From assembly GCA_015179125.1 (NCBI GenBank), contig WHVA01000039.1, forward strand, positions 248,001 through 312,000: a stretch of 64,000 nt of DNA, in the 5' to 3' direction. Positions 1 to 64,000 of this stretch are shown here, piece after piece. Positions within the stretch are counted from its first letter, which is position 1. Every line of letters begins with the position of its first letter. The position numbers were made by a program, and so were the translations under genes. The notes beneath the pieces are model-generated. The model was not told the origin of the DNA. It made no database searches and was given only the letters and a program-made list of their open reading frames with translations. The DNA comes from Gautieria morchelliformis. Its lineage: Eukaryota > Basidiomycota > Agaricomycetes > Gomphales > Gomphaceae.

Positions 1-1
1 C

Positions 2-3000
2 AGCAGAGGGTGGCAACATGGAGGAGCATATCAGAAAGCTCCGTAGTCTCCAAAAACAGCTGCACGCACTCGGCGACTTGGTCAATGACCACGATTTCTG
101 CAATGCATTACTCACCTCCCTACCGCTCCTGGTCACCTTCCTCACCGCCATCAACCCTGCTCTCCCGTGCTCACCTCCGACGCCCTGATCGCGCGTATCA
201 TGGAGGAAGACCGTACTCGGTGTTCAAGCACCGAGACAGCCCTGCGATCCAGGATAGGACCCACGGAAAGGGCCGGAATGGACGCGGTGATGGCGCTACA
301 AAGGGTAAATGCAATAATTGCGGAAAGAAGGGCCACTGGGTCAAGGATTGTTGGGCTAAGGGTGGTGGCAAGGAGGGGGACGCACCTAAATGGTGGAAAG
401 GTGACAAATCCAAAAATTCCGCTAAGCAGGCTACCGAAAATAACGCGCTGCTGATGAATTCACTTTTGCGCCATAGAGTCCGTTGACAACGACGATCACT
501 CGTCCCTTGCTGAAGACCGGACCTACCGTGCTGACATTTCAGCGTCTGACTGGCTGGCAGACACGGGGTCAACGACCCACATAGCCCGGAGCAGGGATCA
601 CTTCGTCGATTTTAAGGCGGAACCGTCCGAGATCGACGGTATCACACCTGGGAGCCCACTGAAAACCCTAGGGCATGGGGTTGTTCAGATGGAGTTCTGC
701 GCCGGTAACCGCACGTTCACGGTGAGACTCACAGACGTGAAACACGCCCCCAATGCGCCGAACAACATACTCAGCGTGGGACGGCTCACGGACGTGGAAC
801 ACGTCGCCTTGTTTACTAACGAGGGCGTGAAGTTCCGCTCCCAATCCGGAACCGTCTTCGCTGAGGGGCGCAAAGTAGGTCGTGTTTACCTCATGCGCGC
901 CCGGATCTGTCCTGGTATCCAGACAGACATCGCTGCTGTGGCCAAGCCGAAGTCCTGGGATACCTGGCACCGGATCCTCGACACGTGAACGTTAGCGCGA
1001 TCAAAGCCATGAAGTTGCATGACCTGGTCACCGGGATGGAAGTAGACACATCTGCGCCGGTCACGCAGTGTGCTGCTTGCATTCAGGGCAAGCAGCATGT
1101 GGACCATTCCCCAAACGTTCGGAGGACATCGTTGCACATGTGGGCGACTTGTCCATCTCCGATGTTTGGGGGCCGGCGAACACTGAGGGCCCAACGCGAG
1201 AGCGGTATTTTTACTCCTTCACCGATGTTAAAAGCAGGTACACAGTGCTTTATTTCAGCCACTCCAAGGACAGCGTCCTCGATCGATTCAAGGAGTATGC
1301 TGCCCTGGTTGAAACACAGACGGGACGTCCGCTCAAACGCTTGCGAAGCGACGGTGGTGGCGAGTATATTAGCACGGCTTTTAGGCTTTTCTGTGCTGAA
1401 AAAGGGATCATCATGGAGTCCACTGCCCCTTATTCCCCAGCTCAGAACGGCATCGCAGAACAATTAAACCGCACACTGTTAGAACACGCACGCGCGATGA
1501 TATTTGCGAAACAGCTGCCCAAGACCCTATGGGCGAGGCCGTCGCTTACGCCTGTTATATCAAGAACAGATCGCCTACGCATGCGCTTGGCACGGATATG
1601 ATGCCCTACCAGGCGTTCTTTGGCAAGAAACCAGATGTCGGGAAGTTGGAGGAATTTGGTAAAAAGTGTTGGATTAAGTCCCTGACCAACGCCGTACTAA
1701 ACTAGAACTGAAGTCCGAGCAACACATCATCTTCACCGGTGTTGCCCCCAACGCAAAAGCCTGGAAATATTACAATGTACACTCGCACCACATCCAAACC
1801 TCCCACAACGTCATTTTCGACGAGACCGACACCACCATCCACCCTGTGCCCGATGACGACGACTTGGAGGCCGCACCGATCGTCAGGAATGCCCCTGGGG
1901 CCGCCCAGTTGGCTCCTGTCCCTGCACCCACTGCCCCTGCACTGATCGCCGTGCCTCCAGGTGGCGTCGTCACAACTGGCGCTGTGGCTGCGGACCCAAG
2001 GGAGGGACTGCGGCGCAGCACCAGGTTTGCGGGTAAGCCCGCTCCTGACTACCGTCACATGCATGAGGGCGAGCGGACTCTGTCAGCGACGGAGATCGTG
2101 ACAGAGCCGACGTCCTATGCAGAGGCGTTACATCAGGATGATTTCCCGATATGGAGAGCGGCGATGGAGACTGAGATGCAGCAGCATGTGGAGGTTGGGA
2201 CATGGGAGCTGGTTGAGTTACCAGCAGGGAAGAACGTCGTTGGGAGCCGGTGGGTATATGCGGCCAAAACAGACGCAGATGGCGCGTTCGAGCTGGGAAA
2301 AGCGAGGCTGGTTGCGCAGGGGTTCACGCAACGTCCCGGCATGGACTACTTCGAAGTCACGTCCCCAGTTGTCCAGCTGGACAGCCTGCGGCTTATCCTC
2401 GTGCTCACTATCCAAAAGGGATGGGAGATTGAGATGATGGACGTGAAAGGCGCGTACTTGAATTCTACTCTAGATGAGGAAATCTACATGCGCCAGCCTG
2501 ACAGCTTTGACGACGGATCCGGACGTGTCCTAAAGCTGCATCGTGCCATTTATGGCCTGAAACAATCAGGTCGTTCTTGGTACAAAAAGCTCACCACGGT
2601 CTTCATCAACGATGGCTTCACCCGTAGTCACGCCGATGACTGTGTTTTCTTCAAGAAAACCGGCGACCGACTCACCATTATCACCATCTACGTCAACGAC
2701 CTCGGGCTATTTGCGAGCACCAAAACGCTAATGGCAAGTGCTAAAGCCCTCCTTCACTCTAACTTCACGGTGAAGGATCTCGGCGAGATGCTCAAGATCC
2801 TCGGCATCAGGGTTGACATTGACCCTGGTCGCGATTCCATTAAGCTCTCGCAGGGTCATTATGTCGATGTCATCGTCCAACGGTTCAACCTAGTCGAAGC
2901 CCCACCTGTTGACACGACCGTCCTCCATGACATCAAGTCCTTGGAGCCACGCTCCAAAGATGACCCCGCGCCAGACGCACCTTACGCTCAAGCGGTTGGA

Positions 3001-3639
3001 TCCCTCATGTACGCCGTCTTGGGTTCCCGCCCCGACATCGCGTTCGCCGTCCAGCAGCTGAGTCAACACACACACGACTACAGCGAGGCTCACTGGATGG
3101 CGGTTAAGCGTGTCATAAGGTACTTGAAAGGCACACGCGACGCGGGCATCGTATTGCGCCGCTCATCTTCCACTCCCCTCATCGAAATCTACTCCGACGC
3201 CGACTTCGCTGGACTCGCCGACTCACACTGAGTTGGCGGCTATGTCTGCCTTTACCACGGGTGCATAGTCGCATGGGTTTCCAAGAAGCAAACTTGGATT
3301 GCCCTCTCCACCACGGAATCCGAGTCCATGGCCTTGATCCCCGGTGTCAAGCACGCTCTGTGGATTCGCCACCTCATCCAGGAGCTCGGCTTGCCCTGCA
3401 CTGACCCGATCCACATCTATTGCGACAATATGCAGACAATCTCCAACATCCACGACGCGTCCCACCATCCCCACACCAAACACCTGCGCGTCGAAGGACA
3501 TTGGGTTCGCGAACTCGTTGATCATGGCGACACCGACATTACTTATGTTCGGTCCGCTGAGAACATCGCGGACATTTTCACGAAGTCTCTGCCGCTTGCG
3601 CAGCACAAGTTTCTGTTTCTTAAATTAGGCATGTTGTGA
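2..3639 (+). pseudogene. Copia-1 gag-pol polyprotein, frameshifted
   Basis: Fragments in all three plus frames make one polyprotein. Gag ends with a CCHC knuckle (CNNCGKKGHWVKDC, near 310-352). The protease active site is WLADTGSTTHIA (near 550-585). The integrase has a zinc-binding end (CAACIQGK), DVWGP, SDGGGEY and an NGIAEQLNRT stretch. A long frame (1846-3229) holds the RT (AQGFTQRPGMDYFEVTSP, DVKGAYLNS, YGLKQSGRSW) and the start of RNase H. The RNase H end follows to 3639 (HTKHLRVE, NIADIFTKSLP). The RT catalytic box reads YVND rather than YVDD, so a catalytic aspartate is lost. A TGA at 3229-3231 splits RNase H. No functional product is expected. Confidence 0.88.
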
Positions 3640-3694
3640 TTTTTCCCCTCATGTATCCATCATATTTCTTTGATTTGTTTCGCTCGGGGGGGTC

Positions 3695-3895
3695 TGTTGA
3701 AGTATCCATCGCTCAACCATTCCTTACTCATCTATGGTCACTCGTGGTTCCACCAGTTCAAGCTCCTCTCGAATCCCATAGTTACAGTAGCTAGTCCACT
3801 GTATATTTTTTTGAGATCTCGCGAGTCGAGGATTATTATTCTTGTCCTTTACTATCACTGCGCTCAAGAAGTGCAATGTTTCTTCTGAGGCTACA
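3695..3895 (+). repeat. 3' LTR of Copia-1
   Basis: The LTR begins TGTTGAAG directly after the G tract and most plausibly ends GGCTACA at 3895, giving about 201 bp with TG...CA ends. No second copy is in the window, so the end is inferred from the end type of the other LTRs here (CTACA, CCACA) and from the match to the right arm stopping at the same place. Confidence 0.6.
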
Positions 3896-4730
3896 TATTG
3901 ATGTATGTGTTTCGCGCGCTCTTGTTTCGAATTCATCATTGACCATTTATTCTACGTGTTTCAATCCTGAAGAGCAGGCGAAAGTCATGGGGCGCGTTTT
4001 TGTATGCTTGTGACAATGCTCCCCGACGGCAAGTTTATTTTGTGTGGGAAGTTTATGTTATCATTGTTCGAATGTGTTTGGAGCTTGAATATAAAGCATT
4101 TTACTTTACTCTGTATGACTCGTCGAGGATGACAACGCGCTGGCACCGCACATGCTCCACACCCCCTACATCTACTTGACACCTTCTCCCTCGCTTCAGC
4201 GGACACATTCCGGTCTAACTCTTGGGGCAAAGGACCTTTCGACGCCGTCATCGTGCAAGCAAGGATCCTCATACAGGGAATGCTCACACTCCTCGCCTCG
4301 CGTGCCATGGGCATGTCATCCAGCATCGCGCAGGGGGGGGCGAGGGAAAACGTGGCGCCGTGCACGCTGGCGGGGCGCGCGCGCGGCACATGCACGGGGG
4401 ACGCTGCTAGTTTACTTACAGTACACAGCAAGCACTGTCTGGCAGAAACTTGAGAGTAATTAAGATGTCAGCAAAAACGAGCGTACCACTGGCTTTGGAG
4501 AATGGCGGGAGATAGACTCCATTTCGTAGGGTAGCTCTGTAGATTCAGACTTTACAGTAATTAGACGTGGCGTATGAAAGGAAGGTAATGGCAGGTGCTG
4601 CCTTAATGTGGGCAGTAGCGATACACCCGGCAGCCAAGCCGACAAGACTACTGATATTTTTCAGGAAGGGAAACCCAAACAACTCTGTGAGAAATACGGC
4701 TGATGAACGATAAGAATGAGATGCCGATAA

Positions 4731-5350
4731 ATTCAGGAGAGCCCCATGGCAGCAGCCGCGGTACAAGCGTGGTGGGGCATCTGAAATAGCTCCGCTGCCT
4801 GAGTTAAGTGCACCCGAGGCACCAACGAGGGACCTGCCGATCAGAAGGATCACCATACATGTAACGTATACGCCCCGTAAGTAATACTGTTATTTGGTGG
4901 ATGGAAGGTATTATATTCTACCTGTGATCGGCAGTTGTGCGTGGAGAGGAGCAAGAATTAAAACTGAAAATATAAAAGGATGGAAGCTGGCGAGGACAAT
5001 CTAGAACAGAAACGTCTCCACACTCCTCCGTGGAGTGCGCACACGAAAAGGTTGCGCCGTAAACTAGCAAGTCAGGACCGGAGCTATGTACACGCGCATA
5101 GAAACGACAGAAGAAGCAAGTAATGGAAGCACCCAGCGCCAAATTCTGATTGACAGCAGAAGCACGACAGGGGCAGAAGCGCCGTCGCGGCAAGTTACCA
5201 AGAGAACGGAAGAAGCCAGATAAGATGTAGCCAGGAACCCGAAGCCGCAGCCTCGGGACACGTGATGGTCAGGGCGGAATTCACCGGGTGCAGGTCACGT
5301 GGGTCGTGGGAGAAACCGTCGTCACGTGGGCGGAGGCAGCAGACGGTTGT
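4731..5350 (-). repeat. dispersed repeat R1, left-arm copy
   Basis: This block matches 40676-41420 in the same orientation with obvious divergence: both contain ATAAATTCAGGAGAGCCC, a GAGTT-GAGTGCACCCGAG block, AGAACAATCT-type stretches before CAGAAACGTCTCCACA, and a TATA-like GTGTATATA at the far end. The right inverted-repeat arm carries the mirror copy at 15865-16484. No convincing coding frame is conserved, so it is treated as a non-coding dispersed repeat. Confidence 0.7.
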
Positions 5351-5459
5351 GTATATAAATAGACCGATCATATCCAAGCGTCACTGCTTCCCCACGCTCA
5401 TTTCCGAAGAAAAGCCCCGCTCGATCAACTCGCTCTAGCGCCTAACATGGCAGTTTATC

Positions 5460-5650
5460 TGAGAATCCTGATCGAAGTGATCGATCGACCGTGGATCAGA
5501 AGTCTGGATGATATACCCATTTAGGGTCGATTCACGTCAAGCGCGCAGGCCGCTTCGCTGCCACGCCACGCCACAAGACACGCATCAGTTTGGGAAGCAG
5601 AAGCCCCGAAGCTTGCAAGCACTCATACCGAGAAGCGCGCGCCAGCTCCG
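5460..5650 (-). repeat. dispersed repeat R2, left-arm copy
   Basis: A segment with GATCGAAGTGATCGATCG, a CCATTTAGGGTCGATTCACGT block and a GCGCGCAGGCCGCTTCG block recurs at 15566-15755 (mirror), 35690-35855 and 50525-50606. Its function is unknown. The palindromic GATCGATC core is conserved in all copies. Confidence 0.65.
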
Positions 5651-5878
5651 ATCTTCGTTTCTCAGCGGGGAAGCGCTCTTCTTGGCATGTCAGTGAAACG
5701 TGGGGAAGCAGACGTGTTGGACACGTGGCGTGTGGCCCGTGCGTGCCGGGCACCCGCATTTGCCGCCAGACTCCCGGACACGGGGAAAAAGTACAATGGC
5801 GTGCTTGTTGGGGGTGCGAGAAGGGTGTAAGTGTGAGCATCGCGCAGTGCGCAGAGGCGGACCGACGCTGAGGTGCTA

Positions 5879-7153
5879 TCAAGCCTGATCCGATCGCGTC
5901 ACCCTTTTGCTAATAAATACCTCTGCCTGTGCCGCAATCTCCATGTCCACAACCCTCTCACTCTCCGGCCTGGTCTTCGACCTTATATCCCCATCCGTGT
6001 CCAGCTCATCCACCCCCTCGCTTGACGCGCCTCCCAATCCCCCTCCTTTCCCTGCGTGTCCTGTATGAAATGGCCCCATGCTCGACCCGCATTAATCAAG
6101 AGGGGCCATCAATGAAATCCATATCCATGCTCCCCTGCACCTCCCACCCGTCCGCGCGGAGCGCAGACGTGATCGCGTCCCACCGGAACGTATCGCTGTT
6201 CGTGCAGACATAGACTGTGTTGAGCCGCCACTCTGCGCTGGCATCGGAAGCGGGTGCCTTTTGGCCCGCGAGTCAATGTGCATCTCTGTCTCATTCGTAT
6301 AATGACCCCCATCAGGATCGCTTCTCTTCATACCCCTCTCAATCCGCCCCCGCAGCCCCTCCTCCCATTCTTCTCGTACACGCCGTACGTGCTGCATCAC
6401 ATCATCGATGGACGGCCAGCAGTGGCGTCCGAATTCGGCATGGTCGGCGGGGGGTTGTAGGCCGCCAAGTGGAGGGGTGTATCTGCAGGAGAGTTAGCTA
6501 GTGGGAGGGCATTGAATGAGGCGAGAAATAAATAATGAAAATGGTAAATGGTGTGGTGAGGAAGCTGACAGGCGCCAAGAGAATGAATAGAGGAAGGCTG
6601 ATATTAGAAGAAATAGACGAGAAGCCAGCCAAGAGCCTAAGAAAACGCAAACGACAAAATGAATGGGAGATAAACTAAGCAGAACATGACAAATGGAAGT
6701 TTCAGGCGGGGGAAGGGACCGGAAAGACAGAATGGATGAGGTGATCCAATACTTCGGCAACAAATTTTTTCGGTTCTTAGGTCATCTAGAAATCAAACGG
6801 GAGGCGACGAAATAGGAGGGAGCGGCAACTGGAATGAACGACAAGGGAGGTGTAGAAAAGTAAGTAGAAGACGTGGAAGAATGACGTGCAGCGATGAAAT
6901 CCAAAAAAAAGGCACGGGATGAGACAAAAGAAGTAGACGAGAAATACCAGACGCGCAGGATGACCAGGAAATGAGGACGCAAGATTGGGGCCACAGACAC
7001 AATAAACGACTAATAAAAACACAGAAAGGCAAGAAAACCCACTGATCTATCCGACCTTCTGTCTCGTTACTGCCTTGCCACCCCGCGCTGTCCTGCACAG
7101 TGCTGCTGAAAGTGCCGAGTCGAAGGTGCACCACGAGCAAGCGGGGCATGGGG
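5879..7153 (-). pseudogene. O-fucosyltransferase-like gene remnant, left-arm copy
   Basis: This is the mirror image of 14062-15336, where the reading is described in full. On the minus strand the pieces run from about 7153 (RLLVVHLRLG) down to the terminal stop at 5879-5881 (VDMEIAAQAEVFI). The exons are not joined in one frame, and the HLRRGD-type motif is degraded. It appears to be a passenger duplicated with the arm rather than an independent gene. Confidence 0.5.
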
Positions 7154-8600
7154 GAAAGCGTGTCGGCCGTGAGGGACGTATCTTCTGGATCAGCGTGCTG
7201 GCCTGGAGGTACGGTGTCCGCCGATTGCCACGTTGAAGAATTCGTGGAGTCGTGTGGCGGCTCTGCCGCGCCGTCCATGCCGTCAGGGCTGCACGCCCGG
7301 GGAGAATTCCGCCTTCGTCGTCATAACGTTGGCGATGCGCGTCAGACGGATCATCACGCCCCGCACCCGCAATCCACCCCCACACCCTTAAATTGTGCTG
7401 CGCTGCACCATGCACGAGCGGACACCAGTGAAGTCTGTGAGCACAGGGGAGTCGAGCAGCGCGGGGAGGAGGGGGAGGATGCGGAGTACTGAAGATTCTG
7501 GCGGAATAATGTTAGTGTTTCGTTTGTTATTGGACTGAGACGAAGGGAAGGCAACGGGATAACACTGATAAAAATTATGACGCAGAAGCAGAGTAGAGCC
7601 GTGTCCAGTTCTAGGCCCGGGTCCCCAGCTCGCTAGCTAAAGTCTTCGGACAAGACCCACCTCCGCCTCATCCTATATCGCGCCCTCCCCCATCCAACTA
7701 CAATGTTCGCGGTCTCCCATGACCTGGGCATCTTCTCGCATATCATCACATACAACGCACGGGGACACAAAGACCCGCACTGCCATGCACAAAGCCGACC
7801 CACACGCCACCACGTGGCCACGTGACGTGTCCCCACATCGAACACCGCGCACGTGCACAAGCCACAGCTAGCGCCCTGGTGGCAGTGCAAACAGATCTCC
7901 GCGATGACGTAGATGTGCATGGAGCCAGGGGCGTTGCTTCTGGCCTTCTCCAGCTTCTTTACGATATCATATCTAATCAATGAGCGGCTTGATTCGATGA
8001 TGAGCGGAGAAGCGAGTGCAGCCCCGATCCTTTCCATCTCCCCACCTCCCCATCTCCCTAGTCGTCCGCACCTCGCCGTTCTGGCCTCCGCCACCCAGCA
8101 GTGCACAGCACAGCCGCTATCGCACCCTCTCCGCCATACAATCGTCTTTGTCACCGGCCCCCCGTCCAGGCCTGAGTAATTGAGTGGCCGGCCACAGCAA
8201 CTCAACTATTCACCAGTGGATCAAGCAGTGATGTGTGGCAAAGAGCGCCGATGCGTGCGGGTGAGCGTGAAAGCTGCCATAGGGCATGTGGGACTGACTG
8301 GGCTTCGAGCTTCGAGAGACTGAGGGCCAGGATGGGTCGGAGGACGACGACGAAGTCGGACCCGAGTCTGTGGAAGCGTCGAGGGGCTGCACTGTGTACG
8401 TCCACGTAACACGCACTGCCATGAAGCGTCGCGTGGCATCCAGAGTCATGGCGCTTCCTCCAGACAGAGTGAGGCGTTTCATTCATACATGGCATAAACA
8501 TATAAGCGCAGGAGAATACACGGTGAACTGATCACGACACAAGGCATTAAAAGCATTAAAAGCCCCGTGGGATCAAGGGTTTGTGTAGTGATCGGGGGTT
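7154..8600. other. left-arm DNA without recognised genes
   Basis: Several frames of 60-190 codons are open here, but they exist identically in the mirror arm on overlapping frames. They lack recognisable motifs and read as GC-driven chance ORFs. No RNA gene or simple repeat was seen. Confidence 0.5.
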
Positions 8601-8702
8601 GATTCTCACAGACTGGGCATCGTTGGTTCCGAGCTCTGTGGTATCTGTATCGCCGAAACCGACTCGGTTGGCACTCGACTGCGCGACAAAGGGAAGATAT
8701 CT

Positions 8703-10800
8703 TCATCGTCGGACAAAGTGACCTTCAGATTTCTCGGCTAATAATCGACACCAGCGCTCTTCTGGCCATTTGCGCTTGAGGTCCGTAATGTCACCTAGTT
8801 CATGTTTCACAAAGCAGGCGACGTCATCGACAGGCTTCGGGTCAATATCATTTAGGGACATGGACAGCACGTGCTCCTTCCCATGAAGCGCGCCCAGGAT
8901 GTCTTTTTCGGCACGTGAAGTGATAAGAAGGCGGAGATTAGGCGGCAGTTCCGCAGCTTCGTTGCCAAGGACAGACAAGAGAGCCTGGCGAGATACCTGG
9001 TCTCCGCTCTCATCTAATGCATCAATGACGATCACCGTCGGTCCAACGGTGGTTAGGCCCTGGGAGGGATCTAGAATGAACCTCTTGAACTGCTCACTAG
9101 GCACGATTGTGGTCCGAAGTTCTCGATTATCCCGAACCACATTCAACAACAATTCTCTGCGTTCTGGATCTAGATCAGCCAGACCACGAGCAATTGTGCT
9201 GAAGACATATTTCGGGGAGCGTTCTGCCTGAAGAGCGCGGTCAAAACAATACGACGATCCGAGACGTTTGAGCCGGTGAAATCGTCGAGCGACCTCGTGC
9301 GCAATCGCGGATTTGCCGGCACCTGCAACGTCATTCAAGAAAAATATCCGGGGGGTGTCGTCGCTATCCTGGTTGGCCCAATTGCAGATCTCCTCAATAA
9401 CTTTCTCGCGAGTACCCGGCAAACAGCCTTTTTGAGGATTGCAACCAGCCCCTTTTGTGTAGAGCATGTCATCAAGCAGAAATTCCTCGACTGGTTGCAA
9501 TGTGTATTAGCCTCGGGAAAGGCCCAAAGTCAGAAAACTTACAGATGTCGCCGACAGCATCCATAACACGTAGTACAGTGACTTCAACACGTCGTACAGT
9601 GATTTCAGTATGAATCACGGCATGTTGTTCTAAATTCAGCTTGAGTTTATTGAAAGATTCCCGGTATTTTGTGACCTTGCTGTCGACATCCGACCATAGA
9701 TTTTTCACGGTTCTTTTCCCTGAACAAAGATCGTCAGGTATGGCCACCTGACAGTGGGTTCAACATACCGAATCCCTTGTTTTTTGCGCAGGCGCAAATA
9801 AAGTAGATGCATTTCTAGCACCGCTGCGGTCACCTCTGCGACGAAACTACTACATACTATTGTTCCTCCTTAACTTCTCAGACGGCAGCATGGGGGCCCG
9901 GGGTAACAGGGTAATTTCAGGATCCGAGAGACTTGTCATGGAGGGCGATCAAGCAAACCGTGTACATGAGATGACCTGGGAGACCGCTGGCGTTTGAACC
10001 ATACCTCGGAGATCCCATCCACGATCTCGGTAAACAGCCTGATCTTTTCCAGGAGTGGATCCCAGGCCGCCGATATGGTTTCGAGGGTATTGACGGTGGA
10101 AGTGGCGGCATCTGCCCCAGGCCCTCCAACAACAAATGGCGACGGCACCGGGTTCATCTTATCGACCTCTCCCATCCGCCCAACTGCTTCGTTCAACTGG
10201 GTGTCCCGCGCCTCGTCGGACGTCGCGAAAGACGAAATGGTGAACTCTAGGACAGTCTGAACCTCATGCGTCCTCCCTGCCTTATATGATTTTTGCAGTT
10301 TGCGAGCAAGTGCTGCTGTGTTCGATGTTTACATGTGCATTCCGTCGATGAGCGACGAGGACTGACCTCCTGTTGCTCCTTCTGCAACCAGTAACTCAAT
10401 CCTCTCCTTTGCAAAGCCGATGTATTCATCACGAGTAAAGATGCGGCGCCCGTAGACTTCGATTCCTATTACGGAAGACCCATGAAAGTCCTTGCTGGGC
10501 ATGGATTTAAGTCGCGTGAAGATAACATTGGAATTAAACGCACAAATAGAAACACTCATTCCACAAGGCAGTCTTGCCTCTCGCAGATACCTCAGTCTTC
10601 TTGACATCCCTCTCGACAAAGAGTTTTACGTAGTAGTTACCAGGACGTTTGCAGAGCAGTCCGACATTGGGAAGGTGCTCGCATTTCAAGCCTGTTGTCG
10701 ACCGGCAAGAGTCAGTATACCATAGATAGCGCAAACGAAAGAGTCTTTCCAGCAACTTTAATTCCTGCAGGAATACTTCTGGGTGGAGTGAACAGTTGGC
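8703..10800 (-). pseudogene. NLR-like STAND NTPase with N-terminal C2 domain, 3' truncated
   Basis: A spliced minus-strand gene. Exon to 10544 and exon 10367-10494 join across a 49-bp intron (10495-10543) to give a C2-like domain (YYVKLFVERDVKKTEV, WNECFYFKDF, VIGIEVYGRR). A second intron is 10277-10366. The next exon (down to about 9997) carries the helical region typical of fungal NLRs (AAWDPLLEKIRLFTEIVD). A further exon ends at 9543, and the 52-bp intron 9491-9542 leads to the NTPase exon with Walker A (VAGAGKSAIAHEVA), Walker B (VIVIDALDESGD) and LLITSRAEKDI. The frame runs into the inverted repeat at 8714 and stops after a few codons, so the rest of the NACHT domain and any C-terminal repeats are missing. 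An N-terminal paralogue lies at 33695-34840. The family makes intracellular sensors of the incompatibility/innate-recognition type; that role is inferred from family membership. Confidence 0.8.
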
Positions 10801-11640
10801 TCTAGAGAAGCGATCGTGGGCTTACGGTGCTGTCACAGTGCCCTCGACGTTGTTCATCGTGCGCAGTGTTCGAGGTAGGTGTAGACGGAAAGAGACGACG
10901 TGAGGCGCCGCCGCACACTCCGACTTCGGACCTGTCAAGACATGGCACTCACCTAGCTCCACGTGTTCCCAGCGTCAATGTGAAGCGCCCGCCGATGTCA
11001 CGGCTCCGTCTACGGTAGGTACTCGGCCGTCTTCGTACCGTGTCTCAGAGGCAACGCGGCTACATATCATGTCGTGCCTTGGAGTGAGTGAGCTCCGTGC
11101 ACTCCTGGGCAAGTTTCGTGGATCCGTTGCCGCGCACACAGCATGTGCATCAACGCAAGGAGTCTATCCCGCCCTTATACATATGAGGTCAGTACACGTT
11201 CATACCTGCAGTTTTTTCGACTTGTTCCCATTCCCAAAGCAGCGCTACCAGATCTCCAAGTGCGACACTTGTCCCTCCAGTCCATTCCCGACTTTGCAAG
11301 CTTGCCTAGACCCTCCAATGCCCCACGTCCCGTTTCACCAGTTCTCCCTCAGCGGACAGCGACCGCATAGTCCCCAGGTCAAGCCCTGAGAGCGTCCAAC
11401 GCCGTCCACTTCCGAATCGTCCAGTACCAAACCGCCCCCAAATGGTCCAACCTTCGTTCCCCGCCAACGTGCTCTATGACCCCGCAAGCCGCTGTCTTTA
11501 CGGGCGTTTGCACGAACCAAATCCAGCCAAGCCCCCAAACCTCCCAAGACTACGACAACTCCGCCTGGTGGCGGCCCCGCGAAACATAAAAATCTCTCGC
11601 CCCATCATCTGACGCGGTACCAAAGCCACGTTCATCTCAG
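10801..11640. other. intergenic region between divergent NLR and membrane-protein genes
   Basis: This lies between the 5' ends of two divergently oriented genes and probably holds both promoters plus undetected first exons of the membrane-protein gene. Two frames (11069-11389, 11143-11370) are open but show no motif. I could not place a start codon. Confidence 0.4.
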
Positions 11641-12609
11641 CTTTGGCTTAATTCTGGCTGCTCTTGCCAAATTACAAGGTGGAAATCTCTCACTCATTGG
11701 AGGCATAGTAGGTAAGGTCTGGCATTATCATGGGTTAGTCTTTTTCTTCCAAAGGCGCACACGCGGCAGCGTGGTTGCAGAGTAAGTTGATCGCTTCCAC
11801 TTCACCTTGATCGAGCTATGCGTTGTAGTAATATGCTTTATCCCCAGGTTTCTTCTCCCTCATCCTGACGATTCTAATGTGGATAATGAGTGATCAATTG
11901 CCGTATGGGCGTTGCAAATCAGTCAGATTTGTCTTCATATTTGGGGTGGATGTGCCGGCCTCTGGGTCGGGGCGTATTGCAGCTCTTACCTTCGCCTCAA
12001 TATCACTGGCGGTATTCACGGTTTACACACTCACCCCACTTTGGGTTTGGGTGGGATTTCTCTGTTTCAAAATGACTAAGACATCCGACGAACGGAAAAC
12101 AAGAAGAGTCCTCGATGCATACCGCCGTGGTGGGGGTTGGCTACCCGCCATACATGACTGTCAGTGACTCCAACCCCGCATTCCTAGTTCCTCGTTAACA
12201 CGCCAACGCAGTCACCCGCATGGGCGTTTTAGTGTCCGGGATATTTATCTTTGGGTACTTTGTTTCAATGACGGAACTTATCATCAGCCGTAGCCATGCT
12301 GAATTTAGTGCGTAACACGTTCCGAGGAACTGGGCGGTTTGTACTAGTAATCATCTTACAGGTCCCGCTACGAGGACTTTCGGACAGGTATGCACTGAAT
12401 CAAGTTCCGGACGACAAGTCTCGTCTTATAATCATCAGGTATTAGCATGGACCCTTGTGATACCTCCTTGTGCCGCGCTGTTGACTGCTATCGTGGAGGG
12501 GTCCGACGATAAAGATATCTTCCCTTTGTCGCGCAGTCGAGTGCCAACCGAGTCGGTTTCGGCGATACAGATACCACAGAGCTCGGAACCAACGATGCCC
12601 AGTCTGTGA
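11641..12609 (+). CDS. multi-pass membrane protein, spliced, first exon(s) not resolved
   Basis: Consistent GT-AG introns link these exons: 11641-11711, 11755-11781, 11848-12159, 12212-12307, 12362-12387, 12439-12609. Introns are 43, 66, 52, 54 and 51 bp, and phases match at each joint. The product has hydrophobic segments (FGLILAALAKL, FFSLILTILMWIM, IAALTFASISLAVFTVYTL, MGVLVSGIFIFGYFVSM, FGQVLAWTLVIPPCAALL) separated by short loops, then a polar tail ending PTMPSL. The RTFGQ-VLAW segment resembles a common family of uncharacterised agaricomycete membrane proteins. The last exon crosses 12501 and ends inside the right arm, so this arm holds the natural 3' end. The start codon and N-terminal helices upstream of 11641 are not resolved. 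Confidence 0.75.
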
Positions 12610-14061
12610 GAATCAACCCCCGATCACTACACAAACCCTTGATCCCACGGGGCTTTTAATGCTTTTAATGCCTTGTGTCGTGATCAGTTCACCGTGTATT
12701 CTCCTGCGCTTATATGTTTATGCCATGTATGAATGAAACGCCTCACTCTGTCTGGAGGAAGCGCCATGACTCTGGATGCCACGCGACGCTTCATGGCAGT
12801 GCGTGTTACGTGGACGTACACAGTGCAGCCCCTCGACGCTTCCACAGACTCGGGTCCGACTTCGTCGTCGTCCTCCGACCCATCCTGGCCCTCAGTCTCT
12901 CGAAGCTCGAAGCCCAGTCAGTCCCACATGCCCTATGGCAGCTTTCACGCTCACCCGCACGCATCGGCGCTCTTTGCCACACATCACTGCTTGATCCACT
13001 GGTGAATAGTTGAGTTGCTGTGGCCGGCCACTCAATTACTCAGGCCTGGACGGGGGGCCGGTGACAAAGACGATTGTATGGCGGAGAGGGTGCGATAGCG
13101 GCTGTGCTGTGCACTGCTGGGTGGCGGAGGCCAGAACGGCGAGGTGCGGACGACTAGGGAGATGGGGAGGTGGGGAGATGGAAAGGATCGGGGCTGCACT
13201 CGCTTCTCCGCTCATCATCGAATCAAGCCGCTCATTGATTAGATATGATATCGTAAAGAAGCTGGAGAAGGCCAGAAGCAACGCCCCTGGCTCCATGCAC
13301 ATCTACGTCATCGCGGAGATCTGTTTGCACTGCCACCAGGGCGCTAGCTGTGGCTTGTGCACGTGCGCGGTGTTCGATGTGGGGACACGTCACGTGGCCA
13401 CGTGGTGGCGTGTGGGTCGGCTTTGTGCATGGCAGTGCGGGTCTTTGTGTCCCCGTGCGTTGTATGTGATGATATGCGAGAAGATGCCCAGGTCATGGGA
13501 GACCGCGAACATTGTAGTTGGATGGGGGAGGGCGCGATATAGGATGAGGCGGAGGTGGGTCTTGTCCGAAGACTTTAGCTAGCGAGCTGGGGACCCGGGC
13601 CTAGAACTGGACACGGCTCTACTCTGCTTCTGCGTCATAATTTTTATCAGTGTTATCCCGTTGCCTTCCCTTCGTCTCAGTCCAATAACAAACGAAACAC
13701 TAACATTATTCCGCCAGAATCTTCAGTACTCCGCATCCTCCCCCTCCTCCCCGCGCTGCTCGACTCCCCTGTGCTCACAGACTTCACTGGTGTCCGCTCG
13801 TGCATGGTGCAGCGCAGCACAATTTAAGGGTGTGGGGGTGGATTGCGGGTGCGGGGCGTGATGATCCGTCTGACGCGCATCGCCAACGTTATGACGACGA
13901 AGGCGGAATTCTCCCCGGGCGTGCAGCCCTGACGGCATGGACGGCGCGGCAGAGCCGCCACACGACTCCACGAATTCTTCAACGTGGCAATCGGCGGACA
14001 CCGTACCTCCAGGCCAGCACGCTGATCCAGAAGATACGTCCCTCACGGCCGACACGCTTTC

Positions 14062-15336
14062 CCCCATGCCCCGCTTGCTCGTGGTGCACCTTCGACTCGG
14101 CACTTTCAGCAGCACTGTGCAGGACAGCGCGGGGTGGCAAGGCAGTAACGAGACAGAAGGTCGGATAGATCAGTGGGTTTTCTTGCCTTTCTGTGTTTTT
14201 ATTAGTCGTTTATTGTGTCTGTGGCCCCAATCTTGCGTCCTCATTTCCTGGTCATCCTGCGCGTCTGGTATTTCTCGTCTACTTCTTTTGTCTCATCCCG
14301 TGCCTTTTTTTTGGATTTCATCGCTGCACGTCATTCTTCCACGTCTTCTACTTACTTTTCTACACCTCCCTTGTCGTTCATTCCAGTTGCCGCTCCCTCC
14401 TATTTCGTCGCCTCCCGTTTGATTTCTAGATGACCTAAGAACCGAAAAAATTTGTTGCCGAAGTATTGGATCACCTCATCCATTCTGTCTTTCCGGTCCC
14501 TTCCCCCGCCTGAAACTTCCATTTGTCATGTTCTGCTTAGTTTATCTCCCATTCATTTTGTCGTTTGCGTTTTCTTAGGCTCTTGGCTGGCTTCTCGTCT
14601 ATTTCTTCTAATATCAGCCTTCCTCTATTCATTCTCTTGGCGCCTGTCAGCTTCCTCACCACACCATTTACCATTTTCATTATTTATTTCTCGCCTCATT
14701 CAATGCCCTCCCACTAGCTAACTCTCCTGCAGATACACCCCTCCACTTGGCGGCCTACAACCCCCCGCCGACCATGCCGAATTCGGACGCCACTGCTGGC
14801 CGTCCATCGATGATGTGATGCAGCACGTACGGCGTGTACGAGAAGAATGGGAGGAGGGGCTGCGGGGGCGGATTGAGAGGGGTATGAAGAGAAGCGATCC
14901 TGATGGGGGTCATTATACGAATGAGACAGAGATGCACATTGACTCGCGGGCCAAAAGGCACCCGCTTCCGATGCCAGCGCAGAGTGGCGGCTCAACACAG
15001 TCTATGTCTGCACGAACAGCGATACGTTCCGGTGGGACGCGATCACGTCTGCGCTCCGCGCGGACGGGTGGGAGGTGCAGGGGAGCATGGATATGGATTT
15101 CATTGATGGCCCCTCTTGATTAATGCGGGTCGAGCATGGGGCCATTTCATACAGGACACGCAGGGAAAGGAGGGGGATTGGGAGGCGCGTCAAGCGAGGG
15201 GGTGGATGAGCTGGACACGGATGGGGATATAAGGTCGAAGACCAGGCCGGAGAGTGAGAGGGTTGTGGACATGGAGATTGCGGCACAGGCAGAGGTATTT
15301 ATTAGCAAAAGGGTGACGCGATCGGATCAGGCTTGA
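14062..15336 (+). pseudogene. O-fucosyltransferase-like gene remnant, right-arm copy
   Basis: Three pieces lie in family order. First, about 14062-14180, RLLVVHLRLGTFSS and a following W/N-rich stretch correspond to the HLRRGDF donor-site motif of fungal O-fucosyltransferase-like proteins, with RRGD degraded to RLGT. Second, after an acceptor at 14731-14732, HCWPSIDDVMQHVRRVREEW is followed by an acceptor at 14981-14982 and VYVCTNSD with WDAITSALRADGWEV, ending with TGA at 15117-15119. Third, VDMEIAAQAEVFI ends with TGA at 15334-15336; the diverged copy at 50283 reads AEVFMGNGVTR, closer to the family's FVGNG motif. Stops between the pieces and motif decay make this a pseudogene. The family name is from memory and moderately sure. 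Confidence 0.5.
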
Positions 15337-15565
15337 TAGCACCTCAGCGTCGGTCCGCCTCTGCGCACTGCGCGATGCTCACACTTACACCCTTCTCGCA
15401 CCCCCAACAAGCACGCCATTGTACTTTTTCCCCGTGTCCGGGAGTCTGGCGGCAAATGCGGGTGCCCGGCACGCACGGGCCACACGCCACGTGTCCAACA
15501 CGTCTGCTTCCCCACGTTTCACTGACATGCCAAGAAGAGCGCTTCCCCGCTGAGAAACGAAGATC

Positions 15566-15755
15566 GGAGCTGGCGCGCGCTTCTCGGTATGAGTGCTTGC
15601 AAGCTTCGGGGCTTCTGCTTCCCAAACTGATGCGTGTCTTGTGGCGTGGCGTGGCAGCGAAGCGGCCTGCGCGCTTGACGTGAATCGACCCTAAATGGGT
15701 ATATCATCCAGACTTCTGATCCACGGTCGATCGATCACTTCGATCAGGATTCTCA
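15566..15755 (+). repeat. dispersed repeat R2, right-arm copy
   Basis: Mirror of the left-arm copy and same orientation as 35690-35855, sharing the GCCTGCGCGCTTGACGTGAAT block and the GATCGATCACTTCGATCA core. Confidence 0.65.
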
Positions 15756-15864
15756 GATAAACTGCCATGTTAGGCGCTAGAGCGAGTTGATCGAGCGGGG
15801 CTTTTCTTCGGAAATGAGCGTGGGGAAGCAGTGACGCTTGGATATGATCGGTCTATTTATATAC

Positions 15865-16484
15865 ACAACCGTCTGCTGCCTCCGCCCACGTGACGACGGT
15901 TTCTCCCACGACCCACGTGACCTGCACCCGGTGAATTCCGCCCTGACCATCACGTGTCCCGAGGCTGCGGCTTCGGGTTCCTGGCTACATCTTATCTGGC
16001 TTCTTCCGTTCTCTTGGTAACTTGCCGCGACGGCGCTTCTGCCCCTGTCGTGCTTCTGCTGTCAATCAGAATTTGGCGCTGGGTGCTTCCATTACTTGCT
16101 TCTTCTGTCGTTTCTATGCGCGTGTACATAGCTCCGGTCCTGACTTGCTAGTTTACGGCGCAACCTTTTCGTGTGCGCACTCCACGGAGGAGTGTGGAGA
16201 CGTTTCTGTTCTAGATTGTCCTCGCCAGCTTCCATCCTTTTATATTTTCAGTTTTAATTCTTGCTCCTCTCCACGCACAACTGCCGATCACAGGTAGAAT
16301 ATAATACCTTCCATCCACCAAATAACAGTATTACTTACGGGGCGTATACGTTACATGTATGGTGATCCTTCTGATCGGCAGGTCCCTCGTTGGTGCCTCG
16401 GGTGCACTTAACTCAGGCAGCGGAGCTATTTCAGATGCCCCACCACGCTTGTACCGCGGCTGCTGCCATGGGGCTCTCCTGAAT
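15865..16484 (+). repeat. dispersed repeat R1, right-arm copy
   Basis: Mirror of 4731-5350 and diverged relative of 40676-41420. The TATA-like TATTTATATACAC near 15853-15865 lies at its edge, so it could carry promoter activity, but no downstream gene is evident. Confidence 0.65.
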
Positions 16485-17400
16485 TTATCGGCATCTCATT
16501 CTTATCGTTCATCAGCCGTATTTCTCACAGAGTTGTTTGGGTTTCCCTTCCTGAAAAATATCAGTAGTCTTGTCGGCTTGGCTGCCGGGTGTATCGCTAC
16601 TGCCCACATTAAGGCAGCACCTGCCATTACCTTCCTTTCATACGCCACGTCTAATTACTGTAAAGTCTGAATCTACAGAGCTACCCTACGAAATGGAGTC
16701 TATCTCCCGCCATTCTCCAAAGCCAGTGGTACGCTCGTTTTTGCTGACATCTTAATTACTCTCAAGTTTCTGCCAGACAGTGCTTGCTGTGTACTGTAAG
16801 TAAACTAGCAGCGTCCCCCGTGCATGTGCCGCGCGCGCGCCCCGCCAGCGTGCACGGCGCCACGTTTTCCCTCGCCCCCCCCTGCGCGATGCTGGATGAC
16901 ATGCCCATGGCACGCGAGGCGAGGAGTGTGAGCATTCCCTGTATGAGGATCCTTGCTTGCATGATGATGGCGTCGAAAGGTCCTTTGCCCCAAGAGTTAG
17001 ACCGGAATGTGTCCGCTGAAGCGAGGGAGAAGGTGTCAAGTAGATGTAGGGGGTGTGGAGCATGTGCGGTGCCAGCGCGTTGTCATCCTCGACGAGTCAT
17101 ACAGAGTAAAGTAAAATGCTTTATATTCAAGCTCCAAACACATTCGAACAATGATAACATAAACTTCCCACACAAAATAAACTTGCCGTCGGGGAGCATT
17201 GTCACAAGCATACAAAAACGCGCCCCATGACTTTCGCCTGCTCTTCAGGATTGAAACGCGTAGAATAAATGGTTAATGATGAATTCGAAACAAGAACGCG
17301 CGAAACACATACATCGATATGTACATCACTAAAAGCGCGCGCTGGTGGCGTGACATTGTCACGCCTGGCATGTCTGCTGAGACACGCGCCTCCGTGGTTC

Positions 17401-17621
17401 TGTGGAACGAAGGAGATATAATAGTCTGATATTCTACGATCTGTACAAGATCATCTGTCCTTATATACTAATTATGATGTTCCTATATTACCAATCCCTT
17501 CGAGCTGCTGTGCCGATGCGATGCCGGTGTACCAGCAACCCGGGGTCGAGAGCGATCTCGAACCTCCGGCTAAATGCGTGCCGGCTCTGCCTCGGCGGTG
17601 TCATCGTCCCGATTACTAACA
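17401..17621 (-). repeat. solo LTR of the Copia-3 family
   Basis: The reverse complement runs TGTTAGTAATCGGGACGATG to CTTCGTTCCACA, matching the LTRs at 51455-51677 and 55738-55960 with moderate divergence. It is flanked by the 5-bp direct repeat GGTTC (17396-17400 and 17622-17626). The intact target duplication and missing interior indicate LTR-LTR recombination after insertion. A TATATAAG box is retained. Confidence 0.93.
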
Positions 17622-17649
17622 GGTTCACCCTGACCGAGGATCGCCGTCG

Positions 17650-17812
17650 CGCTGCCACCCTGGCCTCAGGTGCCCACCAGTCGCCAGGGTGCCCTAATTT
17701 CACCAGTCCATGGCTAGGCCGCTCGCGATCACGCTGCCAGGGTGGCCTCAGCTGCCCGCCAGCCGCCAGGGTGCCGTGCCTTCCCCAGTCCATCACTACG
17801 CCGCTCGCCATC
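17650..17812. repeat. two-copy tandem repeat, 82-bp period
   Basis: Two diverged units start CGCTGCCA at 17650 and 17732. Each contains a GCCTCAG-TGCCC block, CGCCAGGGTGCC, CCAGTCCAT and GCCGCTCGC. Short inverted CCACCCTGG/CCAGGGTGG pairs make the units fold-prone. No coding signal was seen in 17627-18040. Confidence 0.7.
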
Positions 17813-18044
17813 GCTCGCCATACTAGAGCCGGGGAGTATCACTACTCGCCGGCTCTAGTTTGGCAAGCAAGTGCAGTGGTACTTAGGACTAGGAGTACTG
17901 CTCATAACTTGAAGGCGAAACCCACTCGCCGCTGTTGAAGTTCGATCTGGGGTTTGATCACGGCGCCGAGCGGGTTCAAGACTTGGCAATCGGACTTCAA
18001 GTTTGTCACGGTGAGTCCGTATCCTTGACGTTCACCAACCCGAC

Positions 18045-18440
18045 ATGCCTCTTGACTGCATTTGTGGCAGGGAGTTCACGCGGGACAACGCGTTGACCAG
18101 GCACTTGTCAACGTGCTCCGTGCACCTCAGGGCTAACAGGGATGCCTCGCACATCGTCCACCGTTCCAACAAGTGAAAAGGCCCGGAGTCCGAGGTCACT
18201 GGCGGTGTCGATGACCGACGGTACGCCAAACGCCACCCGGGGCGCACCATGGCACTACTAGTGCGTCCCGGGAAGGTCCTGTTCGGCCACAACCAGTCGA
18301 CACGCGCACGGGGCTCGCTGGCTTCGGCGATCGCCTGCGCCTGCGCAGTTCAGCGTGCAGTCGGGAGCGGCAGCATCGTTAAGTGTGGCAACGCCGTTTG
18401 TGGCGTGTCTGGGGTATTATGCCGAAAATGTATATTATGA
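18045..18440 (+). pseudogene. C2H2-type zinc-finger protein remnant
   Basis: From ATG at 18045 the frame reads a C-x-C...H-x4-C finger (CICGREFTRDNALTRHLSTC) and stops at TGA 18174-18176. The same frame stays open from there to 18440, so one TGA interrupts a product of about 131 codons. Single N-terminal fingers of this kind occur in front of some agaricomycete DNA-transposon proteins, but no transposase domain is visible. The TGA could instead lie in an intron beginning GTGAAA at 18173, so decay is likely but not proven. Confidence 0.4.
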
Positions 18441-18694
18441 TTACTATTATTTATGTTAGCCACTATTAAGCTTGACGTTGAATGTCCTCCGCGCGGTCGG
18501 CATATAGACTCGGACTAATATAACGTATGGACGCGTTGTGGATCCATCACACATAATCCACTGCGTCCAAGGTCACGTGCTCCCAACTACTTATGTTCGA
18601 CGGCCACTCTTCGCCATGCCCGAGGCTTTTGTTCCCCACTTCCACCTCCCATGCCACCCAGGTCTGGCAGCACTTGCTCGCAGCCCCACTCTGA

Positions 18695-18935
18695 TGAAAA
18701 TGTCTTTGCGCTAAAGACAGGTTATCTCAGTGAACGGCAGTTTCACTATCTATATAGTTAAGTACCTAAAGACAGGTTATCTATGGGGATATGGTAAGTA
18801 AACTGTCTGTCCAACGATAGGTAAGGTCTCACCTCAGTGAACGGCAGTTTCACTGAGGTGCGACGATATTCTAGCGAGCTTATATAATAGCGTCCTGGTC
18901 CGTGCGTTCTCTGCTTACTAACACTAACGCTAACA
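18695..18935 (-). repeat. 3' LTR of Copia-2
   Basis: On the minus strand it runs TGTTAGCGTTAG to ACATTTTCA. A G/A-rich polypurine tract lies inward of it at 18936-18944. It contains an 11-bp-arm hairpin (CACCTCAGTGA ... TCACTGAGGTG, near 18831-18861) and a duplicated AAAGACAGGTTATCT block. Confidence 0.93.
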
Positions 18936-18942
18936 CTCTCCC

Positions 18943-21900
18943 TTAAGCTGAACGCACTCCAACGGACATTCGAAGGCGAGCGAGCTGTGGAGCCGGCAGG
19001 GCCTTCGTGAGCATGTCCGCCGGCATGTCAGTTGTAGGGCAGTAGTCGATGGAAATCAGGCCGCGTTTGACCACATCGCGGATGAAGTGGTATCGTACGT
19101 CAATATGCTTGGTGCGTGCCTTGTATTGGTCGTTCTTCGAGACTGATATCGCTGATTGGTTATCGCAGTATAGGGTGGCGGCTGTGTGAGAGGTCGAGCG
19201 ATTTCGGCGATGAACATGCGGATCCATAGGGTTTCCTTCGCTGCGTGAGTGGCAGCTATATATTCCGCTTCGGTTGTGGATAACGCGACGATGGATTGTT
19301 TTTTCGAGCTCCAGGAAACGGCACCTCCGTCTATGGTGAACACGTAGCCGGATATCGAATATCGATGGTGCTGTGAGGCTCCATCGCCATCCGAAAACCC
19401 TTCGAGTCCGGTGTGTTCTTGTTTTCCTGGTTTCGCCCATGTCCACCGATTCCTGACACCGATCACCAGCTTCTGGTCGATCGTTCCTTTCAGGTAACGA
19501 AAAACTCGCTTCACCTCTTCCCAATGAGGCCGTCCCAGATTCTGCATGAACTGCGACAAGAAGGTGACGGCGAACATGATGTCCGGCCTCGTTCCGAGGG
19601 CTGCGTACATTAGGGATCCGATGGCCTCGCGGTATGGGACTCCCTGGACGGCTTCGTAGTGGCGCGGCGTTACAGGGCATTGGGCTAGGCTCAACTTGTG
19701 ATGCGGGTTGAGTGGGGTCGATAGGCCCTTTGCATCTTGTAGTCCGAATCTCTCCAGTATCTTTGTAATATATGCGTGCTGCGAGAACGATATTGTTCGA
19801 GCCTTCCTGTCCCTTGTGACTTCGATGCCTAGCATCCAGTGTATGTCGCCTAGGTCCTTGATTTTGACCTCCTGGCTAAGTTCCGACTTAAACTCGCGGA
19901 TGACCTCTCTCGAGCTTCCAGCGATGGTCATGTCGTCGACGTCTGCAGCGACAAATAGACTGTTATTGTCTTCATGCTTAAAAAAGACGGCGTGTTCAAC
20001 CCGGCATCTCCTAAACTGGAGTTTGAACATGATCGCACACAGGTGGTCGTACCACTCGTGCCTGGACTGTCTCAGTCCGTAGATCGCTCGTTTTAGGAGG
20101 CATACGTGGTTCTCTTTGCCTCGAACCTCGTATCCTCTGGGCTGGCGCATGTAGATGGTCTCCCTCAGCCGTGCATTGAGGTAGGCTCCTTCCACATCTG
20201 TCTGCTCCAATTCCCAATCATTTCTGACCGCCAGAGCCGCGATGATCCGGATCACTGAGAGCTTCGCTGTCGGTGCGAAGGTCTCGTTATAATCTATGCC
20301 TTCGACTTGCGTGAACCCCTGGGCGACGACCCTGCTTTTGCGGCTGACAAGGTTGCCGCTCGCGTCGTGCTTATAGTGGAGAACGATCCGACTTCCAACG
20401 ATGTTCGCGTCCTTAGGTGGCTCTACCAGTTCCCAGGTACCAACCTCTTCGTGCTGTTTCAACTCCTTTTTTATTGACGTGTCCCATTCTAGCCAATCAT
20501 CGAGTTTTCTAGCTTCTTCGACGTTCTTGGGGTCATTTCCCACACTTTGTGCTGCTAGCATCGCGTACTCCATATACTCCCCCTCGAGTTCGACGTCGTC
20601 GTGGTCCCAATCGACGGGGTACTCGGAATCCTGGAGGGCTGCGATGGCAGCGGTCTCCCTGGAGTCCCCACCTGAGTTTTGGGGTGGGATCGGCATGCCA
20701 CGCGGATATACGGGTGCGTTTGCACGTCCGGAGCTCGTGCCCTGGCCCTGAGCAATATCGCGGACATACGCTGACGGTTTGCGTAGTCTATGTCCGCGCC
20801 CTTGCTCGGGTTCCGTTGCAGGTTCAGGCGGCTCGAAACCTTCGAGCGGGTCTACTTGCGGTGCTTGCGGATGCGGAGCTAGTTCTTCGCTGGTATTTTC
20901 TTGAGGTAAGTCATGATTTTGGTTTGGAGCAACGCACTGACTGCGCTGTGTGCTCTCCCCTTCATTCTCGGCCGATACATTGCTTGGACCAACGGTGACG
21001 TTGTTGTCGAACACAATATTGTGTTCGTCTGTCACTCGTTGTTTCCCCGGCCAATACACTCAGTGAGCTTGACTTTGCCTGCTATATCCAACCCAGCGCC
21101 CTTCATCAGCTTTTGCGTCTAGCTTCCCGCGATCCTCCTTTAGCACCCAGACCTTGGCACCCCATTCCGGTAAGTTTGCCAAATCCGGTTTCTTGTTGAA
21201 CATGAGCTCATAGGGGGTTTTCCCGTCCAACAGGTAAGTGGACGTGCGATTCTTGAGCCAGACCGCATGCTGAACGGACTCTGGCCATAGAAACTTGGGT
21301 AAATCGGCTGCGTAGTGCATGGCGCGTGCATGCTCGATCAAGGTGCGGTTTAGATGTTCTGCTACGCCGTTCTGCTCGGGCGTATCGTGAACGGTAAGAC
21401 TTCGGACTATTCCCTTCGACTTCAGATGCTGATCGAACTCCTCGGATAGATATTCTCCCCCTCGATCACTTTGAAGTCATTTGACTTTCCCGCCATGCTG
21501 TGTTTCTATCCAAGCCTCGTACTGCTTGTAGAAAGTAAGTACTTCACTTTTCCTTTTCATTGGTTCGACGCGTGACCAGCGAGTGAAATCATCGGTAAAG
21601 GTGACAAAGTATTCTCTCCCATCGTAGCTCTGGGGTGTGGTAGGTCCCCATACGTCGCTATGTATTTTTTCACCGAGCTTTGTAGCTCGCGGCCCTATCC
21701 GTTCCCTAGGAATAGGTTTGCGCGTCATTTTCCCTTGCGCGCAAGAGGTACAGAACGTAGGTACGCTCTTCTTATCTATCTCAATGCCGGTGATGATGCC
21801 TCTGATTAAGAGGCTTTTTATGGCGCGCGGGGAGATGTGACCCATCCGGCGATGGAGCTCGTCGATGGTGAGGACTTTCTGCACGGCGTTGGCCGATTCT

Positions 21901-23173
21901 GTAGGTGGTGCGTGTTCCACCTTGTACAGTCCATCTCTGAGCGGTATCTTGCCCACAGTCGTGCCTTTCGCGTCTCGGATCGTGCAATGCTGATCGCGTA
22001 GCAATACGGCGAATCCAGCTTTATCACATCGCACTAGCGATATCAATGTGAATGCCAAGTCCTGGCAATAGAGTACGTCCTTCAGCGTTATGGGGGTCGT
22101 TGTTTTCCCATTCGGGATGACAACACGCATGTCTCCAACGCCTGTCGCGGTGAAGATCGTCTGTTCGGCTGCGGCAATTCTTCGGGGTGGGATCTCTTTG
22201 AAGGTGGTGAACCGATGGCGATCTGGGGACATGTGAGTCGAGGCTCCCGAGTCATAGACATCGACTTCGGTTCCTTTGTGCTTGCTACTCTCCCGAGAGA
22301 GTATGTGAACCGGAGAATGTGGTGGTGAAGGCCCACTCGCTGTCCTCGGTCACAGCATTTACTGACTCGCTCCCCTTCTTTTTATCGCCGTCCTTCTCCT
22401 TTTTCCCTTTTGATCTACAATCAGCTTTTATATGCCCCTTTTTACCGCATTTCCAGCACTCAATATCAGACTTCCCGGCATTGTTAGAGCTGTCGGTGCG
22501 TCTGCCTTTTCCACGACCCTTCGCGGCTGTGAGTGCGCTCTCGGTAGCTTTAAGCTGCCGCTCCTCAATCTTGAGCCGTTCGAACTCGTCGAGTAGGCTC
22601 TGGATGACCATATCGGGTGTGAGTGTGACTTGCGCGTGCGTAGCTGACAACGAGATAGCGTTGATGAGTGGTCGGTACCCTTTTGTGCATTTTCATGAGA
22701 GCTTCGAGGTGGGTGCGAACATTCGACTCGTCCTCACACTTCATCTCGTACATCCTGCGCCGTATATCGACCTTGACCGTGAGAGCTCTACTCTCGTGCT
22801 TTGCACATATCGCCTCCCAGATTTCCTTCGCTGAACTGAGCTTCCGAACCTCTATCAAGAGTGAGTCCGGTATTGTCGTGAAGATCTGTGCAGTAATTAA
22901 GGCCTCGCGTTGGTGATATTCATCCCAACGCTTCTCTGCCTTCTCGAGTGCCTCCTCCTCGTCCTCATCCAGGACCTGGTTCGGAGGGTACGTCGGGATC
23001 GGGGCTGGTATCCGAGCTGTGCCATCGAGGTGTCGTAGCACACCCTTGTTTGCCGCGAGGGTAGCCCTCGTCTGTATCTTCCACGTTACCCAGTTCGACC
23101 CATCCCGGGCGAGCTTGGGAATTGCGAAAGACTTTGCGCCGCTGGTAGGTACTGTACTATCACCGGGGCCCAT
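18943..23173 (-). pseudogene. Copia-2 gag-pol polyprotein, disrupted
   Basis: Gag starts at ATG 23173, inside the primer-binding site (MGPGD). A single-base change in the A run near 22682-22690 shifts gag into the frame carrying the CCHC knuckle (CWKCGKKGHIKADC). A second shift near 22290-22300 leads to the protease (DSGASTHMS) and integrase (CTSCAQGK, DVWGPT). TGA at 21477-21479 precedes LQSDRGGEYLSEE, and TGA at 21060-21062 precedes VYWPGKQRV. The long frame 19056-21059 is the RT (AQGFTQVEGIDYNETFAP, YGLRQSRHEWY, catalytic box ADVDD) and most of RNase H. A last shift near 19190 leads to the RNase H end (KHIDVRYHFI, MLTKALP). The near-identical LTRs suggest these lesions are young. Confidence 0.9.
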
Positions 23174-23177
23174 AACC
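23165..23177 (-). other. primer-binding site of Copia-2
   Basis: Directly after the 5' LTR the minus strand reads GGTTATGGGCCCC. This is complementary to GGGGCCCATAACC, the anticodon stem-loop of eukaryotic initiator tRNA-Met (anticodon CAT). The same 13-mer follows the LTRs of Copia-3 and Copia-4. It fits priming by a 5' half-molecule of initiator tRNA, as known for Drosophila copia and yeast Ty5. The ATG in it is the gag start codon. Confidence 0.85.
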
Positions 23178-23418
23178 TGAAAATGTCTTTGCGCTAAAGA
23201 CAGGTTATCTCAGTGAACGGCAGTTTCACTATCTATATAGTTAAGTACCTAAAGACAGGTTATCTATGGGGATATGGTAAGTAAACTGTCTGTCCAACGA
23301 TAGGTAAGGTCTCACCTCAGTGAACGGCAGTTTCACTGAGGTGCGACGATATTCTAGCGAGCTAATATAATAGCGTCCTGGTCCGTGCGTTCTCTGCTTA
23401 CTAACACTAACGCTAACA
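23178..23418 (-). repeat. 5' LTR of Copia-2
   Basis: Nearly identical to the 3' LTR. A TATTATATTAGC-type box lies on the minus strand near 23360-23372 and is the likely promoter TATA. The same hairpin and duplicated AAAGACAGGTTATCT blocks are present. It ends next to the primer-binding site. Confidence 0.93.
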
Positions 23419-23487
23419 TCTGACTCCAGTCGAACGACACACTCGGGCCCCACGCGGTCGGGTACCTCTACTGGCCACTCGGCTCCT

Positions 23488-25119
23488 TTGTCCTCACCCT
23501 TCCAGACCCGTTTACCACAACGCAGCAAACCACCGAGGTCCTTTCTTAACCGTATGGACGTGCCTGCCACCAGGCAGCCATACCAAGGTTCCATGTCCTC
23601 ACACAGCCGTCCCTCACACGAAGACCGAACTGCCCCCAGCTCCTCTGACGGCTTTTCACTCTCCTCTAGCTCCTCCCTTCAGCGATATCGCTCCGTCACG
23701 TGATCTCCAAGCCCACCTCCCATCCGCCGCAGGGATCGGTCCCCCCCGAGAGTTGAGACCTGCTGGTCTGACACTGATGTCCCCGAAGAACCCCATGATG
23801 ACCATGACCAAGATAAGGGAGAACCTGTCCTGCCTCATGCTGGAGACAAGCGAGGTTGTTCCTTGGACAAAGGTGGGACACGTAAGCGACCGTGAGTCTT
23901 CTTATTGCGATAACTCTCCCACCTCCTCGTGTAATGCCCTTGCAGCAAGCAAGTAGACCTGCTGTCCACTGTGGCACGTCATTTCAGGCGTGTGCATGAC
24001 ATGTAGGCGCGATTCAGGCGTATCTTACCACAAGGCATATCATACAATCCCGACGACACCCCAATGTGTACAGTGACGAGTCAATCCCTCATCATGAACT
24101 CCAGGTTTTCCTACTCGCCATGTGCTATCTGGAGAGAACTTCTACATCAACTTATACTTAGCTCTAGAAAAGCTGCATCCTGGTGTCCATGAAGTGGTCC
24201 GCCAATGCGGCCTGGAAAACCTCACCGACTTCGTACGTGACTATCCACGCTAGCAGACACAGACCACTGACGTGTGTAGCTTGAGGAGAAACGCAGTGAT
24301 GCCCGTGGAGAGGACGTGAAACGCATGAAGGACTACGCTCAGTATCTCAAGCCGGCATCCGATGCTTTCGCTCCCCCTTTAAGTCTCACCGACAAGGTCA
24401 CCCTCGGTTTCAAGCATCCTCAACTGGAACGCCTCGTGTGCCCTGTCGGCTGGCTGGACGAGTTTGACAATGGCACCAGGTTTCATCCTCATCTACTCTG
24501 TATCGATGACTCCTGATCGCCGCCATCCATTGCAGCTTTTGCCAAAAACTCATAGATGGCAAGCACATTCCCCACCCACATGACTGGCCCTTGCTTCTCT
24601 TCGATGAGGAAACCTTCAACATAGAAGATCTTATTACTAGTTTCTTGCGCAATGAGATGCTGGTACGGGTAAGTCTCTAATTTCAGTCTCTGGGCTCCGA
24701 GAAACTCATGCCCCATGACATTGAACCATTGTAGGGTTGGAGACTTATCTTTCAAGGACCCAGCACAGTAGATGGGCAGGCCTCGCGCAAAGCAACCAAA
24801 TGTGGCAATGCCCATATCAACGGCATGACACAGGTCACTGTGCCCGGCCTTGCCTATGTAGCGACGTTGGTACGTCGCTTACTTCCACACGAACATGGTA
24901 TTATCATCCCAACGCATTTTACAGTTTTACTTTGCCCTAGGATCTCAAGAAACATTTGGGGCAGGCGGTGATGACCATATGTATGACTTTTATACATTCT
25001 ACCGTGGCCTAATCACCTTTGTCAACGAGGACACTCCGTCGGCCGAGCGCGACGATTTACTTGCGTGGTGGAACCAGTGGATTATCTCTATCCTTCCTAA
25101 TGAGACCATGCACTCATGA
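23488..25119 (+). CDS. DUF6698-like agaricomycete protein, seven exons
   Basis: Exons, with phases matching: 23488-23891, 23946-23989, 24105-24232, 24280-24479, 24536-24668, 24735-24869, 24925-25119 (the 23990 donor is least sure). The N-terminus is low-complexity and S/R/P-rich, then acidic. The C-terminal two thirds contain LKPASDAFAPPLSLTDKV, GFKHPQLERLVCPVGWL, HDWPLLLFDEETF, RLIFQGPSTVDGQ, CGNAHINGMTQVTVPGLAYV and DDLLAWWNQWI. These resemble the agaricomycete family annotated DUF6698 (function unknown), from memory. A TGA at 23701-23703 lies in the first exon: it is either a nonsense change or part of a 33-nt mini-intron (23699-23731, phase-preserving). The start at 23488 is the first ATG of the frame; 23554 is an alternative. 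Confidence 0.72.
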
Positions 25120-25779
25120 TACTTACACAGGCGAGTGTTTCCTAACTATCTACACGCGGCAGGGGATGGGACTTGTGGAGCGCCCACAACGTCGGCGATG
25201 AGTCTCATGAAGGCACAAATGTGTTCGTGAGTGGTTTTGCAGGATAGTAGGAATGGATTTTCCTGAATGTGTATAAACATACCCAATCTGATTTATGCTT
25301 CATTATGTTACATTATTTGTTTTGATAGTGTGAACTGCAAGGAGAATTACAAGTAAATGTCCAATGAGCTACCGGTGTCATGGGGGTCTGGCCAACGCTG
25401 GGCACTGCAGCAAGCCTGGCCCGAGTGGGTGAGCTTGCTGCATGGAATGCCCCGTTTGCCAGGGCTTGCGGCAGATGGGAGACTGGATGGCCGCAAGCCC
25501 GTCTTCGGCACCTCCGGCTGGTCACCTCTGGTGGCACTTGCGGCAGTTGCCACCTGGGCCGCCATGCGATGGCACGCATACGGCCACTGATCGCCAGGTT
25601 CACACGGTTTTCGTGATGACTAGCCTCAGAAGAAATGTTGCACTGACACTGTGTAGGGTATATTGGCGTCGGCATTCTCAAAGGATAGGCGGCACACACA
25701 ACTGGACGAAGCGTACAAAGGAAGGAGCGTGCCAGCATCGAGGCATCGATGCATCGATATCGATTCCCACGCACGTCTG
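25120..25779. other. region without recognised gene
   Basis: The 3' flank of the DUF6698-like gene, then a GC-rich stretch open in several frames (25357-25616) with no motif. ATCGATGCATCGATATCGAT near 25744-25763 is palindromic. Nothing else was seen. Confidence 0.4.
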
Positions 25780-26045
25780 ACGTGATCACGTGACAGACGC
25801 CACACTCGGCCACGACACCCAGCCAGGAGCACGGCACACAAAATGTCCTACGCATCCGCACAAACCGCCCGTCAGGTCCAACTTCCTTCCAGAAGACGAC
25901 CACGCACTCAACCTTGCCGCCCCGATGCCGGAGAGGGCGATGGCCAGCCTGCGCGCTGCTGTGCGTGTGTCAGGATCGCGTTCCTTCTGACTCTGATCTC
26001 CTCGCAGATCGCCCGAACACTCGACGACTCACTCACATACGCCCC
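25780..26045 (-). repeat. segment A, locus 1 (uninterrupted copy)
   Basis: The reverse complement matches 51246-51454 joined to 55961-56025, the flanks of Copia-3. Here GACATTTTGTGTGCC is continuous, while at locus 2 the element sits between two GTGTG copies. Both copies keep an open frame reading YVSESSSVRAICEEIRVRRN on the segment's forward strand, followed by VVFWKEVGPDGRFVRMR in this copy, so this is probably part of an old protein-coding gene that I do not recognise. Confidence 0.85.
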
Positions 26046-26099
26046 GGGGAACCCAGCCCCGTGTGGACACGCTTCTCGAACCTCATTCCCCGCCTCCGA
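26046..26099 (+). repeat. segment B, locus 1, left piece
   Basis: Matches 50838-50891 (GTGTGGACACGCTTCTCGAA and onward) in direct orientation. It is cut at 26099 by the LINE; its last 12 bases, CCCCGCCTCCGA (26088-26099), are repeated at 32203-32214. Confidence 0.85.
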
Positions 26100-26181
26100 T
26101 CTCGAGCGGATTCCTACACACACACATATCTAAAGCCCTCAGCGATAGCTGCTATCCAACCCTAATCGACTCGAAGCCACG

Positions 26182-28149
26182 ATGTTGGCCTCGACCAGCG
26201 GGACGAGGGGCCGCAGTACGCCCACCAACAGGGTGACGCAACCCCCCACCCTAGCACAGGCAAGGCTCGACAACCAGGGACGAATAAGGCAGAAGACACC
26301 GGCTACCCAAGAGAAAGAAAAGCAGACAAAGCAGACAGAGCATACAGTAGAAGCAGACCCTCCACATGAAAAAAGGCTGCCCGCGAACCAGCCCACCACC
26401 AGAGGCACGGCCGTGGAGCCGGAGGCGCTCACACGAGAAATGATAAGAGAGCTACCGGATCAAGAGATAAAGAACATAGAGGAAGGTAAGCGATACCTAG
26501 AGCACACGTTACTGACTGTCCCAGGAACGCCATGGACGACCAACAACATGATCACGGCCTTACTTCAAGTCACGCAATACAAAGGGATCACCCAACAAGC
26601 CACCAACGCGATGAGGGCGATAGCATTTGTGCTGGAACAAGTGGACGACGACGCTAAGGGCGACAGGATTGCGGACCGCATGCAGACACAGCTGACGGGG
26701 AAGGACAGCGCGTTCGCAACGAGACTACAAGAGGCTGAGGCGGCGGTCGACAGCACGAAGGCGGCCATGGAGTCCATAATCCAGGAGGCACAGAAGGTCG
26801 CAGAGGAGGTGGCAGCAGCGGCACTATCCGTCCAAGCGGCGACGTCGTCGGTCACTACAACGGCATCGCAGCTCAAAGAAACCACCACGACCTACAAGGA
26901 TGCGGTATCCAAAGCAGCTACTTTGCCCCTGCCCCAGGCCACCAACACCACCATCACGACGGCACCAACCCTTAACGCGAGGGTCCGCGCGCGGGAAGGA
27001 GTCAAACAGCGACAGATCCTAGTTGACGCCGCGGATGCTGGCACGCAAATCCTGACGGAAATGGATAACGCTGGCCTGGCCAAGAGGGCCAATGAGATCC
27101 TGGGCACCATAGGATCGGAACACACGCACACAGTCGTCAGCGCAAGAAGGCTGATCAACGGGGGGATTTTGTTCGAAATGGACTCAGAGGAAGCCGCATC
27201 CTGGGTTAACGAAGCCCAGCACAGGCTACTCTTCACTGAGGCGCTGGCACCAGAAGCAAGAGTCGAAACCAGACTGTTCCCACTGGTAATCCAATTCATT
27301 CCCCTACATTTCGGCCCGGACAAGGACAACGAACTTCAGCACGTTGAAAGCATCAATAGACTCCCCTACGGTGCCATCGATAGAGCCAAATGGCTCAAAC
27401 CCACACATCGATGATCACCGACCCAAATGTGTGGACATGCGCTCATCACATTCACCAGCCCACAGGCTGCGAACAAAATCCTGACCAATGGGCTAATCAT
27501 ATGCCAGAAGAGAGTATATGCGGAGAAGTGCAAAAAGGAGCCGACTCGATGCCTAAAGTGCCAGGGATGGGGACACATGTCATACGCCTGCCTGCAAGCC
27601 TACGACACCTGTGGCACCTGTGGCGACAGACACAGAACATCAGCTTGCACCAACATCACCAAACTCCACTGCGCCTCATGTGACGCAAGCGACCATGCCA
27701 GCTGGGACAGATCGTGCCCCACCTTCACACGCAGATGTGATGAGATGGACGACAGGCTACCGGAAAACCTCATGCCGTACTACCCCACGGCAGAGCCGTG
27801 GACACACGTGTCGCAACCGCCCAGAACGGCTGCCCCGACACTGATGCTACCCCCGCCGTGTGGTCCAATGAACACAGAAGGATGGGAGACAGTGACATAT
27901 CGCAAAGGTACGCACAAACAATCCACACTTACCCTCCAGCCCCAGACGCGAGAACAAACTGCGGCCAACCGGGGACCTCCACCACCCGCAAGACAGGTTA
28001 GCCCTGCCACCATGCCGAACCGGATTGAGATAGCTGATCACGCTCCTGGCCGATTACAACATGATCATGGTGTTACCGAAACGCATCCCAACCCTCCAGT
28101 CAATGTCAACAAAGAACTGGACCAGGGTAGACAATGTCTTTTGTACTGA
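26182..28149 (+). pseudogene. LINE ORF1, nucleic-acid-binding protein with zinc knuckles
   Basis: The frame opens at ATG 26182, about 80 bases from the element's 5' end. It stops at TGA 27412-27414 and continues in the same frame to 28149. The first part (about 410 aa) is charged and Ala/Thr/Gln-rich with likely coiled-coil stretches (KAAMESIIQEAQKVAEEV). After the TGA come three Cys/His knuckles (CLKCQGWGHMSYAC, CGTCGDRHRTSAC, CASCDASDHASWDRSC). ORF1 proteins coat LINE RNA. The last 35 or so codons run into ORF2 sequence out of frame because of a deletion near 28040. Confidence 0.82.
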
Positions 28150-31100
28150 TAATGTGGCAGGCTCGGTCACCAAGTGTGACACCAATCCAGGCATGCGTGG
28201 ACCGGGCACCGACCATGTGCCCATTCACACCATACTTGACGTCGAGATAGCGATCGACCCGCCAGTTCCCTTCCGCAACTTCAGGACAGTCGACTGGGAA
28301 TACTTCAGGGAGGAGCTGGCAGAGCAACTGGAGCACCTCCCAGACCCGCGGGAGCTCAAGACCACAGATGAGTTCAATCAAGCTGTCGATGCGCTGACTG
28401 TGGCCATACAGGCAACTATAGAAATCGCGGTGCCGCTCTCCAAACCAGTCCCACATTCGCGCGGGTGGTGGAGCAAAGAGCTATCAGTTTTAAAGAGGGA
28501 AAAGAACAGGATAAATAACCTATCCTATACCTATCGCGCGATGACTGACCACCCCTCCCATGAAGAACACCGGCAGATCAGTGAAAAATACAGGGATGAA
28601 ATAAAAAAGGCCAAAACACAGCATTGGGTCGACTACCTGGAAGACCTGGATGACGACCTGATCTGGTCGGCCAATGGGTACCTGTCCAACACGGCCACAG
28701 ACGGCGGGAAGTCAAGAATACCCTCGTTGGAAACCTTAAGCTCAGATGGCGCTGCTCGCATGGCGGAATCCAACGAGGACAAGAGCCAAGCCTTAGCGGC
28801 GGCATTCTTTCCACCCAAACCAGCCACCTCCCACGTCCCAAGCAACCACAAGTACCCAAGAGAGTCAACTACCGGTTCCAGCTCCACGAGGCCCAGCTCC
28901 GACACCAAATTGCCAAGCTGAAGCCACACAAAGCCCCGGGGGACGATGGGATACCCAACGTCGTTCTCAAAGAATCGGTGGAACTACTTGTTGGATACCT
29001 ACTGTGGATCTACAGAGCCGTGTTTGCGCTGCAAACCTATAGTGACGGGTGGAAATCATGGATAACGGTGGTCCTCCGGAAGCCGGGAAAGGCCAGTTAC
29101 AACACCCCTAAGTCCCATCGCCCCATTGCACTATATAACACTATGGGAAAACTACTGACAGCAATAATAACAGAAGACATGGTTTACATGACTGAAAGAT
29201 ATCATTTACTCCCAGCCAATCACTTCGGGGGCAGGCCCGGCAGAACAACCACAGACTCACTCCACCTAGTCGTCAACAAGATCAAAGGTGCGTGGAGGCG
29301 CAAGAAAGTCGCTGTCATGCTGTTTCTAGACATAGAGGGTGCCTTCCCTCACGCCGTCACCGACTGCCTCTTACACAACATGCGAAAGCGGCGGATACCG
29401 GAAGAGTACGTACTATTCACGGAAAGGATGCTAACAGACCGACGCACGCGGCTGAGGTTCGATGGCTACCTCTCGGACTTGGTAACCATCGACAACGGTA
29501 TAGGCCAAGGAGACCCACTCTCCATGATACTATACCTATTCTACAACACAGACCTCGTCGACATAGCATCAGCGAAGGGACAGGCCGCGGTAGCATTCGT
29601 GGACGACGCCAACCTCTACGCAGAGGGTGACAGTTACGAGGAAGCATACGACAGCCTAAGTGAGATGCTACTCAAACCCGGGGGAGCGAGAGAGTGGACG
29701 GAGACACACCATTCGAGATTTGAAAAGAGCAAGTTCGCAATGGTATGCTTCTCTCGTCGCAGAATCCCTGACCCAGCGCGGCCGGGCAAGACCCTACCCG
29801 ACATCAAGCCGGGCTTTGTATATGAGGGGGTGATGGTCCAACCCCAGGAATCACACAAGTTTCTGGGGGTCTCTTAGACGAGGAACTAAGGTGGAAAATA
29901 CAGGCAGAGAAGGCCGTAGCCAAAGCCGCTAAGTGGACATTATTGTTTCGCAGACTATCTAAGCCCTCGACAGGTGTACGTGCAAAATACATGTGACAAC
30001 TGTACTCCGCAGTGGCAATACCGAAATTCACCTACGCCGCCGACGTATGGTTCACTCCAGTCAGGAGACATGCAGGGAGGAAGAAGGCAACTGGATCAGT
30101 GGGAGTGGTACGCAAACTGACATCTGTGCAAAGGATATCGACCATAGCCATCACGGGAGCTATGAAAACCACAGCGACCGACATCCTGGAAGCTCACGCC
30201 AACGTCCTCCCAGTGGAACTCCTCCTGCTTTACGTCTGTTCCCGGGCCGCGCTTCGCCTAGTCACCCTCCCAACATCTCACCCCCTGCACAAACCTGTCA
30301 AGGCCTGTGCTAACAGGATCATTCGCCGTCACCCGTCCCCCCTCCACAACCTGATGCGCACGTTTGACCTGAAGCCGACTGACTATGAGACCATCACACC
30401 GGCGCTCCGGCCACCGAATCAGCCTCCACTCTTCGAGACCGACATACCTGACTTGAGAGAGGAATCCAAGGAGGCCGACTCAGCGAACACCTCCAACGCC
30501 AAGATCTACATGGACGGCTCAGGGGTAGACGGGAACGCGGCTGCATTGGCGGTCCTATACAGGAGAGGGGGAGGCACCAGAACGTCAAGGTACTGTCTAG
30601 GAACGCTAGCTGACCACACAACGTATGAGGCGGAGGCCACGGGAGTCATCTTAGCACTCGAACTGCTGCTGAAGGAAAGGGGTGTCGGCACGGCGACGAT
30701 CCTCCTGGATAACCAGGCGGTCATTCAGTCCCTCAACCACATCAACCCACGGCCGGCTCAGCACATACTCGATCATGCGCGCGAGCTGGCCAACAGAATC
30801 GCCGCCCCATCCAGACGACGGAAGACTGAACTGAGAATCACATGGATCTCAGGCCATGACGATGTGAGTGGGAACGAGAGAGCAGATGCAGAGGCGAAGA
30901 AGGCCGCAAAGGGAGACGTTACCCAGGCGAGTGAACTACCAGCCTATCTCGCCACAGACCCCCTACCCCGCAGCGTAGCCGCTGCCCACCAATGTTTCAG
31001 AGTATACCTATGGGACCTGTGGAGGGTGAGATGGATGGCGTCGCCACGATATGCACAAATGGCGGCGATCGACGACAATCTCCCGACCAAGAGCTACTTC

Positions 31101-31638
31101 AAAGACATAGCTGGCTTTACGAGGGCACAGACCAGTCTCATGACACAACTTCGCACCACGCTGGAGCGGTGGCTCCTGGAGCGGAGTAGGCCAGAGACCC
31201 GGCCCTGGGCTGAGGTACAGCCAGGGAGTCGGGGTACTGTAGTAGTCACTGTCACATAGATTAGGTCACAGAGAATCCCTTCTGCCGCTACCTTCAGCAG
31301 GCTTCCGCTGCGAGCATCCCAGCTCTTCTCCCTGAGTACTGAGAGCTGCCTCTCCAACGCACATCCCGCTCAACGGCCACTTGTACCGCATAAGGAGGTC
31401 CCAGTCCCCGCTCTGTCCAGCCTGCACCGGGGCGGAAGAAACCATCCACCACTATCTCTTTGATTGCCGAGCACACGAGCATGCAAGAGTAGCGTTGAGG
31501 AGGAAACTAGGACGAAGGTCAAAATCGTTAAGGGATCTCTTGGGATCACGCAAGGCCATGACGGCGACACTGGCTTATGTAGCAGCAACGAAGAGACTAC
31601 AAGCGATATTCGGTGATGTAAACCCCCCTCATAATTAA
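28046..31638 (+). pseudogene. LINE ORF2 remnant: endonuclease end, reverse transcriptase, RNase H
   Basis: The reading begins in the last part of an APE-like endonuclease (LLADYNMIMVLPK, WTRVDNVFC, GTDHVPIHT). The N-terminal endonuclease with its catalytic residues is absent. A one-base loss near 28860 shifts into the RT (KPHKAPGDDGIPNVV, SHRPIALYNTMGKLL, NHFGGRPGRTTTD, LDIEGAFPHAV, GIGQGDPLSMILYL, AFVDDANLYAEG). A second shift near 29871 and TGA at 29994-29996 precede RNase H (IYMDGSGVDG, EAEATGVILALELL, LLDNQAVIQSL, ISGHDDVSGNERAD). After an insertion the C-terminal motif resumes (CPACTGAEETIHHYLFDC, near 31414-31467) and the frame ends at 31638. It cannot make a functional protein. Confidence 0.88.
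31158..31353. other. about 195-bp insertion inside LINE ORF2
   Basis: ORF2 reads MTQLRT up to about 31158 and resumes with HIPLNGHLYRIRRS at about 31354. The intervening DNA has no frame compatible with either side and is bounded by ACGC on both ends. It could be a small non-autonomous element or a local rearrangement. No second copy was found in the window. Confidence 0.45.
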
Positions 31639-32177
31639 AAAAGAATTCAAACGTCACTCTGGTAGATCACATGAGACTCTCACACAAGTGGACCTGACTA
31701 CGAGACTGCCCCACCCACCGATATGAACACACTATGCCTGCCCCACCCTCCTATGACACACAACACTCGCGCATCGACATGGGCAAGACTCGGCTCAGCA
31801 AGGCGGGAACGGACGGCCACACCACCGGCACCACAAGAAAAACACCGGACGACCCATCCTCTCACCTACGCCTGTGACGCTCTCCTTTGTCGTGCCAGCC
31901 CGCTTCGGCGGCCGAGCACTTACCAAGCCTGACTACCCCACACGACACAGACAAACCGAGGAGAGACACTACCTAAACCAGCGGCATGGGGCGACAAACA
32001 CCCCCAAGGGGGGTGGGCCGGCGGGGGGAAGGACCCGTCGTCGGTGCGGTCGCCAATGCAGGGACACAGGAAGCCGGGAGACCCAGGGAGAGAGGGGAAA
32101 GGCCCGTGCTTACCGTAGGTAGAGACAGTACAATGACCACCATAGGCACGACGCCTGCGGTCGAATAAAATGATGAG

Positions 32178-32200
32178 AAAAAAAAAAAAAAAAAAAAAAA
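32178..32200 (+). repeat. LINE 3' poly(A) tail
   Basis: 23 uninterrupted adenines after AATAAAATGATGAG, followed by the 3' target-site duplication. This is the mark of target-primed reverse transcription. Confidence 0.93.
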
Positions 32201-32214
32201 TACCCCGCCTCCGA

Positions 32215-32575
32215 CTACCTCAGCCCGTCTCCGGGCCCTGGCGCCTTTGCACTCCTGCCCCCTCGCACATCGTGCTGTGCTCGGTGCTGACTGCCCGCTT
32301 AGGCTGGGTATTGCGTAGGCGGGCACGCCGGAGGTGGCGATGGCACTGAGGCGTCTTTGTATGTGAGTGTGGCGCGCGTTCCCTGGGCTTGGTGCCTGTT
32401 TTGTGCTTTCTGGAGTAGATTTCTGACGCCTGTATTCCTCCCATTCGCATGCACGTGATACGCTTCCCACCCGTCTTTCCCACAACCCCTTACGCTTACG
32501 CTACCCCGTCCCCGCAGCGCCTCGCGATGGCCCACCTCCTCGGCCAGCTCGGCATCCGCTGTTGCTCGTCCGCGC
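32215..32575 (+). repeat. segment B, locus 1, right piece
   Basis: Matches 50892-51245 in direct orientation. It contains an intron-like acceptor (CCGTCCCCGCAG) followed by a conserved coding-like stretch reading RLAMAHLLGQLGI in both copies. The gene is not recognised. Minus-strand frames here are shadows. Confidence 0.85.
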
Positions 32576-32700
32576 CGCCCGAGGCGTGAGCGTCGAGGTG
32601 GGTCCTGCCCCTGTTGTCTCTCTGCATTGCGGTTCTGACGGTGTGTGTGCATGTAAGTTAATTGATGTCTAGCGAACCCTCACTCGGTGTCTCGCCGCCT
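32576..32700 (+). repeat. segment C, locus 1
   Basis: The reverse complement matches 50695-50834, including AATTGATGTCTAGCGAACCC and the GTGTGTGTGCATG run. It is inverted relative to segment B when the two loci are compared. Confidence 0.85.
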
Positions 32701-32711
32701 CTCCCACTGTC

Positions 32712-32934
32712 GTTTTCTCTCCCCCCCGGCCTGACGCGCGGATTCGTGCCGCATTTCGTGTCTCTCGTACACACCGCGTTGCTGGCCGCGTAGGGCGCGC
32801 TGGGCCCGGGGTTTGTGAGTCGCGTTTCCTTTCGTTGCGTCGTTATTTTGCATATGTTGCTCCTGGTAGTTTTCTCTCCCCCGGGCCCGGCGCGCGGATT
32901 CGTGCCGCATTTCGTGTCCCTCGTACTCACCACC
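32712..32934. repeat. direct repeat pair, about 63 bp, 158-bp period
   Basis: The block TTTTCTCTCCCCC-GGC-GCGCGGATTCGTGCCGCATTTCGTGTC-CTCGTAC occurs at 32712-32774 and 32870-32934 with few differences. Both copies sit upstream of a coding-like exon near 33058. Confidence 0.75.
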
Positions 32935-32939
32935 CATTC

Positions 32940-33330
32940 TCTCTCACCCACCATCCCATCAACTTTAATAACACCCCCCTCTCCTAGTCCCTCCCTCCCC
33001 CGCACCGCCACACGCTCCCACAACCAACGCGCGGCATTCCTCAGCTTCGCGCCCGCGCAGCACAAGCAGGGCCACGCGCACTCGTACGCGGTCCTGCACC
33101 AGGGTGCGTTCAAATTTGTGTTACTCTTTGCGTTCCATTCGTGTCATTCTTTTTCGCTATGTTCCCTTTGCACTTCCTTTTTTTCCCTTGTTGGGTTCGA
33201 CGTGCCCCGCATCACGGAGGAAGAGTCTGATCGAAGATGGAGAAGAAGATGAGGGAGACGAGGAGGAAGTCGAGGATGGAGATGGTGACGAGGGAGGTGA
33301 TGGAGATGGGTATGACTCCGTGTGAGCCTC
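32940..33330 (+). other. possible exon remnants of an unrecognised gene
   Basis: After an acceptor at 33053-33058 (GCGCAG) a short open stretch (HKQGHAHSYAVLHQ) ends at a GT donor (GTGCGTTC, 33103). Further on, a run reading EEDEGDEEEVEDGDGDEGG ends in TGA at 33323-33325, an acidic tail. It could belong to the same old gene as segments A-C. Support is only splice-like signals and composition. Confidence 0.3.
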
Positions 33331-33694
33331 ATCTTGCCATCGGGAATGAGCTGCGAGGGTTACCTATTCGTGTAAGTTGGATAAAGGCCAATTGCATACT
33401 TGTGTAAAAGGGTTCTACAATGCTTACTGTAACTTCCACTTGGGACCCTGTGGAACAATTATAAAATACTACAATGAGCCTCAAGTCTGGCCTGAGGAGT
33501 GTATGGGTATGCAATGTACGGCCCTTCCAAGCGTATATGAGGCGCTGGCATGATTACGAAAACCGCAAGCGCTTACACAGTGGTAATCATCGATTGCGGT
33601 TTCGCCGATGTCGTCCTACCACCCACCTTGAACACGAACAATGAACACCGTTAGGGGCAACGTTAAAGGTACAATAGTGTAAGTCCATGCTCAC
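33331..33694. other. spacer without recognised feature
   Basis: AT-richer sequence with an imperfect inverted pair AACCGCAA / TTGCGGTT at about 33560-33602. No gene was seen. Confidence 0.4.
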
Positions 33695-34840
33695 TTTTCT
33701 AGGAGCCAACTGTTCACTCTCCACCCCGAAGTATTCCTGCAGGAATCAAAGTTTCAGGAAAGACTCTTTCGTTGCCGCTGCCTATTGCATACGGACTCTT
33801 GTAGATCGACAACAGACATGAAATGCACCCATCCTCCCAATACGTACACACTGTTCGGCAAGCGTCCTAGTCACTGCTTCGTGAAACTCTTCGTCGATAA
33901 CGATACCAGAAGACTGCGTTAGCTGCAATACTGCCTCGTGGAATGAGCCATTCTATTTGTGTTTTAATTCCAGTGTTATTCTCTCGATGTGATCTTAAAC
34001 CCATACACAGCTTCCACTTGAATGGGTCTTCTGTGTCGGAAGTTGAAGTATATGGGCGTCGTACCTTCACACGTCATGACTACATAGGCAGTGCGAAGGA
34101 AAGGATTGAGTTGCTTCTTGCAGAAGGAACAACTGGAGGTCAGTCCGTTTGGCTCATCGATGGAATCCACACGTAATCACCGAACACAGCAGCCGTTGCT
34201 CACAAACTGCGAAAATCAGATAAGTCAGGGAAGATGCATGGGGTTCTGACTGTGCTAGAGTTCACCCCGCGTTTTCGCGACATCCGACGACGCGCTCGAG
34301 GCCCAGTTGAACGAAGCAGCCTGTAGAACGAGGTCAATGATATGTTCTCCACACCATCCCTAATTGATGCAAGGGCTGGGGATGATGTCGCCACTTCCAC
34401 CATCAATACTCTCAATACAATATCGGCGACTTGGGCTCCCCTTGTGGACAATATCAGACTGTTTACTGATATCGTGGACAAGGCCTCAGAGGTATGTTAG
34501 GCTGGTCTTCTCCATTGTCTCATTTACACGGTGCGCTTGGTTTTAAGTCCAACCTGTCCCTAGCTCACAAGGTACATACACCAACCGAGACATAGCTGAA
34601 ATTTGGGGTTTGAGACGATCATTGATCAGATGGACCAGGATGATAGCATCGATGGTCTGGCGAAAATGATTGGCGACGCCTATGCATTCGTCCATCAGGC
34701 CGAGCGGTTGAAGTAAATTGAAGCGCACAGATCAATTATTCTATCCTTGGCGCAACACGCAACAGACATTAGAGTGCAGCTACTTTATTCGCGCCTACGC
34801 AAAAAAACAAGGATTTCTGTATGTTGGACCCACTGTCAGA
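33695..34840 (+). pseudogene. NLR N-terminal region (C2 plus helical domain), second copy
   Basis: A plus-strand paralogue of the NLR 5' part at 9750-10800. It shares the C2 pieces (KLFVDN, EVEVYGRRTFTRHDYIGSAKERIELL) and an intron donor at the same place (GAG|GTCAGTCC near 34138, acceptor GTCAG|GGAAG near 34229). It also shares the helical region (TVLEFTPRF, TWAPLVDNIRLFTDIVD). It retains a stretch lost from the other copy: FVHQAERLK and SIILSLAQHATDIRVQLL (34620-34790). Frameshifts in the first C2 half and beyond, and absence of an NTPase exon, make it a truncated pseudogene. Confidence 0.7.
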
Positions 34841-35096
34841 GGACGCGTGGGTTTATAAGTATATCATGGACGTAGGTTCACTCAGCTGTCAGGGGGACTG
34901 TACCTTGTCCACGTGTGCTGAGTACAATGCAGATAGTTGAGAATGCGTGGAGCACGCGATCTAAGCGGCTCTGAGCCAATGTACTTATTCCCAGCCCCGT
35001 TTGGTACGCGGAACATATCATGCCCTGGGTACACTATATTCCCGGCCCCTTCCCGCCGTGTTCCCCTACTGCATCTTACTCGCCGCCCTTCCGCAG

Positions 35097-35290
35097 GTTG
35101 ACCTCTCGGATATCTACGATATCCTTGGCTTCTTCCGCAGCGACCTCTCCGGCGCTGGCACCAGGAAAGCCTCGCTGAACGCATTGGCAACGCCGGGAAG
35201 TCGTGGAGTAACGAATTTTATCGACAGCATGATATGGCTGCTTATAACGTTCGGTGAGATTGCACCCGCAAATCCCATCTTCCATCCATT
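35097..35290 (+). pseudogene. GT90/CAP10-like glycosyltransferase C-terminal exon fragment
   Basis: After an acceptor (CCGCAG, ending 35096) the frame reads VDLSDIYDILGFFRSDLSG, then shifts by one base near 35160 to ESLAERIGNAGKSW and EFYRQHDMAAYN. The order matches the C-terminus of fungal CAP10/GT90 proteins, in which a DLYDALAFFRGD-like helix precedes a W..E/F.W/Y...DM.AY helix. Only this region is present, so it is a broken fragment. The family assignment rests on pattern memory. Confidence 0.5.
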
Positions 35291-35689
35291 CTCCCAGTGT
35301 CTTCTGAACTTGATGTAATTGCCACCGAATACATGTTTCACAGCCTGTCTTTGCAGTATGCGTGGGTAATGAGTTCGGCTCACGAGGCTATGACTTATCG
35401 TGGCGGCGACGACGATTGCATCGATGCAGATTGGTGATGAATGGGTTCGGGCGTTCGTGGGGGACTGGCCGTGGTTGGGCTCGCAGTGTGGTAGCAGAGT
35501 TGTTGTACGCGTATAATTTAGATTACACACGTTCTCGGTTATCATTCACTCAGTATGCCGACCCTTACATAATTCACCGGTGCGCATTAACAGTTACACC
35601 GCCACCTTTGATGACTCAGGGGTAATGTGGCACCGGCCGCTGCCGAGAGCCGAGAATAAAAACAGGATTCGAAGACCGGAGCAGGCGCG

Positions 35690-35855
35690 CGGGTTGATCG
35701 ACGTTGCAGGCTTCGGGGGTTCTGCTTCCTAAGCTGATGGGTGCCTGGTGGCGTGGCGCAAAGTGGCCTGCGCGCTTGACGTGAATCGAGCCTAAATAGG
35801 TATGGCATCAATATCTCTGATCGCCGATCGATCACTTCGATCACGATCGCGATCT
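35690..35855 (+). repeat. dispersed repeat R2, third copy
   Basis: Aligns with 15566-15755: TTCGGGG-TTCTGCTTCC, GCGCGCTTGACGTGAATCGA, and GATCGATCACTTCGATCA. Divergence is clearly higher than between the inverted-repeat arms. Confidence 0.65.
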
Positions 35856-37127
35856 AAACTACACGGCGGTACGTACCTCTGTTGGGATGCTCCATATACA
35901 AGGCAGTCGAGTGGCGGCATTCGACTCTAGTCTGCGCCGTACCCTCATCCGCGCACTACCTTAACTGACCCACCCCGTCACTCGACTAGTACACACCATC
36001 AGCGCATCATTTTCATCTCACTCGTTAATGTGTTCCTCCTCGTTCTAGGCCAAGTGTCGAGGGTCGTCATTCTCACAGTTGGCGCGCGGTGCTGTGAGTC
36101 GTCTCTGTCATTCCCAGCACGCTGCGCCCATTCTCCATCCCACTAACCGCCCTCACCGCAGCAACCACCCTCTTCGTGTACCATACATTTAGCCCCATCG
36201 ACGAGAATGTGTCGTGCTTTTCGTCGTCATAGCCTCTTTGCCTATCCCGCCGCCGTGTCAGTATTCGTATCCGTATTGGTCCCCATATTTCTTGTCATAA
36301 TGATATGAACCCAACGCTTCTCTCCTTCTACCGTTCCCCATCCCAATCCTAAACTCATTCGCTTTCATTTCCTCCGCAATCTAAATCCCACCTCCAATCC
36401 CAAATGTATATAAATACCAAACTCAACTCCGTGAACATTTCTCCTGTCTCCTGTGAGCATGCACACAATGAGAATCATCCCGCATGCTTGCGATCGTTAA
36501 ATTCAGCACAATCTCCTGGCTAGCAGCCGACGGAGGTCAGGCCCAGAGTGGATAGTGCAAGTGTGGGAGCAGGAACTTGGATGCGGGATAATTAGATAAG
36601 GCGCCTAAATTGTCGCTGTGTACTGCTGCTTCGTCTCACAGATATACCGCATCGCAGAGTGCGGCAACAGTATTCAACGACATGGCACGTTCTCAAGCAC
36701 GTTCTCAACTTCTCCCTTCACGCTGTCGTCACAACTCCCGTCAAGTATGATATTCTTAGGATTTTTCCTCTCATTAGCCTTGGTCTACTTGGTCTAGAAG
36801 GTTCTGCAAGCTGGCGCTCAGATACAGCCGTTTTCCTTTGATTGCACCGAGGAAACCCTGTTCAGTATCAATGGGAAACATTTGTCCTTACACCAGGCAC
36901 TAGACAGTGAATTACCGTCGACCACCTTCTCTCACAGGCTAGATATTTCCCTTCTCCAGATCAATAATGAAGTGCTATGCATAGGCAGCCTTTGCTTTCT
37001 CAGCCATCCAAAGTCTGTTGTCCATGATACCTTTGGTTTTGGTTTGCCCAGGCAGCCATTGAGCCAGAAAAGCCTTGTGAGTATGCTGAAATGAATATTG
37101 CAGATTGATTTGCATAGCTACTCCAAA

Positions 37128-37162
<35 letters not shown>

Positions 37163-37814
37163 AACCAATGAGTAGTCCATATTCAGATGATGGACTTGGA
37201 AACCACTGACCGCTGAATTTGGATCAATGGGATATCATCAAGGCAAGCAATCACATTGTGCTCCATGGCATCTATATCTGTCATTTGTGCACTTGACCTG
37301 TATCAGAACTTGACTGCACCTCAGTATTGCTCAATAAAGTTGAGCTCACAATGAAATTTTGGATAAAAGTCATTCGGGGCACCTTTTCTCAGGTTTTTGA
37401 GGCATGCCAATCATGCTTTAGACTTCCAGCCCATGCTGGATGCTCTAGGTATAGAGATGTGGTTGGTTCAGCCAGCTTTCCTTCAATTTTCGCACTCCGC
37501 TGAGGTCACGTGATCTATTACATAAGCGGACAAATGTCCTTCATCATCCTTGCCCCAAAATTTTCTGAGCATGTCCTTGCATCATACAAGTGATTTCCTG
37601 CACATTTGTAAAATTCAAGTTTTTTGTCTATATACAGCTCAATTTTTATTCAAATAATATTCTGTTTCCTGGGACTCATTTCTAGAGGTTACTTGCATGG
37701 ATTGTAGGAGGCAAAGTGGTGAAAAAGTGACCATGTGAACATCTATTGAGCTCAAAATATTGGGCTAAAGTAGATTATGTAAGGGTGCCCTATTAGAGTG
37801 TCCTCTATCTTAGG
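35856..37814. other. AT-richer region without recognised gene
   Basis: Frames at 36659-36841 and 36882-37094 show no motif or splice support. Composition turns AT-rich after about 36650. A microsatellite lies at 37121. Nothing else was supported. Confidence 0.4.
37121..37164. repeat. (AATA)n microsatellite
   Basis: About eleven uninterrupted AAAT/AATA units. A simple repeat. Confidence 0.95.
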
Positions 37815-37841
37815 TACTGCGTTGCATCCAGGCCTGAATCG

Positions 37842-39153
37842 TCACCAACGTGTTTTCAGATAGTTGTCATGTTTTGCTCGACATAGGATTTTTACCGCTT
37901 CAGGACATCGCGATGGTCTCCAATTGTAAGTTTTTGATTCATATATTATCGGTATGGAATGGTTAATGGACCTCAGAGGTGGCAGTGGTATTTCATCCGC
38001 GGAACGACAGATATCCGTCGCGTATTCCCGAAGTTGTGTACATATCTGTTGTAGTCCATCTTCTACCAGGTCCGCTGCCATTGATGTTACGGTGGCTACG
38101 TCAGGTCTACCAATCTTTTCTGCCATATTCGACACTATAGAGACTCTAGAGGGGTTGAATCCCAACATAACCCTGTGTTGGAACAAGAAGGGAGTACCCA
38201 ATATCATATCATAATTTTCCAAGTTAATAACGTCGAATGGTCTCCTTTCGAGTATTTCCTGGTATGTGAATTCCACCGTTGTGGAGCAATTGATCATCGT
38301 GCGGGAGCCCATGGCTGCAAGCTGACAGGGAAGAGATGAAGTTGGCTAGAAACCCGGAATCTAACAAAGCCCGTATGTCTTTTCCATTGACTTGTACTGT
38401 GATGACGATGGCTTTAGGTATTAGTCATTTGAAGTCCTTAGGTTTACTGGCATTGCGCTCCATCTCCTGTGTCTTCTGAGGATTCCTTGTAACTTTTCCT
38501 TGAGATTTGGCAGCTATAGTGTTAGACACCGGAGACGCCGCTGCCATGTGTATTTGAACCTCCTCATTCTCATTCGATGGGGACTCCTTATCATCACTTT
38601 CGTCCTCTATGGGTACTAGCCCAGGCATAGAAGCATATATGTCCTCTTCTTCCTGGGGGACGATCGTCTGCAGGATATCATCCAAGTGTTTGGTTTCGTT
38701 CTCAGGGCCGTCCATTTCTTCTGAAGTGAATGAGTACTCATCCTCACTGTTTGTAGGATCCTGAGCATCCTCTAGTTCCCCCAGTCGGCGGTTATTTGCT
38801 ATACGCTCAGTGTTCTGTGTGGTGAGCTGTTGACGGTTTAGGTGCTGTGGGTTATCCTGTGAGTTGATCCAGGTTTCTCTGTTCCATCTAGTACCTAACC
38901 TTGAGAAGGCTCGCAGCACTCATCTGGTATCCACCCACATATCTTCTGAGAAAGGTTCAATTGCGGGGGTTATTTTGGCTTGTCTTTGGATGTTTTCGAA
39001 TTCTATCCAGGCAACACAGTCAAAGTCATTGTCCAGGATTGTCTCCACGGTCAGTGAGTAATGCATGTTGAATAAACGGTCATTGATCAGTACAGTGTCT
39101 ATAGATACTGGGATCGTTGTAAATCTTTTTGATCTGGGACAATCTGGGGGCAC
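37842..39153 (-). pseudogene. gypsy protease and linker region, frameshifted
   Basis: Pieces in different frames: a linker (38920-39153), an acidic spacer (38425-38919), the protease active-site stretch (VNGKDIRALLDSGFLANFI, near 38345-38400, with the DSG triad), and the protease C-terminal half (YDMILGTPFLFQHRV in 37842-38312). A one-base shift separates the DSG region from the rest near 38320. The last frame stops at TGA 37842-37844, after which RFRPGCNAVP continues in frame. Confidence 0.7.
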
Positions 39154-39194
39154 GAGGCAGTGGGCGGTACTGACACCATCGGATAGGCTTTGAC

Positions 39195-40637
39195 TTATTG
39201 CATCCCAGAAACTTGTGGGATATCCAAGGCGTTTGGTGTGTCATTTAGATCTTCCCATTGCTCTATCATGTTGAGTTCCAACATGATGTTTTCAGCGGCT
39301 AAGCGGTCTAGAGCAGCGACAGGGTCGGGTATCTCAACGGTTGCTGCGTGTACGCCGGGGGGCTTCAGGTGGCGATTAGTCGGGACCGTTGTGCGTGTAG
39401 GACAGTTGCGTGAGAGGTGGCCCGATTCCTTGCATAGGAAGCAGAGTCCTTTGGCACGTAAGTCATCTTTTTGCGCATCAGAGAGTTTGGGCCTATTGGC
39501 TAGGGACGGTGAGCGGGATCTTCTTTTCACGCTGGAGTTATATCTGCTATCATTTGTCGTTCTATCTCTAGGCTTGAAATTGTGGAAGTTGTGGCATTTA
39601 GATGGAGAGGTTCGTGACCTGAGTGCCTCTGTTGGGGACGCCGGGCGTGGATATGCATCTCTATTCCTCAAAGGTCGTTTGGGTTCTGTTTTTGGAAGGG
39701 AGGCGTTCCACCTTTCTTCGTATTGTCGTAAATGTTCAGCCTGTTCGAATCGTTCAGCGGTCTCTTCTAATGTCAAGAGATCTGTGTATTCATCAGACAA
39801 ACCCGCCTTAGTCCATTCTAGGTGAAGGTAGCTGTTGGCTCCATTCCATAGCTGTTGAACAATGTGGAACTCCGTAATATCCGGCAGGCGCGTTGCCAGA
39901 GATCGCAGGTGTCTGATGTATTCTCGTATCGTTTTCTTGCCTTGGTGAGCTTCATAGAATTTTTGATGTATTTGTTGTCTAATGTGTCCTGGGAAACAGA
40001 AGTCCAATAGCTCCTTTCCCAGGGATTCTACCGTGTAGTTGTCAGGTTGAGGGGCCACGAATGTCATGTAGTATTTCGTTGCTTTTCCTTTCATAAATTT
40101 CTTCATGTGTCTTACATGAAAATGTGATGGAAATTTTGTCATTTTGAACCAATTATTTACTTCAAATGTCCACTGCTCAAACGCGTCGAAGTCTGCGGAG
40201 CCGTTGTATGGGTCTGGCTCCGAGATTTTGACATGGGACGTGTCTGCAAGTCTTTCTTTCAGTTTCTTACGGTAAGCTTTCTTTCGAAGTATTTTGGCTG
40301 TGTACATGCTAGGTGGGTCACTTGATTTAGCCGAGGACACATCCGAGTCGTATTGCTGGTTTGTGGGGTGCTTTGTTGTTCTTCCCTTGAAGATATTTGC
40401 CAAGTAGCTTTGGACCGGGATCTGGTCCATAGTGTGAGTCAGGAATGGGTAAGTAGTCATTGCTGTTTCCCTATCCCCGGGCTTCAATTGTCTGAGCTGA
40501 TAAACCCCCGGGAGGACACTTGACAATTTTCTTTTATTGGCATCATCTGGGTCAGCACTGTTGAGCTCTACATGGGGTTGTTGGGCAAGCAGCTCGTCAG
40601 TTTGGGAGGTGACAGTCTGTACGTCTACTGTTAACAT
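39195..40637 (-). CDS. retroelement Gag polyprotein, gypsy type (open reading frame retained)
   Basis: 480 codons open from ATG 40637. The middle holds a retrotransposon-gag region (DAFEQWTFEVNNWF, GKATKYYMTFVAPQ, FCFPGHIRQQIHQKF, KKTIREYIRHLRSLATRLPD), then an R/S-rich basic linker and one CCHC knuckle (CFLCKESGHLSRNC, about residues 410-423). Such proteins form the particle that packages element RNA. The intact frame beside broken downstream pieces is notable; domesticated gag genes exist, but I have no evidence of use here. Confidence 0.75.
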   Translation of the reverse strand: MLTVDVQTVTSQTDELLAQQPHVELNSADPDDANKRKLSSVLPGVYQLRQLKPGDRETAMTTYPFLTHTMDQIPVQSYLANIFKGRTTKHPTNQQYDSDVSSAKSSDPPSMYTAKILRKKAYRKKLKERLADTSHVKISEPDPYNGSADFDAFEQWTFEVNNWFKMTKFPSHFHVRHMKKFMKGKATKYYMTFVAPQPDNYTVESLGKELLDFCFPGHIRQQIHQKFYEAHQGKKTIREYIRHLRSLATRLPDITEFHIVQQLWNGANSYLHLEWTKAGLSDEYTDLLTLEETAERFEQAEHLRQYEERWNASLPKTEPKRPLRNRDAYPRPASPTEALRSRTSPSKCHNFHNFKPRDRTTNDSRYNSSVKRRSRSPSLANRPKLSDAQKDDLRAKGLCFLCKESGHLSRNCPTRTTVPTNRHLKPPGVHAATVEIPDPVAALDRLAAENIMLELNMIEQWEDLNDTPNALDIPQVSGMQ

Positions 40638-40675
40638 TGTATCCCTCGAGCTCGACTCACGCGCCCTCCATTTCT

Positions 40676-41420
40676 CATAAATTCAGGAGAGCCCAATGGC
40701 AGCTGCGTTGGTGCAAACGTGGTGGGACATCTGAAATAGTCCCCTGGTGGGGCACAATTGGCAGCCATTTTCTCCGCCGCCCGAGTTGAGTGCACCCGAG
40801 CGACAAGAGAGCTGTCGATCAGAAGGACTGTAACATATACGCCTCATAAGTAATATTGTCATTTGCTGGACGGACGGTATTATATTCTACCTGTGATTGG
40901 CGGGAGCAGTACACAAAGTAAAAACATTTTTAGGAAGGAACAAACGAGCGGTACCTGGCGTAGAAGGATCACCTTGTGTGTGGAGAGGAACAAGAATTAA
41001 AACTGAAAATAAAAAAGGATGGCGGGCAAGAACAATCTCGAACAGAAACGTCTCCACAGTCCCCAGAGTGCGCACACGAAAATGTTGCGCCGTAAACTAG
41101 GAAGTCACAACGGGAGCTATGTACACCGGGGCATAGAAACGACAGAAGCAGCAGAAGCAAGTAATGGAAGCCCCCAGCGCCAAATTCCAATTGACAGCTG
41201 CGGAAGCACGACAGGGACAGAAGCGCCGTCGCGGCAAGCAAGAGACCGGAAGAAGCCAGGATGACATAAGATGTAGCCAGGAACCCGAAGCCGAACGAAC
41301 AGAGCTCGAGACACGTGGCCGCCATGCGCAGGGCGGAATTAGGACGCCTGGTGCGGGTCACGTGGGTCGTGGGAGAAACTGTCGTCATGCAGAGACGGTG
41401 GTGTATATACGTGGGGGATC
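40676..41420 (-). repeat. dispersed repeat R1, third copy
   Basis: Same order of blocks as 4731-5350 with insertions (for example extra sequence near 40740-40780 and 40905-40970). It ends in a TATA-like GTGTATATACG. It is older than the inverted-repeat copies. Confidence 0.7.
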
Positions 41421-41426
41421 GCTGGG

Positions 41427-41560
41427 TTTCCTCGCGTTTTGTGTTTTATTTTTTATTTTTTATTATATTGTGTGTTGGGATCACTCTTATATATATGCTC
41501 TCATTTCCTGGTCATGTTGCCCTTCTGGTACTTCTCGTACACACAGGCCCTGGCCCGCGT
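41427..41560. repeat. dispersed repeat R3
   Basis: TTTTGTGTTTTATTTTTTATT, ATTGTGTGTTGGGATCACTCTTAT and CATTTCCTGGTCATG-TGCCCTTCTGGTACT blocks recur at 48890-48990, and a weaker match occurs at 14190-14285 in the right arm. The T-rich start followed by coding-like text is reminiscent of an intron plus exon of the O-fucosyltransferase-like relics. Confidence 0.6.
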
Positions 41561-41698
41561 GCCGCGCATGTAGAGATTACTGCCATTGCTACTATATACG
41601 TTGCCTTCGGTCCCTGTCGGCTTTCGACTCTTCCCTTGAATCCGCAATCCAATCTAAGCCGTGGTCGCGTATGGTACTGACATGCGCAGCTATGAGAG

Positions 41699-42196
41699 TG
41701 TTGGGTGCATTTATGCTCCTGCACCAAAATCAAGCATAATATATTCAATTTGTTGTATGGTTTTTCAATCTCTTCTCACACTGTTCTTGTACCATGCATC
41801 CATTTCTCTGGTTATTTTCGAAATTTTCCAGTCACTCCCTACTTCTCCATTCCACTTTGTTATTTCTATTTTCACAAGCGGCTGCACCCAGCGGAGTCTG
41901 AAATGACTTCGATGCGCGAGCTATCGGGCGCTAAAGGGCCGGGTAGTAGTACATGCACAGTGAGACAGATTTCCCCCTCTCTCAGTGACCACTAAATTCA
42001 CTGAGAGAGGCAAGTAAATTAGTCTAGTGTTCGTTCGATTTATTGACCTAGAAATCCTCTGTAGTGAATTGATTTCTAGGTAGTGTATAATATATTTACA
42101 GTGACCACTAAATTCACTGAGAGAGTGAATTGATTTCTAGTCTATTCTTTTGAGCAACAAGTCCATACCTACTGCCTATAATTCCTGTCCTCTACA
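41699..42196 (+). repeat. solo LTR of the Copia-4 family
   Basis: 498 bp, TGTTGGGTGCAT to CCTCTACA, the same length as and clearly homologous to the 5' LTR at 59640-60137. Flanked by the target duplication GAGAG (41694-41698, 42197-42201). Inside is the perfect hairpin CTCTCTCAGTGA...TCACTGAGAGAG and a CCTAGAAATC...GATTTCTAGG pair. Confidence 0.95.
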
Positions 42197-42558
42197 GAGA
42201 GAATGACTTTTAAGTACTTCTACGTTATGCGTCCCTGGGGTGCTGATGGCCAGACACGGAGAGAAATGGAAGGGCAAGTGAACAGCAGGACGATATTGGC
42301 TACATGTCGACAGAAGGAATACATATTAATAAACAAGACGGGTACCCACGTTCGAGTCCTTCCGATTCTCCTCACTCATTGGAATCATATATCCACTTGA
42401 CTTCTACGGGGATATATTCATTCCCCTTCTTCAGCACCCTCGGAGCCTCGCCGCGTACCGTCCTCCCCCTTAGACTTTTAGCCCTGCACTTCGAGTGTCT
42501 TCGAGGCAGAATCTGTCCGCGCAAAAAGCTTCATGCACGCTGGATTCCAGCACAGCCG

Positions 42559-42617
42559 GCGGAGGGTGGGGTAGTGCGTCTGTATGTCACATAGAGACGC
42601 ACTACACCACCCTCCGC
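42559..42617. repeat. fold-back palindrome F1
   Basis: 29-bp arms (42559-42587, 42589-42617) with two mismatches around a single central base. Confidence 0.95.
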
Positions 42618-42917
42618 AGTATGTGGCGCTTCACCTCCTTTTCACGGGAGGATCCATGGCCACATTTACTACACAGCCATTATTTCTCTGCGACTTTGAT
42701 GGGACCCTCGACCTCAAATAGCTCCGAGGACCCTTCAAGTTTCTCGTGGATTTTCTTCAGCTCGCCCGTGGACCAGATGACTACTGAGCATCTTGTCCAC
42801 GAGGCACGAGCACGGCCTAAGGCTTAGGCGGTGCTCGGGTTTTTCGGCTTGTACAGCGGTCGTGGTGGGTTGGAGTCAGGGTCCAACGGGTAGCCACGCG
42901 GCGGGATGGACCCAGGC

Positions 42918-43004
42918 GCGTGTGATGGGGAGGCTCCTGTGGAATTTTCTCGAACGCCGACGAGGAGCTCGAGGAAATTCACCAGGAGCCTTCCCATCAC
43001 ACGC
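42918..43004. repeat. fold-back palindrome F2
   Basis: 36-bp arms (42918-42953, 42969-43004) with four mismatches and a 15-base loop. Confidence 0.95.
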
Positions 43005-43296
43005 ACCCGGGTGGTGGAAATGACGGTGGCCCACCACCGTCGTTTCCACAAGTCAGGGAACACCGTGCTAGCTCTTATAGGTCGCAGCCTCGCAGCCACC
43101 CGTCAGAGCTCCTCCACGCGAACGCGCGTTGGCGCAGACCATTGGTGGAAGGGTCACGCCGACGCGACGGCTTGCAGCGGGATTTCCCTGTGAGTGTGGG
43201 TGGCTGGTGCTGCTGAGGGTTGCTCCTTGATTTCTCGTCGTATTCACCTCCGGATAGGTCCTCGTAGGTATCGTCGTCCGAGGGCGGGGGAGCGAC

Positions 43297-43415
43297 GGAG
43301 CAGATGCGCATCGACTCGCGAGCCGCAGGGCACCCTCAGCTTCCGGCGCCAGCACGGAGTGGAGGACGACCTGGACATGGATGGGAAGATAAGGTCGAGG
43401 AACAGGTGGCGTGCA
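43297..43415 (+). pseudogene. O-fucosyltransferase-like fragment, diverged copy
   Basis: CAGATGCGCATCGACTCGCG and the following CACCCTCAGCTTCCGG-GCCAGCAC-GAGTGG align with 14927-14987. The next bases (GACCTGGACATGGATGGGAA-ATAAGGTCGA) align with 15209-15240. About 220 bp between are missing. It is a deletion derivative of the relic in the inverted-repeat arms. Confidence 0.6.
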
Positions 43416-43544
43416 TCATTATCGGTCGAAGGCGCTCACAAGATAAGATATGATGGGTAGTAAATTCGATAGTCTGCAGCGACTCGAGTCACTGCCTTAA
43501 ATACATGAAAATTATCCTAATTATAGTGAGGTCCTTTGTCTTGC

Positions 43545-43570
43545 AAAGTACAAGGAGATCCTTGTACTTT
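43545..43570. repeat. fold-back palindrome F3
   Basis: Perfect 12-bp arms (AAAGTACAAGGA / TCCTTGTACTTT) around a 2-base loop. Confidence 0.95.
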
Positions 43571-44545
43571 ACTGTGCTCCTTGTCCATCCCATACCTTTG
43601 TCTACGTCACCGGCTTATGTTTGTAATTGAGGGATAAGAAGGGAGATAGAGACAGACGGAACGGGACACGAAGCGCAATGCGCGAGAGACGAAACACTAG
43701 CGAGGACACTGTTAACTCGCTCGACCGGACTCCTCATGGGAGTGAAGGGCTACAACCATTAGATTGTTTGTAACTAATGATCTACTACTTGTATATGACG
43801 GACATAGGGGTGGAAACCGGTAGAATGTCATGGAACACCAGAATGGCAATCACCGGTGTTAGCAATGGTGACAGGTGACGCAAGTGTAACAAGAAGAAGA
43901 ATACTACCTACAAGGCTAGGAAAAATAGTAGAAATAGCGCAAAAAATGCCGGACGATCCTCACTTCATAACAATGTTAGCATGTGCGAATGTTTGGGCAA
44001 ACTGATGTACAGTCGTCGGAGCTTGAACATTGTGTTCTGCGTTCTCCCACGCCTCCAACTGACAGAGCTGCTTTTCACTGTGGAGTTGTCTGTCCTCCGC
44101 GTTGATTTCCTAACTGTAGCTTTGAGCCTCTATAGCGTCAAGTCAAAATCCAGCTGCCACCTTTAATCTGATGATGTGCTGTGCACTGGCAACATGCGTA
44201 CTCACTTTCCGACGAACTGAGGCACGACTGGATTGACGACTCCAAGAATGCTAAGTGTCATACGAAGGCGTAGTATGAATCGCCTCGCCTGCCAATGCTG
44301 GGTAAGTAGAATTTGGCTTTGGGAATTCGGAAACGGCGTGTTTGTGGCTACGACTCTCTGAACAGTTTGTCACAGGGTAAGGACATGTTTATTGGTGAGC
44401 TAACGACATTGTACACCTGTCCCTCCGTGCTGATTAAGTAGCTGAGATTGCGCAGTGCAAAAGTTGCTTCCGGCCTCATGGTAACCCCCACACAACAGCT
44501 GACCCACGAACACAACACCCTCCATCCACACCAGCACGCGCGACT

Positions 44546-45796
44546 ATGAGCAGCGGGGGAGACGACTCTCCAGAGGAGGTGGGTCCCCATCGCCAGTCAT
44601 TGAGTGGTCTCGCGGAGCAGTTGCCCCCGCCACGACGACGACGACCGCCCCAGCAGTGACATCAGCGTCGGCCCAAGAATATCAACACACACTGACTCCC
44701 GCCCCACCCACACTCTACCCCAACGACCCTTCCGAAACCATCGACATTGACACATTCCTCCATATCCTCAACCTCGACGAGGAGGACAATCATGGGGTCA
44801 ACAGCGGCATGGCCTGGTTTGAGTACGCCGCCGGACATGGACAATCAGTTGCGAGTCCAACGTGCTGTGTGGTCACTCCCGTGCTCACATCCATCTCCAC
44901 GCCCCCATCGTTCCCCGTCAGCGCCGACTCGCCCCTCGGCCACTTCCTCAAGGGCTCGTCTGCCGCCCTCGGGGTACACAAAATGCCGCGCTCGTGCGAT
45001 CAGATCTAGCACTTGTGTGAGGGGCTGGACGTCGGTGTAGAGGTGCAGCCTGACGCAGAAGAGGACCACGACACCGCCAAGGTCGGAGAGGCCGATTAAG
45101 GCGGAGGAGGCCCTTAAGGGGGTTTTTTTTTTCCATTTTATCCGTCTCCATCCATCCTACTCTCTTGCCTTCCTTTTTTCTCCACCTGCACGTGTCGAGC
45201 TGTTGTGGCGCAACGCAGGTTATCGTTGTAATTCTGTTGCTGCTTTGTTCCGTTTTGACATCGGGCTGGAGTGGGGACTGGAGCTGCAGTTGGAACTGGA
45301 GTCGGAATTCATTTCGATCTCGATCTGGTTCAAGTTCGAATTCAATTTCGAGGCCAGGATCTGCTGTGCTTCGAGCTTGATCCCTGTCTTAGGTCGAGTT
45401 CCGTTCATGCTTGAGCCCTTTCCATCCTGTCGTGCTTTGGATTACGCTCAGTGCAGAGTTTACTCAGCCGTTGTTCCGTTGTTATTCGTGGTTGTGCTTC
45501 TGCATTCATACTTTGGCTTGATGCTGCGTTCGCGACGAGTTCCCCGCCTCCCCCTTGACTTCCTCTCGAATTCTACGTATCGTTCATCATTCTCACCTCT
45601 CTTTCCTTCTCGCCCTTTTCTTTCCTTCACGCACACGATTGCTTTCACACGCATTCCTTCCCTCCTCCCACCCTCTTCCCTGATTTATTTCGTTAACCCC
45701 CTCCGCAGAATTCACATCATCCTCACCCACGTGAAGACCGAGTACGCGGAGGCAGAGCAATGGCTGAGGGTGTATTATAAGAGGTTGGGTGTCTGA
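44546..45796 (+). pseudogene. YPD1-like histidine-containing phosphotransfer protein pseudogene
   Basis: Exon pieces read, in order, IDIDTFLHILNLDEED and MAWFEY (near 44725-44830), then after an acceptor ending 44920 (CCCGTCAG) SPLGHFLKGSSAALGVHK with the HFLKGSS active-histidine motif (44928-44985). A long intron (about 45100-45708) leads to the last exon, VKTEYAEAEQWLRVYY, stopping at 45796. This is the four-helix layout of fungal YPD1/Mpr1 proteins, which relay phosphate between hybrid histidine kinases and response regulators. Helix 2 is out of frame near 44835 (PPDMDNQL appears in another frame). TAG at 45007-45009 falls where Gln would be expected. The first ATG (44546) is tentative. 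Confidence 0.7.
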
Positions 45797-46616
45797 GCGC
45801 GTACCCGCAGGGGTGCTCGTTGGAAGAAACAAACAGGAAGGGCACGCGGGCAGCTGGGCGGACGGAATGGGAGGGGGAGGGTGCATCATTAGCGCCCCCG
45901 ACCGCCTAATTCTTTTTCGTCATTATTTGTCGCTGTCGTCGTTGTCGTCTCCCTCGTTTCACCCCCCTGCCCGCCCTGCCCCGCCCCGCCCCATTCCTCT
46001 ATTGCTACATGGCCACCACACGATATTACGTCGTGGACGTTGCTACCCACTCCACTCGTCCCATACCGTCCCTCAGGCCGCCCAGTCATGTACACTTCCC
46101 CCATATATACGGGCCACCGCCTAATCTACACTTTCTGTTTCCACAGCAGTCAATACCTCCCCTCTATTGCGCCGGTTAACGGGGCCTACAGTCGGTGGGT
46201 AGGCGTGTAAGAAGCTCGGTGCATCATTGATACGCGAGCACGTGCTCAATACTGCTTCTGGATACATTCTATTACATAATCTTCATCTGAGGACTGAGAT
46301 ACAGAACCCAGGCACACCATCAAAGAAGCAAGCACCAATAAGACCCAGGCACCCCATTGAAGAAACGAAGAGCAAATCAGGCACGTCCCTGTCCCAGGAA
46401 TCAGGATTGGAATGCCATGCCCCAGCGGCAACAGGCATCCTTGCCATCTGTAGCCTTTCGCACAACCGCGGCACCTCCAATTGGTAAGAGGCTAAACCTT
46501 GTCACAAAGGCCGCTCTGGGCACTCCACGCACTAGTCGTGCCAACAGTTCGCTGCATCCCCTATAGTCGTGCCGCACGAGTATAGAGAGTTCAAGGAACT
46601 GTTGGTTCACCTGATG

Positions 46617-46659
46617 GCTAAACGTGCTCGCGGACAGTCTGTTCGCAAGCACGTTTAGC
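46617..46659. repeat. fold-back palindrome F4
   Basis: Perfect 12-bp arms GCTAAACGTGCT / AGCACGTTTAGC, extended outward by CACCT/AGGTG after a small bulge. The 19-base centre is itself partly complementary. Confidence 0.9.
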
Positions 46660-46756
46660 GAGGTGACGCACGCGCTGCGGACCGCAGAGGTCTTCGGCGC
46701 GCAAATGCGGGCGCGCGGGCTCATCGACAAGGAGATGGCTACTCAAAAAAATGCAA

Positions 46757-46827
46757 ACCAAGGCGTACTTGGAGAAAGCCGTGGCCGTAGCCGCTACTGC
46801 CACGGCTTTCTCCAAGTACGCCTTGGT
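46757..46827. repeat. fold-back palindrome F5, perfect 29-bp arms
   Basis: 46757-46785 and 46799-46827 are exact reverse complements (ACCAAGGCGTACTTGGAG ...) around a 13-base loop. Confidence 0.97.
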
Positions 46828-48450
46828 CCTCATTCATGATCGGTGTGTGTAATGCACACACGGGGGAGTTCATTTCAGTACTATTCGCAGGAGCCTCAGG
46901 CTGCATGCCCGCCGGAGTGGAGACGATCTACTCTCAGCAGTTATTGGATCAGACGCAGGATGGCCACGGGATAAAACAATATTATTCAACGTGAAGCGGC
47001 TATCTTGCCTCAAGGGGGCAAATGTCGCAGAAACGGCAGGAATCTTTAAATTTATTTGTATTTTTATTTTTATTATGGAGGTTGCAGTGCTATTTACGTC
47101 ACGGGATAGGGACACCTGGTGCCGGCAGGCCGTATTATGAAAGTCGGCAGTGCAATCCACAAAAGCATAAGGAAGGTGTGCGACATTGATGTCTCACCTT
47201 CGGAATACTATATCTTCGTGCTGGGGCTCGGAGGAAATCCAAGCCGCTAAGAGACAATTATGAATGCCACTGAAGCTTTGGCGGTTGCTGACAGGGAATC
47301 AGGGAAAATAGTCTCCCCCCGCGCGCTATATGCGAACATGTGGCTGAGGATCGTTTCCACATGCATGATGCCGTTCTCGTACAACGGGGAGTGAGATAGT
47401 CAGGCTGCTCACTCTCCGGTTCTTCACAATGACAGAAGGCAGCCATACCATCCAATACTGTGCAAGGCATTTGTTGAATATTAGAAACGTTCGGTGCGCT
47501 GACATAACTCAGGGATACGTTGCGACGGTTCGACAGACAAAGGGAAAGGTACACACGTAGTGCAGGAAAATACAATGGGAAGCGGTATACCACGCGGATC
47601 AGCAATGAGCTTTTGGTATAATTAGAATCTTCCTGTATATTTAAGGGAAGTCGCTGTTGAGCATCTAGGAATCAAACAACTCCAGCGAGCGTGACCCTGG
47701 TCTGTCCTACGTTGCCATAGCTTCAATCTCTGAGATGCCGCCACCTCTCCTTCGACCATGATACCGACCTGCCCCACCTATCATCTTTCTTTCCCCGCGG
47801 CCGTCTCGGGGTTCCGCCGCCACCTCCTTTCTCTGCTTGTCCTTGTCTCTCTGTACACACAGACTCCAAGCTCAGCCTCACATCTATGCAGTCCACAGTA
47901 CTTCCACAGCCCGCCGCATTTCCACAGTCCACCCCACTTCCATAGTCCCCTCGTCCATCGTTGTCGTCCCATGCATGGTGCCGAAGCGCAGGCATGCGGC
48001 GAGATGCACCCTGGCGCGCATCAGATGTGGCGGCTTCTGGTCGCAGGTGTCCTCGTCGGTAGGCTGGGCAGTTGCTGCACGAACCCGCTTCAGGGAGGAA
48101 AATCCCATACGGATGACTTAGCGGCTGCGATCCTTGACAGCTCGTGTCTTCTCTTGGGCTTGTGCGGGGGCGTCTACGCAATCTCCCCCGATTCCTCGTC
48201 GGCTGTGTCGTCGCGCGGAGGCGTTTGAGGAATGATGCCGGGCTTCTCGTCGGACGCAGGATTCCTTGTAGGAGGAAGGGTGGCGTTTAGCGTAGGTGGA
48301 TACGGCTTGACTGCTCGCAAAGACAGGAAAGTAGGTGAGCTGAGTGAGATGGATACGAGGAGCGGAAGTGCTCACCAAGCATGATATAAACTCCTAATCG
48401 ATTTACTTCCGATTCATCACGTTGTGGCGGATGCATTCCGCTCTGTTTAT

Positions 48451-48477
48451 TTGTCTGACCTTAGCTAGGTCAGACAA
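48451..48477. repeat. fold-back palindrome F6
   Basis: Perfect 11-bp arms TTGTCTGACCT / AGGTCAGACAA around TAGCT. Confidence 0.92.
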
Positions 48478-48721
48478 CGCCATGTTGTTTCGTACATGTT
48501 CTCGCTTGAATATGTAATTCAAGTGTGGAAAACGCTTGTTAGCCGGTTGAGCGGCAGAGCACATGATTCCTCCCACACGGACCCACGACCATCCCCTGCG
48601 CCCGACCGAGATGGAGCTCTGCATCGGGCCTTTGCATCATGTCTCACTGCAGTGAACAGTCAATGTTCGCGTAACAGAGCTAGCACTCCACGCGTTATTC
48701 TACGTGCAGCTCAGCGCAATC

Positions 48722-50348
48722 CGCACCCCAGCACGCGGATCCGGATACGTCCTGCGCGGCCGACACACCTGGCCCCTCGCCCGCTTGCTCGCGTTGAACC
48801 TCTGGCACGGTGACTATGAGAAACCCTGTGTAAACCGAGACGGGGTGTGTGGGTGATCAATCGGTCGTTTCCTTCCATTTTCAGCATTTTCTTTGTGTTC
48901 TTTTTTTTTTCATATTGTGTGGTGGGATCACTCTTATGCCGTCATTTCTTGATCATGCTGCCCTTCTGATACTGCTCGTACACATGCACAGGCCCGCCTG
49001 CAGCCAATATAGAGACTACTTGCCTGGGATCGCCGTCAGACGCATTTCATTTCCGCGCGGTCCCTGTCACGCGTGGCAATCCATCCCCTACGGTCACGTA
49101 ACATATACCTTAGACTCCCCTGTGGGAGGATATCGACAATTTCCCTCGCTCACTGTTATCGTCCCCGTTATCGGCCCCGACCGCATATCCGATCCCTCCC
49201 ACGAGGCGGACATCCACCAACAATCCGCACGAAAGTTTCCTCCTATCGCGTCTCTCCCGTTCCCGAGCCCATTCCGACTAATCGCTGCGACAAGCTTGCG
49301 ATCCGAAGTGCGTGACAGCATCACTCCATCACGTCCACCCTATGTGTCACTGTCTAACAGCCTGGACCACAAGGCACGGGTGATGTTCGCGTGCATTAAT
49401 ATGTCCGACATCAGAGGGAACGACGCAGCGCCAAGAAACTCTGCTTCGGAAATGGGGAAAAATAATACACTCTTGTCTGAGCTCGACGAAAAAGTTTGAG
49501 AGCAAAACGCCAAGTTTTGCTCTCAAACCCTTTCTCGTCACCCGAGATAACGCTGCCACCGCCGTACCGACAGGGTACGCGCGAGCTGATGCGCTCGAGG
49601 ATGTCCTGATGGACGCTCCAAAATCGAGAAAGGCACAACCGTGTCGCCAAGCGTGTCCTGGGGGGTGTTCATAGTTAGCGACGATGCGGTCGATCACACG
49701 CTTCGGTACACGTTCCTGCTTCGCGCATATACGTTCACGTCATACATTCGCCTCATTCCCGGAAGGGCCCACTTATTCCGATCTTCTTCTGCCATCACAC
49801 GATCGTACAAAATATCTGCACTCCGAAGCAGCACCCCCGCGTTCGCATACCATGCACAGGCGAACATAGCAACCCAGCACGCCGACGTACGGTTGGTTTG
49901 TGGACATTGGGCGCATAAGAGCCCACTACTGATTCAGTCCGCCGAAGCTCAAAGAGTTACCGTGTGCATCTCAGTATGCATCACTGAAACCACATCATAT
50001 CCACATATCCTGGACCGTTCCGGCACCCCGGGAATGCTTACTGCCTTCCGCAGCGTCACCATGCGGTGTCCCAAGCTCACGGGGTCCACGGGAGTCACTT
50101 CAGGTCAGTACACACTTAGGCTGAAAACGAGGCGTATATTTACTAATCGCAAGCGCAGAGAGCAGAAGATTTGTGATGTAATGGTCACAACTTCTCGCCG
50201 ACTAAGTAGAACTGGATCCTGACACAGCTCAGGTCGTCCTGACATGATTCCCTATGTTATCCTTACAAGTGTCACGATCTTCATGGAGATTGCGGCACAG
50301 GCGGAGGTATTTATGGGCAATGGGGTAACGCGACCGGATCAGGCTTGA
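48722..50348 (+). pseudogene. O-fucosyltransferase-like relic, divergent copy
   Basis: Near 48778-48830 the frame reads ARLLALNLWHGDYEKPCVN, which keeps the GDYE part of the family's HLRRGDYE motif that the inverted-repeat copies have lost. Repeat R3 follows at 48890-48990, then unrecognised sequence with fold-back F7. At 50283-50348 the end reads MEIAAQAEVFMGNGVTR, stop TGA 50346-50348. 50281-50500 aligns with 15270-15535. The separate pieces do not join in one frame. Confidence 0.45.
49485..49539. repeat. fold-back palindrome F7
   Basis: Arms 49485-49508 and 49514-49539 (GTTTGAGAGCAAAAC core), one mismatch and a 2-base gap, 5-base loop. Confidence 0.93.
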
Positions 50349-50524
50349 TAGCACCTCAGCGTCGATCCTCGTCTGCGCACTGCGCGATGCTCACACTTAC
50401 ACCCTTCTCCCGCCACGCCATTGTACTTTTTCCCCGTGTCCGGGAGTCTGGCGGCAAATGCGGGTGCCTGGCACGCGCCACACGCCACGTGTCCAACACA
50501 ACTGACATGCCAAGAAGTTTATAT

Positions 50525-50606
50525 CACGATCATGATCGAAGTGATCGATCGATGATCGATCGTTGTCAAGATGTATTGATGGCTACCCATTTAGGCTCGA
50601 TTCACG
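50525..50606 (-). repeat. dispersed repeat R2, fourth copy (short)
   Basis: GATCGAAGTGATCGATCGAT and CTACCCATTTAGGCTCGATTCACGT match the left-arm copy orientation at 5470-5540. Truncated. Confidence 0.6.
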
Positions 50607-50694
50607 TACTTGTGCGGTTGTCGAACTCGCCGAGGAGGATGAGGCCAAGGAGGGTACGCCTGTCGTTGCCTCTGTTTCCGGGATCAGGCACAGC

Positions 50695-50834
50695 CAGCGC
50701 GCAGCGGGAGGGGCGGCGAAACACCGAGTGAGGGTTCGCTAGACATCAATTAACATTCATGCACACACACCGTCAGAACCGCAACGCAGCGAGACAACAG
50801 GTGCCGGCCCCACCTCGACGGTCACGCCTCGGGC
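50695..50834 (-). repeat. segment C, locus 2
   Basis: Reverse complement of 32576-32700; the match stops at the GGGCGGCG junction with segment B. Confidence 0.85.
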
Positions 50835-51245
50835 GGCGTGGAACCCGGCCCCGTGTGGACACGCTTCTCGAACCTCATTCCCCGCCTCCGACTACCCCCG
50901 CCCGTCTCCGGGCCCTGGTGGCTTTGCACTCCTGCCCCCGCGCACATCGTGCTGTGCTCGGTGCTGACGGCACGCTTCGGCTGGGTATTGCGTAGGCGGG
51001 CACGCCGGAGGTGGCGATGGCACTGAGGCGTCTTTGTATGTGAGTGTGGCGCACGTTCCCTGGGCTTGGTGCCTGTTTGGTGCTTTCTGGAGTAGATTGC
51101 TGACGCCTGTATTCCTCCCAATCGCATGCATGCGATACGCTTCCCACCTGCCTTTCCCACGACCCCTTACGCTCACGCTACCCCATCCCCGCAGCGCCTG
51201 GCGATGGCCCACCTCCTCGGCCAGCTCGGCATCGGCTGCTGCTCG
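50835..51245 (+). repeat. segment B, locus 2, uninterrupted copy
   Basis: Direct match to 26046-26099 plus 32215-32575. The LINE target ATTCCCCGCCTCCGACTACC is continuous here (50878-50897). It contains the conserved RLAMAHLLGQLGI stretch. It is inverted relative to segments A and C when compared with locus 1. Confidence 0.88.
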
Positions 51246-51454
51246 TCGACGTATGTGAGTGAGTCGTCGAGTGTTCGGGCCATCTGCGAGGAGATCAGAG
51301 TCAGAAGGAACGCGATCCTGACACACGCACATCAGCGCGCAGGCTGGCCATCGCCCTCTCCGGCATCGGGGCGGCAAGGTTGAGTGCCCCGTCGTCTTCT
51401 GGAAGGAAGTTGGGCCGGACGGGCGGTTTGTGCGGATGCATAGGACATTGTGTG
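51246..51454 (+). repeat. segment A, locus 2, left piece
   Basis: Reverse complement of 25855-26045; it continues at 55961-56025 after Copia-3. It keeps YVSESSSVRAICEEIRVRRN in frame with the end of segment B. Confidence 0.87.
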
Positions 51455-51677
51455 TGTTAGTAATCGGGACGATGACACCGCCGAGGCAGAGCCGGCACGC
51501 ACTTAGCCGGAGGTTCGAGATCGCTCTCGACCCCGGGTTGCTGGTGCACCGGCATCGCATCGGCACAGCAGCTCGAAGAGATTGGTAATACAATGGACAT
51601 CATATTTTTGTATATAAGGCAGAACGATCTACTTGAGATCGTAGTATAACAGTTTATTATATCTCCTTCGTTCCACA
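51455..51677 (+). repeat. 5' LTR of Copia-3
   Basis: TGTTAGTAATCGGG to CTTCGTTCCACA. A TATATAAG box at 51611-51618 is the probable promoter element, with transcription expected shortly downstream inside the LTR. Confidence 0.95.
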
Positions 51678-51690
51678 GGTTATGGGCCCC
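51678..51690 (+). other. primer-binding site of Copia-3 with a short upstream ORF
   Basis: GGTTATGGGCCCC, as in Copia-2 and Copia-4, complementary to the initiator tRNA-Met anticodon arm. Its ATG (51682) opens only a six-codon frame (MGPAHN, stop at 51700-51702), and gag starts later at 51768. Confidence 0.85.
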
Positions 51691-51767
51691 GCGCATAACT
51701 AAAACTACTACAAATCTAGCTTAATCTAACTACGCTCTATACTCCAACAACTCAATACCGATCGACG

Positions 51768-54700
51768 ATGTCGAGTAGCAACAACACGTACAAGATCGAC
51801 CCCTTGAACAGGGATAATTACGCGGCGTGGCGCCGGCGGCTCGAGTGGATACTCGATGACTTAGATCTGTGGGACGTGGCTATCGGCAGGGAGACGGAAC
51901 CGAGACCGGCAGATGCCGACAACGTCACTGCGACCGAGCAGCAGGAGATCGACGATTGGAGAAGGAAGGACAAGAAAGCTAGAAAAGAGATTTGCCTCAG
52001 AGTTGCCGATGAACAACTAGTTTACATCAATCAGACGATGTCTGCATTTGCTGTATGGACTAGTTTACAAGCTATATTCGAATCTAAGGGAGCAGTGGGA
52101 ATTATAAATCTCCGAAGAGATTTCTTCCGGACGCTTGCCGAGGATGGCGCGAACATGGAGGAGCACGTACGCAAGCTCCGCGGCATTCAACAGGAATTGA
52201 ATGCGCGGGGGCATTACATCAGTGACACCGAGTTCTCGAACACGTTGCTGATGTCATTACCAGATTCTTGGTCGGCGTTTATTACGGCAGTAAACGCCAG
52301 TGGAGCCGGGACAACAGCTGATATATTAATAGCTCGGGTCCTCGATGAGGATCGAGCACGGAAAGCTGGATCGGCACGGCAGACGGCGCTTAAGGCGCAA
52401 CAACGTCACAGGCCCAAGAAAGATGACTCAGGAGCAACAAAGGGAAAGTGCCGAAATTGCGGCAAGAAGGGTCATTACGTGAAGGACTGTTGGGCGAAAG
52501 GTGGCGGCAAGGAAGGCCAAGCACCAAAATGGTTCAAACCAGGGAACAAAGAAACGGTTAAACAAGCGGAAGAAAAGGACTTCGCGTTTGTATCTAAGGA
52601 GGTAGCATACAGTGCTATATCTGCATCCGACTGGCTAGCTGATTCAGCGGCAACAACACATATAGCTCGAAGCCGAAACGATTTCGCTAGCTATGCCGAG
52701 GAACCATCTGAAATCGAAGGAATTTCACCCGGTGCGGTACTACATACACAAGGCTGAGGTACTATATACATGGAATTCAAGATCGGCGCCAAGACGAACA
52801 CGATCGAACTACGTGACGTCAAGCATGCACCGGATGCGCCGAACAACCTTATCAGCGTAGGGCGTTTAACTGATAAGGGCAACACGGCCACATTTTCAGG
52901 CACCGGCGTCGAATTCAAATCACGCGCCGGAGTTACCTTCGCAAGGGACAGAAGCGCGGGCGGCTGTTCTGTATGAAGGCACGAGTCACTCGATCAGTTG
53001 AGGCAAGGGACTTTGCCGCAGCGGCAAAAGGACGTTCATGGGACAAATGGCATAGGATACTAGGGCACGTCAATATAAACTCCATAAAATTGTTGAAATC
53101 TAACGACCTAGTTACTGGACTCGAGATCGACGAGTCAACCGAGCCGAGCCAATGCAAAGCATGCATACAAGGCAAACGGCATGTGGAGCCGTTCCCCAAA
53201 AGAGCCGAGGACACTGTAGAACAGGTCGGTGACCTAACAGTATCCGATGTATGGGGACCTGCCCAGACCGAGGGACCATCGCGTGAGAAATACTTTTATT
53301 CTTTCACGGACATCAAATCGAGGTACACCGTAATCTATTTTGGGAGCACCAAAGATGAAGCGCTCAAACACTTCGAGACGTACAAGGCATTCCTCGAGAC
53401 CCAAACAGGTCAGAAACTGAAGAGATTTCGCTCGGATAATGGAGGGGAATATGTCAATAAAAATTTCAAGGAATTTTGTGCAAAATATGGCATTATCATG
53501 GAGACCACAGCTCCATACTCCCCAGCCCAGAATGGAATCGCCGAACGACTCAACCGGACCTTACTCGAGCACGCACGTGCAATGATATTTGCCAAGAACC
53601 TGCCAAAAATACTCTGGCCCGAGGCCGTGGCTTACGCGTGTTATATCAAAAATCGATCACCCACGCGAGCGCTTGGAGATGACGCAACACCGTTCCAGGT
53701 ACTATTTGGCAAGAAGCCGAACATAGCACGTCTAGAGGAATTCGGGACAAATTGCTGGGTTATGGTGCCGGATCAACGTCGAGCCAAACTTGATCCAAAG
53801 GCAGAAGAACATATATTCGTCAGAGTAGCTGAACATGCAAAGGCCTGGAGGTACTACAATAAAGCCTCAAAGCACGTTCAAGTATCTAGAAACATTACAT
53901 TTGACGAAAATGACAACCGACTCTACCCTATCCCAGATAACGACGATGACGACACGGCACCGCTCGAGGGGGAGCACTCACCGCGCAAGCATGTGCAGGA
54001 CCCGATCACATCTACCCCACAGACGTCATCACCCCAGACAACGCCCGTCCCTGATCCACCTGAACAAGCGCCAGCTCCAGAGATCCGACGGAGCGCGCGT
54101 ATCACTCAGAGACCGGATTACCGGAAACTGAATAATTCAGGACGCACCGAGCAGGTTTACATAACAAAAGAAATCGTCACTGAACCTGAGAATTACAGAG
54201 CGGCGGTATCACGTGATGATGCGCCGATCTGGGAGAAAGCGATGGAAATTGAGATGGACCAACACAAGACATTAGGAACATGGGAATTAACAGAACTACC
54301 ACCCGGACGAGTAGCTATCGGTTGCCGATGGGTATACGCTGTCAAAACGCAACCGGATGGGCAATTCGATAAGGCTAAAGCAAGGGTTGTGGCTCAAGGA
54401 TTCACACAGAGGCCAGGAATGGAGTACTATGAGATAACCTCACCCGTGGTCAAATTCGATTCACTACGTGTTCTATTAGCGATCGCAAACACACTCGATT
54501 GGGAAATTGAAATGATGGATGTCAAAGGCGCCTACCTCAATTCAACCATAGATGAGGAGATCTACATGCGCCAGCCCGACGGTTTTGATGATGGATCTGG
54601 ACGCGTTCCAAGAATATACAGAGCGCTCTACGGACTCAAACAATCGGGACGAGCTTGGCATCAGCGCTTACGCAAATTACTACTCGATCTTGGCTTCCAT

Positions 54701-55789
54701 CAAAGTACAGCCGATGAATGTGTCTATATCAGACAAGATAAGGACTCAATAGAAGTCATATCAGTATATGTGGATGACTTTGGACTATTTGCTGACTCCA
54801 AAGTAGGGATGATTAAGCTCAAGGGGGAGCTTCATGGAAAATTCCCTTGAACAGATTTAGGAGAAATGAAGAAAATCTTGGGAATTAGAGTTGAGAGGAA
54901 TAGGGATGAGGGAACACTGATCATGTCTCAAGGACATTACATCGACATCATACTCGATCGATTCAACATGGCTACGGCACATTCCGTATCTACACCTCTG
55001 CATAAAATGATCAAACTCACGACACCCATGGACTCAACAGGTCCAACTGCCGAAGTACCCTATGCCAAAGCGATCGGATCACTAATGTATGCAGCACTCA
55101 GCACGCGACCTGATTTGGCTTTTACCGTACAACACTTGAGCCAATTCACTACTACTTACGGAACCGAGCACTGGACGGCGATCAAGCATGCGCTCAGGTA
55201 CCTCAAGGGGTCACGTGACGACAGCATAATCTTCCGACGAGACGCTGGTCTCGACCTCGAAATATTCGTTGACTCGGACTATGCTAATAGAAACGATGCA
55301 CTGTCTATTAGCGGTTATGTAGCTATACTAGGAGGAGGAACCATTGCATGGAGCTCGAAGAAGCAGCGAACGATCGCGCTATCTACCACGGAGGCCGAAT
55401 ACATGGCACTTACCGAGGGCGCCAAGCAATTAATCTGGCTGAGGCATTTTATCGAGGAACTAGGAATCGATCAAACCCAGCCCACGTCACTTCGATCAGA
55501 CAACCTAGGCGCCATTACACTATCGCATGACGCAACGTATCATGCGCGTACCAAACACATCAATGTCGCATATCATTTCATCTGTGAGAAAGTGGCCTCT
55601 CACGAGGCATCACTTACGTACGTACCGACGAAGGAGAACGTAGCGGACATATTTACAAAGGGACTAGACATGCATCAACATAGGTATCTATTAGGGAAAT
55701 TAGGATTTTACCGAAGGGACTTCTCGCTGAGGGGGAGTGTTAGTAATCGGGACGATGACACCGCCGAGGCAGAGCCGGCACGCACTTAG
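51768..55789 (+). pseudogene. Copia-3 gag-pol polyprotein, three lesions
   Basis: Gag (51768-) ends in a CCHC knuckle (CRNCGKKGHYVKDC, about residues 228-241). The protease reads WLADSAATTHIA: the glycine of the Asp-Ser/Thr-Gly triad is Ala, probably inactivating. TGA 52755-52757 follows QG. One base is missing in the G run near 52945. The frame 52973-54850 holds the integrase (CKACIQGK, DVWGPAQTEG, SDNGGEYVN, NGIAERLNRT) and RT (AQGFTQRPGMEYYEITSP, YGLKQSGRAWH, catalytic YVDD). TGA 54848-54850 interrupts RT; the same frame continues to 55789 with RNase H (YVAILGGGTIAWSSKKQ, HARTKHINVAYHF, NVADIFTKGL). Otherwise well preserved. Confidence 0.92.
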
Positions 55790-55960
55790 CTGGAGGTTCG
55801 AGATCGCTCTCGACCCCGGGTTGCTGGTGCACCGGCATCGCATTGGCACAGCAGCTCGAAGAGATTGGTAATACAATGGACATCATATTTTTGTATATAA
55901 GGCAGAACGATCTACTTGAGATCGTAGTATAACAGTTTATTATATCTCCTTCGTTCCACA
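55738..55960 (+). repeat. 3' LTR of Copia-3
   Basis: Preceded by the purine tract GAGGGGGAG (55729-55737). The end of the RNase H frame (to 55789) runs into it. Confidence 0.95.
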
Positions 55961-56025
55961 GTGTGTGCCGTGCTCCTGGCTGGTGTTGTGGCTAAGTCTG
56001 GCATCTGTCACATGACCACGCATCA
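55961..56025 (+). repeat. segment A, locus 2, right piece
   Basis: GTGTGTGCCGTGCTCCTGGCTGG and onward matches the reverse complement of 25785-25852; similarity fades after about 56025. Confidence 0.8.
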
Positions 56026-56620
56026 GGAAAATCTGAATAATACTTACCGGCCTTTGAAGGGGCTTATCGCAACTTAACGATCATTCTAAGCACCTGTAAG
56101 TCCGATGGTGCTAAGCCTGACCATGCTTGGAATAAGCCAAGTCTTCCCATGAATTTGACTTACAGAGAGCTTATTCTGGACTTTGGCTAAGTACGGCTAT
56201 AAGTAGTATTTTAAGCTAGTTTCAAACCCAATTTTCATACGCGTGAGACAAATGGACCAAGAGTCTAAGCACCTTAGGAAGTAAAATAAGCATTAGAAAG
56301 TGAATGACTCAAGCTAGCACTGTTTCAGACAATATACTTACTATTTGTTAAGCAACGTAGTCCAAGTGTGTTTTAATCATGCTAAATGTGCTAAGTATTC
56401 ATTAAGTGCCAAAACAAAAGCGGTAGAAAAACGAGTCTAAATGGGTGAAACATGACGAGCCAGAGTTGAATCTGGCATGGTAACAGGCCATAACATATTG
56501 AAACGAAGAATAGTGGGAATCTATGTATAAATATCATGGACTGCTGCAAGTCATGCCATGGCACAGATTCTGAATAAGATAATGTTCAAACTAGTAGTCG
56601 GGTTGAGGAGGCGAAGAAGT
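56026..56620. other. AT-rich intergenic region
   Basis: Low-GC flank of the gene at 56621 with short inverted and direct AAGC/GCTTA words; no coding support. It likely contains the 3' flank and terminator of the minus-strand gene. Confidence 0.4.
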
Positions 56621-58250
56621 TTACTTACAGTCTGATTCAGAGTCAGAATCTGAGCCGCCGGAGTAGTCGACAAGGCATGCCCGTTCGTCATCATCCTCGA
56701 GGTTTGTTTCTGTAGCAACGTTGGTAGATCTGTTTCGTGCGCAAGTTGGCTTGACAAATGCTTGGGCATCATTCATGAGATGGCTGAACTCGTCGTCATT
56801 GAGCCCGCGTGCCGATTTGGAAAAAGCACGGGAAGCAAAGCCCCAAGATGCATCGCTGAAACCTGTCTGGTGCATGGATTCCTTGCCAGTAGAGAGGTTC
56901 ATAGTCCTAGGCAGAGTTACCATCTTGCCTTTGGCAGCGCGGGCCGTCGCAGTCGTCAACGTGCCAGTCACAACGAGAGTTAGTGCTCTCTCCACCTAAC
57001 AATGATCAGAATAACCCTCTGAGCATAATAGATAACACTTACCGCAGCGGCGGACAAGCATAAAGCACCAGTAGCTGCATCAGCAAGCTTAGCATCATCA
57101 TGGAGGCCAGGAATTGCCCTGCAACCTTCGATGGCGGTGAGGTGCGCAGCAAAAGTCTGGAGGACAAAAGGGTTGCGAAAGAGCCCCCTCCATTTCTGAA
57201 TGGTGTCTTGTTAGTATTAGATGGATTTGCACGATGACATCCAGTTTAACACACTGATTTTTTGGCATGATCAGAGTCCTCATACAAAAAGCGAAGTCTG
57301 TCGAGGTAATACTTGCAGAATTCTTGGCGTTCTTCATCTGAATCTTGTAAGTGCTCTTGCAAGTCAAAAAATGCCAGAAGGATCGCAATGGCAGTGGAAC
57401 CAATAACATTTCGCCACGAGTCAGCGAGGCGTTGAATAGTCTGTAGTATGGGAATAAGTGTCATTCCCGAAATGAGCCAGTCACATACTTTTTGATAGAC
57501 TGTGGTGGAAGATGTTATCTCGTACTCGTGGCTATTAGTCGCATCCCAAATCTGTTGCATCACCTTAATGGCTTTCTTGACAGGCACATCCCATGGGTTA
57601 ATGGTTTGACCAACGAAGGCCATATAGGTCGTAACAAAGGTGTGGCGGAACCATTTCCCATCTATCCAATCTGGAAGGTCTTCATTTCGTGCTTTTTTCG
57701 ATGTCGTTTCAGCAGCCTTTGAAGGTTTTTGGAGGATGAGTTGCTAGATTAATAATACTTAGTTAAATATGGTGTTACAGCAAGATAAAAATACTAATAA
57801 CCTCGCTAGTAATTCGCTTCTTTCCCTTGGGAGGGCTTTTAATTGCAACCTCCCGTTCCTCACCATTTGTCTCATCATTTTCGGAGAGACCACCATCAGA
57901 ATTTATAGTGATTGTGTCAAGCACTGGTTCGGCTTTTACCTTGACCGAACCCAGTGCCTCCTGACTGACGATTCTGATATTTTTTGTAAGCACAGAGGGG
58001 GCAGATGAGTGGCTAGTACTGTTGGTAAGCGATTGGATGACAGAGCGGCCAGAAGTGGATTTAGTATGTGTTGTGCTATGGCTAGGAGCTTGTGAGGTAG
58101 GCTTAGCATGGCTGGGAATCGTTGAGGCCCAATCATTGATTGCCTGGCCGTACTTCCTCTTTTTCGGAGATGAGTTGCTGAGTGTCCAATAAAACAGGGT
58201 TGATTGGTCTAGCGTTACACCTGTTTGCAGTACGTAAGGCGCGCGTCAAA
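56621..58250 (-). CDS. unrecognised spliced protein gene, start unresolved
   Basis: Minus-strand exons: about 58250-57801, 57743-57255, 57195-57043, 56995-56621, with introns of 57, 59 and 47 bp, all phase 0 and with good GT-AG ends (one has a CTAATACTAAC branch-like site). The N-terminal part is Ser/Thr-rich with a basic KKRK motif, suggesting nuclear location. The middle is helical (INPWDVPVKKAIKVMQQIWD, ADSWRNVIGSTAIAILLAFF, EFCKYYLDRLRFLYEDSD). It ends in a charged acidic tail (SGGSDSDSESDCK). The middle recalls agaricomycete families of the DUF6532 type, but I am not sure. No internal stops occur, so it may be functional. The first exon or ATG upstream of 58200 was not found. Confidence 0.7.
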
Positions 58251-58786
58251 TTTGACTCCATTTTAGCGCGCAAAACTCGAACAAGGATTTCTCACTAGCT
58301 TCTGCTCGGATTGCCTTGAGATTTTGTACATGAACATATGTTGATCATAGCTAGGGCACAGATGTATGAAATCCAAGTAAGACAAACTTTTGAGTTTTTG
58401 CATTTTTGGCCACTAGGCTGGGTGGTCAAACACCCTTTTGTGAGTATCCAAAGGTTTGCATCACTGTAATAAATAACTACATATTCTTCATAGGTACCAG
58501 TCTATATAGAATAATGGCTAGTTGTTGACCCGCTACCGCCAGCCCCAAGAGAAGACTGTTCGACCTACTACCAAGGATCGCAGACGCACATCCACCGCCT
58601 CATGCTCGAATGTGCCTCTCCTGCATGATAAATACCGGGTTTAAGGTGACTCCACACCAGTAAGTAGTAATGCGCTCCGCGCTACCAGATGTCACATATA
58701 TAATACTCCTTACTCTAGGCAGTACTCGTACTCGTACTACGACCGTTCAGATCTCAACACCATTAACAAGGTCACTTGACACGTAC
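58251..58786. other. spacer
   Basis: AT-rich; contains the expected continuation of the P450 fragment after its donor at 58786, but no further P450 exon could be recognised. GTACTCGTACTCGTAC at 58723-58738 is a short tandem/palindromic run. Confidence 0.4.
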
Positions 58787-59296
58787 TGAGAATGCTCATA
58801 ACATCCTTTCCGCCTTCCTTGCCGCTGGAATATGACTCTGTTTGCGTCTGCACGATACCTTTGGCTACGCGGTGTGCAACCTTTGTATACTTCCGTAATC
58901 TCCTGAGCTGCTTGGTCGGTAGCACTCGCATGGCCGACACCACCCATAGAGGTATATAACCCCAGAGAGCTTCAAATGTGATCGCGAAGTGGGAGCGCTT
59001 GAAGAACGAGTCGGCACTAAACCACAGAAATTAATGGAAAAATCTCCAAGGATAGGCTCTGTTTACAAGAGATTTTTGTAGACGACCGAGAGCTCGACTG
59101 CCTTTTCATCTATGGCTCCAAAATCGTGATCGAAAGCGGCTGTAATGAATCAGCAAAACTCAGTACCGTTGGACCGGAAAGGAATAACCTCGTCCGATGG
59201 CGTCTAAAGTAGTGCGAGCTAACCACGACGGGAGATCGATCACTGTTGATAGGCCGCCGTTCTGTTCCACAGCGTCCTTCCATTTGGCTACAGTCT
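58787..59296 (-). pseudogene. cytochrome P450 fragment, three exons
   Basis: Exons 59296-59189, 59139-59067 and 59016-58787 are joined by introns of 49 and 50 bp with matching phase. They read KWKDAVEQNGGLSTVIDLP, WLARTTLDAIGRAAFDHDFG, then FKRSHFAITFEALWGYIPLW and ESYSSGKEGGKDVMSIL. This is the C-to-F helix region of basidiomycete P450s (the conserved W..R..LD.IG.AAFDY.FG core). The N-terminal membrane anchor and the I-helix, ExxR and heme-cysteine regions are absent, so it is a non-functional piece with intact introns, that is, copied as DNA, not through mRNA. Confidence 0.8.
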
Positions 59297-59304
59297 AGAG
59301 ACGC

Positions 59305-59616
59305 ACGTTGAGTACAGATTGCCATTGACGCATGCTGGGTTGTCGATCAAAGGCTTGGGGTCGTAAAACCATTCAAAAATGGGAGCATCCTCCTGCTCAT
59401 CCAGGTCGAGTTGGATTGCCTCGAGAGGCTCTACGTCCAAAATATTATCACCGTAATCGAGAGGAGGCTCTTCGTGGTCGAACGGCGGAAATCGCATGGA
59501 CTTGAAATGCCTACGGTCACGTTTTTCACAGCACATAGCAAGCCACATCGAGGCCCACTGGGCATGATAAGCCGGTTCGATGACACGAGGGGTCTCATTG
59601 ACGAACGTGATGGCAC
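59305..59616 (-). pseudogene. PRP8: PRP8 splicing-factor exon fragment
   Basis: From an intron acceptor at 59617 (ATATTACAG) the frame reads [55 protein letters not shown] and [14 protein letters not shown]. These are hallmark stretches of PRP8, the large U5 snRNP protein at the spliceosome core, which is extremely conserved and normally a single gene of about 2300 codons. Only about 100 codons are here, with several substitutions (for example [14 protein letters not shown]) unexpected in a working copy. The fragment ends at the junction with P450 sequence near 59300 and starts at the Copia-4 LTR. Confidence 0.85.
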
Positions 59617-59639
59617 CTGTAATATGATAGAGCACAGGT

Positions 59640-60137
59640 TGTTGGGTGCATTCATGCTCCTGCACCAAAATCAAGCATAATATATCCAATTTGTTGTGTG
59701 GCCTTCCAATTTCTTCTCACATTGCTCTTGTATTATGCATCCATTTCTCTGGTTATTTTCGAAATTTTCCACTCATTTCTTATCTCTCTATTTCATCTTG
59801 TTATTCCTACTTTCACAAGCGGCTGCACCCAGCGGAGTCTGAAATGACTTCGACGCGCGAGCCCTTGGGCGCTAAAGGGCCGGGTAGTAGTACATGCGCA
59901 GTGGAACACATTTCCCCCTCTCTCAGTGACCACTAAATTCACTGAGAGAGGCAAGTAAATTAGTCTAGTAGTCTTTGCATTTATTGACCTAGAAATCATC
60001 TGTAGTGAATTGATTTCTAGGTAGTGTATAATATATTTATAGTGACCACTAAATTCACTGAGAGAGTGAATTGATTTCTAGTCTATTCTTTTGAATAACA
60101 AGTCCATACCTACTGCCTATAATTCCTGTCCTCTACA
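59640..60137 (+). repeat. 5' LTR of Copia-4
   Basis: 498 bp, matching the solo LTR at 41699-42196. It contains the CTCTCTCAGTGA / TCACTGAGAGAG hairpin near 59926-59953, a second TCACTGAGAGAG downstream (60055-60066), and the CCTAGAAATC / GATTTCTAGG pair near 59989-60022. Confidence 0.94.
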
Positions 60138-60138
60138 G

Positions 60139-60151
60139 GGTTATGGGCCCC
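60139..60151 (+). other. primer-binding site of Copia-4 containing the gag start codon
   Basis: GGTTATGGGCCCC, two bases after the LTR end; its ATG at 60143 begins the 816-codon gag-pol frame (MGPGD). Confidence 0.87.
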
Positions 60152-62593
60152 GGAGACACTTCTGAGAAGCTATTGGGTGTCGAGAAGCTTGCTACTGATG
60201 GTAGTAATTGGCCATTGTGGCGAGCCACTCTCATCAGCTATTTCGAGTCCAAAAATCTACTCAAGCATGTAGAAGGGAGAGTCACTAGACCTCCTGATCC
60301 TCCAGTCATGCCCCCAGGCCATATTCTTACAGAAGCTGAGGAAACTCAGATGGATAAGGCTGAGGAGAAGCTGGAGAGATACCTTGCTAGAGAAGGACAA
60401 GCCAAGACCCAAATCATCGTCTCAGTGTCAGAGTCATTAGCCCTGATGCTACAGAAGCAGAAGACAGCAAAAGAGACTTGGGATGCACTGGTCAATGAAA
60501 TGACCAAAAAGCCCAAGATGGTCCTCACCAGCCTGCAGAGACAACTCCGCAGTATGAGATGTCCTGAGGATGGAGATTTGAGAGATCACTTGGACAAGGC
60601 CCAAGACCTATATGCTCGTCTTAATGAGATGGGAGCCAGAGTTTCCGAAGAAGAATTCATGGACATCATCCTTGCATCACTTCCACCATCCTATGAGGCA
60701 GTCATGAACGCCCTTACCACTTCGCTTGAAGAATGCGGGATGCCATTGGTCCCTGATAATATTATTAGGGTACTAAAGGCTCAGTATGACAGGAAGAAAA
60801 CACTCCCGCAAGAAGAGCAGGTGTTTATTGGTTCATCTACTAAGAAGGACCAGAAGGGGCAGAAGGCGCATGTATGCACCAACTGCAAAAAGCCTGGACA
60901 TTCCATCGAAAATTGCTGGGCTAAAGGAGGTGGTAAAGAAGGTCAAGGACCACGCCAGAAGAAGAAAGCCAAAGGCAAGAAGAAGAAGAAGGGTAAAGCA
61001 AAAGCGAATGTTGCCGAAGAAGAGTCTACTTCTGAGGAAAGTGGTGATGGGCATCTTGCCTTCACCAATTTTGACGAGTGCTCTAATTTCAATTTGAGCA
61101 CATCCTCAGGAGTTATAGTCATACTCGACACCGGAACGACATCGCATATGACTCCTCACAAAAATTTATTGAGGAACTACTGTCAATTCTCACAGCCGAG
61201 GACTATCCGAGCAGCCAACAAAGGTACCTTTGATGCCTTCGGCTCAGGACTGCTCGTATTATCCAATAAGGTTGGAGATAGAACAGTAGAAGTCACGTTG
61301 CAAGATACATACTATGCACCCAAAATTGCTGCTACCCTCGTCTCGATCGGTCGGTGCGATGATGCTGGCTACGACATTCGACTCGGTGGCCAGAAATGCA
61401 CAATATCTAATGCTGCTGGAAAAGTATTGATGCAAGCACCGAAAGTCAATGGCTTATATCGACTAGACCTCCAGTCACCAAGTGCTCAAGCCCATATGTG
61501 TTTATCTGCCATGGAAATTCATCAAAAGATGGGGCACATCTCGCAGAAGTCCCTACAACATCTATTAAATCATGGCATGATATTGGGCATTGAACTGAGC
61601 TCCACAGGCGATAGAATTGTCTGTGATGCGTGTATTCAGGCCAAGATTGCGCGCAAACCTCTTCCTCGAGAACCCAGAGACCGAACATCAAAATTCGGTG
61701 ACAGAATTTATTCTGATGTCTGGGGACCTGCAAGACACCTCACGATCGATAAGAAGTCATATTATGTCTCCTTTATCGATGACTACTCAAGAGAATCGGT
61801 GATTTATCTCATGGCGAACAAATCAGAAGCATTCTCAAAGTACAAGCTCTACGAGGCTTTAATGCTTCGACAGAGAAATGTGCACATCAAGGCACTTGTT
61901 TCTGATCGAGGGGGCGAGTATATGAGCTCTGAATTCGAACAGCATCTAGCCAAACAAGGCACGAAGCATCAGTTGACGGTACACGACACACCAGAGTCCA
62001 ATGGTGTTGCGGAACGCCTGAACCGAACCCTCACTGAGAGAACTCGTGCCATGCTGCTAGAATCAAGCCTTCCTAAGATATTATGGGGCTATGCGATACA
62101 GCATGCCAATTATCTTAGGAACAGGACGCATACAAGAGCTCTACCAGATAAAACGCCCTACGAGATGATTCACCATGAAAAACCGAATCTCAAAGACATT
62201 CACGCGTGGGGAACTGAAATTTACGTCAAAATCACTCAGGGAGATAAATTGGCAGCTCGTGCCAAGAGAGCTCGGTGGATAGGAATTTCTGCGCAGAGCC
62301 ATGGTCATTATGTTTATTGGCCTGACTCGCACAAAGTTTCTGTCGAGCGGAACGTTGTGTTTGATTCAGAGATGAAGAAGGGAAAGGTCCCAATCATTTC
62401 TATTGAGGAATCCAAGCTACCTACGTCTAAAGAAGAGAAGAAGGCCATTCCGGCATCAGTGCCTATGCCCGGTCGCTTAGTCAGCGAAGAGGCAAAGATC
62501 GAAGAAATTGATGAAAGTGCACCAGAGAATATCTTGAAAAGCTGCAACCTATTCAGGGAGTTGATGACAGACCTAGAGAAGCTGAACCGATAA
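60143..62593 (+). CDS. Copia-4 gag-protease-integrase polyprotein, RT cut off by a frameshift
   Basis: 816 codons in one frame. Gag to about residue 240; CCHC knuckle CTNCKKPGHSIENC (about 246-259); a lysine-rich linker; protease VILDTGTTSHMTP (about 330-342); integrase with CDACIQAK, DVWGPARHL, SDRGGEYMSSEF and NGVAERLNRTLTERTRA. The frame ends at TAA 62591-62593 because of a small indel near 62575; the next frame continues EPIRRSERIRQQQ. Integrase and Gag appear intact, so the element could supply them only if the frame lesion is an error or is bypassed. Confidence 0.9.
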   Translation: MGPGDTSEKLLGVEKLATDGSNWPLWRATLISYFESKNLLKHVEGRVTRPPDPPVMPPGHILTEAEETQMDKAEEKLERYLAREGQAKTQIIVSVSESLALMLQKQKTAKETWDALVNEMTKKPKMVLTSLQRQLRSMRCPEDGDLRDHLDKAQDLYARLNEMGARVSEEEFMDIILASLPPSYEAVMNALTTSLEECGMPLVPDNIIRVLKAQYDRKKTLPQEEQVFIGSSTKKDQKGQKAHVCTNCKKPGHSIENCWAKGGGKEGQGPRQKKKAKGKKKKKGKAKANVAEEESTSEESGDGHLAFTNFDECSNFNLSTSSGVIVILDTGTTSHMTPHKNLLRNYCQFSQPRTIRAANKGTFDAFGSGLLVLSNKVGDRTVEVTLQDTYYAPKIAATLVSIGRCDDAGYDIRLGGQKCTISNAAGKVLMQAPKVNGLYRLDLQSPSAQAHMCLSAMEIHQKMGHISQKSLQHLLNHGMILGIELSSTGDRIVCDACIQAKIARKPLPREPRDRTSKFGDRIYSDVWGPARHLTIDKKSYYVSFIDDYSRESVIYLMANKSEAFSKYKLYEALMLRQRNVHIKALVSDRGGEYMSSEFEQHLAKQGTKHQLTVHDTPESNGVAERLNRTLTERTRAMLLESSLPKILWGYAIQHANYLRNRTHTRALPDKTPYEMIHHEKPNLKDIHAWGTEIYVKITQGDKLAARAKRARWIGISAQSHGHYVYWPDSHKVSVERNVVFDSEMKKGKVPIISIEESKLPTSKEEKKAIPASVPMPGRLVSEEAKIEEIDESAPENILKSCNLFRELMTDLEKLNR

Positions 62594-64000
62594 GGAGAAG
62601 CGAAAGGATCCGTCAACAACAAGTGCAGCCAGCCCCATCAGGTCCCGTACAAGATCTCAAACCAGAGACAAGCTGGCGCACATATGACTACGCTAGCTTA
62701 CGAGGACGTTGAGGACCATAAAGAAGTTTATTCGACCAAGAATTATCCTCCGAGATTGATGGCATCAGTAGCTATGAGTGTGCCATCAGTGCGTTTCTAA
62801 CCGACGGTCAAAACAATAACAAGGCGCCGGATTTGAGTCAAATTGAACCTAGCAATGCAGACGAAGCTCTGAATAATCCTATTGGAAGAAATCAATGGAC
62901 AAAGAGTATGAGGCCCTAATCGACAAGGGAGTGTGGGAAAGAGCCAAACCACCTCCTGGAGCCAATATTGTCGGCAACAAATGGGTCTACCTTTGGAAGC
63001 GTAATCCAGAAGGGAAACCAATAGTACCTAAATCGAGAATGGTCGCCCAAGGCTTCACACAGAAGTTTGGAATCGACTATGATGAGACATACTCACCTGT
63101 TGCTCGGTTATCCTCCCTACGGATCATATGCGCCATTGCTGCTAGGAATGACTGGCCTATTCATCAAATGGACGTGGACTATGCATACCTCAATGCTACG
63201 TTGCCCGAACCTATTTACATGAAGCAGCCGTATGGATATGAGTCAGGAGACAAAGGCGAAGTGCTACTTTTGAAGAAAGCACTCTACGGCCTCAAGCAAT
63301 CTGGAAGAGAATGGTACAAACGTCTAAGTGGTGAATTCCACAAGTTAGGATTCACTACGTCAGCCACAGACGGGCTGTATTTTATAGACGTGGCGGAAAG
63401 GGGCATGTGATCATTGCAACAGCTGTGGACGACCTTACCATCACAGCTGAGAATCAGTCAGTCCTGGACGAAGTCAAACGAGATCTTGCTCAGGTCTTCA
63501 GTATGAAAGATCTAGGCGAGATTCATTGGCTATTGAATCTCAAAATCGAAAGAGACTGGCAGAAGAGACCATTGCAATTTCACAACCTGCATACATGAAA
63601 TATCATCTGACGATCAACGAATCTGTCAGTCCAGATGAGATCTAGCAGATCATTGCATGAATCTCAAAACGAAAGAGACTGGCAGAAGAAACCATTGCAA
63701 TTTCACAACCTGCATACATCGAGAAGATCATCAAAAATTTAATCTCGAAGATGCAAAGACTTATGCTACGCCTCTTGATCCAGCCGTAAAATTATCTAAA
63801 GACCAATGTCCTTCTACAGAGAGAGGCAAGAAAGCCATGTCGAAGTTTCCATACAGGCAAGCTATAGGATCACTGATGTGGGCGGCTGTAGCCACTCGAC
63901 CTGACATTGCATTTGCGGTGTCATTACTCTCGCAATTCCTTGAAAATCCAGGTGGCACACACTGGAATGCAGTCAAACGTGTCTTCAAATATTTGAAAGG
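62594..64000 (+). pseudogene. Copia-4 reverse transcriptase region, disrupted
   Basis: The frame 62895-63409 carries EYEALIDKGVWERAKPP, AQGFTQKFGIDYDETYSP, QMDVDYAYLNATLP and YGLKQSGREWYKRL. A shift leads to 63407-63598 with the catalytic box AVDD (TAVDDLTITAEN). Downstream a tandem duplication breaks the frame. RNase H-proximal text resumes (YRQAIGSLMWAAVATRPDI, 63850-63910) and the window ends inside it. Confidence 0.85.
63510..63719. repeat. local tandem duplication in Copia-4 RT
   Basis: 63535-63596 is repeated at 63659-63719 with one deletion and one substitution, and weaker similarity extends left (63510 and 63639). About 42-60 bases of unrelated DNA separate the copies. Confidence 0.9.

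Follow-up and report, generated by a model that had tools for sequence, protein, structure and literature searches.

A fungal palindrome among NACHT genes, with inner arms probably homogenised by gene conversion

In 2003 Rozen et al. reportedly described arm-to-arm gene conversion in palindromes of mammalian sex chromosomes. We compare here with such systems a palindrome found in a window of 64,000 nt, i.e. positions 248001-312000 of contig C437 in a 122-Mb assembly of 1113 contigs, whose setting is a fungal immune-receptor-like (NACHT) gene cluster. The fungal nature of the DNA is indicated by 26 hydrophobin (PF01185) matches above the cut-off, against 0 of 14 control genomes. In the covered part of one source, mammalian sex-chromosome palindromes have arms more than 99% identical around a spacer, and this identity is read as arm-to-arm gene conversion (PMC8981503). 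The palindrome of the window shares with them the >99% identical inverted arms, the spacer and the reading by conversion. It differs in being fungal, in having arms of ~8.6 kb (transposons not counted) and in being known from one assembly, whereas the mammalian arms are large and their conversion was tested across species (same part of PMC8981503).

The palindromes of the willow W chromosome, in the passages covered, combine arm stretches above 99% identity with others at 96-99% broken by indels, and the regions of conversion are limited (PMC7023750). Like the palindrome of the window they have retrotransposons in the arms and zones of mixed identity; the willow arms carry NB-ARC genes. They differ by their location on a sex chromosome, by 20-kb stretches among four arms and by a sister species that supports conversion (PMC7023750, same passages). 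By analogy with what these two sources describe in the parts covered, the palindrome of the window may work like the homogenised sex-chromosome palindromes (PMC8981503, PMC7023750).

The palindrome of chromosome 14 of Zymoseptoria tritici resembles that of the window in being fungal and flanked by Copia-type elements. It is itself large, much larger than the one described here, and lies on an accessory chromosome; no homogenised arms are mentioned in the passages covered (PMC3681731). In yeast, as far as the covered part of the source goes, short inverted repeats are homogenised by template switching, one arm serving as template for the other with a possible inversion of the spacer. The arms and spacers are nevertheless very short there, and the 4.45-kb tract of the window would point to recombination instead (PMC8604942). 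For basidiomycetes, a literature search found no gene conversion associated with inverted or segmental duplication, and one on gene conversion among fungal NACHT paralogues listed two papers; the wording was narrow and this is not proof of absence.

The two inner arms, recovered by a repeat search of the window, extend from 3892 to 8714 (left, + strand) and from 12501 to 17323 (right, - strand, the reverse complement of the left). They measure 4823 nt each and flank, on one chromosome, a spacer of 3786 nt (8715-12500). Paired positions add up to a constant 21215, and the arm-to-arm alignment contains 7 mismatches and no gap. The preliminary description had announced a nearly perfect 4.8-kb inverted repeat around a 3.8-kb spacer, with a constant coordinate sum and about seven differences: this is exact to the base, and the self-alignment that it proposed as a check recovers both arms over 4823 nt with the same 7 mismatches. 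Its view that the contig is not simply mirrored also holds, as seven base differences separate the arms of a real inverted duplication. Among the matches listed in the 122-Mb assembly (best 40 of 396 candidates) the arm is found at ~100% at two places only, both in the window, the next-best match being a partial one at 90% in contig C183; chance pairing is thus excluded.

The mismatches, which are transitions in all seven cases, lie at positions 3899, 3919, 3941, 3957, 4247, 4253 and 8704. Six of them fall within the outermost 362 bp and the remaining one (8704) is 10 bp from the inner end. Between them the arms are identical over 4450 bp (4254-8703), a run with a probability of ~1.3e-7 if seven differences were placed at random. 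From 0 differences over 4450 sites, our own arithmetic gives a 95% upper bound of ~0.07% for the inner divergence.

Relatives of the arms (rows L007 and L016 of the comparison being one place, in contig C498) allow the odd base to be identified at several sites. The right arm is the odd one at 3899 (9 of 9 rows), while the left arm is the odd one at 3919 and 3941 (10 of 10 rows each) and at 3957, where the relatives have C in five rows, G in one and a gap in four. At 4247 both arm bases are present among 14 rows, at 4253 the right-arm base occurs in one row out of 14, and at 8704 the left arm differs from the sole relative covering the site. The odd bases being on the left at some sites and on the right at others, mutations have occurred on both arms, which rules out a one-sided, RIP-like mutation although all seven differences are transitions. 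Inside the arms, segments 5379-5662 and 5664-5876 (and their mirror) are in line in both arms but in mutually opposite orientation in relatives; C673:39768-40103 also carries these pieces in line.

In other parts of the genome, copies of the inner segments show differences of 164/1730 (9.5%) in C498, 177/2758 (6.4%) in C183 and 18-19/202 (~9%) in C201, and none of the arm reading frames tried contains a Pfam family above the cut-off. With relatives 6-9.5% away, sequence constraint fails to explain the identity of the arms, and coding constraint was discarded on both grounds.

The outer ends of the inner arms are interruptions of homology by transposons, not limits of homology. On the left, the arm segment continues past 3892 to 3870-3872 in 8 of 9 distinct relatives, the ninth (L018) starting at 3906. 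A stretch of 22 bp of arm homology is present at 3870-3891 (+ strand), and its right partner starts at ~25621. Before it, the left arm is interrupted by a Copia LTR retrotransposon (+ strand), which occupies 1-3869 of the window and starts outside it, at C437:247378. Its target-site duplication, AGTGC, is at C437:247373-247377 and at 3870-3874 of the window; its 3' LTR is 3695-3869, with two differences between the LTRs over 175 sites.

On the right, an element inserted in the arm occupies 17324-25620. The dinucleotide TA is duplicated at 17322-17323 and 25621-25622, the ends of the element are CATCAC.../...GTGATGAC, and the arm continuation missing at 17324 picks up at 25621-25622. The sequence from 17324 also occurs in C377, C768 and C300, in each case beside a left neighbour unlike the arm; C377 and C768 being 99% alike, these represent only two independent sites. 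The far end (~25619-25620) agrees with matches in C300, C832, C406 and C337, which end at 25618-25619. The element contains an LTR insertion of 0.22 kb (~17400-17622) and a nested Copia element (18695-23418, - strand) with 241-bp LTRs differing at one site and the target-site duplication TCTGA. Further right, a LINE-like non-LTR retrotransposon (26100-32202, + strand) with RVT_1, RNase H, a poly-A and a 12-bp duplication (CCCCGCCTCCGA) separates two pieces of the right outer arm. The reading frames of this element are split.

When the inserted elements are skipped, arm homology resumes in register for ~3.8 kb beyond both outer ends. By BLAST, C437:243592-247377, which lies to the left of the window and of the Copia element, is mirror-homologous to 25640-26099 (93.7%) and 32200-35596 (93.1%). 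The proximal piece of the right outer arm (25622-26099, - strand) has its partner at C437:~246924-247377, and the distal piece (32200-35596, - strand), with a NACHT-like stretch inside, at C437:243592-246938. Further outward, no mirror homology appears among the matches listed for L009 1-5591 nor for 35597-41700 and 42200-48200 of the window, with C437 covered from 238001 rightward.

The joined alignment of the outer arms has 154 substitutions over 3778 sites, including a divergent patch. Without this patch (-1900 to -1500) the count is 94/3398 (2.8%), and 85/3350 (2.5%) when the ragged outer limit is also left out. The outer arms have ~24 indels, i.e. 27 gap events minus two that correspond to duplicated target sites in the join and one at the ragged limit, and the inner arms have none. 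The bound of ~0.07% on the inner divergence is a small fraction of these 2.5-2.8%, and the drop occurs at 4253/4254, within homologous sequence and away from any arm end. Within the patch, at -1826 to -1529 of the left arm (C437:~246175-246472), the outer arms differ by 52 substitutions over 277 aligned sites; C498 agrees with the right copy, leaving the left copy as the odd one.

Part of the outer arm is not private to the pair. Between -2356 and -623 the right arm differs from the left arm at 102/1703 sites and from C498 at only 70/1742, which indicates a dispersed family for this part and makes the outer divergence a weak clock for the inverted pair. Two divergent intervals account for most of this excess closeness; without them, left-right, left-C498 and right-C498 differences are 44, 63 and 55 of 1383 respectively, the left-right value being slightly the lowest. 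For the distal piece, the best match in the genome is the mirror partner C437:243592-246938 (93%), among 43 matches listed; its positions 1-755 have no other match among these 43, and from 2053 on C498 is 90% similar. On these alignments it is the far outer part, confined to the two arms among the matches listed, that carries the case for an older pair. The arms are nevertheless much more alike in the core than the age of the palindrome would allow (7/4823 against 94/3398), with the limit that the outer arm is partly a dispersed family.

The two inner junctions are not equivalent. The single-copy spacer contains a 3'-truncated NACHT (NPHP3_N) gene on the - strand, of a type abundant in this genome, and the left arm is joined within its reading frame at 8714|8715. 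Among the matches listed there (best 40 of 230 candidates), the NACHT side has 38 non-self matches; every one of them starts at precisely 8715, and not one spans the break. Past this point the frame runs on for 46-290 residues in 12 of 12 fetched relatives, which represent 11 distinct places (L038 and L039 coincide; L030 and L031 are 99.9% alike), while that of the window stops after four residues (F-V-R-R, then stop). No match crossing 8714|8715 and the frames of relatives running on, this is the new junction, at which the NACHT gene is cut; no microhomology was seen at it. Conversely, nine non-self matches extend as far as 12500|12501 and eight of them continue across it. A C201 match enters the arm for 179 bp at 91.6%, and this junction is the older, native one.

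We propose, with a probability of roughly 0.6, that an older inverted duplication lies in the NACHT-gene cluster and that its inner 4.45 kb became homogeneous recently, gene conversion between the arms being the probable cause, as judged from the sequence of one assembly. A block would have been duplicated in inverted orientation, with its new inner junction inside the NACHT gene at 8714|8715 and 3.8 kb left single-copy, as the junctions and the collinearity suggest. Transposons then entered both arms, as the target-site duplications show. The left arm received a Copia element; the right arm received a LINE and a TA-duplicating element in which LTR elements are nested. Finally, one arm would recently have overwritten the other along the 4.45 kb that separate the spacer from the zone disrupted by transposons, through a non-reciprocal recombination (gene conversion or an equivalent repair synthesis), the outer arms keeping their ~2.8%; this last step is suggested by the pattern of divergence.

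Outer homology beyond the transposons at ~2.8% and a change of rate inside homologous sequence make it look as if the duplication predates the present identity of its core. The preliminary description had read the arms as a recent inverted duplication. The near-identity of the inner arms is recent, but it would not date the duplication, and a duplicated unit of 4.8 kb is not supported either, homology extending ~3.8 kb further out on both sides. The LTRs of the left Copia differ at 2/175 sites, against 0/4450 in the inner run, so the last arm-to-arm copying probably postdates that insertion, two LTR differences being a small count. A single conversion so recent would be a lucky draw, and recurrent rather than single conversion is mildly favoured.

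One recent copying event fits the data nearly as well, although as an explanation we consider it unlikely. A break in the left block would have invaded the homologous right block and copied ~4.45 kb, up to 8714, before its end was joined bluntly into the NACHT gene. In that case the outer arms alone would be old and the left inner arm a new product. This agrees with the change of rate within homologous sequence and with a far end that is a unique junction without microhomology. It also agrees with the native state of the right inner junction, C201 keeping the order of the arm segments and the spacer end with ~5 kb between. It nevertheless gives no account of how the older inverted pair ended on its inner side. 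The difference at 8704, 10 bp from 8714|8715, is what one expects where an older arm stayed unconverted at its margin, although a copying error would explain it as well.

An artefact of assembly or polishing is decidedly unlikely. True arms would differ more, reads of the two copies having been mixed in mid-arm and the ends anchored by their flanks. Differences restricted to the arm ends are also a product of repeat collapse, and the assembly, with its 1113 contigs, has pairs of 99.9%-identical stretches. But the outer arms of the same palindrome keep 2.8% divergence and indels, so copies this divergent are not generally collapsed here; moreover, arm-specific bases exist at both ends, two of them also present in relatives, and the window contains no N.

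A simple recent inverted duplication of 4.8 kb accounts for the near-identity and the sharp ends but is barely plausible, both outer ends being transposon insertion sites with duplications beyond which homology resumes in register at lower identity. As for 3892-17323 being one transposon with long TIRs, this is ruled out: its outer ends are insertion sites of other elements instead of sharing a target-site duplication of their own, and no further copy of the whole unit is found, both 100% arm matches being in the window among the matches listed.

To return to the proposed old palindrome with a homogenised core, arms so similar could let the spacer flip. The palindrome might even be a standing recombination device in the NACHT-gene cluster: transposons would insulate the outer arms, the core would keep converting, and individuals of the population would carry the spacer and its NACHT gene in either orientation, a source of receptor diversity. 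We regard this as highly unlikely. Near-identical inverted arms are easily misdated as recent duplications; the outer homology and the target-site duplications of the window suggest that identity dates the last inter-arm copying rather than the origin of the palindrome. Should this hold, it would be a compact fungal example where the homogenised zone has its border at transposon insertions, and the limitation of conversion tracts by heterologies would be testable in a haploid-culturable organism, at a receptor gene cluster.

Other near-identical stretches were encountered. Two pairs of contigs (L004/L005, i.e. C970/C60, and L030/L031, i.e. C683/C450) are 99.9% identical over ~4.7 kb and are possibly unmerged haplotypes. 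In the window, 36954-41698 (4.7 kb) is 99% identical to C683:20965-25710, to C93:4878-9615 and to ~4.1 kb of C648:274885-278941, and is probably a recent mobile or segmental repeat.
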